Origin: a virus
Virus record (IMG/VR): IMGVR_UViG_3300047168_000266
Coordinates: 1-40,318 of that record
Strand: one strand, 5' to 3'
Length of the DNA: 40,318 nucleotides
In this document: positions 1 through 40,318 of the stretch, in pieces
Position numbering within the stretch: position 1 is the first letter of the stretch
Layout: each line of letters opens with the position of its first letter
Notes under the pieces: generated by a model
Told to the model about the DNA's origin: nothing
Database searches by the model: none
What the model saw: the letters and a program-made list of their open reading frames with translations, nothing else
Translations under genes and position numbers: made by a program

Positions 1-197
1 ATGGGCCTCGCTGGCAAACCGACCTGGCGCGCGATCTTCGGATATCCGATAGAACAATGCGCCGCTTTGTGGCCCGTGCAGATGATCTGCCGCCCGGTCT
101 ATATCTCGACATACTGCGCCTCACGCAAGAGCGCGTAATGGCCCTAAGTGCGTTGGCGGATCGTCTCAAGGACGCCGCAGCCCCAGGCGGGGTTTGA
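1..197 (+). CDS. Helix-turn-helix protein, C-terminal part (5' end outside window)
   Basis: Reading frame 3 is open from the window edge to TGA at 195-197 and gives 64 residues. The visible part has the pattern W-Q-T-D-L-A-R-D-L-R-I-S-D-R-T-M-R-R-F, a helix-turn-helix in which a short first helix leads into a recognition helix. It is followed by a P-P-G-L-Y turn and a helical Q-E-R tail. This arrangement is common in small phage and proteobacterial DNA-binding proteins. The start lies upstream of the window, so length and partner genes are unknown. A role in transcription or DNA binding is inferred from the fold only. An overlapping ATG frame at 1-138 is rejected because it shows no family pattern. 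Confidence 0.6.
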   Translation, partial: GPRWQTDLARDLRISDRTMRRFVARADDLPPGLYLDILRLTQERVMALSALADRLKDAAAPGGV

Positions 198-265
198 GGG
201 ATGGCCGGTCTGCCGCCGCTTGCCCCTGTGCGGGCGGTTAATCTTCGGGCGGGCGGTTGATGGAC

Positions 266-517
266 TCAGGGCTTTTGTAGTGTCTGCGGCGGGGCTGGCC
301 GAGAGTAGTTGGCTTCGCGGAGGACCACGCGGGGCTGATACATTTCAAGCCCGCTGCCGTAATCGGCTCCCGAAAGGCGGCGTTCAGTGATGCCATCTTC
401 AAATTCAACCTGAATGCCGATAGCGCGCAAGGCGATCTCAATTTCGCCGGCAATCGCGCTCTTGCCCGACGCCGTGTACCCGGAGACTGTGACGTAAACG
501 ATGTTATCCATACTCAT
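266..517 (-). CDS. Small P-loop (Walker A) phage protein
   Basis: Protein of 83 residues. The start at 517 is chosen over a longer frame because GGAG sits five bases upstream and ATGA overlaps the stop of the preceding gene. Residues 5-17 form a beta strand plus Walker A loop (V-S-G-Y-T-A-S-G-K-S), followed by a helix. The protein then ends after an acidic/arginine stretch, with no recognisable Walker B partner or lid, so it is far shorter than a normal NTPase or kinase. Similar mini P-loop proteins occur in phage early regions. Nucleotide binding is likely, but no reaction can be assigned. Confidence 0.6.
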   Translation of the reverse strand: MSMDNIVYVTVSGYTASGKSAIAGEIEIALRAIGIQVEFEDGITERRLSGADYGSGLEMYQPRVVLREANYSRPAPPQTLQKP

Positions 518-684
518 GCATGCTCCAAGACACCATCTACCGCCAGCAGGCATTCGCCAGCCAAGCCGGGCTTGCGCGTCTCAACGGTCCAATGCCCAAG
601 CGGCCATTTCACAGCGTAGCGGCGTTCTCCTCCAGCCTTGCGGCTTTCTGAAATTGCGAGAGAAACGGCTTCGGTTTTATCCAT
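514..684 (-). CDS. Hypothetical phage protein (56 aa)
   Basis: ATG at 684 is preceded by CGGAG eight bases upstream, and the gene ends at TGA 514-516, overlapping the next ATG by four bases. The 56-residue product is mixed charged with two tryptophans (K-W-P-L-G-H-W-T-V-E-T-R-K). It shows no signal peptide, membrane segment or cysteine motif. Translational coupling with the P-loop gene downstream and a repeated leader upstream support it as a real gene. Function unknown. Confidence 0.55.
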   Translation of the reverse strand: MDKTEAVSLAISESRKAGGERRYAVKWPLGHWTVETRKPGLAGECLLAVDGVLEHA

Positions 685-711
685 GTGCGGCTCTCCGGGG
701 GGTTAGGTGGA

Positions 712-954
712 CTAGGCAGCTTTTGTCGTAGCGGGATCGGTCAGCGGCTGTGTGGTCAAGTCGCCGGGCTCAATCGTGGAGTCCTCGTAGGACCAATGAG
801 AGCCGTACCACGTCGCCACGTACCATTGGGTTCCGTCGCAGGGGACGCGGCGGTCCAGCTTGACCAAATCGCCCATGCAATCGCGGAAGACCATGCCTTC
901 TTCCAGTTTATCTCGGTTGAGATACCAATAGTCTTCTGGAACTTCTGCGGTCAT
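712..954 (-). CDS. Hypothetical phage protein (80 aa)
   Basis: Eighty residues, acidic and rich in aromatic residues in the middle (W-Y-V-A-T-W-Y-G-S-H-W). No membrane segment or known motif is visible. Its ATG shares a base with the stop of the upstream gene (TAATG), so it belongs to the same minus-strand operon of small genes (1538 to 266). The stop is followed by a leader copy that is also present upstream of 1538. Function unknown. Confidence 0.55.
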   Translation of the reverse strand: MTAEVPEDYWYLNRDKLEEGMVFRDCMGDLVKLDRRVPCDGTQWYVATWYGSHWSYEDSTIEPGDLTTQPLTDPATTKAA

Positions 955-1289
955 TACTCATACTCGACCTCAAACATCTTTATTTCAGCTGCGCGACCGT
1001 GGCTTTTTAGGTCTAGAGCAAGCTTTTTAAGCAGCTTAAAATGCTCGGTTCTAGTCAGGCCGTCGCGAGCTGCTTGGCTTTTCGAAAAGGAAGCATCGTC
1101 TCTATAGGCGATTAGAGTGACTAACTCGCCTGGCTCAGAATTGAGTAACGCCATATCAAGCGGATTTCCAACCATTCGGCTCGATATCTGCCCTTTTTCC
1201 TCGATAAGCGCCCATCCAGCGCCGGCCAAGGTTTTCCCTGGCGCGGTGCCGGACAAATGAAGGCCAAGGCGCCTATGCCTAAGCTTCAT
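954..1289 (-). CDS. Hypothetical phage protein (111 aa)
   Basis: Protein of 111 residues with a basic N-terminus and a helical lysine-rich C-terminal half (F-K-L-L-K-K-L-A-L-D-L-K) ending in an acidic tail. The ATG at 1289 directly follows the TAA of the upstream gene, and the stop overlaps the next start, so it is translationally coupled. Codon use here is less GC-rich than in the structural genes, fitting an accessory region. No family is recognised. Confidence 0.5.
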   Translation of the reverse strand: MKLRHRRLGLHLSGTAPGKTLAGAGWALIEEKGQISSRMVGNPLDMALLNSEPGELVTLIAYRDDASFSKSQAARDGLTRTEHFKLLKKLALDLKSHGRAAEIKMFEVEYE

Positions 1290-1538
1290 TTAAACATCCG
1301 CTTTTGCAGGCTCGAAATCGCTGATCACGGAGTTCCAGCGACCTAAGCTGTTAAGCTGCGGCACTTCGTGCTGCCGGTAAGTTGCGCCATGATACGAATG
1401 ATAGGTGGCGTAGCCGATTTCAAGGCCGCTGCGATCGAACAGGGTTTCGTAGCCGTATTCGACATCGTTTTCTTTGTGGATGTCGTGGGCAATTAATTTG
1501 AGAGCTTCAAACTCGGATTTAGTGATTTCTTTGGTCAT
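1290..1538 (-). CDS. Hypothetical phage protein (82 aa)
   Basis: Eighty-two residues with a helical acidic/lysine N-terminus, then tyrosine- and histidine-rich strands (Y-A-T-Y-H-S-Y-H-G-A-T-Y-R-Q-H). The upstream leader contains CCCCCCGGAGA, giving a GGAG ribosome site about eight bases before the ATG at 1538. First longer gene of the minus-strand small-gene operon, divergent from the recombinase cassette. Function unknown. Confidence 0.55.
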   Translation of the reverse strand: MTKEITKSEFEALKLIAHDIHKENDVEYGYETLFDRSGLEIGYATYHSYHGATYRQHEVPQLNSLGRWNSVISDFEPAKADV

Positions 1539-1565
1539 TTTCGTATCTCCGGGGGGTTGTTGGAC

Positions 1566-1628
1566 TTAGGCGATGCCAGCGTTAAGATCGCGCCGGTTTA
1601 CGGCCAAAACGAAATTGGGGTTTTTCAT
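1566..1628 (-). CDS. Possible 20-residue leader ORF
   Basis: A short frame from ATG at 1628 to TAA at 1566-1568, with GGAG six bases before the ATG. The product begins M-K-N-P-N-F and ends N-A-G-I-A. It lies directly upstream of the 1538 gene in the same direction, separated by the repeated leader. It could be a leader peptide or a chance ORF; only the well-placed ribosome site supports it. Confidence 0.3.
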   Translation of the reverse strand: MKNPNFVLAVNRRDLNAGIA

Positions 1629-1745
1629 CGGCGGCTCCAAATCGGCGGGTTGATTTCGTAATCCATAAAACCTGTTTACGTTAGTCCGACAATCCTGTAA
1701 AGGAATAAAAACGTAATGTCGCAGAAAAAAGGTGTTTTATAGATC
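1629..1745. promoter_or_regulatory. Divergent intergenic region between small-gene operon and recombinase cassette
   Basis: The two operons are read away from each other, so promoters for both should lie here. A weak plus-strand candidate is TTTACG, 17 bases, then TAAAGG (about 1676-1704). The stretch is AT-richer than its surroundings and holds separated TTACG/CGTAA arms. Being next to a serine recombinase gene, it is also the natural place for a recombination site, but I cannot define one. Confidence 0.3.
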
Positions 1746-2375
1746 GTGAGAGAAGATAACCGCCCGCTGATCGGCTACGCTAGGATTTCTACGGGCGACC
1801 AGAAGCTAGATTTACAGATGGACGCGCTAGTCCGATACGGCGTGGACCGCGACCAAATTTACACGGACCAGATGAGCGGCAGCAATTTCGCCCGGCCCGG
1901 CCTGAAAGCGGCAATGAAGGCGCTCCGGGGCGGCGATACGCTTGTGCTTTGGAAGCTCGACCGGCTGGGCCGTAGCGTCATTGACGTGTTGGAGATGGTC
2001 AAGCGGCTGAATGACCGGGGCGTGCAGTTGGTAAGCCTCACGGAAAGCCTGGATGGCCGAACCGCAATCGGCAAGATGATGATTACCTTGCTGGCCGCGT
2101 TCGCGCAGATGGAGCGGGATTTGATTATAGAGCGCACAAAGGCGGGCCAAGCAGCCAGCAGAGAGCGCGGGATAGTGCCGGGGAGGCGCGACAAGATGAC
2201 GCCGGAGGTAGAGGCGCTTGCGCTGAAATTGCTGGCAGAAGTGCCGCCCATGGCCATGAACGACATAGCGCGGGAGCTTAAACCATACATCAGCCGCACC
2301 AAATTTTTTCAGTGGCTTGGCCAGTACCGAGACAAACAGAGCCTAGAAAAATTAGAGAGAAAGGAAATTTTATGA
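1746..2375 (+). CDS. Serine recombinase, resolvase/invertase family
   Basis: Protein of 209 residues with GTG start. The N-terminal catalytic domain (about 8-145) has Y-A-R-I-S-T with the nucleophile Ser15 and Arg13, the conserved W-K-L-D-R-L-G-R-S block (about 69-77), and the M-E-R-D-L-I-I-E-R segment (122-130) leading into the long E helix. A short C-terminal region (about 150-205) probably holds the DNA-binding helix-turn-helix. Size matches small DNA invertases/resolvases rather than large serine integrases. It cuts and rejoins DNA at paired sites; targets here are not known. It is the only site-specific recombinase in the window and starts a plus-strand operon. It may be the phage integrase substitute, a resolvase, or an invertase. 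Confidence 0.93.
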   Translation: MREDNRPLIGYARISTGDQKLDLQMDALVRYGVDRDQIYTDQMSGSNFARPGLKAAMKALRGGDTLVLWKLDRLGRSVIDVLEMVKRLNDRGVQLVSLTESLDGRTAIGKMMITLLAAFAQMERDLIIERTKAGQAASRERGIVPGRRDKMTPEVEALALKLLAEVPPMAMNDIARELKPYISRTKFFQWLGQYRDKQSLEKLERKEIL

Positions 2376-2725
2376 GCACTAGCTGCGTTGGCTGCAAATT
2401 CCTCTACGGAAACGGCAGCGGCTATTCAAATTATACGTGGCTGGAAACCTACGTGGTTTGCGCCCTCAAAAAAAATCCCGCGCTGCTGGAGGATTGCGAA
2501 GAGCCTTATGACTGGAACAAGGACGCGGACGCCGACAACTGGCCCCCGACCATGAATGGCCGGTGTGAGCGGTATGCGCCGGGCAAGTACATCGTCCTAG
2601 ACCCTGACCGGGAAGATCACCCGGCCGACAATTCGACCGATCAAGAACAGGTGGATGCGATCTGCGCCAGTGATGAGATGGAGAGACGCCCCGTCATTAT
2701 CGAAGGAAAGGCGTCTACCATATGA
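2372..2725 (+). CDS. Hypothetical cysteine-containing phage protein (117 aa)
   Basis: Start at 2372 is chosen because the ATG overlaps the recombinase stop (ATGA) and AAAGGAA lies just upstream; a longer frame from 2312 runs inside the recombinase. Residues 4-8 are S-C-V-G-C, with further cysteines near 33, 43 and 66, suggesting a small metal-binding fold. The C-terminus is acidic. Cotranscribed with the recombinase and the small gene that follows (ATGA overlap). No function can be named. Confidence 0.6.
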   Translation: MSTSCVGCKFLYGNGSGYSNYTWLETYVVCALKKNPALLEDCEEPYDWNKDADADNWPPTMNGRCERYAPGKYIVLDPDREDHPADNSTDQEQVDAICASDEMERRPVIIEGKASTI

Positions 2726-2907
2726 GCGAGTGGATAATCCTTTACCGTAAAAGCAACAACCGCATCGGCTTTATTTGCGAGGGAGGCGAAAGCGAGGACG
2801 ATTCAATCGGTATTTTTGACACCGAGGAGCACGCCAAGCGTTTTGTTGATGGCAACCGTTTTCTGGAAACGCGTCCTTGGCAGATTTTGGAAGTAACAGA
2901 GTTATGA
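2722..2907 (+). CDS. Hypothetical small phage protein (61 aa)
   Basis: Sixty-one residues, overlapping the previous gene by ATGA. The pattern is an N-terminal strand (W-I-I-L-Y-R), an acidic middle (E-S-E-D-D-S-I-G-I-F-D-T), a short helix with E-E-H-A-K-R-F and a final strand. This is a compact alpha/beta layout seen in many small phage proteins. No catalytic motif is visible. Part of the plus-strand cassette. Confidence 0.6.
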   Translation: MSEWIILYRKSNNRIGFICEGGESEDDSIGIFDTEEHAKRFVDGNRFLETRPWQILEVTEL

Positions 2908-2917
2908 GGTCAAGCAA

Positions 2918-3136
2918 ATGAGCCAGAAACTATTGCCTTGCCCATTTTGTGGAGGAGAGCCTGCATTACGAATAGCGAACAACGTACATTACTCTTTTGG
3001 TTGCCGCATTATGTGCGAGCCGTGCGGCGTGGATATTACGCATGAAGGGTCTGACCTCGATAGCGTTGGCATTAAGACGCGGTGCATTGCCGCATGGAAC
3101 AAACGCGCTCCGGCGCTACAGACACAAGGAGCATGA
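2918..3136 (+). CDS. Lar family restriction alleviation protein
   Basis: Seventy-two residues with the zinc-ribbon-like signature of the Lar family: L-P-C-P-F-C-G-G at the N-terminus, a second C-x-x-C pair (M-C-E-P-C-G), and the closing T-R-C-I-A-A-W-N-K-R block. Family members, named after the Rac prophage Lar protein, moderate type I restriction of incoming DNA, in known cases by boosting modification. A good ribosome site (GAGG, eight bases before ATG) supports the start. It sits in a plus-strand cassette with an RtcB ligase, which suggests an anti-defence role. Many Lar-domain phage proteins are untested, so the activity here is inferred. Confidence 0.8.
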   Translation: MSQKLLPCPFCGGEPALRIANNVHYSFGCRIMCEPCGVDITHEGSDLDSVGIKTRCIAAWNKRAPALQTQGA

Positions 3137-3137
3137 A

Positions 3138-3404
3138 ATGAGCGCCTGCAAGCATATGAATTTTTATGCGTCGGTAGGCGTAGCCCGATTAGAGGATACT
3201 GGCGGATTCATGGCTGAAATCCGCGTCCATTGTACCGAGTGCGGCAAGCCGTTTCAGTTCCTCGGACTCGAACCCGGCACCGACACAAGCGGCGCGCGGG
3301 TGAGCATCGACGGGCTTGAAGCAAACATCGCGATCTGTCCGCAGGGGGCGCGACCGAGCCCCTTGCAGAGCATGGCGTTCGGCATCACACGTTTTGACGG
3401 TTAG
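3138..3404 (+). CDS. Conserved phage protein with C-x-x-C motif (88 aa)
   Basis: Start at 3138 (ATG, one base after the Lar stop) is preferred to a longer frame from 2997 that runs through the Lar gene. The product has H-C-T-E-C-G-K-P-F-Q-F-L-G-L, a C-x-x-C zinc-type motif, then V-S-I-D-G-L-E-A-N-I and a final I-C-P-Q-G-A-R-P. I recognise this pattern as a widespread unnamed phage family, but no function is established to my knowledge. It may be a small zinc-binding accessory protein. Confidence 0.7.
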   Translation: MSACKHMNFYASVGVARLEDTGGFMAEIRVHCTECGKPFQFLGLEPGTDTSGARVSIDGLEANIAICPQGARPSPLQSMAFGITRFDG

Positions 3405-3412
3405 GACATAAG

Positions 3413-3634
3413 ATGAGCGATGTAGCCCGTCGCCACGCTCGACGCGCATGTGAAGCGCACAGCGATTTAAATATCTTTGCGGCGGTTGAAGCTATTCTTG
3501 ATGGCGGTACCCTCTACACCGAGGCCGGCCAAAAAACGGCGCAGCGCATTGCCGCTCTGTGTCGAAAAGAGCGAAACCGTCAGCTCGGGCAATACGATGC
3601 CTCCATGACAGCGATTTTGAAAGAGAAGGTTTAG
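3413..3634 (+). CDS. Hypothetical phage protein (73 aa)
   Basis: Seventy-three residues, helical and basic, with a central hydrophobic helix (I-F-A-A-V-E-A-I-L-D-G-G) and a basic C-terminal half containing A-A-L-C-R-K-E-R-N-R-Q. It lies eight bases after the previous gene and three before the RtcB gene, so it is in the same operon. No known domain is evident. Confidence 0.6.
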   Translation: MSDVARRHARRACEAHSDLNIFAAVEAILDGGTLYTEAGQKTAQRIAALCRKERNRQLGQYDASMTAILKEKV

Positions 3635-3637
3635 GTA

Positions 3638-5002
3638 ATGAGCCGTAGACCAGACCCGTTGGAAATCCGTTGCCGGGAGCTTTGCGCGGATATCGGTATC
3701 GATCCAGACAGCCGCATCGCGTTGCCGGGAAAGGAAAGAGGGATGCCGGCTTGGTGCGGATATCGTGACCAGGCGCGAGCCGAACAGAACGCTGCCGAAG
3801 CGAAGGCTCTGGCAGCGGAAATCGTCAACATGCGCCTGCAACCACCTGAGTTTCAAAACAGCCCGCTGCGTATCTTCGGGCAGCATGAGCAAGCCACCAT
3901 TGAACAGATGCGCAACTGCATGTCCATCGGTAACGCTGTAGCTGGTGTCATCTGCGCGGATGGGCATCTTGGCTACGCTCAGCCGGTCGGCGGCGTCATT
4001 GCTTATGAGAAGCAGATAAGCATTTCCGGTGTCGGCTTCGATATCGGGTGCGGCAATATGGCCGTTCGGCTCGATACGCCTTATTCCGATATCGCCGATC
4101 GTGTGCCGGAAATTCTGGCAGACGTGCGCCGTGTTATTTCCTTTGGCGTCGGACGCACCAATGATGAGCGCGCGGGCCATGAGCTTTTTGATGATGGCGA
4201 GGCGTGGCGCGAAAGCGATATGGAGGCTTACCGATCAAAGGCAGGCGCCCAGCTAGGCACTGTCGGCGGCGGCAATCACTACGTTGACCTGATGCGCGAT
4301 GAGAATGGCTTTGTCTGGATCGGCGTGCATTTTGGCAGCCGAGGTCTGGGACACACCAGCGCGACGCGGTATCTTAAGGCTGCCGGCGGCAAAGATGGCA
4401 TCAACGTTCCGCCGGCCGTGGTTGATGAGGATAGTGAGGTTGGGCGTCGGTACATCGCCGCGATGGAGTTAGCCGGTCGCTATTCCTACGCCGGCCGCGA
4501 ATGGGTCGTTGAGCGCGTGCGCCAGATCATCGGTGGTCATGTCATGGATATGGTTCACAACCACCACAACTATGCATGGCGGGAAAAGCACACCATCGCC
4601 GGCGCCGAGCGTGATCTGTGGGTGGTCAGGAAGGGCGCCACCCCAGCTTTCCCCGGACAACGCGGTTTTATCGGCGGTTCAATGGGCGACGACGCGGTGA
4701 TTGTTGAGGGTGTAGATAGCGAGGCATCAAAGGCTGCGCTGTACTCCACCGTCCACGGCGCCGGCCGGACGTTCGGACGCAAGCAGGCGAAGCGCACCTT
4801 TACCCGCGAACAGATGGACGCATGGCTACAAGAGCGCGGCGTTCTGGTTTCTGGCGGCGATGTGGACGAAAGCCCAATGGCGTATCGGCGCCTGCCGGAC
4901 GTGCTGGCCGAGCATGAGGGTACAATTAAGACGCTGCATACGCTGCGCCCCTTCGCCGTGGCGATGGCCGGCGATGGCGAATTCGACCCGTTCAAAGATT
5001 GA
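3638..5002 (+). CDS. rtcB: RtcB-family RNA ligase
   Basis: Protein of 454 residues. RtcB joins RNA 3'-phosphate (or 2',3'-cyclic phosphate) ends to 5'-OH ends using GTP and manganese. The metal and guanylylation signatures are present in order: F-D-I-G-C-G-N (134-140, Asp135 and Cys138), V-G-G-G-N-H-Y (209-215), H-F-G-S-R-G-L-G-H (231-239), V-H-N-H-H-N (307-311), R-K-G-A-T (331-335), and S-T-V-H-G-A-G-R with the guanylylated histidine at about 373. About 75 residues precede the core. All key residues look intact, so the enzyme should be active. Last gene of the plus-strand cassette, followed by a terminator. In a phage it could repair tRNAs cut by host anticodon nucleases; that role is inferred. 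Confidence 0.95.
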   Translation: MSRRPDPLEIRCRELCADIGIDPDSRIALPGKERGMPAWCGYRDQARAEQNAAEAKALAAEIVNMRLQPPEFQNSPLRIFGQHEQATIEQMRNCMSIGNAVAGVICADGHLGYAQPVGGVIAYEKQISISGVGFDIGCGNMAVRLDTPYSDIADRVPEILADVRRVISFGVGRTNDERAGHELFDDGEAWRESDMEAYRSKAGAQLGTVGGGNHYVDLMRDENGFVWIGVHFGSRGLGHTSATRYLKAAGGKDGINVPPAVVDEDSEVGRRYIAAMELAGRYSYAGREWVVERVRQIIGGHVMDMVHNHHNYAWREKHTIAGAERDLWVVRKGATPAFPGQRGFIGGSMGDDAVIVEGVDSEASKAALYSTVHGAGRTFGRKQAKRTFTREQMDAWLQERGVLVSGGDVDESPMAYRRLPDVLAEHEGTIKTLHTLRPFAVAMAGDGEFDPFKD

Positions 5003-5020
5003 GAGGAAGTACATATGGCG

Positions 5021-5051
5021 AGCCCCCCTGGATCGCTCGAGGGGGCTTTTT
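5021..5051 (+). terminator. Rho-independent terminator after rtcB
   Basis: Arms agccccc (5021-5027) and gggggct (5041-5047) pair perfectly around a 13-base loop and are followed by a run of T to 5051. It ends the plus-strand cassette 19 bases after the RtcB stop. The facing lysis operon ends at 5064. Confidence 0.85.
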
Positions 5052-5063
5052 GACGGGTGATCT

Positions 5064-5750
5064 TTACCATTTCGTCGGCGTCGACAAACTGATCAGCCCC
5101 CCCAACGTCCGCAGAATGAACGTCGAATAAGTGTTCCGTTCGCCCCGGCCCTCCATGCCTGGGCCATTCACCAGCCGGGTAATCCCGTCGATGTCCCACG
5201 CATCAGCCAGCGGCAGATACCCGTGCGAAACGAGCCACCAGCAGCCGGACATCGCCGCGCCGGCCGGCGTCTCGCAATACGCTGTCAGATCATCGAGCTC
5301 GACCCCGAGCGCAGCGCCCAGCGCCGTATAAGCATCGCGAAACGTGACATCGATGAGCCCGCGCCCACGGAACCGGTATCCATCCCCAGACGCAACATCC
5401 CCATTGCCACCCTTGCCGGCGTAGACCAGGTTGCCCAACGCGACAGGGTTGCCAACAAACGCCGCCGCCACCGTCGCGTTCGGGATCTCTTCGGGAAACA
5501 CGGCCACCAGGCGCGCCGCCGTGCTGTAATATAGATTCTCCACCGTCGCGCTGAAGGTGGGGCCCGCCTCGACCAGAAACTGCCCCACAGCCGCCGCCAC
5601 ACGCCGCGGGGTGTTGATTTCAAACCGCGCAAACGCCGCCGCCAGCGGCTGCCGCCACGGCGCAAAGTTCAGCCGCGGCGCGCACGTCCCGAGCGCCTTT
5701 TGCAAAGCGCCCAGGTCAACCGCCTGCGCTTGCATTAACGCATCTGTCAT
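5064..5750 (-). CDS. Endolysin, GH19 chitinase-like lysozyme
   Basis: Protein of 228 residues from ATG 5750, chosen because it overlaps the upstream stop (ATGA); a longer frame only adds the coding shadow of the upstream gene. The glycoside hydrolase family 19 pattern is clear: Q-F-L-V-E-A-G (candidate catalytic Glu about 61), V-E-N-L-Y-Y-S-T (about 70-77), then N-G-D-V-A-S-G-D-G-Y-R-F-R-G-R-G-L-I-D-V-T, and a late W-D-I-D-G-I-T-R-L-V-N-G block. Phage GH19 enzymes cleave the peptidoglycan glycan backbone at lysis. No signal peptide is seen, so it needs a holin to reach the wall. Last gene of the late minus-strand unit. Confidence 0.9.
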   Translation of the reverse strand: MTDALMQAQAVDLGALQKALGTCAPRLNFAPWRQPLAAAFARFEINTPRRVAAAVGQFLVEAGPTFSATVENLYYSTAARLVAVFPEEIPNATVAAAFVGNPVALGNLVYAGKGGNGDVASGDGYRFRGRGLIDVTFRDAYTALGAALGVELDDLTAYCETPAGAAMSGCWWLVSHGYLPLADAWDIDGITRLVNGPGMEGRGERNTYSTFILRTLGGLISLSTPTKW

Positions 5751-6049
5751 TTGAACAACCACCAATGTCCCTCGATCATTGCAATGAGAATTGAAAGTGC
5801 GATGCCCCCCACCGCGCCAAACGCGCCCCAAACCGCGACCCAGCTCGTGAGCATTTTTGTGATTTTCGCGAGAGTCTTATTCTGTTCTGTAAGCGTCATG
5901 GTGTGCGTGCTCAGAATTTCCTTATTGCCTTCCAGCGCGCGATCAATGCGCGTGAGCCCCATTTCCAGCGCGCCGATCCGGCCCTCGTGACCATCCAGGC
6001 GTCCTCTCAAATAGCCAACTTGTTCGCTCTGATTAGGCTCGCCCATCAT
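5747..6049 (-). CDS. XhlA-like coiled-coil membrane protein (lysis accessory)
   Basis: About 100 residues from ATG 6049, which has AGGAG nine bases upstream; the frame could also start at 6073 (ATGA overlap with the upstream gene). The N-terminal 65 residues are heptad-like and polar (E-G-R-I-G-A-L-E-M-G-L-T-R-I), followed by one membrane segment (about V-A-V-W-G-A-F-G-A-V-G-G-I-A-L-S-I-L-I). Coiled coil plus one C-terminal membrane helix is the layout of haemolysin XhlA-type proteins near phage endolysins. A holin/spanin-like lysis role is inferred from layout and position. Confidence 0.65.
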   Translation of the reverse strand: MMGEPNQSEQVGYLRGRLDGHEGRIGALEMGLTRIDRALEGNKEILSTHTMTLTEQNKTLAKITKMLTSWVAVWGAFGAVGGIALSILIAMIEGHWWLFK

Positions 6050-6069
6050 TAAATACTGCTCCTCTTGTC

Positions 6070-6849
6070 TCATGTCGCACCGAGCCCGAGCACACCTCCC
6101 AGCTCGACGATATGTTCGTCCAGCTGCGCCATCGTGAGCCCGCTTGGCGATATCGTATTGCCGCGTAGCCAAGTGCGGCGGAGAAGAGCAAAGCCCTCGT
6201 CCATGTATTTTTTCACCCAGCTAGCAGAGGCGCGCTGGTATCGGTCCCAGGTCGAAATGATGAACCAATCGGGCCCATCGAAATCGACGATGATAGTGTC
6301 ATGCCCTTCTTCACCAGGCTGGCTGAAATCCACCCAGGGCTTGCCAGCGCTGAATGTATCCTCGGCATTGGCCGGCAGCGCCAAGCCGGTCTCAGCACCG
6401 CCGAATGTCGCCACCACACGGCGCAGCGTATCCAGGTCACCCGGCTCAATCGGCGCAAAACCATCGAGCTTGTCGAATGCCGCACGCTGGTTGATGCACA
6501 GCCCCTGCGCCATCCACCGTTTGTTTTTGTCCAGCAGAACCGTGCCATTGTCATTGGCGCCGGTGGTTATGTTGTAGCCGGTATAATCGGCATAATCCTG
6601 CAGCGCCGAAGCCGTGTCCGGAATCATCGGCAGCCCAGCATTGCTGGTAATCACATCCACATAATGCAGGCTGGCGGCAAAAGCGCAGTTGCCAGCATGA
6701 TTATTTCCGAGCATGGGCACCGTCGGGCATGCCGCCCGCCAGTTGGTGGAAGCTGGCAAAGGCTGAAACACAGCCTTCGCCAGCAGACCATGCGCGGTTG
6801 GCAGCCGGGGGTCATAAACCGCCGGCCGCTTTCCTCTGCGCAGATACAT
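6070..6849 (-). CDS. Papain-like cysteine peptidase-related protein
   Basis: Protein of 259 residues. A cysteine block N-N-H-A-G-N-C-A-F-A-A-S-L-H (about 49-62) and a later G-H-D-T-I-I-V-D-F-D with a following S-T-W-D resemble the Cys, His and Asn/Trp regions of C1 papain-like folds, a pattern found in unnamed phage and bacterial proteins that sit near tail or lysis genes. No signal peptide is seen. It lies between a lipoprotein and the XhlA-like gene, all linked by one- or four-base overlaps. It could process a virion or cell-wall protein; activity is unproven and the match is from motif reading only. Confidence 0.5.
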   Translation of the reverse strand: MYLRRGKRPAVYDPRLPTAHGLLAKAVFQPLPASTNWRAACPTVPMLGNNHAGNCAFAASLHYVDVITSNAGLPMIPDTASALQDYADYTGYNITTGANDNGTVLLDKNKRWMAQGLCINQRAAFDKLDGFAPIEPGDLDTLRRVVATFGGAETGLALPANAEDTFSAGKPWVDFSQPGEEGHDTIIVDFDGPDWFIISTWDRYQRASASWVKKYMDEGFALLRRTWLRGNTISPSGLTMAQLDEHIVELGGVLGLGAT

Positions 6850-7448
6850 TACTGCAGCGGGATCGCGACCGGAGGCGCGCCCAGAATGGCCGAGGCCACG
6901 GATGGCGCCGCACTCGCCGGAACGGTCGCCGTCGGTAAGCCAGCCAGCAGCGCATCAAAAATGACCAGGCCAGCTTCGATCGCAACGCCCGTTGTCGCCG
7001 GCAACGGCAGCACCGCCACAACCCCATGCGCCGCGCCGTCAAACGCCTCCAGCGCGGCCGTGGTGCTTTCACCTGCCGTAAGCCCTTCGGTAGCCGTGGC
7101 CGCGGCATCGAGCGCGGTCACCGCCAACCGGGCCTTTGCCGCATTGGCGGCCGGCATGGACGCTTCAAGGCTTGGCGCCAAGGTATCGACCGCGCCATCA
7201 ATCGCACGCGCCTCGCTCTGCACCGCACCGAGCGATACATTGACAACCGCAGTGGTGCCGGTCGGCGAGCTGGAGCAGGCGGAGAGCACCGACAGGCAGA
7301 ATACCGCCATCAGCACGCCCGCGAGCCCGAACCGTTGGGCGCGCATCGGACGCGCGAAAAACACGGGCAAGCTGCCGGGTGGACACAACACCAGCGCGAG
7401 CATGGAACATACAGCGAAAACCAAGAACAAATTAAACATCAATCGCAT
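6849..7448 (-). CDS. Putative phage lipoprotein
   Basis: A lipoprotein signal is visible: hydrophobic stretch G-V-L-M-A-V-F-C-L-S-V then the lipobox L-S-A-C with the lipidated cysteine near residue 58. It is preceded by an extra hydrophobic N-terminal segment (F-N-L-F-L-V-F-A-V). The true start may be a later Met (residue 4, with AAGG nine bases upstream, or residue 35 for a classical signal). The rest is alanine/threonine-rich without motifs. Position in the lysis cluster hints at an outer-spanin-like or envelope function, but no partner inner spanin is recognised. Confidence 0.6.
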   Translation of the reverse strand: MRLMFNLFLVFAVCSMLALVLCPPGSLPVFFARPMRAQRFGLAGVLMAVFCLSVLSACSSSPTGTTAVVNVSLGAVQSEARAIDGAVDTLAPSLEASMPAANAAKARLAVTALDAAATATEGLTAGESTTAALEAFDGAAHGVVAVLPLPATTGVAIEAGLVIFDALLAGLPTATVPASAAPSVASAILGAPPVAIPLQ

Positions 7449-7465
7449 CCTTGTTTCGAATAATT

Positions 7466-7846
7466 TCAGGCGGCCGGCGCTGTCGTCACGGGCTTTTTCA
7501 CCGTGGCGGCAAATTTGGCGGAGATAAGACTCTGGATTTCCGCCGGGGTGATTCCGAGATACGAGATCGCGGCCGGCGCCAGCTTGGCGACCATGGCGGC
7601 GGCAGTGCTGAACGCGCCGACCGGAACGGTCACAGCCTCATTGTGCTGCGCAACCGAGGAGAGCGTATCCATCACGAGTGCCACGCCATGCTCGAGCGCC
7701 TGGTCGAGATCGTCGGCCGCTTGCGAGCCACCTTGCAGTTTCAGGCGAGCATGCAGCCACGACAAGCCAACGGGCACACCGGCCGCCACCGCGGCGCCGG
7801 CAAGCGAAAGCACGATCTGCCAGATGGCAGAAAGATTTATGATCAT
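7466..7846 (-). CDS. Putative holin
   Basis: Protein of 126 residues with one N-terminal membrane helix (about I-W-Q-I-V-L-S-L-A-G-A-A-V-A-A-G-V), then a basic amphipathic segment (H-A-R-L-K-L), a long helical middle and a lysine-containing C-terminus. The layout resembles single-helix phage holins such as the LL-H type (superfamily 6). First gene of the lysis cluster, downstream of tail fibre genes. The holin call is inferred from topology and position. Confidence 0.5.
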   Translation of the reverse strand: MIINLSAIWQIVLSLAGAAVAAGVPVGLSWLHARLKLQGGSQAADDLDQALEHGVALVMDTLSSVAQHNEAVTVPVGAFSTAAAMVAKLAPAAISYLGITPAEIQSLISAKFAATVKKPVTTAPAA

Positions 7847-7862
7847 TTTAATGTCCCTCTAA

Positions 7863-7964
7863 TGCCGGGAGCCGCCCGGCGCGGGTTCAACCGGCGATCC
7901 GCACCGGCGCAAACGCCGGCAACGTCGCCAGATGCCTATCGATCATGCGCGAAATGATTCGCGC
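7863..7964 (-). other. Cluster of three hairpins between tail-fibre and lysis genes
   Basis: The 125 bases between the genes at 7972 and 7846 hold at least three strong inverted repeats: gccggg/cccggc (about 7863-7879), ccggcg-caaa-cgccgg (7903-7918) and gcgcgaa-atga-ttcgcgc (7947-7964). None has a T run, so they are not plain intrinsic terminators. They would fold in the minus-strand transcript just ahead of the lysis genes. Confidence 0.55.
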
Positions 7965-7971
7965 GCTTGGT

Positions 7972-8184
7972 CTAGTCCCCCGTCGGCGTCGGCAGCACCC
8001 AGCTCGGGTCCCAGGGCACAGCGGTGGCATCCTCATATGCCGGCACCACGAACGATCCGTCCGCGAGCTCCTGCGGCACTGCCCAGGTGGTGGTCACGTC
8101 ACCTTCCGGCAGACGCATCAGCGCCGTCTGCGCATCGCAATAAGTCTGCGCATCGAGCAGCGTGGTAAATCGGCGATAATTCAT
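7972..8184 (-). CDS. Hypothetical phage protein (70 aa) after tail fibre
   Basis: Seventy residues, three bases after the tail-fibre stop. An N-terminal helix (F-T-T-L-L-D-A-Q-T-Y-C-D-A-Q) is followed by tryptophan- and proline-rich sequence (T-T-T-W-A-V-P, W-D-P-S-W-V-L-P). Small genes in this position often encode tail-fibre accessory proteins or chaperones, but nothing in the sequence proves that here. Confidence 0.55.
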   Translation of the reverse strand: MNYRRFTTLLDAQTYCDAQTALMRLPEGDVTTTWAVPQELADGSFVVPAYEDATAVPWDPSWVLPTPTGD

Positions 8185-8187
8185 TTT

Positions 8188-9900
8188 CTAAAGCCCCGTC
8201 ACTGAGAAATAATATTCCTGGTTATGTTCCAGCGTCTGGCGGTCGGCGGTTGATAGGGTGACCGGGAACACCATCGCCTCGCTGAGCTGGCCGTTGAGAT
8301 AGATCGGTCCATGCACAATGTCCGCGCCCAGAAGGACGGGAGCCGTCCCGCTGCCCAGCGTGCCAGAGATCGTGGTGGTCGCCGCGCTCCTGCCGTTCGA
8401 GTAGAGCAATATCTGGGTGCTGCTCACCGTAGCAGTGAGCACGTTCTCGTTGGGTGGAACCGTCTCGCTGGAATTATTGCCCTCCCCGGTACCTGAGGTG
8501 TTGTAGCTGAAGAGGTAGGCGTTGAGCTGGGTGCCGTTGGTGTAGCGCAGGGAGAACACACGGTTCGCGTCGTCCTGGGTGACCATGGCGTGCTGAGTTG
8601 CGATAGATGTGGCGTTTGCCACCGCGTTGACGCTGTAAAGCGCGCTCCCACCCACAGCCTGCACGCTACCAGCCGTCTGTAGAGACTGCGCCCCTGAGAA
8701 TAAGAGCGCGGGCCGCGAATTGAAGGTCTGCAATACGCCCGAGGCGACGATCTGCGGCTGCGCGGCGGCGGTGCTCTGCAAAGCGTTCCCAGCCGAGCCC
8801 AGAGTGCCCTGATTGTATATTTTCGTAACGAAGCCGTTCCCCGATCCTACAAAATTGAGCAGTGTCGCGGTGTCAAGCTGACCGCTCGCGAAACCAACAT
8901 CCATCGCCGTGTTGTCGGACGAGCGGCGCACATTGATGCATGCGCCATTGTAGGTTTTGGTGAGCTGACGCAGGCCGTAGGCAATCGTGGGCAAACCCGC
9001 AGAAAGTGCATCCAGGGGTTTTGAGAGGTAGAAATTGGCCTGATTCGTCTCAAGTGCAGTGCGGTCCTGCGTCGAAAGCGCGCTAGCAAATACCATAGTC
9101 TCGGAAATCGTGCCTGTGAAATAGTTTCCTGCCGCACCATCATAACCGATACGCAAAGTCACTGCATACCCAGCCATTGGTCCGGTAGAAGTTGTGGCGT
9201 CCGTTCGGCCGTTCGAGAAAAGCGCGAGCGTGGAGTTATTTTGAACCACTGTAATCAGGTTCTGCGGAGAACTAAGCGTCGTGCTAACAGTGTACGTGGT
9301 GTTGGACGGGTTCCAGGCAAGCGCATAGATACCCCCACCGGCCAGACTTCCGGTTCCTGTTGTCGCGTTCGACCGCAGCGAGAAAACCCGGCTACCCAGG
9401 GCTGACGATGGGTCGGCGCAGATGATCGGCGTCTCAGCGGAACTGGTGGAGTTGGCAACGGCGTTTACGGACCAGACGCCATTGGTGTTGACCGCCTGCG
9501 GCGTGCCGGATGAATAAAGGTCTACCGGCGAACCAGAAAACGAGACAGCCGGCTGCCCCTCGAACACGACAAGTGCTCCACTCGAAACTATCTGCGGCTG
9601 ATTTGCGGCTACGGTTTGAATCAAGTTTGCCGAGCTGCCCAGCGTGCCCTGATTATACCATGTCGCGACATAGCCACTGCCAGTCCCGACGAACGCCAAA
9701 AGCGTCGCCACATCCAAGCGATTATTGATGAACCCAATATCCATCGCCGTGTTGTCGCTGGACCGCCGCACATTGATCGCTTTACCCGTGTATGCCGCCG
9801 AGAGCCGCCGCAGCGAGTAGGCCACCGTCGGCTGGACCGACATCACATCTAGGATGCAGGACGTGCGCCCGAACCCCATCACAGCATCACCCACCATCAT
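8188..9900 (-). CDS. Tail protein with two tandem arabinofuranosidase-like/LamG modules
   Basis: Protein of 570 residues. Two similar halves (about 24-295 and 305-570) each begin with Y-(S/G)-L-R-(R/Q)-L, then I-N-V-R-R-S-S-D-N-T-A-M-D, then T-L-L-(A/N)-F-V-G, Y-N-Q-G-T-L-G-S, and end with an E-(T/A)-M-V-F strand. This matches the concanavalin-like fold related to arabinofuranosidase B catalytic domains that recurs in phage tail proteins. A carbohydrate-binding or receptor-binding role at the tail tip is likely. Catalytic activity is not shown. It lies downstream of the hub and another fibre gene. Confidence 0.8.
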   Translation of the reverse strand: MMVGDAVMGFGRTSCILDVMSVQPTVAYSLRRLSAAYTGKAINVRRSSDNTAMDIGFINNRLDVATLLAFVGTGSGYVATWYNQGTLGSSANLIQTVAANQPQIVSSGALVVFEGQPAVSFSGSPVDLYSSGTPQAVNTNGVWSVNAVANSTSSAETPIICADPSSALGSRVFSLRSNATTGTGSLAGGGIYALAWNPSNTTYTVSTTLSSPQNLITVVQNNSTLALFSNGRTDATTSTGPMAGYAVTLRIGYDGAAGNYFTGTISETMVFASALSTQDRTALETNQANFYLSKPLDALSAGLPTIAYGLRQLTKTYNGACINVRRSSDNTAMDVGFASGQLDTATLLNFVGSGNGFVTKIYNQGTLGSAGNALQSTAAAQPQIVASGVLQTFNSRPALLFSGAQSLQTAGSVQAVGGSALYSVNAVANATSIATQHAMVTQDDANRVFSLRYTNGTQLNAYLFSYNTSGTGEGNNSSETVPPNENVLTATVSSTQILLYSNGRSAATTTISGTLGSGTAPVLLGADIVHGPIYLNGQLSEAMVFPVTLSTADRQTLEHNQEYYFSVTGL

Positions 9901-9902
9901 GA

Positions 9903-11051
9903 TCAGGTGATCCCGGTGACGAGGGCCGCGACGAGACGGCCGGACGCCGTGATGTGGTAGGTCAGCAGATCCACAGCGCCCGCCGCGGTGCTAAGTGCCG
10001 GCGTGCCGCCCGAGCCGAATTTCCAACTCGATCCGAAGCTCGCCGTTCGACCGCCGGTGCTGTCCTGGGTGATCTCTATCGCACCGGAAGCGCCGGCTGG
10101 CAGCGTGGCCGGATTGGCAAAGGTCACGTTGCCGGTGAGCGTGATCGCGGCGTCATTACCCTGCGTAAAATCGATGGTGACCGTGCTCGCATAAACCAAC
10201 GGCTGAACAGTCGCGCACTGCGTTTTTGTATAGGTCTGATACGCATTCAGCGCCGCGCCGTTAGCAATATCCGTGATGGAAAGCACAACATTGCCTACCC
10301 GCCCCGCAACGCTCAGCACCTCGTTGCTGTTGCCGTCGATCTTATTCCAGGTATTCGTGATCCCATTGAAAACAGCTTTGTCGCCCACGTTCCACTGGCT
10401 GATGCCATCCAGCGTGGCGCTGCCTGCAACCGAAACATTATACACCACGCCTGCCGCGCCGGTGCCTGAGGCAAATGCCGGCGTATTCGTCGAGGCATTC
10501 CATGTCCCCCCGAACGTCAGCGCCTCAGCAAGCCCCAGGTTCGCCACCGCCCCCGCCGCCGTGCTCGCACCCGTCCCGCCCTGGCTGATCGGCACCGGTG
10601 CCGCAAACTGCGCAGCCCCGCCATCGCGCGCCAGCAGCAGATAGGCCCCCAGCGCCGCACGGTAGATCACGAGAATCGCCGCCGCCGCCTGCAGCGCGCC
10701 CGGCACCAGCGCCGCCCCAGCACCGCTCACCAGCGGCAGCGCCCCAGCCGAGTTATAATTAACGGTGCATGCAGTCGTGCTGGTCGCGGCAATTTTGATC
10801 GACAGGATCATGCCGTCCACCGGCGCCGTCGGCCCGATGTTGCTGGCCACCACAATCGTATTCGCAGAGCCCGTATCAACGACGTTGACCACCAGCTCAC
10901 TTTGCAGCGCATGCGGATGCCCGCCCGGCGTCACGCCATCATTGAGCACCAGCCGGTTGGTATCCGTCGTCGCCACCAGCTCGCCTTGTGCGCCGGTGAA
11001 CGCCGCCACCTGCGCCGCCGTGCCGCGGCGCAGTTGCACCTGATCTGCCAT
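9903..11051 (-). CDS. Tail fibre protein with Mtd-type N-terminal domain
   Basis: Protein of 382 residues. The N-terminus Q-L-R-R-G-T-A-A-Q-V-A-A-F followed by G-E-L-V-A-T-T-D-T-N-R-L-V-L-N-D-G is the anchoring repeat seen at the N-terminus of major-tropism-determinant-like and other phage fibres. A Q-G-G-T-G-A-S-T-A-A-G-A block (about 160) is also typical of fibres. The C-terminal half is beta-rich. It probably attaches to the hub encoded just upstream and contributes to adsorption. Confidence 0.8.
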   Translation of the reverse strand: MADQVQLRRGTAAQVAAFTGAQGELVATTDTNRLVLNDGVTPGGHPHALQSELVVNVVDTGSANTIVVASNIGPTAPVDGMILSIKIAATSTTACTVNYNSAGALPLVSGAGAALVPGALQAAAAILVIYRAALGAYLLLARDGGAAQFAAPVPISQGGTGASTAAGAVANLGLAEALTFGGTWNASTNTPAFASGTGAAGVVYNVSVAGSATLDGISQWNVGDKAVFNGITNTWNKIDGNSNEVLSVAGRVGNVVLSITDIANGAALNAYQTYTKTQCATVQPLVYASTVTIDFTQGNDAAITLTGNVTFANPATLPAGASGAIEITQDSTGGRTASFGSSWKFGSGGTPALSTAAGAVDLLTYHITASGRLVAALVTGIT

Positions 11052-11061
11052 TCTGAAATCC

Positions 11062-13188
11062 TTAGGCTACGCCGAGATCGACCGGCAGGTTGATCGGATC
11101 CGTCACGGACCCAAAAATATCGGCAAGCGTCACCACGCCGGTGACCTGACCGTAATCGAGCGACTGGCCGAGCTGCAGCGCATTGGCGATCGGCCCGAAC
11201 AGCCCCGCCCCCGTCGGCGAGTATGTGTAGGCCGTGCAATCGCTGAGGCTTTGCAACCCGCCGCCCTGGCCGTTAAAGCTGGCGAGCTTGATATAGATCG
11301 TCTGCCCGACATATTCGGTCGGCAGATCATAAACAAAAACCGCGCCATCCAGCCGCGCGAACGCCGCGCCCTGCGCGTGCGCGCCCGCCACCGTGCCATA
11401 TTGCCCGCGATACACCGTGGTGAGCGCATATTGCTCAGTGCCGGTGAGCGTGGCCGTGACGTACGAAATAATCTCGCCATCCACATAGCACATCGTATTC
11501 CCTGCGGCGGCCGAGGCGCTCGAGGACGCATTGACCAGCACGCCACCGGACATCGTGAGATCGACAGCGAGCGTCTCCCCGTCGGGCCCCACGCCGTTGT
11601 AGGCTGCCAGCGCGCTCATCAGCGCCCCTTGGCGCGCCGGCGCGGTGATGGACCCGACATATTCATAGGTCGCGTTATCGAGCGAGATATACACCTGCGC
11701 GCCACCCCAGAGCGGATCCGCCACCCCACCCACGCTGCCCGATGCCGCGACCCACACCTGCGCCTGGTTGCCGGTGAGCGCCGGCGGCGGCTCGAAGATG
11801 ACCGGCGGGTTTACCGGGTTGGCGGTGGCGAACAGCGTGTTGCCGCCGCTGCCGTTGCTCTGCTTGGTGTAGAGCGCCGCCGTGCCAACGCCCGCAGGCA
11901 GCTCCTCCACCGTGCAGGTGAGGATGCCATTGTCATCCTCCTCAATCTGCATAATCCGCACGGCGGTGTTGTTCATCCCCATGGCGGTATCGGTGAGCGT
12001 GACGATATCCATCGGGTCCAGCCCGCAATAGCGCGGGTCGAGCTTGATGATGTGCGTGTTGCGCACGTAAAGCTGGCGCTGCAGCACCAGCTGCGCGCAG
12101 ACCGCCGCCACATTCGGATCACAGATTTCCGTCGCCGCCACGCTGGTATCCACGCGCAGGCCGTATTGGTTCACCATCGCCTCGTCGCGTGCTTCGTATG
12201 GCGTGGCGTTGTAGGCGTTCGTGCGATCATTGATCGTCAGCCGCTCGACATTATATGCCTCGGACGGATCGGTGATCTGCCCCTGCACCGGATCAGCCGA
12301 GGAATCACCTTGAAAGTCGCCATCGCCCAAATTGAAAATTGGCGTCATGTTTGGCAGGTACGTAAAGCCATTGGCGGTAATCGGCTGGTCGCCGAACGGA
12401 ATGAATTGCAACACGCCGCCGCTATCCACCACGGCGCAATTGAGCAGCTTGATCCAGCGCTGGAGCACGCTCTGCGCCGTCTCGACATTAATCAGCAGCG
12501 GGCTGAACGCGATGCCCTGCGCCTTACAATAGGTCTGCAGCGAGGCATCGCCCGTTGTCGTCGCGGCGGCCGAGGAAAAGATGGTGGAAAGATTGACTGA
12601 CCCCGCCGGATACCGCCAGCCATATTGCTGGTTGAACAGCGCGTCATCGAGCACCAGCGCCGGATCTGCATCAACACCATTGATGCCGGTGCCCGCCAGC
12701 GGCGTGCTCACCTCATAATTATGATTCGGCAGGCTGGCCGAGCTGCCCAGCGAATAGGAGGCCGCACACACATAGGCCGTGCCCGGATAGGTGAGCGCCT
12801 GAGCAGGATATTTCGCAAACAGATAGTTCCAGCCTGCCTGCGGCGTATTGCCCACGAACAGGCTCAGCCCGAGCGACGAGAGGCCGTTATAGATCGTGCT
12901 ATCAACCCAGATCTGCCCGATCGACGATATCGGCCCCTCACACAGGCCCATGATGATGTCGGCCGAGTAGGTGTAGCTGGTGGAGCTGCCGCCGCCGAGT
13001 CCCTTGCCGCCGCCCTTTTGCTTCACCGCGTGCTGCTGGAAATTATTGTACCAGATCAGGTTCGGCGCGATGCGGAACCTGCCCCACCCCACCGGAATCG
13101 GCAGCGTGTTGATCGCCGTCTGGATCTGCACGCCCGTATAATTCGGCTTTGTGCCTGCGGATTTTGCACCGCCCGAAAGAAAGCTCAT
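11062..13188 (-). CDS. Tail tip hub protein (gpJ / RcGTA gp15-like)
   Basis: Protein of 708 residues. The early motif S-Y-T-Y-S-A-D-I-I-M-G-L-C-E-G-P-I (about 71-87) is the hallmark of phage tail hub proteins related to lambda J and the gene transfer agent hub. It follows in RcGTA order after the DUF2460 protein, the DUF2163 protein and the NlpC/P60 peptidase. It is shorter than RcGTA gp15. It forms the tail end that contacts the cell and carries the fibres encoded downstream. Confidence 0.88.
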   Translation of the reverse strand: MSFLSGGAKSAGTKPNYTGVQIQTAINTLPIPVGWGRFRIAPNLIWYNNFQQHAVKQKGGGKGLGGGSSTSYTYSADIIMGLCEGPISSIGQIWVDSTIYNGLSSLGLSLFVGNTPQAGWNYLFAKYPAQALTYPGTAYVCAASYSLGSSASLPNHNYEVSTPLAGTGINGVDADPALVLDDALFNQQYGWRYPAGSVNLSTIFSSAAATTTGDASLQTYCKAQGIAFSPLLINVETAQSVLQRWIKLLNCAVVDSGGVLQFIPFGDQPITANGFTYLPNMTPIFNLGDGDFQGDSSADPVQGQITDPSEAYNVERLTINDRTNAYNATPYEARDEAMVNQYGLRVDTSVAATEICDPNVAAVCAQLVLQRQLYVRNTHIIKLDPRYCGLDPMDIVTLTDTAMGMNNTAVRIMQIEEDDNGILTCTVEELPAGVGTAALYTKQSNGSGGNTLFATANPVNPPVIFEPPPALTGNQAQVWVAASGSVGGVADPLWGGAQVYISLDNATYEYVGSITAPARQGALMSALAAYNGVGPDGETLAVDLTMSGGVLVNASSSASAAAGNTMCYVDGEIISYVTATLTGTEQYALTTVYRGQYGTVAGAHAQGAAFARLDGAVFVYDLPTEYVGQTIYIKLASFNGQGGGLQSLSDCTAYTYSPTGAGLFGPIANALQLGQSLDYGQVTGVVTLADIFGSVTDPINLPVDLGVA

Positions 13189-13638
13189 CTACCGCTTGGC
13201 CCACACGGAGAACGAGCGCCGTTTTTTGTCCGCGAACGGGCTTTTGACGATATCCTCCATAAGCACCTCACCGGCCGGCGCGGAAGCGTGGATCACCACC
13301 GGCCAACTCACCACAATCGCGCCGTGCGAGAATGTCCGGCCGTGCAAGAAAACGACGATATCGCCGAACAGCGGCGTCTCCACCGGTGCCGCATATTGCT
13401 GCACAAACGCCAAATACCGCTCTTCGTCCCGGTGCATATACCAGTCATCGGTATAGCCCGCCCCGGCGCGCGGATCGAACGGCGGCACCACGCCAGCATC
13501 CACAAAAACTTTCGCGAGCAGCGTCCCGCAATCCGCGCCAGCGCCCTTCACCGCCGCCTGGTGGCGATACGGCGTGCCAATCCACGACATCGCCTCTTTG
13601 ATCACCAGAGCGCGCGCATCGATCTCCTGCGGCGTCAT
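13189..13638 (-). CDS. NlpC/P60 family tail peptidase (RcGTA gp14-like)
   Basis: Protein of 149 residues from ATG 13638, which has AGGAGG about eight bases upstream; a TTG three bases earlier is not needed. Motifs: G-T-P-Y-R-H-Q near the N-terminus, catalytic-type G-A-D-C-G-T-L-L (Cys about 37), and F-S-H-G-A-I-V-V with the histidine about 105. Such proteins cut peptidoglycan cross-links to let the tail through the cell wall during injection. Its stop abuts the hub ATG. Confidence 0.9.
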   Translation of the reverse strand: MTPQEIDARALVIKEAMSWIGTPYRHQAAVKGAGADCGTLLAKVFVDAGVVPPFDPRAGAGYTDDWYMHRDEERYLAFVQQYAAPVETPLFGDIVVFLHGRTFSHGAIVVSWPVVIHASAPAGEVLMEDIVKSPFADKKRRSFSVWAKR

Positions 13639-15026
13639 CAATAAGCCTCCTCAGGCGGCGGCACGTAGGGAAAGCCACGGAAATTCGAGATGTTGTTAAA
13701 CTTCGCGCATCCACCTGCACCCGTTGAATGGTCGCAGCCCGGCCAGATGTTGAACACGTCCCCCGCTTGCGGCACGTACTCCAGCGGATATGACAGCGTG
13801 ATCGCCGTGGCCGTCGCGCTCTTAATCTGCGCCAGCACGCCGGCGTTCTGCCCGCCCTGGAACATCAGCGTACCCTGCGCAAAATTGACCATGGCGGAAT
13901 CCACCACGCTCGCCGTCGGCGTGGTGTAATAGCCCTTGCCAGCCGACGTGAGCCGCGCGCCGGTGATCACCCCGCCGGATATCGTGAGCGTGCCCGCCAT
14001 GCCCGTGCCACCACCGCCGGAGAACACCAGCTGCGCGGACGCGCTGTAGCCCGCCCCACCCGCACTTACGGTGAGGCTGGCGCCGGACTGACTGCCGGCC
14101 GCCAGCACGGCCTGCGCCGTCGCCCCCGCGCTGCCACCGCCGGTGATCACCACCGTCGGGTTGGTGTAGCCAGAGCCGCCGTTGATCACCATGAAGCCGA
14201 ACAGCGCGTAAGTGCCGCCAAAGATCGCCCTGGGCGACATCAGCGCGACCACATGCGCGCCGCTGCCCGTCGGGTCGGAAATCGTCACCGTGGGCGGCGT
14301 GACGTAAGTGTTGTTGATCGCTGCCGCGCTGGTGAGCACCACGCGCGAGATCGGCGCGCCGGCAGCGCCGGACATCACCACGCCAATCGCCGCCCCGGTC
14401 CCGCTGGTGGCATACGGGATCACCGTATTCGTCGCCCCCGCACCGGCAGCGCCCAAGCCCTGATAATTGCCCCGGTTCAGCCCGCATCCGGAATCATACA
14501 GCGTATGCAGGCAACTCTGCTGCCAAAGATTGCGCGGAAAATCGATGTCCAGCAGCACCAGGTCGCTCTTGAGGTTGATCTGCGCCATGGTGCGGCCATA
14601 GGCGGTGATCGTCGCCACACGCCCGCGGAACAGCGTCACGCCGCCCTTCGCCGTCGCGCCAGTAGCAGGCACATACCAGGTGGTGGATGGATCGAAGAAC
14701 GCTCTGTCGCGCTGGACATAGCAATTATCCAGCACATGGTTACGGATCGATGCTGCCCAGGGTACGCCGAGGATCGTATCGGTGGCGCTATAGATCAGAT
14801 CGATCTCCTGCTCATCGATATCCACGCCGGTGGTTTGTTTGAATTTCAGCCCCTGGATGCGAACGGCGTTCGCAGCGAAATAATTGCCGTTGAGCCAGAC
14901 CGGCACATCGAAATTCGTATAGCGCAACACGGTGCCGTTCTGCAGCGTCAAGGTAAAGCAGTCCGCAAACGGCAGCTCCGTGGCGCTCTGCACCAGCGGG
15001 ATCAGCGCCTGATAGCCCGGCTTCAC
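13638..15026 (-). CDS. DUF2163/BR0599-family tail protein with Gly-rich insert (RcGTA gp13-like)
   Basis: Protein of 462 residues, GTG start overlapping the upstream stop (GTGA). The N-terminal part (1-190) and the C-terminal W-P-G-C-D-H-S-T-G-A-G-G-C-A-K-F and N-F-R-G-F-P-Y-V-P-P motif define the DUF2163/BR0599 baseplate hub family, normally near 300 residues. Residues about 197-378 are an insertion of glycine/alanine/threonine-rich beta repeats (G-S-G-Y-T-N-P-T-V-V-I-T-G-G-G, A-G-Y-S, G-K-G-Y-Y-T-T-P-T). Position between the DUF2460 and NlpC genes fits a tail-tip hub. The insert may face outward as an adhesive loop. Confidence 0.85.
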   Translation of the reverse strand: MKPGYQALIPLVQSATELPFADCFTLTLQNGTVLRYTNFDVPVWLNGNYFAANAVRIQGLKFKQTTGVDIDEQEIDLIYSATDTILGVPWAASIRNHVLDNCYVQRDRAFFDPSTTWYVPATGATAKGGVTLFRGRVATITAYGRTMAQINLKSDLVLLDIDFPRNLWQQSCLHTLYDSGCGLNRGNYQGLGAAGAGATNTVIPYATSGTGAAIGVVMSGAAGAPISRVVLTSAAAINNTYVTPPTVTISDPTGSGAHVVALMSPRAIFGGTYALFGFMVINGGSGYTNPTVVITGGGSAGATAQAVLAAGSQSGASLTVSAGGAGYSASAQLVFSGGGGTGMAGTLTISGGVITGARLTSAGKGYYTTPTASVVDSAMVNFAQGTLMFQGGQNAGVLAQIKSATATAITLSYPLEYVPQAGDVFNIWPGCDHSTGAGGCAKFNNISNFRGFPYVPPPEEAY

Positions 15027-15814
15027 GAGGTCCGCACAGTCTGAAACTTGCAGCTTTTCAGCGTATGAATTTTATACATGAATTCCTCATAATCATGAAC
15101 ATCATCTTCAAACGCGCAGACAAAATAATAGGTAAAATCGGCCGAGATGCTCACGCCCGCCGCCGGCGCCGTGGCAAACTGGATCTGGTTGCCGTTCACC
15201 ACCGCCCAGTTCGCGCCCGGCTGAGCCACGCCGTTTTGGTAGACGGCAGTGACCACATTAGCCGCCTGGATCGCCTCGCTATACGCACCCACGGTGCGCA
15301 ACAGCGTGAACGTGGTCGTCACACCATCACCGGTGCCGATCGCCCCGCCGGTGACCTGATTGAAATCAGGATCCGTGAAAAGGAATCCGGCATACTGCCC
15401 CTGCATCTGTAGGAAGAAACCCATAAGCAGCTGCAGCGTTGATGCGGGCACCGCACCGCTTGCCGGGCCCGAAAGCAGCACATCGAACGTCAGTTCAAAC
15501 TCGTAAAGCGGCACCACGAAGAACGGGCTGCGCACACTCCGCCCGCTTACGGCCTTCGCCACGCGCGTGGAGAATGTCGGCCGCCGATGCACTGAATAAC
15601 CCATGCCTGCAAGCAAGCCGGCGGTCGGAAACACGACGGTGGGAATCATCGGCGCGTTCGCCACTTTAATTGAATATTCCAACAGCGCCTGAAAAATCCG
15701 GGCCTTCGGCGTGCCAACCGTCGAGGACTCCAACTCGCTCTGAAAAATGCGGACCTTTGGCGTGCCAACCGTCGAGGATTCCCGGTTACTTTGATAAATG
15801 CGCGCATTCGTCAC
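15023..15814 (-). CDS. DUF2460-family distal tail protein with N-terminal repeats (RcGTA gp12-like)
   Basis: Protein of 263 residues, GTG start at 15814. The body from about residue 60 (V-F-P-T-A-G-L ... H-R-R-P-T-F-S-T-R-V-A) to the end is the DUF2460/TIGR02217 family, the distal tail protein of gene-transfer-agent-like tails. The first 50 residues are unusual: a 17-residue unit (R-I-F-Q-S-E-L-E-S-S-T-V-G-T-P-K plus one) repeated about two and a half times. It connects the tail tube to the hub. The repeat extension is not a standard part of the family. Confidence 0.85.
   Translation of the reverse strand: MTNARIYQSNRESSTVGTPKVRIFQSELESSTVGTPKARIFQALLEYSIKVANAPMIPTVVFPTAGLLAGMGYSVHRRPTFSTRVAKAVSGRSVRSPFFVVPLYEFELTFDVLLSGPASGAVPASTLQLLMGFFLQMQGQYAGFLFTDPDFNQVTGGAIGTGDGVTTTFTLLRTVGAYSEAIQAANVVTAVYQNGVAQPGANWAVVNGNQIQFATAPAAGVSISADFTYYFVCAFEDDVHDYEEFMYKIHTLKSCKFQTVRTS
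15691..15810 (-). repeat. 51-bp in-frame tandem repeat
   Basis: Units beginning at 15691 and 15742 share most of their bases, including gtgccaaccgtcgagga, and a partial third unit begins near 15793. The 51-base period equals 17 codons, so copy-number change keeps the reading frame of the distal tail protein. Confidence 0.85.
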
Positions 15815-16863
15815 GCGCTAACCTTGCCGCCGTATTGCAAATTCGGCAGCGCCGCTGGGATAAACGGCACGCCGGTTGAAGGATCGGTTTCAAAAATATC
15901 GGCGTTGTTGAGATAAATCGAGCTCGTCATCGCCAGGCTCAGCCCACTTGCCAGCGTGCCGCCGGATTTAATCTCGGTGCAAAAACTCCGCGTCCCGCTG
16001 TCGTCTTTTTCGGTGATCGCGGAGGCCATCACCGCGTGCACAGCCGTCACATTGGCGGGGTAGGGGCCTTTATACAGGTCGATATTCCCCACCGTGCCGG
16101 AAACATTATAATCCGATCCATTTGGCGGCGCGTTTGCGGCGTTGAGATAATTGCTGGAAAGCCCGGTCGGCGTGAACTGGTCCGTATCGCCATTGCTGGT
16201 CGGTAGCGCGCCAAACACGCGGCTATCGCCAATCCAATTATTATTATAACTCCCAGTCGTATCCCACCAATGCTGGTGCTGCACATTCATGTTCATAGCG
16301 CCGGAGCCAGGTCCATACACATTCCACGAGGTCGTATCGACATAACCGCGGCTGCCATTTTGCGTATTCACGCCGGTCAGGCTGATCGAGGTATTCGGCA
16401 ACTGCACATACACAGCCCCAGACGTACCACTGCCGACGACGAATTTAACCTCCGCCCAGAATCGCGCCCCAATCGGGAACTGGCCTGGCGCGCTGGTGAA
16501 AATCGTGCCACTGGCGTTGCTGATCGAAACAGTACCGGTATATCCGTTAAATAAAACTGAGCAATGCGTCACGCCATTTACGAGGTCCAGCGCCGAGAGA
16601 TACGCTCCCCCACCGGAAATATTATTAACAAACAGCCGGAAGGACGTTCCCAGCGTGGTAAACGGTCCGCCAGGTAAGCTCCTTGTGGTGGCCGAAATCG
16701 GATTGCCCTGCGTCCCAGAAATCGACAAAAAATTATCGCCATACGCGCCGCCCGAGGAAATATAGCAGTTGGAATAAGGACCGCCAACCTGCAACAGCCG
16801 GCCATAGGTTACGTAGTCGTTATAGTTCCCAGACATGGTCCAGGACTCCATCCACCGCATCAT
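15811..16863 (-). CDS. Tail-associated structural protein, concanavalin-like
   Basis: Protein of 350 residues. It opens with M-R-W-M-E-S-W and then strand-rich sequence with many G, S, N and aromatic residues (G-G-A-Y-L-S-A-L-D-L, F-W-A-E-V-K-F-V-V-G-S-G), a layout like lectin/LamG-type phage proteins. It lies between the tape measure and the distal tail protein, an extra gene compared with RcGTA. Likely a surface or binding component of the tail; no enzyme motif is seen. Confidence 0.6.
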   Translation of the reverse strand: MMRWMESWTMSGNYNDYVTYGRLLQVGGPYSNCYISSGGAYGDNFLSISGTQGNPISATTRSLPGGPFTTLGTSFRLFVNNISGGGAYLSALDLVNGVTHCSVLFNGYTGTVSISNASGTIFTSAPGQFPIGARFWAEVKFVVGSGTSGAVYVQLPNTSISLTGVNTQNGSRGYVDTTSWNVYGPGSGAMNMNVQHQHWWDTTGSYNNNWIGDSRVFGALPTSNGDTDQFTPTGLSSNYLNAANAPPNGSDYNVSGTVGNIDLYKGPYPANVTAVHAVMASAITEKDDSGTRSFCTEIKSGGTLASGLSLAMTSSIYLNNADIFETDPSTGVPFIPAALPNLQYGGKVSA

Positions 16864-16865
16864 AG

Positions 16866-19418
16866 CTAATTTCCCCTTCGCATCGCGCGCGCCAGTGCGG
16901 GATAACCCTGCAAAGACCCACTGCGCACCGCGGTGTTCAGCATGCTCAGCAGGTCATTCACCTGCACGCCATTCGACCCGCCGTTCGCGGTGAGGTTAAA
17001 ATGATTGTTCACCGTGCTATCGCCCACCGAATTGTCGGTTGCCATATTGCCCCCATCAGCCAGCATCGAGGTTAGCGGCTGTGCGATGTAAGCCGGCAGT
17101 ACAGTTTCATTTTCATGCAGCTGCACCAAAGGGTTTTCGCCAGAGCCAATCGCGAGGCCGCCCGACGCGGACAGCACATCCATCGCCATCACCGCCGCAT
17201 ACGCCGCAGCACCCGCCGCCGGCGCCAGCACCGGTCCCACGAACGGCACTCCCGCCACCGCCGCATATGCGCCGGCGAATGCGGTATGTGCGGAATTCGC
17301 AATGCTGGCACTATTCGATGCTGCGTCAACCGCGCTGCCGGTCGCATCGGCTGACGCCTTCAGCGCCGCGCGCGTCGTGTTCCCCGCCGTGGCGGCCGCC
17401 GTCATGCCAAGCTCACTGCGCACCGCGCTTGCCAAAATCTGCAGTTCACCCACCGCAAAGGCCTCGACCTTCTTGGCCTCAGCATCGATAAACGCGAGCG
17501 CGATAGACTGCGCCGCTTTCGCCTCAGCCTGCTGCAGCGTCTGCGTGCCTTGCAGCACGCCATTCAGCGAACTATCAAACGCCTGCGTAATTGGCGCAAA
17601 AGCTTTCTGCCAAGCGGCGGACGTGGCATCCGCCGCCTTCTCTTGCTGCTCTTGTAGCGTTTTGGCATCCTCTATCTGCTGAGTCACGAGGTCGGTATTC
17701 AATTTTGCCATCTCAGCATTGTGCTCGGCGGTAAGCACTTCAATATCATCCAGCGCCTTGGCTTTTGCCGCCGTGCCGACAGGGGCAAGTTCTGCTTCCT
17801 GGTTCGCCTCGTTTAGTGCGGCCTGGTAGATCTGGTCTTGCGCCGAAATCTCATCCTGGATTTCCTGCGCTTTCGTCATCTTATGTCGCGCGACCTCGGC
17901 ATCCCACTGCGAGACCTGTTGGTTATAAGCGCTGTCTGCAATTTCCTTTTGCGCGTTGGCCGCGTCATTCTCAATCTGGGTCTGCTCTTCCTGCGCTTTT
18001 CGAGCCGCTTCGAGCGCCTTGCTGTCACTGCCCGGGGGCGCCAAATTAGGCGCTGCTACAGTCGGAACGACAGGTGACGGAATTGTCGGCAATGGGGTGG
18101 CAACGCCGGTCCTCAACGCGCTTAACACATGCAGGAAATTTTCGGTGTTTTGCTCCATACCGTGTACGGCATTTTCATAATCAGCCGCCATTGATGAGGC
18201 TGATTGCGAAACGACCTGCTCGGCTTCTCGGAAATCTCCCTCCATCGCCAAACCCAGCGCCCGGCTCATATTAATAAGGTCACCAAATTCCTGGCCAGTC
18301 ATGTATGCCACGTCGATGATGTCGTCGAAGATCGAGACAACGAGCTCAACGGTCCCAATAACGCCCTTCAGCGTAGCATCCAACGCACCCATCGCCGTCT
18401 CTTCTAAAACGGTTACGGCCTCATTTTTCCCCATACCTTCCATCACGGCGTCTAGCCCCGGTATGAGGTCATTGATGAGATTGTCGCGTAATCCCTCGAC
18501 GCTCAAGCTGGCTGTGTGCATCGCTTCCACAAACTGCTCATCCGACGCGACAGCAGCTTGGCTGAACGAAACGCCAAGCTGTTGCGCGCGCTGCGACGCG
18601 CCCTGTAAGCCATCCGTGCTCAGCTGATTCAAAAACGGGATCAAACTCGAACCTATCTTGGTACCAAACAAATCTCCAGCGTCCGCCGATTTAGCAGCTC
18701 CATCCGAGAAGCTCCCGAACTTTGAAGCGACTTCCTGCAACACATCACCGATTGGCAACAGTTGCCCCTGGGAATCATGCAGACTAATGCCAAGTTCATG
18801 AAATTGCTTCGCGGCCTCGCTTGCCGGGTTGGCAAGCGCCGTCTCCATATTTTTTGCAAGATTACGTAGGCCGCTGGAAAGCTGGTCCATATCAGTGTTG
18901 GTATTGATTGCGACCACACGGAGCCCAGAGACTTCCCGCGTTGAGAGGCCGGTTTTTTCAGAAAGCTGCCCGATGCTTTCCCCCAATTCAGCAACCGACT
19001 TAACGCTCTCAAAGGCTTGTTCCAGACCCAGCCCCGCAAGCGCCAGTTCTGATATCGCAGCATAGGCATCGGTAAATACAGCCAGTTTCGAGCGGATGCC
19101 CTCCGCGCTCTCGCCGATCGCGGAAATGCCTTTGGCGAATGTCCGAAATCCAGTCGCCACCTCCCCCGAATTTCCGGTTTGTTTCATTTCAGCGTTCAAA
19201 GCGACGAGCTCAGTTTTGACAATGGCTGCCTTCTGGGCTGCAGCATCGAGCTGCGGCGCCAAGGAGCCTTTCATTTCATCGCTGGCTTCGACGAATTGTG
19301 ACGCCAAGCTTTTAACAGTCGCGTTGACGTCGGCCAGTTCCGCCTTCGCCACGGCGGCCTTAGCTTGCAACGACGTGACGTCAGCCGAGATTTTGACGGT
19401 CAGAGCGCTATCAGTCAT
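16866..19418 (-). CDS. Tail tape measure protein
   Basis: Protein of 850 residues, the longest in the window. It is alanine-rich and mostly helical, with an N-terminal coiled coil (about 10-80), a lambda-H-type middle (L-S-E-K-T-G-L-S-T-R-E-V-S-G-L near 150), hydrophobic patches and a second long coiled region (about 465-610). The C-terminus has G-L-A-I-G-S-G-E-N-P-L-V-Q-L-H-E-N-E, typical of tape measure proteins. It sets tail length and passes into the cell at injection. Position next to the tail assembly chaperone supports the call. Confidence 0.93.
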   Translation of the reverse strand: MTDSALTVKISADVTSLQAKAAVAKAELADVNATVKSLASQFVEASDEMKGSLAPQLDAAAQKAAIVKTELVALNAEMKQTGNSGEVATGFRTFAKGISAIGESAEGIRSKLAVFTDAYAAISELALAGLGLEQAFESVKSVAELGESIGQLSEKTGLSTREVSGLRVVAINTNTDMDQLSSGLRNLAKNMETALANPASEAAKQFHELGISLHDSQGQLLPIGDVLQEVASKFGSFSDGAAKSADAGDLFGTKIGSSLIPFLNQLSTDGLQGASQRAQQLGVSFSQAAVASDEQFVEAMHTASLSVEGLRDNLINDLIPGLDAVMEGMGKNEAVTVLEETAMGALDATLKGVIGTVELVVSIFDDIIDVAYMTGQEFGDLINMSRALGLAMEGDFREAEQVVSQSASSMAADYENAVHGMEQNTENFLHVLSALRTGVATPLPTIPSPVVPTVAAPNLAPPGSDSKALEAARKAQEEQTQIENDAANAQKEIADSAYNQQVSQWDAEVARHKMTKAQEIQDEISAQDQIYQAALNEANQEAELAPVGTAAKAKALDDIEVLTAEHNAEMAKLNTDLVTQQIEDAKTLQEQQEKAADATSAAWQKAFAPITQAFDSSLNGVLQGTQTLQQAEAKAAQSIALAFIDAEAKKVEAFAVGELQILASAVRSELGMTAAATAGNTTRAALKASADATGSAVDAASNSASIANSAHTAFAGAYAAVAGVPFVGPVLAPAAGAAAYAAVMAMDVLSASGGLAIGSGENPLVQLHENETVLPAYIAQPLTSMLADGGNMATDNSVGDSTVNNHFNLTANGGSNGVQVNDLLSMLNTAVRSGSLQGYPALARAMRRGN

Positions 19419-19455
19419 TATAATCTACTTTCGGGTCACAATGTGAGGAATGGTC

Positions 19456-19782
19456 ATGGGTTTTCGGTTTCGCAGAACCGTCCGTCTGCTGCCCGGCGTG
19501 AGGGTAAACCTCAGCAAATCGGGCGCGAGCCTGTCGGTGGGGCAGCGTGGCGCCACGGTGAATCTTGGGCAAAAAGGGGTTCATACGAACGTCGGTATTC
19601 CTGGCACCGGCATTTCCTACCGGTCCGGCAACCTCGCCCACGACCGCGAACGACCGCTCTCCGACCCGCCACCTTCGCAACCCAAAACGAAAATCAGCAT
19701 CATCCGTGTCATACTAATCGCATTTTTAGGTTTTACGGTGCTCATGGGCGTCATTAGTGCCCTGCAAAACGGCGCTCACTAG
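19456..19782 (+). CDS. DUF4236 family protein (moron in tail operon)
   Basis: Protein of 108 residues from ATG 19456, with GAGGA six bases upstream; an ATG six bases earlier is less well placed. The DUF4236 signature is complete: G-F-R-F-R-R, V-N-L-S-K-S-G-A-S-L-S-V-G, G-A-T-V-N-L-G, and V-G-I-P-G-T-G-I-S-Y, followed by a proline/basic linker and one membrane helix (about 85-105). The gene is read opposite to the tail operon, between tape measure and tail chaperone, and ends in a hairpin. That is the pattern of a moron, an independently expressed cargo gene. The function of the family is unknown. Confidence 0.85.
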   Translation: MGFRFRRTVRLLPGVRVNLSKSGASLSVGQRGATVNLGQKGVHTNVGIPGTGISYRSGNLAHDRERPLSDPPPSQPKTKISIIRVILIAFLGFTVLMGVISALQNGAH

Positions 19783-19790
19783 CGTCACGT

Positions 19791-19815
19791 GCGGGAACGC
19801 CGTTCCCGCAATTTT
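19791..19815 (+). terminator. Hairpin after DUF4236 gene
   Basis: Arms gcgggaacg (19791-19799) and cgttcccgc (19801-19809) are perfect, then aatttt follows. It can end the plus-strand moron and may also affect the minus-strand tail transcript. The same core palindrome recurs at 25225 and 31834. Confidence 0.65.
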
Positions 19816-19861
19816 AACATCAGGGCGGCGGAGATCTGCCGCTATTGCGGCTTCGCCTTCA

Positions 19862-20391
19862 CTACCGCCGCCGCTGAGATTTAAGCCAGATAGCCAGCGT
19901 GACCTGCGCCGGCGGCGACTTCGACCAAAGTTCTTTCAGCGCCTTGAAATGCTCCCAGGTCATCTCGCTGATCTGGGACTCGGTGAAGCAGAGCGCAGTG
20001 GTCAGTTCCGCGTAGATTTGCGTCCAGTTTAGTTCTGAGAGGTGGACGCCACCCCGTTGGCTTCCCCCGGCGCGTCGGTCTCTCCTGGCTCAGGCAGCGC
20101 CTTATACGCGCCGATCGCCCGGCCGATCTCGCTCTGCGCCGCCCCCAGCTGCTGGCGGGTCACGCCGGCCAGGTTCAGGAAATCCTCATACTTTCCCTGA
20201 TACCCGCCGCTCTGAAGGCCGATGTGCACAATGGTGGTGGTCGCCTGGGCCTGCGCCGGCGTTTCCATGCCGGCGATGAATTTATCATCAGCCTGATTGA
20301 ACAGCGGCGCCAGCCGCTGCACCTGGCCGATGGTGAAGTCGCCGAGCGGATATTCCTTCTCACCCAGCGTAACGATACGCAGCTTACTCAA
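19862..20391 (-). CDS. Tail assembly chaperone, long form by -1 ribosomal frameshift (gpGT-like)
   Basis: After the short chaperone frame stops at 20029, the -1 frame continues to TAG at 19862-19864 and encodes a protein-like sequence (L-N-W-T-Q-I-Y-A-E-L-T-T, then M-T-W-E-H-F-K-A-L-K-E-L-W, ending K-S-Q-R-R-R). This frame has no ATG, GTG or TTG before the conserved part. It is open upstream only as far as a TGA near 20090, so the shift must occur between there and 20029. A five-G run (minus strand, CCGGGGGAAG, about 20061-20070) is the best slip site. Lambda gpG/gpGT and most siphoviruses use the same arrangement just before the tape measure gene. Confidence 0.75.
20029..20391 (-). CDS. Tail assembly chaperone, short form (gpG-like)
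   Basis: Protein of 120 residues. The start is TTG at 20391, overlapping the major tail protein stop (TTGA), with GGGAG upstream and no usable ATG nearby. The fold looks helical (F-T-I-G-Q-V-Q-R-L-A-P-L-F), ending in a flexible acidic tail (E-P-G-E-T-D-A-P-G-E). It lies between the major tail protein and the tape measure, where the chaperone that coats the tape measure is encoded. A frameshifted long form is described separately. Confidence 0.75.
   Translation of the reverse strand: MSKLRIVTLGEKEYPLGDFTIGQVQRLAPLFNQADDKFIAGMETPAQAQATTTIVHIGLQSGGYQGKYEDFLNLAGVTRQQLGAAQSEIGRAIGAYKALPEPGETDAPGEANGVASTSQN
20061..20070 (-). promoter_or_regulatory. Candidate -1 slippery sequence
   Basis: On the minus strand the zero frame reads CCG GGG GAA. 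The five-G run lets a Gly-tRNA re-pair one base back. It sits in the only window open in both frames and upstream of the zero-frame stop. It is not the lambda heptamer GGGAAAG, so slip efficiency is uncertain. Confidence 0.5.
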
Positions 20392-21362
20392 GAGTCAGCT
20401 CCCATGGTGAAGACGCGGTTCATGAAATCGGCGGCGGCAGAGAAATCGCTCTCAGGAATGTTCCAATCCTCGTTTTTGAAATCGAGGCTGAATTTGCTGA
20501 TGCCAGCATTCCAGAGCGTCAGGCCAAATGGCTGGCCGGCGTAATTCGGATTATTCATGAACCCGGCATTGCTCAGCACCATTTTGAACGTCGGCCGGGG
20601 GCCCATCTGCTGCGCGTAATAGGTAAAGCTCGAGCCGACGGTGGACTTCGTGTACTCGTAACTGATGGAAACCTGGTTGCCCGCATCCGCAGCCGCGAAG
20701 GTGTAAACGCCTTTGGAAACGGAATATTGGCCGGTGGTTGGGGCGGAAACCACGGGCGTCAGCTGCACACCCGTGTTGACGTTAATCACACCCAGGTCGT
20801 CCACAAAAGTGGCGGCGTTTACCACGGAGATTGAGGGTCCAAACACGATCTGCGAGCCGCTGGAGATAGCGGCGGTGATCGGATTGCTCAACGTCACGCT
20901 GGTGTTGGCAACGATGGACTGCACAACGGTGCCGGCCGCGATGTTTGCGTTGCTCACCGTCTGGCCAACAACAACGCCGGCGGTGGAGGTAAACGGCAAC
21001 ACCGAGCCGGAGGCGGTGGCAGCGCTGGTCGGCAACGTCACGGACGCCGGAATGCTCAAACCGGTCGGCAGACCTTCGTTGTCGACCGCGATCGTGAGCC
21101 CCTGCGCCGGGGTGGTGCCGAAAATGACAGAGCTGATATCAGCCATACGCAGCTTCGCGTTTTTAACCTTGCCCGAGACCTTCAACCCGCCGCGGGCAAT
21201 GGCAGCCGCAGCATCGCGCGACCCCTGCAAAACCTTTTCGGACCAGTCGAAATCGACTGATGTTTCCTGGATCGTGCCAACCTGCACCGGCTGCGGCGCG
21301 ACAATGCCATAGGGCAGCATGTAGAGCCGGCCGGCGCCGAAGGAATATTGTTCGAGGGCCAT
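20388..21362 (-). CDS. Major tail (tube) protein
   Basis: Protein of 324 residues. N-terminal G-A-G-R-L-Y-M-L-P-Y-G followed by V-Q-V-G-T-I-Q-E-T-S-V-D-F-D-W and the K-V-S-G-K-V-K-N-A-K-L strand is typical of siphovirus tube subunits. The C-terminal part (M-N-N-P-N-Y-A-G-Q-P-F-G-L-T-L-W) completes the fold. Residues about 106-176 are an inserted beta module resembling one in the head-tail connector. It polymerises into the tail tube, and its position before the tail chaperone fits. Confidence 0.82.
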   Translation of the reverse strand: MALEQYSFGAGRLYMLPYGIVAPQPVQVGTIQETSVDFDWSEKVLQGSRDAAAAIARGGLKVSGKVKNAKLRMADISSVIFGTTPAQGLTIAVDNEGLPTGLSIPASVTLPTSAATASGSVLPFTSTAGVVVGQTVSNANIAAGTVVQSIVANTSVTLSNPITAAISSGSQIVFGPSISVVNAATFVDDLGVINVNTGVQLTPVVSAPTTGQYSVSKGVYTFAAADAGNQVSISYEYTKSTVGSSFTYYAQQMGPRPTFKMVLSNAGFMNNPNYAGQPFGLTLWNAGISKFSLDFKNEDWNIPESDFSAAADFMNRVFTMGADS

Positions 21363-21384
21363 ACGAGTTTCCTTTGTGTGTGGG

Positions 21385-21636
21385 TTACAGCTGCGCCGCG
21401 ATGGCGGCGATCAACGCGGCCGATCCGGCCTCAACCTGGGCAAACGCCTGCGTGCTCATCCCGCGCAGGTACTGGTTTCGCCAGCTGGTATAGATGCCCG
21501 TGGCAACGTCAGCCTTTTGCGCCGATGTCATTGAGGCAGTTGAACGCTCAGCCTCCAGCGCCTGCTCCACCACCTGGGCGATCGACGCGGCTTCAGCTTG
21601 CGAACCGGACGCATCGGTTTCGATTGTTTGACTCAT
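21385..21636 (-). CDS. Hypothetical phage protein (83 aa)
   Basis: Eighty-three residues, alanine- and glutamine-rich and helical (A-S-I-A-Q-V-V-E-Q-A-L-E-A-E-R-S), with one R-N-Q-Y-L-R turn and a hydrophobic alanine-rich C-terminus. It lies between the tail terminator and the major tail protein. No signal or known domain; structural or assembly role possible. Confidence 0.6.
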   Translation of the reverse strand: MSQTIETDASGSQAEAASIAQVVEQALEAERSTASMTSAQKADVATGIYTSWRNQYLRGMSTQAFAQVEAGSAALIAAIAAQL

Positions 21637-21654
21637 GATGATCTCCGAAAAACT

Positions 21655-22113
21655 CTAAGAAATTGCGAGAACTTTAACCGGCACAACCGCCACGAGCTGG
21701 CCAGTATTCACGTCGTACCCTTTCTTCAACTGCCCCTCGATCCAGCAATGCTGAACCACAGGCGCGAGCCCGAGCGTTTGCACGTTCACAACCGGCCCGG
21801 GGGTGAGCACATCCTCGAGCGCCTTTATCAGCGGGTTTAGCACCGTGTGCGGACTCTCTTCCCCATTCGGGGCCCTGCAGTAAATGAACAGCTCGAATTC
21901 GAGCAGCACCTTCGCCCGCGTCCTTTGCGGGTCACGCGGTAGATAATCATCATCTGCCGGACACACGAACAGCGCCGGTTGGGCCACGACATCTTTCCAA
22001 TGCTTCAGGCGCTTTCCCGCGTAATTGAAAACCCCACCCGCAACAGTGGCAGCCCCCGCGGTCTTCGCCAACGCATACAGAGCGTCGAGGATAGCGTTCC
22101 GGTCCAGGCTCAT
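21655..22113 (-). CDS. Tail terminator / minor tail protein (gpU-like position)
   Basis: Protein of 152 residues. It shows the alpha-beta pattern of tail terminators: N-terminal helix (R-N-A-I-L-D-A-L-Y-A-L-A-K), strand P-A-L-F-V-C, then V-L-L-E-F-E-L-F-I-Y-C and a C-terminal V-V-P-V-K-V-L-A-I. It follows the HK97 gp10-like gene and precedes the major tail protein, the usual slot. Such proteins cap the tube and join it to the head. No cleavage or enzyme motif seen. Confidence 0.65.
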   Translation of the reverse strand: MSLDRNAILDALYALAKTAGAATVAGGVFNYAGKRLKHWKDVVAQPALFVCPADDDYLPRDPQRTRAKVLLEFELFIYCRAPNGEESPHTVLNPLIKALEDVLTPGPVVNVQTLGLAPVVQHCWIEGQLKKGYDVNTGQLVAVVPVKVLAIS

Positions 22114-22595
22114 GCGGTTGTCGCCGCGTCGACAGCGTCCTTCATCTGCTTGATGATATCGTCCTGAATCTCATGCAGCGGGCCGCGCAGATATTCCCGC
22201 GCGTCGATATTCACGTGCCGGTCATAGGCCCCCTGCACCACATCCATAGGCTCGACGATCTTCGAGAACAAATGCCCCAACTTCATATGGTGCGCATGCA
22301 CATGCGCCGTGCCATGCGCGCCATATTCTTCAGCCCCGGCCTTGGCATAATCTTTCGATGTGCCGCCGGACACCGATACGCTGCCCGTAATCCGGTCGGA
22401 ATAGGTGACCACGCGCGCATGAATTTCGCTCGCCAGCCGGCCGGTGCGCTTGGGCGTGTTCGCGACAATCTGCTCTTGCAACCGCCCGGTTTGTTCTGTG
22501 ATCACGTCGAATAGATTTTTATACGCCTCCTTGGGAAACGTATCGAATTTGAGCCCGACATTTCGATCGGTCACCAACTCAATGCCGATATCCAT
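22110..22595 (-). CDS. HK97 gp10-like tail completion protein
   Basis: Protein of 161 residues with the hallmark T-P-K-R-T-G-R-L-A-S-E-I (about 46-57) of HK97 gp10-type head-tail joining proteins. Histidines cluster in G-T-A-H-V-H-A-H-H-M-K (about 97-107). Linked to both neighbours by overlaps (TGATG upstream, ATGA downstream). It helps complete the tail or head-tail joint. Confidence 0.8.
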   Translation of the reverse strand: MDIGIELVTDRNVGLKFDTFPKEAYKNLFDVITEQTGRLQEQIVANTPKRTGRLASEIHARVVTYSDRITGSVSVSGGTSKDYAKAGAEEYGAHGTAHVHAHHMKLGHLFSKIVEPMDVVQGAYDRHVNIDAREYLRGPLHEIQDDIIKQMKDAVDAATTA

Positions 22596-23488
22596 CAGCG
22601 CGCCACCGGCACACGGTAGGCATCTAAAATTTCACGAATATCCGGCGTGAAATTCCCATCCTTCCCGCTATCGATCCAGTAGCGCGTGGTACCTGCGGCC
22701 GAGCCGCCGGTCTCCATGATGGAGGGATCACGGTTCCGGTTCCAATATGATTTCGAAATCAGCCGCATGCAGGCATCAACCAGATCATCCGGCACGCTGG
22801 CATAGCCGGCCTGGTACACCACCTCGGTCGGGACGGGGTCCCAGCACGAGAGATAGCCATTCCAGGAGTTCATCCGCAACAGCTGGCCGGGCTCATTCTT
22901 CACGGTGAAATCCGTGTCACTGACCAACAGGCAAGGCGTATTCAAAATTTTGAACACGTTCACCGATGTCACAGACACAATCGGCCAGCGGCTCAGCTGC
23001 AAAGGTTGCAGGCCGCCCGGCACCTGGGACGGAAAGGCATCCAGTTGCGGGTAGATCATCTCGGTAAGGGTCTCAACGGCGAATACCCGCGCGCAGTATT
23101 TTTGGATCGCGGCCGAGGCTTGTGAAATCACCCCCGAGAGAAAGGCATCGAGCATGACGTCATTTCCGAACGTGATCACGCTGCCGGCGGGCACATCGCC
23201 CTGAACAGGCTGGCTCAACGTCACCGTCGTCGGGGTAACGCCGGCCACAACCGTGCCCGGGGCGATATTGGGGCCAGCCACGGACATCGGCGAGCCATCG
23301 GTCGGCGAAGTCCCCTGAATTCCGCCTGTGGCCAAAAACGGCAGGATTTGACCAGATGCCGTATCTGCACTGGTGGCGTATGGCGTGCCGCTTGGCAGGC
23401 CGAATTGCGCTTTCACCTGCGCAAGCGTCACGAGGTCGTAGCTCGAGGCTGCCTCGGTTACGGTTACAACAACTTGTAGGTCCTTCAT
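22595..23488 (-). CDS. Head-tail connector / adaptor protein with inserted module
   Basis: Protein of 297 residues. The start S-Y-D-L-V-T-L-A-Q-V-K-A-Q-F-G (about 16-30) and the late pattern Y-Q-A-G-Y-A-S-V-P-D-D-L-V-D-A-C match phage gp6-like connector proteins, normally under 220 residues. Residues about 42-109 are an extra beta module (G-Q-I-L-P-F ... N-I-A-P-G-T-V-V-A-G-V ... T-V-T-L-S-Q-P) like that in the major tail protein. It forms a ring below the portal. Confidence 0.78.
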   Translation of the reverse strand: MKDLQVVVTVTEAASSYDLVTLAQVKAQFGLPSGTPYATSADTASGQILPFLATGGIQGTSPTDGSPMSVAGPNIAPGTVVAGVTPTTVTLSQPVQGDVPAGSVITFGNDVMLDAFLSGVISQASAAIQKYCARVFAVETLTEMIYPQLDAFPSQVPGGLQPLQLSRWPIVSVTSVNVFKILNTPCLLVSDTDFTVKNEPGQLLRMNSWNGYLSCWDPVPTEVVYQAGYASVPDDLVDACMRLISKSYWNRNRDPSIMETGGSAAGTTRYWIDSGKDGNFTPDIREILDAYRVPVAR

Positions 23489-23507
23489 ATCGCCGCCCTG
23501 ATAACGG

Positions 23508-23774
23508 CTAGAGAAGCGCTACAAGATACGTGGCCGTGGTACCCGTCGCCATTACCTGCTTCACGCGCACGCGCAGCGTGGTGCCGGCCGGAACGGCCTT
23601 AAACGTCAGCGCCGCACCGTCGTTGGTAGCGATGAGCGTCACATCGCCAGCGCCACCCACATAAAGTCCCTTTGAATAGGTGGGAAGCACCGCCGAATCA
23701 CTCGGAACGATCGCGGCAAGATGCGAGGACGGCCCAAGCAGATCATCCTGCATGCCGCTATACGGATCGCTCAT
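23508..23774 (-). CDS. Small conserved phage structural protein (88 aa)
   Basis: Eighty-eight residues, beta-rich: Q-D-D-L-L-G-P-S-S-H-L-A, then S-K-G-L-Y-V-G-G-A-G-D-V-T-L-I-A and T-L-R-V-R-V-K-Q-V-M-A-T-G-T-T-A-T. I recognise this as a small conserved phage protein, always near head genes, possibly a decoration or spike-like component; its exact job is not known to me. Its ATG shares a base with the upstream stop. Confidence 0.65.
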   Translation of the reverse strand: MSDPYSGMQDDLLGPSSHLAAIVPSDSAVLPTYSKGLYVGGAGDVTLIATNDGAALTFKAVPAGTTLRVRVKQVMATGTTATYLVALL

Positions 23775-23971
23775 CAGCTGTGGCCCTTGGTTTTAAAGCG
23801 CCGCGCCGGCTCGGGCTGACGCTCGGCTGATTGTTCAGCCGCCTCCGGCCAAGGCCGGACATCCTTACAATCGCCATTGGCCTCCAGCCTGGCGGCCACA
23901 TCATCTTCCAGCACGGCAGTGCCGTTCGCTCGGAAGGGGCGCATATCGCGCGTCATCGTCACCATTTTCAT
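23774..23971 (-). CDS. Hypothetical small phage protein (65 aa)
   Basis: Sixty-five residues, polar, with a short N-terminal strand (M-K-M-V-T-M-T) and a charged proline-rich tail. It overlaps the glycosyltransferase stop by ATGA and the next gene by TGATG, so it is translationally coupled within the head module. No motif or fold can be assigned. Confidence 0.5.
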   Translation of the reverse strand: MKMVTMTRDMRPFRANGTAVLEDDVAARLEANGDCKDVRPWPEAAEQSAERQPEPARRFKTKGHS

Positions 23972-24717
23972 GCGGCCTCGCTCATTTCATTGGGCACAAA
24001 CAGCTCGGCGATGCTGCCTGAATATTCCTGCGCACCCACGTGCAGCAGGTTGATTTCAGCATCGATCCAGACGGTGCCGCCCGCCTCGCGCCAGCGCCGG
24101 CAGAACAGGTAATCCTCGCCGATCTCATCCTCACCTGAGCCGAACTGGAAGAACGAATGGTACATGTCACGCTGGCCGTCCGGCATGTCACCACGCCCGG
24201 CCAGCTTCCATTCGGGGTGGAGAAGCGCCAGTTGCGTCAGCGCCGCGCGGCTGATGCGCAGAAAGCCGGTTCCCACGCCTGCCACCTCGATTGCGCCCAT
24301 ATCGTCCTGGTGCAGCTGGACGTTGGCATCCGGCAGAAGCCAGGCGCACCATACGGCCGGGTCGCTGTTCGGCTTGGCGCTACGCTTGCGCCCGCACCCG
24401 CCGATCACATCCTTGTCCGACGCGAGCAGGCGCAGCACGTCATTCGGCTTCCAGCCCATATCCGCATCGATGAAAATCAAATCGGTGCAGTCACTGGCCA
24501 GGAAGGTCGCGGCGAGCTCGTTGCGGGCCCGGGGCAGATTGGAGTTGCCAATCACGAACTGGCAGCAATGGTGCACCCCCATGCGCTCAAGCGTAAGGCA
24601 TGTGTCCACCAGCGCCCGCGTATACTGCCAGGAGGTGTCACGGTACACTGGCGTCGCGATCATCACGCGGCGCGACCGGACGGCAGCAAGCCGCCCGGTC
24701 ACATCGTCATTCGCCAT
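23968..24717 (-). CDS. Glycosyltransferase, GT-A type
   Basis: Protein of 249 residues. After an N-terminal R-V-M-I-A-T-P-V-Y strand it has the GT-A metal and sugar-nucleotide motif F-I-D-A-D-M-G-W (82-89, D84-x-D86), and a late D-E-I-G-E-D-Y-L-F-C-R-R-W block resembling the catalytic E-D region. No membrane segment, so it is cytosolic. It lies between a decoration-type gene and small head genes, all tightly packed, so its target may be a capsid or tail protein, or a host surface or small-molecule acceptor. Donor sugar and acceptor are unknown. Confidence 0.8.
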   Translation of the reverse strand: MANDDVTGRLAAVRSRRVMIATPVYRDTSWQYTRALVDTCLTLERMGVHHCCQFVIGNSNLPRARNELAATFLASDCTDLIFIDADMGWKPNDVLRLLASDKDVIGGCGRKRSAKPNSDPAVWCAWLLPDANVQLHQDDMGAIEVAGVGTGFLRISRAALTQLALLHPEWKLAGRGDMPDGQRDMYHSFFQFGSGEDEIGEDYLFCRRWREAGGTVWIDAEINLLHVGAQEYSGSIAELFVPNEMSEAA

Positions 24718-24719
24718 GA

Positions 24720-25196
24720 TTAAACGGGCGCTGCCAGGCGGTCGAAACCGGCGAAGAAGCCGGCGGCAATCGCCGTGGCCGTATCGGTGCCCGTGGCGCT
24801 CAGAGTCGGCACGAACAGCACGCGAACATACCGGCGCGCACCGGTCAGATCGACCCCGAACGGCACCTGGCTTTTCACCGTGCCGCCGCCGGCTGGCCCG
24901 GTGGCAACCACCGCCGAAGCCGCCGTGGAGAAATCGGAGAAATTAACCCCATCAGGCGAGTCCTGCACGTCGAACGAAACCGCGAGCGTATTGCCGCTGC
25001 CGAGCGTGGCAGCAAACAGCACGTCGATCTCGGCCGCATTCGGCAACGAACCGCCGGCAAACCCGCCACGGTCGATGGTCACGCTGGTCACCGTGGTGGC
25101 ATTGCCCACCCCGCCGGCCGTCAACGCCACCTGGTCAGACAAGCGGCGCATCGAGCCGAGGTCAGCAATATCGTGTTGAAGGACGATATCCGCCAT
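24720..25196 (-). CDS. Possible capsid decoration / small structural protein
   Basis: Protein of 158 residues, beta-rich, glycine- and threonine-rich (L-A-V-S-F-D-V-Q-D-S-P-D-G-V-N-F-S-D-F) with R-R-Y-V-R-V-L-F-V-P near the end, a strand pattern often seen in phage head or jelly-roll proteins. It directly follows the major capsid gene, a common slot for decoration proteins. The role is inferred from position. Confidence 0.6.
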   Translation of the reverse strand: MADIVLQHDIADLGSMRRLSDQVALTAGGVGNATTVTSVTIDRGGFAGGSLPNAAEIDVLFAATLGSGNTLAVSFDVQDSPDGVNFSDFSTAASAVVATGPAGGGTVKSQVPFGVDLTGARRYVRVLFVPTLSATGTDTATAIAAGFFAGFDRLAAPV

Positions 25197-25224
25197 GTTG
25201 AAACTCCTTTAATGAAAAGCCTTC

Positions 25225-25243
25225 GCGCGAACGCCGTTCGCGC
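25225..25243 (-). other. Perfect 9-bp-arm hairpin downstream of major capsid gene
   Basis: Arms gcgcgaacg and cgttcgcgc flank a single base. On the minus strand the sequence after the hairpin includes CTTTTC, a weak T run, so it could be a partial terminator or an mRNA stability element after the capsid gene. It shares its core with palindromes at 19791 and 31834. Confidence 0.5.
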
Positions 25244-25269
25244 TCAGGTCGATTGATGATGATGGTGAA

Positions 25270-26649
25270 TTAAGAGATCGACGGCGCCCAGCGAACAAAC
25301 TGGATCACGGCCACAGCGGCATCATGACGCATCTGGAAATCATGCTCCTCGATCGCGCGGATCAGGGTCTGGTCGTTCTGGAACGCCGAGACCGTTTGAC
25401 CGGACGCGTTGATGTAGCTGCCGTCTTGCGAAACGGTAAGCTCCATCTGCATCGAATCAAAGATCATGGACTCGGTCATTTCGGCGAGGACGATCAGCGA
25501 GCAATCCTTATACGTCGCCGTCGGATCCCAATAGTTGTTCGGGATCTGCGTGGTTTTCTTCACCGGATAGCCCATCAGCTTGCCTGCCGAGAGTTCTTCC
25601 CGATAGACATACACGCCGAGGCTGTTCTGCAACCCGTTGAGGAAATTGTACGTCCGGGGGCGCATGAACCACACCCGGCGATTATCCGGCACGTTTACCT
25701 CGTCCAGCTTGTTGATGGCGCCGGTCAGTTCGTTATTCACCGTCGCCGCCGTATAGACCAACGTCGAGGCGATAAAGTTGCCGCCAACGCCGGCCGTGCT
25801 TGCTGCGGTCGTGCTGAGCAGAGCCGCCGTGCCGCCGTTCGCCGAGGCATAGCCGCTGGCAAAGGAGATGTAGCCGCGCGGAGTTGCCTGCGTGCCATCA
25901 CCCAGCAGAAACGCCAAATCTTCGCGCAACCCGATGACTTTGACCAGATCGTCGCGCACAAACGCATCAACGGCCGGATCGGAATAGCGCATCATGTCGT
26001 TGCTCACCGGCACCAGCGCGGTCAGCTTTTTATAGCTGGCCACGATCTGGTTCAGCGTCTGCTGGCTCGACTGGATGATGTTGCCTTCGGTGCCGTAGCT
26101 CGCATTGGCTGCGCTCGCCTGCCCCGGCAAGGTCATCGTGCCGCGAGGCATGGGAATGGTGCGGGGCATGCTGCCGCGCACCACCGCCAGCGGCCGGAGC
26201 AACTCGATGATCTCGTTCATGTAATCGGGCGGCACGATAAAGCCACCGGACGGCCCGTTGTTGGTTTGCAGCGCCTTGGTCACCGGGTGGTTTTCGCCGT
26301 AAATCTCGATCGAGGCGGTGCGCGCGGTGTAAACCGAGCCGCCACCCTTACCAATCATCTTGGCGCAGCCTGCAACAACAAGGGATTTTTCGCTCTCATA
26401 CATGTCGCTCTTGGCACTGGCCGGCAGCGTCACGCTCTGGCCGCTCACCGGCTGGGCATCCTCAGCAGCAATCTGCTGCACGCGAAGGGTGCGCTTGATG
26501 CTCGCATCAAACCCCTTTACCTCGAGGTCCAGTTCGTCGAACTGCTTCTCCTCCTCCGCGGTGAGAACATCTTTTTTGGCAAGCGCATCGAGCTTGTCGA
26601 ACGCCGCCGAACGCTGTTTGCGGAGATCCGCCAGCTTCTGCACGTGCAT
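25270..26649 (-). CDS. Major capsid protein, HK97 family
   Basis: Protein of 459 residues from ATG 26649, which has GGAG six bases upstream; an ATG twelve bases earlier is less well placed. The N-terminal 100 residues form a charged coiled coil (A-E-E-E-K-Q-F-D-E-L-D-L), the HK97 delta domain that acts as scaffold and is removed by the protease. The shell domain starts near S-G-G-F-I-V-P-P-D-Y and has P-R-G-T-M-T-L-P and L-L-G-D-G-T-Q-A-T-P-R-G. It assembles the head, downstream of the protease and portal. Confidence 0.93.
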   Translation of the reverse strand: MHVQKLADLRKQRSAAFDKLDALAKKDVLTAEEEKQFDELDLEVKGFDASIKRTLRVQQIAAEDAQPVSGQSVTLPASAKSDMYESEKSLVVAGCAKMIGKGGGSVYTARTASIEIYGENHPVTKALQTNNGPSGGFIVPPDYMNEIIELLRPLAVVRGSMPRTIPMPRGTMTLPGQASAANASYGTEGNIIQSSQQTLNQIVASYKKLTALVPVSNDMMRYSDPAVDAFVRDDLVKVIGLREDLAFLLGDGTQATPRGYISFASGYASANGGTAALLSTTAASTAGVGGNFIASTLVYTAATVNNELTGAINKLDEVNVPDNRRVWFMRPRTYNFLNGLQNSLGVYVYREELSAGKLMGYPVKKTTQIPNNYWDPTATYKDCSLIVLAEMTESMIFDSMQMELTVSQDGSYINASGQTVSAFQNDQTLIRAIEEHDFQMRHDAAVAVIQFVRWAPSIS

Positions 26650-26753
26650 GTAAGGCTCCATATGGAAAGCGGCGCCAAAATGGCGCCGCGAGCGGCTTGC
26701 CCAAGGCCGGTTCGGGCTTCCGGCGATATGCCGGAATTCAAAAATTCGTTTTT

Positions 26754-28259
26754 TTAGGCGGCAGTGCGCAGCCCATCGACGGCCTTGCGCCGTGCGGCCA
26801 TGGCTTTGGCGTTGGCGCTACCGTCGCTGTCGCCAGTTCCGCTCGATGTCTGGACCTCTTTGCTGTCCGCGTCTTCCAGCAGCCCCTTGATCATATTGGC
26901 GGACTTCGTATGCGCCTTGAGCGCAGCACGGTGGCTGTCCATTGCCTCATCATGCTGCGCGAGCGCATCGCGCAGCACTTCAGCTGTATTGGCGGAAATT
27001 TTCTTGCCCGACTTCACCACCACCGTGGCCATCGCCTTGGCGCGACACATGCCGGCAAGAAAGCGCCGAGCCGCCGGCGTCTTGCCGGCCTGCACAATCA
27101 CCACGTCATCAGCGCCCAGGCCGTCCATCTCTTGTTCCTGACCAAGCGTGCCTTGCGCCTCAACAATTGCCTCCTGGACCTCTTCGACCGTCATGGCGAT
27201 CAAAGCAGCGCCCAGGTCCTGCATCACTGCCGCGAGCTGCGCGGGCAGCTTGCTGTCATCACCCTCGAGCGCGGCCTCGATCCGCGCCGAGCTTTGCAAC
27301 CAGCCAAGGCTGTCCAGCAGCCAGGCCAGATGCCCGATGTCGCTCAAATCCTTAACAACCATCACACCACCTTGTTTCAGCCCAAGGCTCTTGTGCCGCC
27401 GGGCAATTACGTTTTTTTTCTCATCCTCGGCCGATTTCATCTTCTCTTCATAAGCATCGATGACAGCCTGGGCCTCTTTCTTCGTGCTCTCCGGAATATC
27501 CGTCTGCGATATGCGCGACGCAGCCGCACGAATTCCCGAGGCAACGGCGATCAGCTTGCCATTCTTGATGTCGGCAAACGGCAGCTTGTAGCTGCCTTTC
27601 AGCCCCGGGTTGGTCGCGTCATAGGCAAGGAAGCCCTTGCTTGCCTTCGCCGCATCCGGATGATCGCCGTTAAATCCTGCATCATCCAAAATCCGCTCAG
27701 CGGCGTCACGGCCGTCCCAATCGGATTCCTCATCAATTTCCAGATCCTTCGCCGCGGCCACGGTCCAGTCCTCGGCACTGCGCCGGACCATTGCACGCTG
27801 CGTGACCACAGCCTCCTTGTTGGCAGGGATCGACACGATGCTGACTTCCATCAGGTCGCACGTCAGGTACCGGAGCGGCGGGTTCTTTTTCCCCTTCATG
27901 CCCGGGTCCATCAGCTCGAAATCCGTCGGATCGAAACCGATCGAAACCGTTTTCAACACGCCGGCTTTCACCAACCCGCAGATTTCGTCGGCTTTCTTCG
28001 AAATTCCTTCCGGCGCAAAGTCGATGACCATCTGGATGTCGGTCGCACTGCGCTGGATCTCGCTGGCGCTGCCGATCGGATGCTCAGGGTCGTGCTGCCA
28101 GAGGATAATGGGGTTCGCCAAAAAACCGGTGAGATCGATACCAGACTGCACAACCTGCTCGCCCGCGCGGTCCACCACACCGGTGGTGCAAATCACGCGC
28201 ACTTGGCGCGGCCCCAGCTGCTCGGTCTGCGCCGCGAAGGCTTTATGGATCCTGCTCAT
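26754..28259 (-). CDS. HK97-type prohead protease with long C-terminal scaffold-like region
   Basis: Protein of 501 residues from ATG 28259, with GGAGG upstream and two bases after the portal stop; a longer frame to 28394 only reads through portal. The protease domain (1-170) has the W-Q-H-D-P-E-H (catalytic His near 56-60) and T-V-S-I-G-F (Ser106) motifs of family U35. A second domain (about 200-300) contains L-K-G-S-Y-K-L-P-F-A-D, and the remainder is helical and charged. Most HK97 proteases are near 200 residues, so the extra part may act as scaffold. Confidence 0.9.
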   Translation of the reverse strand: MSRIHKAFAAQTEQLGPRQVRVICTTGVVDRAGEQVVQSGIDLTGFLANPIILWQHDPEHPIGSASEIQRSATDIQMVIDFAPEGISKKADEICGLVKAGVLKTVSIGFDPTDFELMDPGMKGKKNPPLRYLTCDLMEVSIVSIPANKEAVVTQRAMVRRSAEDWTVAAAKDLEIDEESDWDGRDAAERILDDAGFNGDHPDAAKASKGFLAYDATNPGLKGSYKLPFADIKNGKLIAVASGIRAAASRISQTDIPESTKKEAQAVIDAYEEKMKSAEDEKKNVIARRHKSLGLKQGGVMVVKDLSDIGHLAWLLDSLGWLQSSARIEAALEGDDSKLPAQLAAVMQDLGAALIAMTVEEVQEAIVEAQGTLGQEQEMDGLGADDVVIVQAGKTPAARRFLAGMCRAKAMATVVVKSGKKISANTAEVLRDALAQHDEAMDSHRAALKAHTKSANMIKGLLEDADSKEVQTSSGTGDSDGSANAKAMAARRKAVDGLRTAA

Positions 28260-28260
28260 C

Positions 28261-29604
28261 TCACTCCTCCGCCGGGGCTTCATTCGCCCCGGCCCCGATT
28301 TGATCACCCGAAGTCGGCACGGCGATCGACGGGAGCTGCCCATTCGGGGGCCGGCCGTTCCCATCGGGTGCTGTGCCCGTGATGTCGCTACCAAGCGATG
28401 CGGTGTTCGCCGGCATCAACAACACGTCAGCACCTTGCATGGGTTTCAGCTTCTCACTGCGGCGCGGCTCATTTTGCGTGAGGAAGCCGGATAGGATGCC
28501 CACACGATAATTATTGTACCGCGTGTTAATGTCGGCCCGAAGCAGATCGGTCTCATCGAAATCGAGGAACAGCCCTTCGGCCTCGAGGTCGAACGTGAAC
28601 CCGAACCGCGACTCCCACCGCTCGAACTCCGGCGCGATCGTGCCGTTCACATATTCCTGATTCTGCTCAGGCATGCTCTTGGCCGAAGTCTTCTGTAAAA
28701 CGCCCACCTTGTACGGCGGCACACGAAACCAGCGGCACACATCCTCAACCTGGAAGCTGCGCGATGCCAAAAACTCAAGATCAACCGAGGTGAGGCTGAG
28801 TGGCTCGTACTTTACCCCCTCTTCCAAAATCGCCGTCTTACCGATGTTCTGAATACCACTCTGAAAATCATTCCAGGATGCCTTCAATCTCTCATAGGCC
28901 GGGTCGGACAACTTGTCTGGCGCTTGCAGCACGCCACTTTTGCGCGCGGCGTTTGCCATCCAGCGCGCCGCCTGCTGTTCCTGGCCCATCGCGAGGCCAA
29001 TGGAATCGCGGCCCAGCCCAATGGTCGAAGCCGCGACCAGTGAATTGAACGTCAGCCCGCGAATATGCAGAACATCCTCCGCCGGTATCGCCGTGGGAAA
29101 ATCCTTCAGCATCGCAATCTGCCACAGCCCGATGCGGTTCACCTGGTAGAATATCGAACCGTCACCCGATTCCAGCACCAGCACAGCATCAGGATTGATC
29201 GGAATAAACTCAATCGGATTGCCCCGCGTATCCCGGCGGATCGCCGCATAAGCGTTCCCGCGCAGCTGCAGCCCGGCTTCCATCTGCTCAGCAAATTCAA
29301 ACCAGGACTGCACGCGGTTCGGTTTGATGAGCAATGACACGAGCGGATGATCGGTGACGATCTCCTCGCTGCCATCCTCCATCTTGCGTTTCAGTTGCGG
29401 CTTGCACCGCGCAAAATCGATCGCGACCGTCCGCACGCAGGCATAGACCGTGCTCACAGTCATCGCCGTGCCCTGGCTGATCAGTAGCCCGGTGGCGGAC
29501 GGCACGGATCCCAAGGGCGGAATCATGCCATAACTCGGCGTGCCGGCGTAGCCGCGGCTGACAGCCGGCGCCAGGCCGCGCGTGATGGCTCGCATCAACC
29601 CCAT
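28261..29604 (-). CDS. Portal protein, HK97 family
   Basis: Protein of 447 residues. Markers are T-V-Y-A-C-V-R-T-V-A (about 53-62), the Y-A-A-I-R-R-D region, the V-C-R-W-F-R-V-P-P-Y-K-V-G-V block (about 293-306) and the C-terminal G-F-L-T-Q-N-E-P-R motif. Portal forms the dodecameric DNA entry pore and docks the terminase. It lies between a small membrane gene and the protease, the standard order. The ATG at 29604 closely follows the upstream stop. Confidence 0.93.
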   Translation of the reverse strand: MGLMRAITRGLAPAVSRGYAGTPSYGMIPPLGSVPSATGLLISQGTAMTVSTVYACVRTVAIDFARCKPQLKRKMEDGSEEIVTDHPLVSLLIKPNRVQSWFEFAEQMEAGLQLRGNAYAAIRRDTRGNPIEFIPINPDAVLVLESGDGSIFYQVNRIGLWQIAMLKDFPTAIPAEDVLHIRGLTFNSLVAASTIGLGRDSIGLAMGQEQQAARWMANAARKSGVLQAPDKLSDPAYERLKASWNDFQSGIQNIGKTAILEEGVKYEPLSLTSVDLEFLASRSFQVEDVCRWFRVPPYKVGVLQKTSAKSMPEQNQEYVNGTIAPEFERWESRFGFTFDLEAEGLFLDFDETDLLRADINTRYNNYRVGILSGFLTQNEPRRSEKLKPMQGADVLLMPANTASLGSDITGTAPDGNGRPPNGQLPSIAVPTSGDQIGAGANEAPAEE

Positions 29605-29607
29605 GGT

Positions 29608-29811
29608 CTATCGGCCAGCCCGGCTAGCCAGAAACGATGCAGCAAGCAACACCCCGCCGCCTACAATGTACCCGGCGGGGTGATAGATCATCCACGCCCC
29701 GCGCGAGACCAGAACGCCGCCTGTAATGCCTGCGGCGTCCGGCAGCAGTGCGATGAACTCTCTGACCACAACGCCCGCCAAAAAGGCAATGCCGCGTCCA
29801 CTGCCTCTCAT
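29608..29811 (-). CDS. Small membrane protein between terminase and portal
   Basis: Sixty-seven residues, overlapping the terminase stop by ATGA. Two hydrophobic stretches are visible (I-A-F-L-A-G-V-V-V-R-E-F-I-A-L-L near the start and Y-I-V-G-G-G-V-L-L-A-A-S-F-L-A near the end), with a basic C-terminal A-G-R. Small membrane proteins in this slot occur in related phages without known role. Confidence 0.6.
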   Translation of the reverse strand: MRGSGRGIAFLAGVVVREFIALLPDAAGITGGVLVSRGAWMIYHPAGYIVGGGVLLAASFLASRAGR

Positions 29812-31382
29812 ATCACCCGTATCCCTCTCGATTCATAAACAGATTTTCCAGAGCCAACCTCTTCAGCAGTCGCCCGGCCCACACCCATAATCGCGCCAAC
29901 AATCCCATCTATCCGCTCGCCGGAGCGCTCTTTATCCGGCTTCTCGTTTCCCGCCGGGTCAGTCCGCGTCGCCAGATTGCTCGCGTTCCACGCCAGCACC
30001 GGGTGCCCGCCGTGGACGATCATCTTACCGGAAACGAGCCGCAAAAACTCCCGCGTCGGCCCCGCCATGGAGGACATCCCTTGACGGAACTCAAACATCG
30101 GAAACCCCTCGTCCTGCAGCTCGAGCGCGATCTGCGAGGCGTTCCATGGGTCGTAACCGATGCTTCGAATATCAAACGCCTGCCGGTCCTGCTCGAGCTG
30201 AACGCGGATGGCGCGGTAATCAACCACGTTGCCATCCGTCGCCTGCAGCGCACCACCTTTGTGCCAGAGCGGATAATTCACTCGGTCCCGCCTGGCGCGC
30301 TTATCCATATTTTCTTCCGGCACAAAAAACCGGCACAGAATATAGTACGGCTCGTCATGCGCTTGCGGCGGAAACACCAAAATCAGCGCCGTCAAATCCG
30401 TCGTGCTGGCCAGATCGAGTCCGGCGTGACATTCGCGCCCGGCCAGAAACTCCTCCAATTCGTCCCACGACACGTCCCCGGTGCAGGCGTTCCACTCCTC
30501 AGCCGTTATCCGCCTGGTTGCCTGCTCGACCCATTGGTTGAGATGCATTTGTCGGAAGGTGTTTTCATACGCCTTGATCTCCTCAGCCTTCTTCGCCTCG
30601 TCGGCGAGGTAGCTGGGCTGGACGCTGATCCCATAACCCGGGTTCGCCTTGCGCCAGGTCGGCTCTATCTTCCAATCGTCGCTGGTCTCTGCGCCATAGA
30701 TGCAGACCAACAGCGTGGGATCATCGATCACGCCGGCCCGTACCTTCAACGCATATTCATGCATCTCCCAGCCGAATGATTTTTTATCATTTCCCGCAGT
30801 CGTCGCCATGAACTCGATAGGCTGTGTCCGCGCGCCCTGGCTTGTGTGCAGCACGTCGTAGAGCGAGCGGTCACGATAAGCATGCACCTCGTCCATGATC
30901 AGCGCCGAGCTGTTCAACCCGTCCTTGTTCTTCGCATCGGCGGAGAGGGGCCGCATCGAGGCGTTAAACTCGCCGCAATAAATCGACTGCTTGAACAACT
31001 CGCAATGCTTCAGCAACTCAGGGCTACTCCGGATCATGTTGTAGCTCTCGTTGAAGACGATCCTGGCCTGATTCTTGTCGGTGCCGGCCGTGTAGACCTC
31101 GCCGCCATATTCACCGTCCGCCAGCAGCGCCAGGATACTCACGCCCGCGCAAAGCGTGCTCTTGCCGTTCTTGCGCGGCAACTCCAGCCAGCATGTCCGG
31201 TACCGCCTCAACCCCGTCTTGCGGTCACGCGTCCCGAAAAACGGCGCGATAACGTCTTTGATCTGCCAGTCCGACAACCGGAAGGGCTGGCCTGCAAATT
31301 CCCCTTTCGAATGTCTCAGGTATCTAGGGAAAAACTCAACCGCCGCTTCAGCAACCGCATGGTCGAAATAATAATCAGGCAT
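29808..31382 (-). CDS. terL: Terminase large subunit
   Basis: Protein of 524 residues. The ATPase domain has the Walker A-type L-P-R-K-N-G-K-S-T (68-76) and Walker B A-L-I-M-D-E-V-H (160-167), with the coupling motif A-T-T-A-G-N after it. The nuclease domain has G-L-D-L-A-S-T-T-D-L-T-A-L (near 320) and a late E-R-I-D-G-I-V-G-A-I acidic motif. It pumps DNA into the prohead and cuts the concatemer. It overlaps the small subunit gene by eight bases. Confidence 0.95.
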   Translation of the reverse strand: MPDYYFDHAVAEAAVEFFPRYLRHSKGEFAGQPFRLSDWQIKDVIAPFFGTRDRKTGLRRYRTCWLELPRKNGKSTLCAGVSILALLADGEYGGEVYTAGTDKNQARIVFNESYNMIRSSPELLKHCELFKQSIYCGEFNASMRPLSADAKNKDGLNSSALIMDEVHAYRDRSLYDVLHTSQGARTQPIEFMATTAGNDKKSFGWEMHEYALKVRAGVIDDPTLLVCIYGAETSDDWKIEPTWRKANPGYGISVQPSYLADEAKKAEEIKAYENTFRQMHLNQWVEQATRRITAEEWNACTGDVSWDELEEFLAGRECHAGLDLASTTDLTALILVFPPQAHDEPYYILCRFFVPEENMDKRARRDRVNYPLWHKGGALQATDGNVVDYRAIRVQLEQDRQAFDIRSIGYDPWNASQIALELQDEGFPMFEFRQGMSSMAGPTREFLRLVSGKMIVHGGHPVLAWNASNLATRTDPAGNEKPDKERSGERIDGIVGAIMGVGRATAEEVGSGKSVYESRGIRVI

Positions 31383-31935
31383 TGCCCGCGGCTCTCAAAG
31401 CACCAAGCGGCGAGCCACCTGGCGATGGCGGCGTGGGCGCTGGCCTATCGCCACCGCCGCTCAGCGGCAGTTGCGGCTGGCCATCCTTCGTCGCCGCCAC
31501 AACCATATGCGCCCGGATCCGGCTGATCGACGTCATGCCGAACTCGCGCTGCATGTCGCGGATGTGCCGCCGGCACTCTTTCTCGATATCGACTTCAGGC
31601 CGCTTGCGGCTGTACGTGCCGTGCTTGGATTCAACCTGATAGGTCATCCCCATCTCGTCGATAATTTTTTTGCAGGCGTTGTAACGTTTGATCGTCGCGA
31701 CATAAATTTCGAACGCGCTCATGTCGCTCTGGCGCAAGAGGTTCAAATTTCCGACACGGCGTATCTCCGCGCGCCAGATCTCTTTTTCCTCATCGCTCAG
31801 ATGGACCGGCGCCGGAAATTCCTCGGCTTGCACCGGGAACGCCGTTCCCGACTTTTTAGCTGGCTTGGCCAGTTTACGTTTACCCGGATTGCCTTGTGCA
31901 CGCTTGAGCGCGTCCGTCTTCGAAAGACGCCCCAT
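31375..31935 (-). CDS. terS: Terminase small subunit, P27 family
   Basis: Protein of 186 residues with the basic N-terminus K-R-A-Q-G-N-P-G-K-R-K and the central helices of P27-type small terminases (L-S-D-E-E-K-E-I-W-R-A, then Y-V-A-T-I-K-R-Y), ending in a proline/glycine-rich tail. It recognises the packaging site and recruits TerL. A long palindrome (31834-31850) lies inside its coding sequence. The packaging site itself is not identified. Confidence 0.88.
   Translation of the reverse strand: MGRLSKTDALKRAQGNPGKRKLAKPAKKSGTAFPVQAEEFPAPVHLSDEEKEIWRAEIRRVGNLNLLRQSDMSAFEIYVATIKRYNACKKIIDEMGMTYQVESKHGTYSRKRPEVDIEKECRRHIRDMQREFGMTSISRIRAHMVVAATKDGQPQLPLSGGGDRPAPTPPSPGGSPLGALRAAGNA
31834..31850. 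repeat. Palindrome cgggaacg-c-cgttcccg inside terS
   Basis: Perfect eight-base arms around one base, followed on the plus strand by acttttt, so it looks like an intrinsic terminator for antisense (plus-strand) transcription. It encodes part of the small terminase N-terminus on the minus strand. Its core matches palindromes at 19791 and 25225. Confidence 0.6.
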
Positions 31936-32028
31936 CGATACCTCGTTGAAAAAAAATAAGTTTTCAGAATTTCGCGGTCACACACGTGTGACCCAAACGC
32001 GGTTGCGGGCAGCCAGCGCCCGGGCTTT

Positions 32029-32361
32029 TTAAACCCCCCGCCACCCCGGCCGGTTCCACGACTGATCGCGCGACGTCCTGGCCGAGTGATGCGGGTGGCA
32101 GTACGGGCGAAGGTTCGACCAAGACAGTCGAAGCTCCGGCCTATCGCGCGGGCTCTCGATGTGATCAGCATCGGTGGCGGGTTGACCGCACCCCGGATGG
32201 CAGCACAACGGATTAGCCGCCAAAAACATCTTCGAGCACCGCCGCCACGCGCCGTCGTATATCGCATTCTTCTCTGGCGCCCGCGCCCGATCGAACTCAC
32301 GGCGCTTGACCTCAGCCGGCTTCCAGCCCGGCGGCCGATGTGTCGGCGGCTTACTTGGCAC
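32029..32361 (-). CDS. HNH endonuclease
   Basis: Protein of 110 residues from GTG 32361 (product begins M-P-S-K-P-P-T-H-R-P-P-G-W-K-P, a familiar start for this family); a TTG further upstream would lie inside the terminator hairpin. The HNH core is C-C-H-P-G-C-G (zinc cysteines), T-D-A-D-H-I-E (catalytic His), S-W-S-N-L-R-P-Y-C-H-P-H-H. HNH proteins beside terminase genes aid DNA cleavage during packaging in HK97-like phages. It is the first gene after the early-late terminator. Confidence 0.88.
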   Translation of the reverse strand: MPSKPPTHRPPGWKPAEVKRREFDRARAPEKNAIYDGAWRRCSKMFLAANPLCCHPGCGQPATDADHIESPRDRPELRLSWSNLRPYCHPHHSARTSRDQSWNRPGWRGV

Positions 32362-32372
32362 GCGGTTGCCCA

Positions 32373-32404
32373 ACAAAAACGCCCGCAACCGTTACGGTGC
32401 GGGC
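32373..32404 (-). terminator. Rho-independent terminator between early and late genes
   Basis: Read on the minus strand, gcccgc/gcgggc arms plus inner accg/cggt arms (32381-32404) form a strong hairpin with one bulge, followed by GTTTTTG (32374-32379). It lies upstream of the HNH and terminase genes. Readthrough would need antitermination. Confidence 0.8.
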
Positions 32405-32488
32405 GCAAATCAACCTCATACGCTTTCTTGTCTGATAAGCGTCCGATTCGTCAAGCATCCCTGGAATTTGCTTGACCATCGCCTGTCC

Positions 32489-33034
32489 CTACGCGGCAGC
32501 GACCGAGCGGCCACAATGATCCACCCAACCGCCAATCTCAGCATATCGTTGCAGGCTTACGCGCGTGAGCTGCTTCACCTTGTCGCGGTGGATGTGCCAG
32601 GACGATGCAATCTGCTGCACGCCGATATTGTCCACCACGACGAGAAAAACCAGATCAGCCAGCGTGTGCTGCTTCACCGCGACCTTTCCAGCCTCATCGC
32701 GCCACGGCACATAACGCTCCAGATATGCCGCCGTGGTGGAAGCCTTCCAATCATGGTGTGACCGGCCCGACGGTTGACGCTCATAGCGCTGCACCCTGGC
32801 GAACAGATCCGAGGTGAGGTTTTTCCAAACGGCGGCGATCTCCATTCCGGCGCGATACTGCTCGGCAGTCAGATTGCCGCGATTGAACAACTCCTGCACC
32901 ACGACCTTTTTCCGTTGGCGTATCGTCTCCGGCGTAGCGTTCAGGTGCAGTTCGATCTCAACCCGGTCGCGCTCCAGCCGCTCCTGCTCGATCCGCACGC
33001 GATTGGCTTCGCGGATTTGCTCCCACTCCGCCAT
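32489..33034 (-). CDS. Unknown phage protein, candidate late regulator
   Basis: Protein of 181 residues. The first 60 are highly charged and helical (R-I-E-Q-E-R-L-E-R-D-R-V), then L-T-A-E-Q-Y-R-A-G-M-E-I-A-A-V-W, and a C-terminal region (about 125-168: L-A-D-L-V-F-L-V-V-V-D-N, then H-R-D-K-V-K-Q-L-T-R) that could be a helix-turn-helix. It is the last early gene before the terminator at 32373. Q-like antiterminators and RinA/ArpU-type activators hold this position. No named family is recognised, so late regulation is only a suggestion. Confidence 0.55.
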   Translation of the reverse strand: MAEWEQIREANRVRIEQERLERDRVEIELHLNATPETIRQRKKVVVQELFNRGNLTAEQYRAGMEIAAVWKNLTSDLFARVQRYERQPSGRSHHDWKASTTAAYLERYVPWRDEAGKVAVKQHTLADLVFLVVVDNIGVQQIASSWHIHRDKVKQLTRVSLQRYAEIGGWVDHCGRSVAAA

Positions 33035-33039
33035 GGCGA

Positions 33040-33876
33040 TCAGGCCGCAAAGCGCTGTTTAAATTCTTCCTGGCTGGGACGAGGTCCTTTGCGCGTCACC
33101 TCCCACACCTTGTTCGCCATGGTCCATTCACGCTCCCATTGCGGCACCGCCTTGGGCTTAGCTGCCAGCCTGTCCGCAATCGCCTTCGTGAAATAGTTGA
33201 ACGTTGTGACATTCGGGTTCTTTTTGGTGCGGATGATATCCAAAATCATCGCCTCGTCAGCGCCATCGGCCACCCACTGGCGGATGATGCCGCGATCTCC
33301 GCGCCACTTGGCCTCATCGAAGCCCATGGCTTCCATCGCCTTGGGCACGATCTCCAGCCATCGCTTGTCGATACTTACTTTACTTTCTTTATTACTACTT
33401 AAGTAAGTAGTGTTTTCCGCCGCGCCGCTTTCGCTTAGCGGTTTGGTTTCAATTTCGGTTTTTTCGCTTTCCATCTTTCCACCCTTTATTTCCAGCATCA
33501 GATTGCTTTGGCCTGGAATAGAGCCGTCTTTTCGTGGCCGTCCGCCCTTCGACCCGTTGATTCTGTTGATCTCGGAGCGGCTGACAGCCTGGACCAGCAT
33601 CGGGCATTCAATCGCCCCATCCGCATCGCGCGCCAGCAGGTTGCGTTCGATGAGGGTTTTTAAATGGGTTTCAATTTCGGTTTCCGCGATCGCGACAAAC
33701 AATGCGATACCGGTTTGGTTCATGATGTCGTTTCCAAACCGCAAAACCGAAATATTGCTGTTTTGCATCGCGGTGACGACCCTGATCCAGAGCAGCTGCG
33801 CCGCCGCCGGCATCGTCACCACGCGCGGGTCGCGCAACGTTTCCAAAATCGCCGCGCTCGCACATTTTCGTGCCAT
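33040..33876 (-). CDS. Replication initiator-like protein (lambda O-type layout)
   Basis: Protein of 278 residues from ATG 33876, with GGAGG six bases upstream; the ATG three bases earlier is closer to the ribosome site. The N-terminus (L-R-D-P-R-V-V-T-M-P-A-A-A-Q-L-L) looks like a winged-helix region, followed by the linker N-G-S-K-G-G-R-P-R-K, a low-complexity middle, and a C-terminal helical part. It precedes nothing but the helicase upstream, which suggests origin recognition or helicase loading. Origin repeats were not clearly found in it. Exact role is inferred. Confidence 0.6.
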   Translation of the reverse strand: MARKCASAAILETLRDPRVVTMPAAAQLLWIRVVTAMQNSNISVLRFGNDIMNQTGIALFVAIAETEIETHLKTLIERNLLARDADGAIECPMLVQAVSRSEINRINGSKGGRPRKDGSIPGQSNLMLEIKGGKMESEKTEIETKPLSESGAAENTTYLSSNKESKVSIDKRWLEIVPKAMEAMGFDEAKWRGDRGIIRQWVADGADEAMILDIIRTKKNPNVTTFNYFTKAIADRLAAKPKAVPQWEREWTMANKVWEVTRKGPRPSQEEFKQRFAA

Positions 33877-35417
33877 CATTCCCCTCCCAACAAATCATCG
33901 CCCCAAGCGGGCGCATTTTCGCCTTCGCTCTCGTCGTAAAACCACGTCGTTTCCTCAACAAAACGCAGCCGCGTCATGCCGGTCGGCCCTTGCCGGTTTT
34001 TGGCAATCGAGATCCGCGCCAGGCCCTTGCTGGCCTCCATCAACCGGTGCCATGTATCCAGCCGGTCCTGGAACTTCGCGGCATCCTCTTTTTCGGTCTG
34101 TGTCGGCTCGCCAGCGCGCGACAGGTAATAATGGTCACGATGGATGAACATCACCACGTCCGCATCCTGCTCCAGCGCGCCGGAATCACGCAGGTCCTGC
34201 AGCTGCGGCATCTTGTTCTCGCGGCCTTCGTTCTGGCGGCTAAGCTGCGCACAGACGAGCCCCGCAATATCCAGCTCCATCATCGTGGCTTTGAGCCCTT
34301 GGCTAATCTCCGTCATCCGCTCGTAAAGCTTGTCCTGATACGGCGATCGCATGAGGCCGGCGTAATCGACCACCAACAGGCCGAGCTTGTGCGTGCGCTT
34401 CATGCGCCGCGCGCGCGCGCGCAACGCCTGCACGGTAAGCCCCGGCCGATCATCGAAATACAACGGCAACCGCCGCGCCGCGCGCTCGCTGCGTACTAGC
34501 CGTTCCCATTCCTGGCCGGATAGTTTCTGCGCGAGGCGATGGTCCGCATCGGGATGTGGGTCATAATGCCGGCCGTTGAAAACTGAAACCGTATTGATCT
34601 TGGCGTGCGCCGCCGCCATCCGCGCGCCCAGCTGTTCAGGCCCCATTTCACCGGACCAGAACAGCGTCGGAACACCGCTGGCTGCCGCGCGCACCGCAAT
34701 CCCGAGCGCTAGCCCCGTTTTGCCCATCGAGGGCCGCGCGCCCAGCAGCACAAGCTTCTTTTTCTGCAACCCGCTCAGCATGCGGTCCAGCGCTTTATAG
34801 CCCGTGGTGATACCAGCAATGCCCGATGCACGATCACCGGCGATTTTGGTTATTTCCACCGCCTGGGCAACCGCTTCGCCCGCCGGTGTCACCGGCGCCA
34901 CATCGCCCGCACCTTCAGCAATACGGCTCAGATGCGCTTCCATCTGTTCCAGCAGCTCCGCACCGGTCGCAACCTTGCCGGTTTCGTCAGCCGCGCCAAA
35001 GCACGCATTGTGTAGATTCTCCGCCGCGCCGATCAGTTCGCGCCGGAACCACGCGTCCAAAATCGCGCGCCCGTAGTCGCCGGCATTCACAATGCCAACC
35101 ATGGCGGAGAGCAGCTTCGCCAGATATCCGGCACCGCCGAGCTCATCCATATCCAGGTCATTTTCGAACGCGCCGCGTAGCGTCACCGGGTCCGCCACGC
35201 CGTTCGCATCAATCTTGGCAGCAATGGCCGCATAAATCCGGCCATGCAGCGGGTCTGCAAAATGGCGGGGCAGGAGAAATTCAGCCACGCGCTCATAGGC
35301 CTTATTGTTGGCCAGCAGCGCGCCGAGCAGCGCTTGTTCCGCCTGTGCGCTGTTCGGCGCTACCCGAAGCAGGGAATGCAATATGCTCTTCTGGGTCCGC
35401 TGCGGTTCGTTATTCAC
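33876..35417 (-). CDS. Replicative DNA helicase, DnaB family
   Basis: Protein of 513 residues, GTG start at 35417 overlapping the AAA+ gene stop (GTGA); TTG at 35432 is a less likely start. The N-terminal domain begins S-A-Q-A-E-Q-A-L-L-G-A-L-L, as in DnaB. The RecA-type core has L-G-A-R-P-S-M-G-K-T (Walker A), L-L-V-V-D-Y-A-G-L-M (Walker B), L-S-R-Q-N-E and the late I-A-K-N-R-Q-G-P-T-G motif. It unwinds DNA at the phage fork. Neighbours are an initiator-like gene and an AAA+ ATPase that might load it. Confidence 0.95.
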   Translation of the reverse strand: MNNEPQRTQKSILHSLLRVAPNSAQAEQALLGALLANNKAYERVAEFLLPRHFADPLHGRIYAAIAAKIDANGVADPVTLRGAFENDLDMDELGGAGYLAKLLSAMVGIVNAGDYGRAILDAWFRRELIGAAENLHNACFGAADETGKVATGAELLEQMEAHLSRIAEGAGDVAPVTPAGEAVAQAVEITKIAGDRASGIAGITTGYKALDRMLSGLQKKKLVLLGARPSMGKTGLALGIAVRAAASGVPTLFWSGEMGPEQLGARMAAAHAKINTVSVFNGRHYDPHPDADHRLAQKLSGQEWERLVRSERAARRLPLYFDDRPGLTVQALRARARRMKRTHKLGLLVVDYAGLMRSPYQDKLYERMTEISQGLKATMMELDIAGLVCAQLSRQNEGRENKMPQLQDLRDSGALEQDADVVMFIHRDHYYLSRAGEPTQTEKEDAAKFQDRLDTWHRLMEASKGLARISIAKNRQGPTGMTRLRFVEETTWFYDESEGENAPAWGDDLLGGE

Positions 35418-36361
35418 CGGCAGCGCCCCCAATCACCGGCGGCCAGCTCAGCTCGCTTAAACGCTTGCTTGCCCCCCCCCCATAGCGGCGGAAGCTCCAA
35501 CTCAGGCGGCGGTGCCACGGTGCTGATCACGCGCTCGAACACGGCGCGCGCATCGCTCACATCCAGCCGCAGCCTCGGTGCAAGCACCAGGCTGCGCTTC
35601 ACCCCCTCCATCACCCCGCGCAGCAACGCCGGCGACGCTCCTTCGGTGAGCTCCGCCAACACGTCGAAATCCTCATCCGAGAATTCATAAGGCGAGAGAT
35701 ACCGTTTACTGATCGCGAACCGCTCATCGAACCCCGGAAGCTCGATCGCAATCTGCAGATGGAACCGCCGCCACAGCGCTGGATCAATATCCTGCTGGCG
35801 GTTGGTGGCACCCAGCGCGAAACCCGAATATTGCTCTATTTTACGCAGCAGCACACCAAGCATAGAGGTGCGCGCATTATCGGCACCGCCGAAGCTGTTT
35901 TTGTTTCGGTTGCCGCCTATGCCCTCCAACTCATCGATAAACAGGACGGTAGGTTCGCCAAAACTCTCCAGGGTGGTGAACAGCTTGGCGATGTTCGCTT
36001 CTGCAGCACCCCAGGCGGACTGAATAACGTTTTCAGACCCCACAACCACCAGCGGCAGTCCAAGCCGCGCCGCCAGATGGTGCGCCAACGTCGTCTTGCC
36101 GCAGCCAGGCGGCCCATACAGCAATGCCGTACCGCGCGGCTTCAGCCCCGCCGCCTGCAACTCATCCTTGGCGTTGATCTCGGCAAGCCAGGAGAAAAGA
36201 GCCGCGCGCACCGTGGGGGCCAAGATAGGCTCTTCCGCATCCTCGGGCTTGCGCACCTCACCCAGGCTGCCCAGCAGGCGCTGCAGCTTGCCGCATGCAT
36301 CGCCGCCGCCATCCCGCCCACGCGACTGCAAATCTTGCCCCATCCGATACGGCTCGACCAT
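35414..36361 (-). CDS. AAA+ ATPase, classical (FtsH/Cdc48-like) type
   Basis: Protein of 315 residues. Walker A is L-L-Y-G-P-P-G-C-G-K-T (80-90), Walker B is V-L-F-I-D-E-L-E-G (139-147), and the second region of homology reads A-T-N-R-Q-Q-D-I-D-P-A-L-W-R-R-F (185-200), giving arginine-finger candidates R198/R199. This is the classical AAA clade, not the DnaC/DnaI clade. It overlaps the helicase by four bases, suggesting a remodelling or loading role at the fork. The C-terminus depends on a ten-G tract (35472-35481): one base fewer gives a different tail ending I-G-G-A-A-G-E. Confidence 0.85.
   Translation of the reverse strand: MVEPYRMGQDLQSRGRDGGGDACGKLQRLLGSLGEVRKPEDAEEPILAPTVRAALFSWLAEINAKDELQAAGLKPRGTALLYGPPGCGKTTLAHHLAARLGLPLVVVGSENVIQSAWGAAEANIAKLFTTLESFGEPTVLFIDELEGIGGNRNKNSFGGADNARTSMLGVLLRKIEQYSGFALGATNRQQDIDPALWRRFHLQIAIELPGFDERFAISKRYLSPYEFSDEDFDVLAELTEGASPALLRGVMEGVKRSLVLAPRLRLDVSDARAVFERVISTVAPPPELELPPLWGGGKQAFKRAELAAGDWGRCR
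35472..35481 (-). repeat. Ten-G homopolymer in AAA+ gene
   Basis: Ten C on the plus strand (ten G in the coding strand) near the 3' end of the AAA+ gene. Each frame after it is open for a different length, so slippage changes the C-terminus. It is the longest single-base run I noticed in the window. Confidence 0.85.
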
Positions 36362-36930
36362 CAGCCTTTCCCTCCCTCAGGTTTGCCCTCATCGGGCTTT
36401 TTATCTTTCGGCTTGCGGCGGAAGGCCGGCGGAATTTCCATCCCATCGCTGCCGGCCGCAGCACACCAGCCCTCATCCCAGGCCGCGCGCCTGGGGTCGC
36501 CAGCCGGGTACTTGTTCGCGGTGATTTTCTCGCCGGCCTCGGCCGCTTTGCCACCTTCAATCCGCGCCTCGGCAATCTGCTCGGGCGTCGGGGGTTCAGC
36601 AGGCGGCTTGGCTTTTGCCACAGCCTTCTCAGGCTTGCGCTCCTCCGGCTCCTCATCATCACCTTTGAACCGCTTGCGCGCAAAATCGCCCAGAGGCGTG
36701 CCGTTCAACATGCCGAGTGCGGCGCGATACACTTCGGCCAGCGCCAGATGCTCATCGCGCTCGGAATCCGTCATCTTCCGCTCGCGGATCATCTGGTTGA
36801 TGATCTTCACATCAAACCCTGCGCTTTTGGCCTCGGACTTGATGTCTTTGATATCATCGGCCAGCTTTTTGCGCTCTTCCTCGAGCCGCTCGATCCGCTC
36901 GACAAGCGACAGCAACCGTTGATTGCTCAT
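36361..36930 (-). CDS. DUF2312 (GapR-like) protein fused to Rmf-like domain
   Basis: Protein of 189 residues from ATG 36930 (overlaps the upstream stop by ATGA, GGGGG ribosome site). Residues 1-75 are DUF2312, the family of alphaproteobacterial nucleoid protein GapR: E-R-I-E-R-L-E-E-E-R-K-K-L-A-D-D-I-K-D-I then A-K-S-A-G-F-D-V-K. A lysine/proline linker leads to an Rmf-like region (about 118-168) with A-R-I-E-G-G-K-A-A and A-W-D-E-G-W. Rmf proteins dimerise ribosomes. GapR binds overtwisted DNA near forks and transcription units. The fusion suggests a combined host-chromatin and translation factor, a function not yet shown. Confidence 0.8.
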   Translation of the reverse strand: MSNQRLLSLVERIERLEEERKKLADDIKDIKSEAKSAGFDVKIINQMIRERKMTDSERDEHLALAEVYRAALGMLNGTPLGDFARKRFKGDDEEPEERKPEKAVAKAKPPAEPPTPEQIAEARIEGGKAAEAGEKITANKYPAGDPRRAAWDEGWCAAAGSDGMEIPPAFRRKPKDKKPDEGKPEGGKG

Positions 36931-37196
36931 GCTACCCCCTTGCAACTTTCTTTTTCGCGCACCATGCGCTGCAGCCGCGCCACGTGCAGACCAAAGGCGA
37001 TCAGCGTGCCCGTCCGCCCCATCAAATCCTCAGGCAGGTCCGGAAAATCCGCCTCCGCCACCAACATGCCGAGCGCGATCGCGGTCACTTCCACCATCAC
37101 ATCGCCCGTGGCGTCGGGTGACGACGCGCGGATGGCGTCGACCAGGCGCTGTGCTGCCTCGCGCGCATGTTTAAATCGGCTATCGTTCTCACGCAT
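36927..37196 (-). CDS. Hypothetical phage protein (89 aa)
   Basis: Start at 37196, overlapping the upstream stop (TAATG). Mostly helical: R-F-K-H-A-R-E-A-A-Q-R-L-V-D-A-I-R-A, then E-V-T-A-I-A-L-G-M-L-V-A-E-A-D-F and R-T-G-T-L-I-A-F-G-L-H-V-A-R-L. No known motif. Between the 53-residue gene and the DUF2312 gene in the early operon. Confidence 0.5.
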   Translation of the reverse strand: MRENDSRFKHAREAAQRLVDAIRASSPDATGDVMVEVTAIALGMLVAEADFPDLPEDLMGRTGTLIAFGLHVARLQRMVREKESCKGVA

Positions 37197-37357
37197 TAGC
37201 CAGCATCCCCGCACAAAAAATCCGCCGGAGGTTTGTTGGCCTCCGGCGGCAAGTTCAGGGAGGAACGCACGTCTCGGGTCACAGGTCCTAAACCTTCCCC
37301 CGCATCCGCCACTGGCGTCGGCCAGGGCGAATCCTGTGTCATGTCAGCGCAGCTCAT
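37196..37357 (-). CDS. Small early gene (53 aa) containing a terminator-like hairpin
   Basis: ATG at 37357 overlaps the GcrA stop (ATGA) and TAA at 37196-37198 overlaps the next ATG. The product is polar with a late L-P-P-E-A-N-K-P-P-A-D-F-L-C-G-D motif. The perfect inverted repeat ccgccggagg/cctccggcgg with six T lies inside its coding sequence. Function unknown. Confidence 0.55.
   Translation of the reverse strand: MSCADMTQDSPWPTPVADAGEGLGPVTRDVRSSLNLPPEANKPPADFLCGDAG
37215..37249 (-). terminator. Terminator-like hairpin inside the 53-residue gene
   Basis: On the minus strand ccgccggagg (37240-37249) and cctccggcgg (37222-37231) form a perfect ten-base stem with an eight-base loop, followed by ATTTTTT (37215-37221). 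This is as strong as a normal intrinsic terminator, yet it sits mid-operon. Confidence 0.7.
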
Positions 37358-37806
37358 GCCGCCTGCTCGCGCTCGCGCCGCACAAAGGCGATCTCGTCAT
37401 GCGCAACGCAATACGGCTTGCCCGCAATTCCAGGGACGCCGCAAAAATGAAAGCTCGGTTTGCCAGGTTCGCCAATCGGCCAGCAGCACGGCTTGGGCCG
37501 CATTTTAAACACCGGCACAGCCGCAATCTCCCGTGCGTCCGGAATAGGCGCACACGGCACGGTGGAGAGCGGCGGTAACGTCGCGGCCTTTCCGCGCACG
37601 AGCGTTGCCGGTTTCTGCACCATCCTCTCAAGCCCCGCTGGCGCATTACGGATGGGCGATGGCCGCGCCGGTAGAGCCAGCCGATGCGCTTTGCCTACCA
37701 CCGCATTCTTAGAAATCTTCAACCGCCTGCCGATCTCAGAGGTGCTTAATCCCTCGGCCCAAAACTTCCGCAGCTGCGCGATGGTGCTATCCGCCCAATC
37801 CGTCAT
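37354..37806 (-). CDS. GcrA-family cell-cycle regulator
   Basis: Protein of 150 residues. N-terminal T-D-W-A-D-S-T-I-A-Q-L-R-K-F-W-A-E-G-L-S and then S-E-I-G-R-R-L-K-I-S-K-N-A-V-V-G-K-A-H-R is the GcrA helix-turn-helix. The C-terminus has the family's C-C-W-P-I-G and F-H-F-C-G with a final Y-C-V-A-H. In Caulobacter GcrA binds sigma70 and promoters with methylated GANTC sites made by CcrM. In a phage it could redirect host or phage transcription. It lies in the early operon, downstream of regulatory genes. Confidence 0.93.
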   Translation of the reverse strand: MTDWADSTIAQLRKFWAEGLSTSEIGRRLKISKNAVVGKAHRLALPARPSPIRNAPAGLERMVQKPATLVRGKAATLPPLSTVPCAPIPDAREIAAVPVFKMRPKPCCWPIGEPGKPSFHFCGVPGIAGKPYCVAHDEIAFVRREREQAA

Positions 37807-38003
37807 GCCGGCTCTCCCAGCACCAAAGGCGCTTGCTCATGGCGCATGCGGTGGTGATTCACATCCCGCAGATTGAGGCCAAATCGCTTGTCGCAAAGCC
37901 CGGCGGCAATCGCCCAGCGCCGCGCATCCTCATAGGCCACCACGGCAAAACCGCCCGGTGTCATGCGCCTTGCCGGCACATCATCATCCGCCACCGGCGT
38001 CAC
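37803..38003 (-). CDS. Hypothetical phage protein (66 aa)
   Basis: GTG start at 38003 overlaps the upstream stop and its own stop overlaps the GcrA ATG, so it is coupled on both sides. Sequence A-Y-E-D-A-R-R-W-A-I-A-A-G-L-C-D-K-R-F-G-L-N-L is helical, followed by histidines. No known domain. Confidence 0.5.
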   Translation of the reverse strand: MTPVADDDVPARRMTPGGFAVVAYEDARRWAIAAGLCDKRFGLNLRDVNHHRMRHEQAPLVLGEPA

Positions 38004-38461
38004 GCCGCGTCGTCCGCCTGCAAATGCCGGATCGTCTCGCCGGTCAGCCGGTGCAGATCACTGAGCTCCGCCAGCATCCTGGTGCGCTCGTCATCCGTCG
38101 GCTGCGCATGGCCAAGCGCCATAGCTGCCGTGGCAAATAGCTCGCCGGTATCCTTGCCGATCGCGCTCAGCAGCATCGCCAGCGTGTTGCGCTCGCGCAG
38201 CGGCTCAATCGGCACCAGCGTATAACCGGCCGTGAGCGCGAGGGCAGCGGTCAAAAACGGCGTGCCGGCCACACGCTCCAGCTCCATCGTCACATCCGCC
38301 GGGATGAACTTATCGCCGTTGATGTTGCAGTAATCAGAGAGCTGGCTTTTGCCAACACGGCAGCACGTCGCCGCCGCCTCCAGCCCGCCGAGTGCATTAA
38401 TCACCAGCTTGGTCGCCGTCTTCAATGCGTTGAAGACCTCCGGCGCAAACTGGCGGCTCAC
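38000..38461 (-). CDS. CII/CP76-like phage regulator
   Basis: Protein of 153 residues, GTG start at 38461 overlapping the upstream stop; the longer frame reads through that gene. The N-terminal A-L-K-T-A-T-K-L-V-I-N-A-L-G-G-L and L-S-D-Y-C-N-I-N-G-D-K-F-I-P-A-D-V resemble the phage CII/CP76 regulator family (helix-turn-helix with G-G-L-E-A-A-A). The C-terminus is helical. It may activate early or lysogeny promoters. Family assignment is from motif reading only. Confidence 0.6.
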   Translation of the reverse strand: MSRQFAPEVFNALKTATKLVINALGGLEAAATCCRVGKSQLSDYCNINGDKFIPADVTMELERVAGTPFLTAALALTAGYTLVPIEPLRERNTLAMLLSAIGKDTGELFATAAMALGHAQPTDDERTRMLAELSDLHRLTGETIRHLQADDAA

Positions 38462-38907
38462 GCTGCGGCCCTCGTCATGCCGCGCAGCCAGACCAAGAAA
38501 GGCAATTTGCCCGTGCGCGCCGGCATCGTACTCGCAGGCGCACAATGCCGCTGGCCGAGCGCTTCCATCAACAGCTGCTGGTGCATGCCAGCATTCAACC
38601 GCGCATCCAGCGCCTCATCCGCCAACCAGAATTTCGGCCGCTTCGGCACGCTCTCAGCCGGCGCCGCAGGCTCAGCCACTGCAGCGCTGCCGAACAAATT
38701 CCGCACATCGACCACCAAGGTCTGGTCCGGTCCTTTGGCCATATCCACGCCGATGCACACCGGCGCGCGCGTTGCGCCCAGCCGCGCCCGACGTCCCACG
38801 GCGATACGCCGCTCAACAAACGCCTCATATTCTTTCGCCACATCATCGGCCTGTTCGCCGAGGCAGCGCGCCAAGCTCTCCAGCTCCGACCCTGAAAGGA
38901 TTCTCAT
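38458..38907 (-). CDS. Hypothetical phage protein, first gene of early operon
   Basis: Protein of 149 residues. It begins with a helical acidic region (S-E-L-E-S-L-A-R-C-L-G-E-Q-A-D), then basic residues and a strand P-V-C-I-G-V-D-M-A-K-G-P-D-Q-T-L-V-V. No enzyme family is recognised. A GGGGT ribosome site precedes ATG 38907. Upstream is a long hairpin at 38927-38951. Confidence 0.55.
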   Translation of the reverse strand: MRILSGSELESLARCLGEQADDVAKEYEAFVERRIAVGRRARLGATRAPVCIGVDMAKGPDQTLVVDVRNLFGSAAVAEPAAPAESVPKRPKFWLADEALDARLNAGMHQQLLMEALGQRHCAPASTMPARTGKLPFLVWLRGMTRAAA

Positions 38908-38926
38908 TGCCTACCCCACAACAAAG

Positions 38927-38951
38927 GGGCGGCGGCACAATGCCGCCGCCC
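38927..38951 (-). other. Leader hairpin upstream of early operon
   Basis: Eleven-base perfect arms (gggcggcggca / tgccgccgccc) with loop caa. On the minus strand it is followed by CTTTGTTGT, a weak T-rich stretch, about 20 bases before the first early gene. Possible attenuator or mRNA 5' stabiliser. Confidence 0.55.
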
Positions 38952-39104
38952 TGATGAAATGACACCGTCCATAACGTAACGAATCGGACTATTGCCGGCT
39001 GACCTCAGGCGCAGGCCGTCGGTTGCAACGGTTGGCCCCATTGCACCCGCCGGCCTGCCATCTACTGTGAGGGAGCGAAACAAACCCACAGGAGATAACG
39101 CCCA
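38952..39104. promoter_or_regulatory. Intergenic region between early operon and AT-hook gene
   Basis: The early operon reads left and the plus-strand AT-hook gene reads right from here, so promoters for both are expected. I see no convincing -35/-10 pair. A GAATC (GANTC type) site lies at 38981-38985, which is notable because the operon encodes a GcrA protein. CAGGAG about ten bases before 39105 is the ribosome site of the AT-hook gene. Confidence 0.4.
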
Positions 39105-39683
39105 ATGTTTTTTATCGTGCTTCTCGCCGCCGCAGCGCTGACATTCGGGTTGATCAAAATTGGCAACCCGTTCCGGCCGTCGAACAAGCCGGTGATGCCA
39201 GATCGAATTACGACGTCGAACCTGGACATGGCGCTGCGTCACATCCAAGAAACGTACGGTCATCAAGAGGATGACGACGCCCACGACGAGGCGGACGGAC
39301 CAGCACCAACGCTTGTACCAATCCCACGCAAACGCGGCAGGCCGCGCAAAACGCCGACCCAAAAACCATCCGCCGCCCCAACGGCAGCAAAACCAGCGCC
39401 AGTCGCGGTGCTCGCAGGCAGCCTTCGGATTCCTGCCCAGATTCGATACGATCGCGGCCACCATATCGGCGAAGCGCGCAATGTCATTATTCTGAGCGCG
39501 CTGGGCCGACAAGGCCAGGGCGGCGACTTTAACATCCACTCGATTCGCTGCATATGCGACCGAGCCAAAGGCTTTCGCGCGTTCCAGCTCGCGCACATCA
39601 CCGAACTGGTTGACGGCGAAACGGGCCAAATCGTGCCTGATGTGCACCAATGGCTCGACCAAAAACTCGCCGCACTCGTTTAA
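39105..39683 (+). CDS. Membrane-anchored protein with AT-hook and WYL-like region
   Basis: Protein of 192 residues. An N-terminal membrane helix (about 3-19, F-F-I-V-L-L-A-A-A-A-L) is followed by an acidic stretch, an AT-hook-like K-R-G-R-P-R-K (76-82), a proline/alanine linker and a C-terminal region (I-H-S-I-R-C-I-C-D-R-A-K-G-F-R, then I-T-E-L-V-D-G-E-T-G) resembling WYL-type ligand-binding domains. AGGAG lies about ten bases before the ATG. Membrane anchor plus DNA-binding hook is unusual. It opposes a 321-codon minus-strand shadow. Confidence 0.65.
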   Translation: MFFIVLLAAAALTFGLIKIGNPFRPSNKPVMPDRITTSNLDMALRHIQETYGHQEDDDAHDEADGPAPTLVPIPRKRGRPRKTPTQKPSAAPTAAKPAPVAVLAGSLRIPAQIRYDRGHHIGEARNVIILSALGRQGQGGDFNIHSIRCICDRAKGFRAFQLAHITELVDGETGQIVPDVHQWLDQKLAALV

Positions 39684-39757
39684 AGCACCACGGCATCTGC
39701 GTCCGGCTTGGGGGCTGGCGCTCTTCCTCGGCCGGAGATCACCAGCACCCGCCTCAA

Positions 39758-39824
39758 CCGCAGCGGCCATCGGTGCTGCGGGAGTAACAAGTCCGTGTCG
39801 GTAGTCGTCTACGGAAACTTTCCG
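39758..39824. other. Hairpin and palindrome between convergent genes
   Basis: Arms ccgcagc (39758-39764) and gctgcgg (39775-39781) form a hairpin without a T run. A 13-base palindrome cggaaa-c-tttccg lies at 39812-39824, close in form to the switch palindrome at 40086. It may be an operator or part of a convergent terminator. Confidence 0.4.
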
Positions 39825-39865
39825 CATGACAGCTTCAAATTTACAAAGCAGGCTTGGCAACATGA

Positions 39866-40066
39866 TCAAGCAGCCTTGTAAGTGGAAACAAAGTCTCGAG
39901 CCGTTACGCGGCCATCAGTAATGCTTTCAATCGTTGCCAAATCGGTTGCCGTCGGAAGACGCCGACCTGACTTCCAACCATGGACCGTTGATACCGGCTT
40001 ATTCACGAGCGCGGCAAATTTGGTGAGGCTGATACCAGCTTCATTCATATATTCTTCGAGAACCAT
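39866..40066 (-). CDS. XRE-family repressor-like DNA-binding protein
   Basis: Protein of 66 residues from ATG 40066; a TTG at 40102 is probably the -35 box rather than a start. The helix-turn-helix is I-S-L-T-K-F-A-A-L-V-N-K-P-V-S-T-V-H-G-W-K-S-G-R (about 12-35), typical of Cro/C1-type regulators. No ribosome site precedes the ATG, so the mRNA may be leaderless, as for lambda cI from its maintenance promoter. It faces a Cro-like gene across palindromic operators and is the likely lysogeny switch partner. Too short to include a large dimerisation domain. Confidence 0.8.
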   Translation of the reverse strand: MVLEEYMNEAGISLTKFAALVNKPVSTVHGWKSGRRLPTATDLATIESITDGRVTARDFVSTYKAA

Positions 40067-40073
40067 GCCAAAT

Positions 40074-40102
40074 AAGTTCGCAGAGCGCGAAGTTCGCGTC
40101 AA
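40074..40102 (-). promoter_or_regulatory. Candidate repressor promoter
   Basis: Minus-strand TTGACG (40097-40102) fits a -35 box. A -10 is weak: the best choices start 17-19 bases on (GAACTT, AACTTA or ACTTAT, about 40072-40079). The expected start point lies at or next to ATG 40066, fitting a leaderless mRNA. The -35 overlaps a palindrome. Confidence 0.45.
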
Positions 40103-40113
40103 GCGAAATTTCG
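40086..40113. promoter_or_regulatory. Paired palindromic operators in divergent switch
   Basis: Two palindromes lie side by side: cgcgaa-g-ttcgcg (40086-40098) and cgaaatttcg (40104-40113). They sit between the divergent XRE genes and overlap the candidate -35 of the repressor, where such regulators normally bind. Confidence 0.65.
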
Positions 40114-40147
40114 GGTCCTGGGTCTGGATCAGTTTCGGGGCTCAGGC

Positions 40148-40318
40148 ATGAATCCATATATGAAAAATCCGCCGGAAAATCTCCCGCACTATCTCCGCGC
40201 TTGGAGACTCAATTCTAAGTTGACATTAGAACATGTGGCGAACATTATCGGTAAGAAGGTCAACACCTTATCGGATTGGGAGCTAGGTAAACGGCCAGTG
40301 GATACCGATGAACTGAGG
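40148..40318 (+). CDS. Cro-like XRE-family regulator (3' end outside window)
   Basis: ATG at 40148 opens a frame that runs to the window edge (57 codons, no stop). The sequence H-Y-L-R-A-W-R-L-N-S-K-L-T-L-E-H-V-A-N-I-I has a classic XRE layout, with the recognition helix V-N-T-L-S-D-W-E-L-G-K-R. GGGG lies about seven bases upstream. It is divergent from the repressor-like gene and likely the Cro or a second switch protein. Confidence 0.75.
   Translation, partial: MNPYMKNPPENLPHYLRAWRLNSKLTLEHVANIIGKKVNTLSDWELGKRPVDTDELR

Follow-up and report, generated by a model that had tools for sequence, protein, structure and literature searches.

In the RtcB RNA ligase of P. horikoshii, the guanine base is contacted by F204, E206 and K480, and an alanine substitution at any one of these positions abolishes activity when Archease is absent (PMC3973293). 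A role for RtcB against tRNA cleavage was proposed for the cluster K mycobacteriophages in 2011 (PMC3203893) and has also been proposed for jumbo phages (PMC7824862). The RlaP and cREC families have been described as partners of RNA ligases in conflict systems (PMC7824862). The E. coli Rac protein RalR has been reported as a toxin with DNase activity (PMC4147584).

In this study, we analysed the whole IMG/VR virus record IMGVR_UViG_3300047168_000266, a stretch of 40,318 bases that is referred to here as the window. A first-pass annotation had described a plus-strand cassette at 2918–5002, containing a Lar-family gene, an rtcB gene and small genes of no known function, as a possible anti-defence module. 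The operon turns out to be nothing unusual among phage accessory operons; it was rightly spotted but over-read as a module. Phage RtcB genes are common; the copy in the window comes from a little-studied branch that deserves biochemistry.

Organization of the operon

The minus strand of the window encodes terminase, portal, capsid, tape-measure and tail proteins, a DnaB-type helicase and a CII-like regulator. The virus is probably a dsDNA tailed phage of Alphaproteobacteria, the host being assigned from the rtcB relatives only. No integrase was identified among the scanned larger genes, and a DNA-level search of positions 1–20000 against the phage collection returned no match. A 321-aa gene without a family match lies on the minus strand at 38904–39869, and its copy in the sibling phage described below is 40% identical.

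Seven open reading frames follow one another on the plus strand at 1746–5002 with overlaps or gaps of 1–10 bases, in the order serine recombinase, 2372, 2722, Lar-type gene, 3138, 3413 and rtcB. The ATG of 2372 overlaps the stop codon of the recombinase gene, and the ATG of 2722 overlaps that of 2372. These start/stop overlaps and the tight spacing make a single transcript likely. The cassette at 2918–5002 is thus tight and on one strand, as had been noted, but the real unit is longer and begins at 1746. No sigma-70-like promoter was found on the plus strand upstream of the operon.

The serine recombinase recognized ahead of the Lar and RtcB genes is borne out. It is the first gene of the operon (1746–2375, plus strand) and encodes a small protein of the resolvase/invertase type (209 aa) with a resolvase catalytic domain (PF00239, E = 6e-43; phrog_125 DNA invertase, 2.7e-60). 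Its relatives occur in 639 phage records, every one at less than 60% identity, and a scan of 1500–5200 for inverted crossover sites gave no convincing pair. At the other end of the operon, a terminator-like GC-rich hairpin followed by TTTTT (5021–5051, plus strand) lies between rtcB and the convergent endolysin gene (5064–5831). The hairpin folds no better than shuffled sequences (z = 0.23) and is absent from the list produced by a consensus terminator scan, so a closing terminator at this position is plausible only.

Active site of RtcB

The last gene of the operon (3638–5002, plus strand) encodes an RtcB-family RNA ligase of 454 aa (PF01139, E = 2.5e-65, 221.8 bits against a cut-off of 27; phrog_1075, 8.5e-73). 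Searched with the AlphaFold2 model of the protein (mean pLDDT 88), the PDB gave RtcB structures as the only significant matches (TM 0.61–0.71). Equivalents of D65, D95, C98, N202, H203, H234, H329, H404 and R408 are retained, comprising the metal- and phosphate-binding residues and the nucleophilic, GMP-accepting histidine. The catalytic motifs had been called intact, which is correct for the metal ligands and this histidine but not for the guanine pocket, where E206 is replaced by D217 and K480 by M443. The window protein thus lacks both of these guanine contacts of canonical GTP-dependent RtcB. The replacements run through the whole branch, with D at position 206 in 160 of 160 relatives and M at position 480 in all 159 that could be scored, whereas E206 and K480 are both present in all 17 canonical RtcBs from Alphaproteobacteria. 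The position of F204 is mostly tyrosine in the branch, a change that is not distinctive because five of the 17 canonical sequences also carry tyrosine. The branch possesses, in addition, a C-terminal extension with a conserved DPxKD end.

Because E206 and K480, whose alanine mutants are inactive in P. horikoshii, are replaced, GTP activity of the window RtcB should not be assumed. A tentative hypothesis, which on the sequences compared we rate as rather less probable than its denial, is that the nucleotide cofactor has changed in this branch. In a fuller and equally tentative version, the branch would have rebuilt its pocket (D in place of E206, M in place of K480, and the added DPxKD tail) and might work without Archease, either through a different or relaxed cofactor (e.g. 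ATP) or through a tail lysine that replaces K480, and phages would spread a stand-alone RNA-repair gene.

Distribution of the RtcB branch

RtcB was found in 569 of 50,697 phage records. Among cultured phages, the altered-pocket signature is carried by Microcystis phage Mwe-JY26, Sinorhizobium phage AP-16-3 and Tunturi_5; the RtcBs of phages Arash and SirPhilip have the canonical pocket. Phage and bacterial copies are interleaved in the tree, with at least 14 label changes, which points to repeated exchange of RtcB between phages and bacteria. The window protein clusters, with weak support, with other viral copies and with copies of the Rhodospirillales/Acetobacteraceae type. In three Bradyrhizobium genomes the altered-branch RtcB is the sole RtcB. 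The chromosomal RtcB in the Bradyrhizobium genomes that were examined shares 76% identity with the window protein, and its gene is surrounded by ordinary chromosomal genes (clustering around bacterial rtcB is noisy, with long spurious frames in GC-rich DNA, and only the general chromosomal setting was used).

Archease (PF01951) was found neither in the window, which thus lacks the companion gene of an Archease-assisted RtcB, nor in the three Bradyrhizobium genomes with the altered-branch RtcB. An Archease gene adjoins a long canonical rtcB in records G067, G070 and G107. The absence of Archease alone is not special, since short E. coli-type RtcBs are also without it.

Some RtcB relatives have long frames. 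One of them (L057:5576–7963) carries an intein-like insertion at the position of the catalytic Cys98 in a frame of 795 aa, and the frames of two others are comparably long, at 775 aa (L031) and 889 aa (L033).

The Lar-type gene and the small genes

The Lar-type gene (2918–3136, plus strand) encodes a 72-aa protein with a CxxC...CxxC arrangement. Its assignment to the Lar family holds for Pfam, where PF14354 is matched above the cut-off (E = 3.5e-12, 46.8 bits against 28.6), but not for NCBIfam, where the score for TIGR03655 stays below it (37.1 bits against 39.6). The closest phage matches are 38–40% identical, and a viral scan with the gene as query found no relatives.

The four small genes of no known function, all on the plus strand, are unequally supported. 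Gene 2372 (2372–2725, 117 aa) belongs to no known family; five relatives with 47–58% identity support the start at 2372, a further match of 31 residues lies at a contig end, and the gene is also present in Agrobacterium phage Atu_ph07. Its invariant cysteines C5, C8, C30 and C65 suggest a zinc site. Gene 3138 (3138–3404, 88 aa) has nine viral relatives with 49–95% identity and an invariant CxH...CxxC, and is a widespread single-gene phage cassette. Gene 3413 (3413–3634, 73 aa) has a single partial match, of 30 residues at a contig end. ORF 2722 (2722–2907, 61 aa) is the weakest gene call, resting on its position and on a start that overlaps the preceding stop; it has no relatives in the viral scan, and its match to DUF7336 is below the cut-off.

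Gene 3138 has also moved by itself. Window positions 3132–3417 and L168:4950–5235 share 97.6% DNA identity over 286 bp, a stretch that takes in only the gene with a handful of adjoining bases. The L168 copy sits between tail genes, and the rest of that locus is dissimilar to the window. This is a recent transfer of one gene into a tail region between otherwise unrelated phages. In two other phages, DUF5131 genes lie just upstream of a 3138 homologue (L172:4686–5798 and L173:4951–5949).

Conserved Cys/His sets are present in each of 2372, the Lar-type gene and 3138 (window 2372–3404), which may be three neighbouring Cys/His proteins of the zinc-ribbon type.

Gene neighbourhoods

A sibling phage, record G044, encodes a large tail protein 97% identical to that of the window, with 92.6% DNA identity over 8 kb, and lacks rtcB, Lar and any DNA of the cassette. 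A variable stretch (G044:28760–37339, L183) occupies the place of the cassette and contains genes for a ParB-like protein and for a tyrosine integrase, followed by a GH108 lysozyme gene. The records of both phages may be incomplete, so this absence is strong and not absolute.

A neighbourhood check on the small genes had been proposed with the first-pass annotation, and its outcome was negative. In a translated search of 80 viral contigs that carry a relative of the window rtcB, neither the small cassette genes nor Lar lay beside rtcB, and clustering of the neighbours at 80 viral rtcB loci gave no conserved neighbour. Among 43 other viral records, three matched the Lar profile above the cut-off; a pair of these, with the match at identical coordinates, is probably one virus. 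In the two distinct records Lar lies 1.5 kb and 9.2 kb from rtcB, which is no enrichment (P = 0.18). A Pfam scan of 150 near and 150 far rtcB neighbours showed only integrase (three), RlaP (two), YdaS (two) and HNH (two) as recurrent. A PADLOC scan of the cassette, with a library of defence and not anti-defence genes, gave nothing above noise. Lar, RtcB and the small genes therefore do not recur together. The absence of conserved partners, the lone transfer of 3138 and the sibling without the cassette indicate a mosaic of separately acquired genes. We conclude that the phage carries, in a variable region, a moron-like accessory operon of mosaic make-up and no conserved module. Its Lar-type gene and the remaining small genes came in separately and do not necessarily have a function in common with RtcB.

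One neighbourhood does resemble the idea of the first-pass annotation: at L016:4104–6993, a DNA methylase gene, a Lar-like frame, what appears to be a second adenine methyltransferase gene and a YAcAr SLOG gene precede rtcB.

Genes for RNA repair were found near rtcB in other viruses. RlaP or cREC occurs in seven other viral records of the RtcB branch and lies within 3.1 kb of rtcB in five of them (1.3 kb in G034, adjacent in G202, 1.1 kb in G026, 3.1 kb in G009 and 0.7 kb in G032), against about 0.7 records expected under uniform placement (P about 1e-4, for a count that was not pre-planned and comprises seven records). This proximity is new support for a repair role of RtcB. The window has neither gene. 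Searches of the window for tRNA genes and Rfam families were empty; protection of phage-encoded tRNAs by RtcB, a further role considered, is unsupported here, the window being without tRNA.

Discussion

The locus is best explained, in our judgement with fair probability, as a mosaic accessory operon of an alphaproteobacterial tailed phage in which RtcB joins RNA ends left by host RNases and the small genes were acquired separately. Host RNases, such as anticodon nucleases and toxins, would cut RNA during infection; RtcB would join the 2′,3′-cyclic phosphate or 3′-phosphate ends to 5′-hydroxyl ends, and the mended RNA would let translation continue. We infer that the window RtcB is active, that tRNA is its substrate and that host defence is the reason for its presence. 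The proposal that RtcB counters tRNA cleavage is thus plausible, is found in the literature (PMC3203893; PMC7824862) and agrees with the RlaP and cREC genes nearby in other viruses; what fails is the part assigned to RtcB in a module with Lar and the small genes. Several observations count against RNA repair by the window RtcB: the window has no RlaP, cREC, Archease or phage tRNA, deletion of the host rtcB in P. aeruginosa leaves the plating of PAK_P3 unchanged (PMC4933390), and Bradyrhizobium genomes already hold one RtcB of the same branch, so the phage copy may be redundant.

For the Lar-type protein, the chances are only slightly below even that it is a small zinc-ribbon nucleic-acid-binding or RalR-type DNase-like protein and no anti-restriction factor. 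RalR is the product of the former lar gene of E. coli Rac. As RalR is a reported DNase toxin (PMC4147584), the name Lar hints only weakly at anti-restriction, and the TIGR03655 cut-off that was not reached and the conserved Cys/His sets in the neighbours 2372 and 3138 argue in the same direction. The Pfam cut-off that was exceeded argues against it, and sequence alone does not reveal function.

It is unlikely that rtcB is instead a host gene of RNA metabolism that was captured and has no particular part in anti-defence, serving, for example, the benefit of a lysogen or general RNA turnover. Such an origin would agree with the close similarity to the sole Bradyrhizobium RtcB in its ordinary chromosomal setting and with the position of the cassette beside opposite-strand lysis genes, as is typical of morons, but the enrichment of RlaP and cREC around the rtcB of other phages speaks for repair in conflict. 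A dedicated anti-defence module, with Lar acting against type I restriction, RtcB against anticodon nucleases and the small genes as further factors, is quite improbable: the operon is tight, the Lar-like gene of G013/L016 lies 1.5 kb upstream of rtcB with DNA methylase and YAcAr SLOG genes nearby, and a DNA methylase gene lies a short way downstream of the L174 relative of 3138, but the small genes are beside none of the 80 viral rtcB relatives, Lar is in just two distinct other records and near rtcB in one, 3138 was transferred singly, PADLOC gave no above-noise match from its defence library and the sibling phage is without the set.

With RNA repair in a mosaic operon as the preferred reading, the significance of the locus lies in its RtcB. 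A branch with a uniformly altered pocket, which is the sole RtcB of the examined Bradyrhizobium genomes and has been repeatedly exchanged with phages, offers a handle on the nucleotide used and a direct way to ask whether phages carry RtcB to undo RNA-cleaving defence. That the module did not hold up is a warning not to equate adjacency of phage accessory genes with shared function.

Comparison with known systems

Like members of the Lar/RalR family (PF14354, TIGR03655), the Lar-type protein of the window has Cys pairs and a closing AWN motif; it differs in falling under the TIGR cut-off. The repair of PrrC-cut tRNA by T4 Pnkp and Rnl1 has the same proposed purpose as the window RtcB, but these enzymes are unrelated to RtcB and their end chemistry is different. 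Several viruses of this rtcB branch resemble the described RtcB/RlaP/cREC conflict-system neighbourhoods (PMC7824862) in having RlaP or cREC nearby, whereas the window is without either gene. The RtcB-like ligases of cultured phages (phrog_1075; mycobacteriophage cluster K, Proteus and Cronobacter phages) are likewise phage-borne and have the same proposed role (PMC3203893); the two examples checked, Arash and SirPhilip, differ from the window RtcB in keeping the canonical pocket. Finally, the canonical RtcBs (P. horikoshii PH1602, E. coli RtcB and human RTCB; PF01139) share with the window protein, at approximately 25–34% identity, the fold as well as the residues that bind metal and phosphate or accept GMP, and the window protein is set apart from them by the changes of E206 to D and K480 to M, the DPxKD C-terminal extension and an N-terminal extension.
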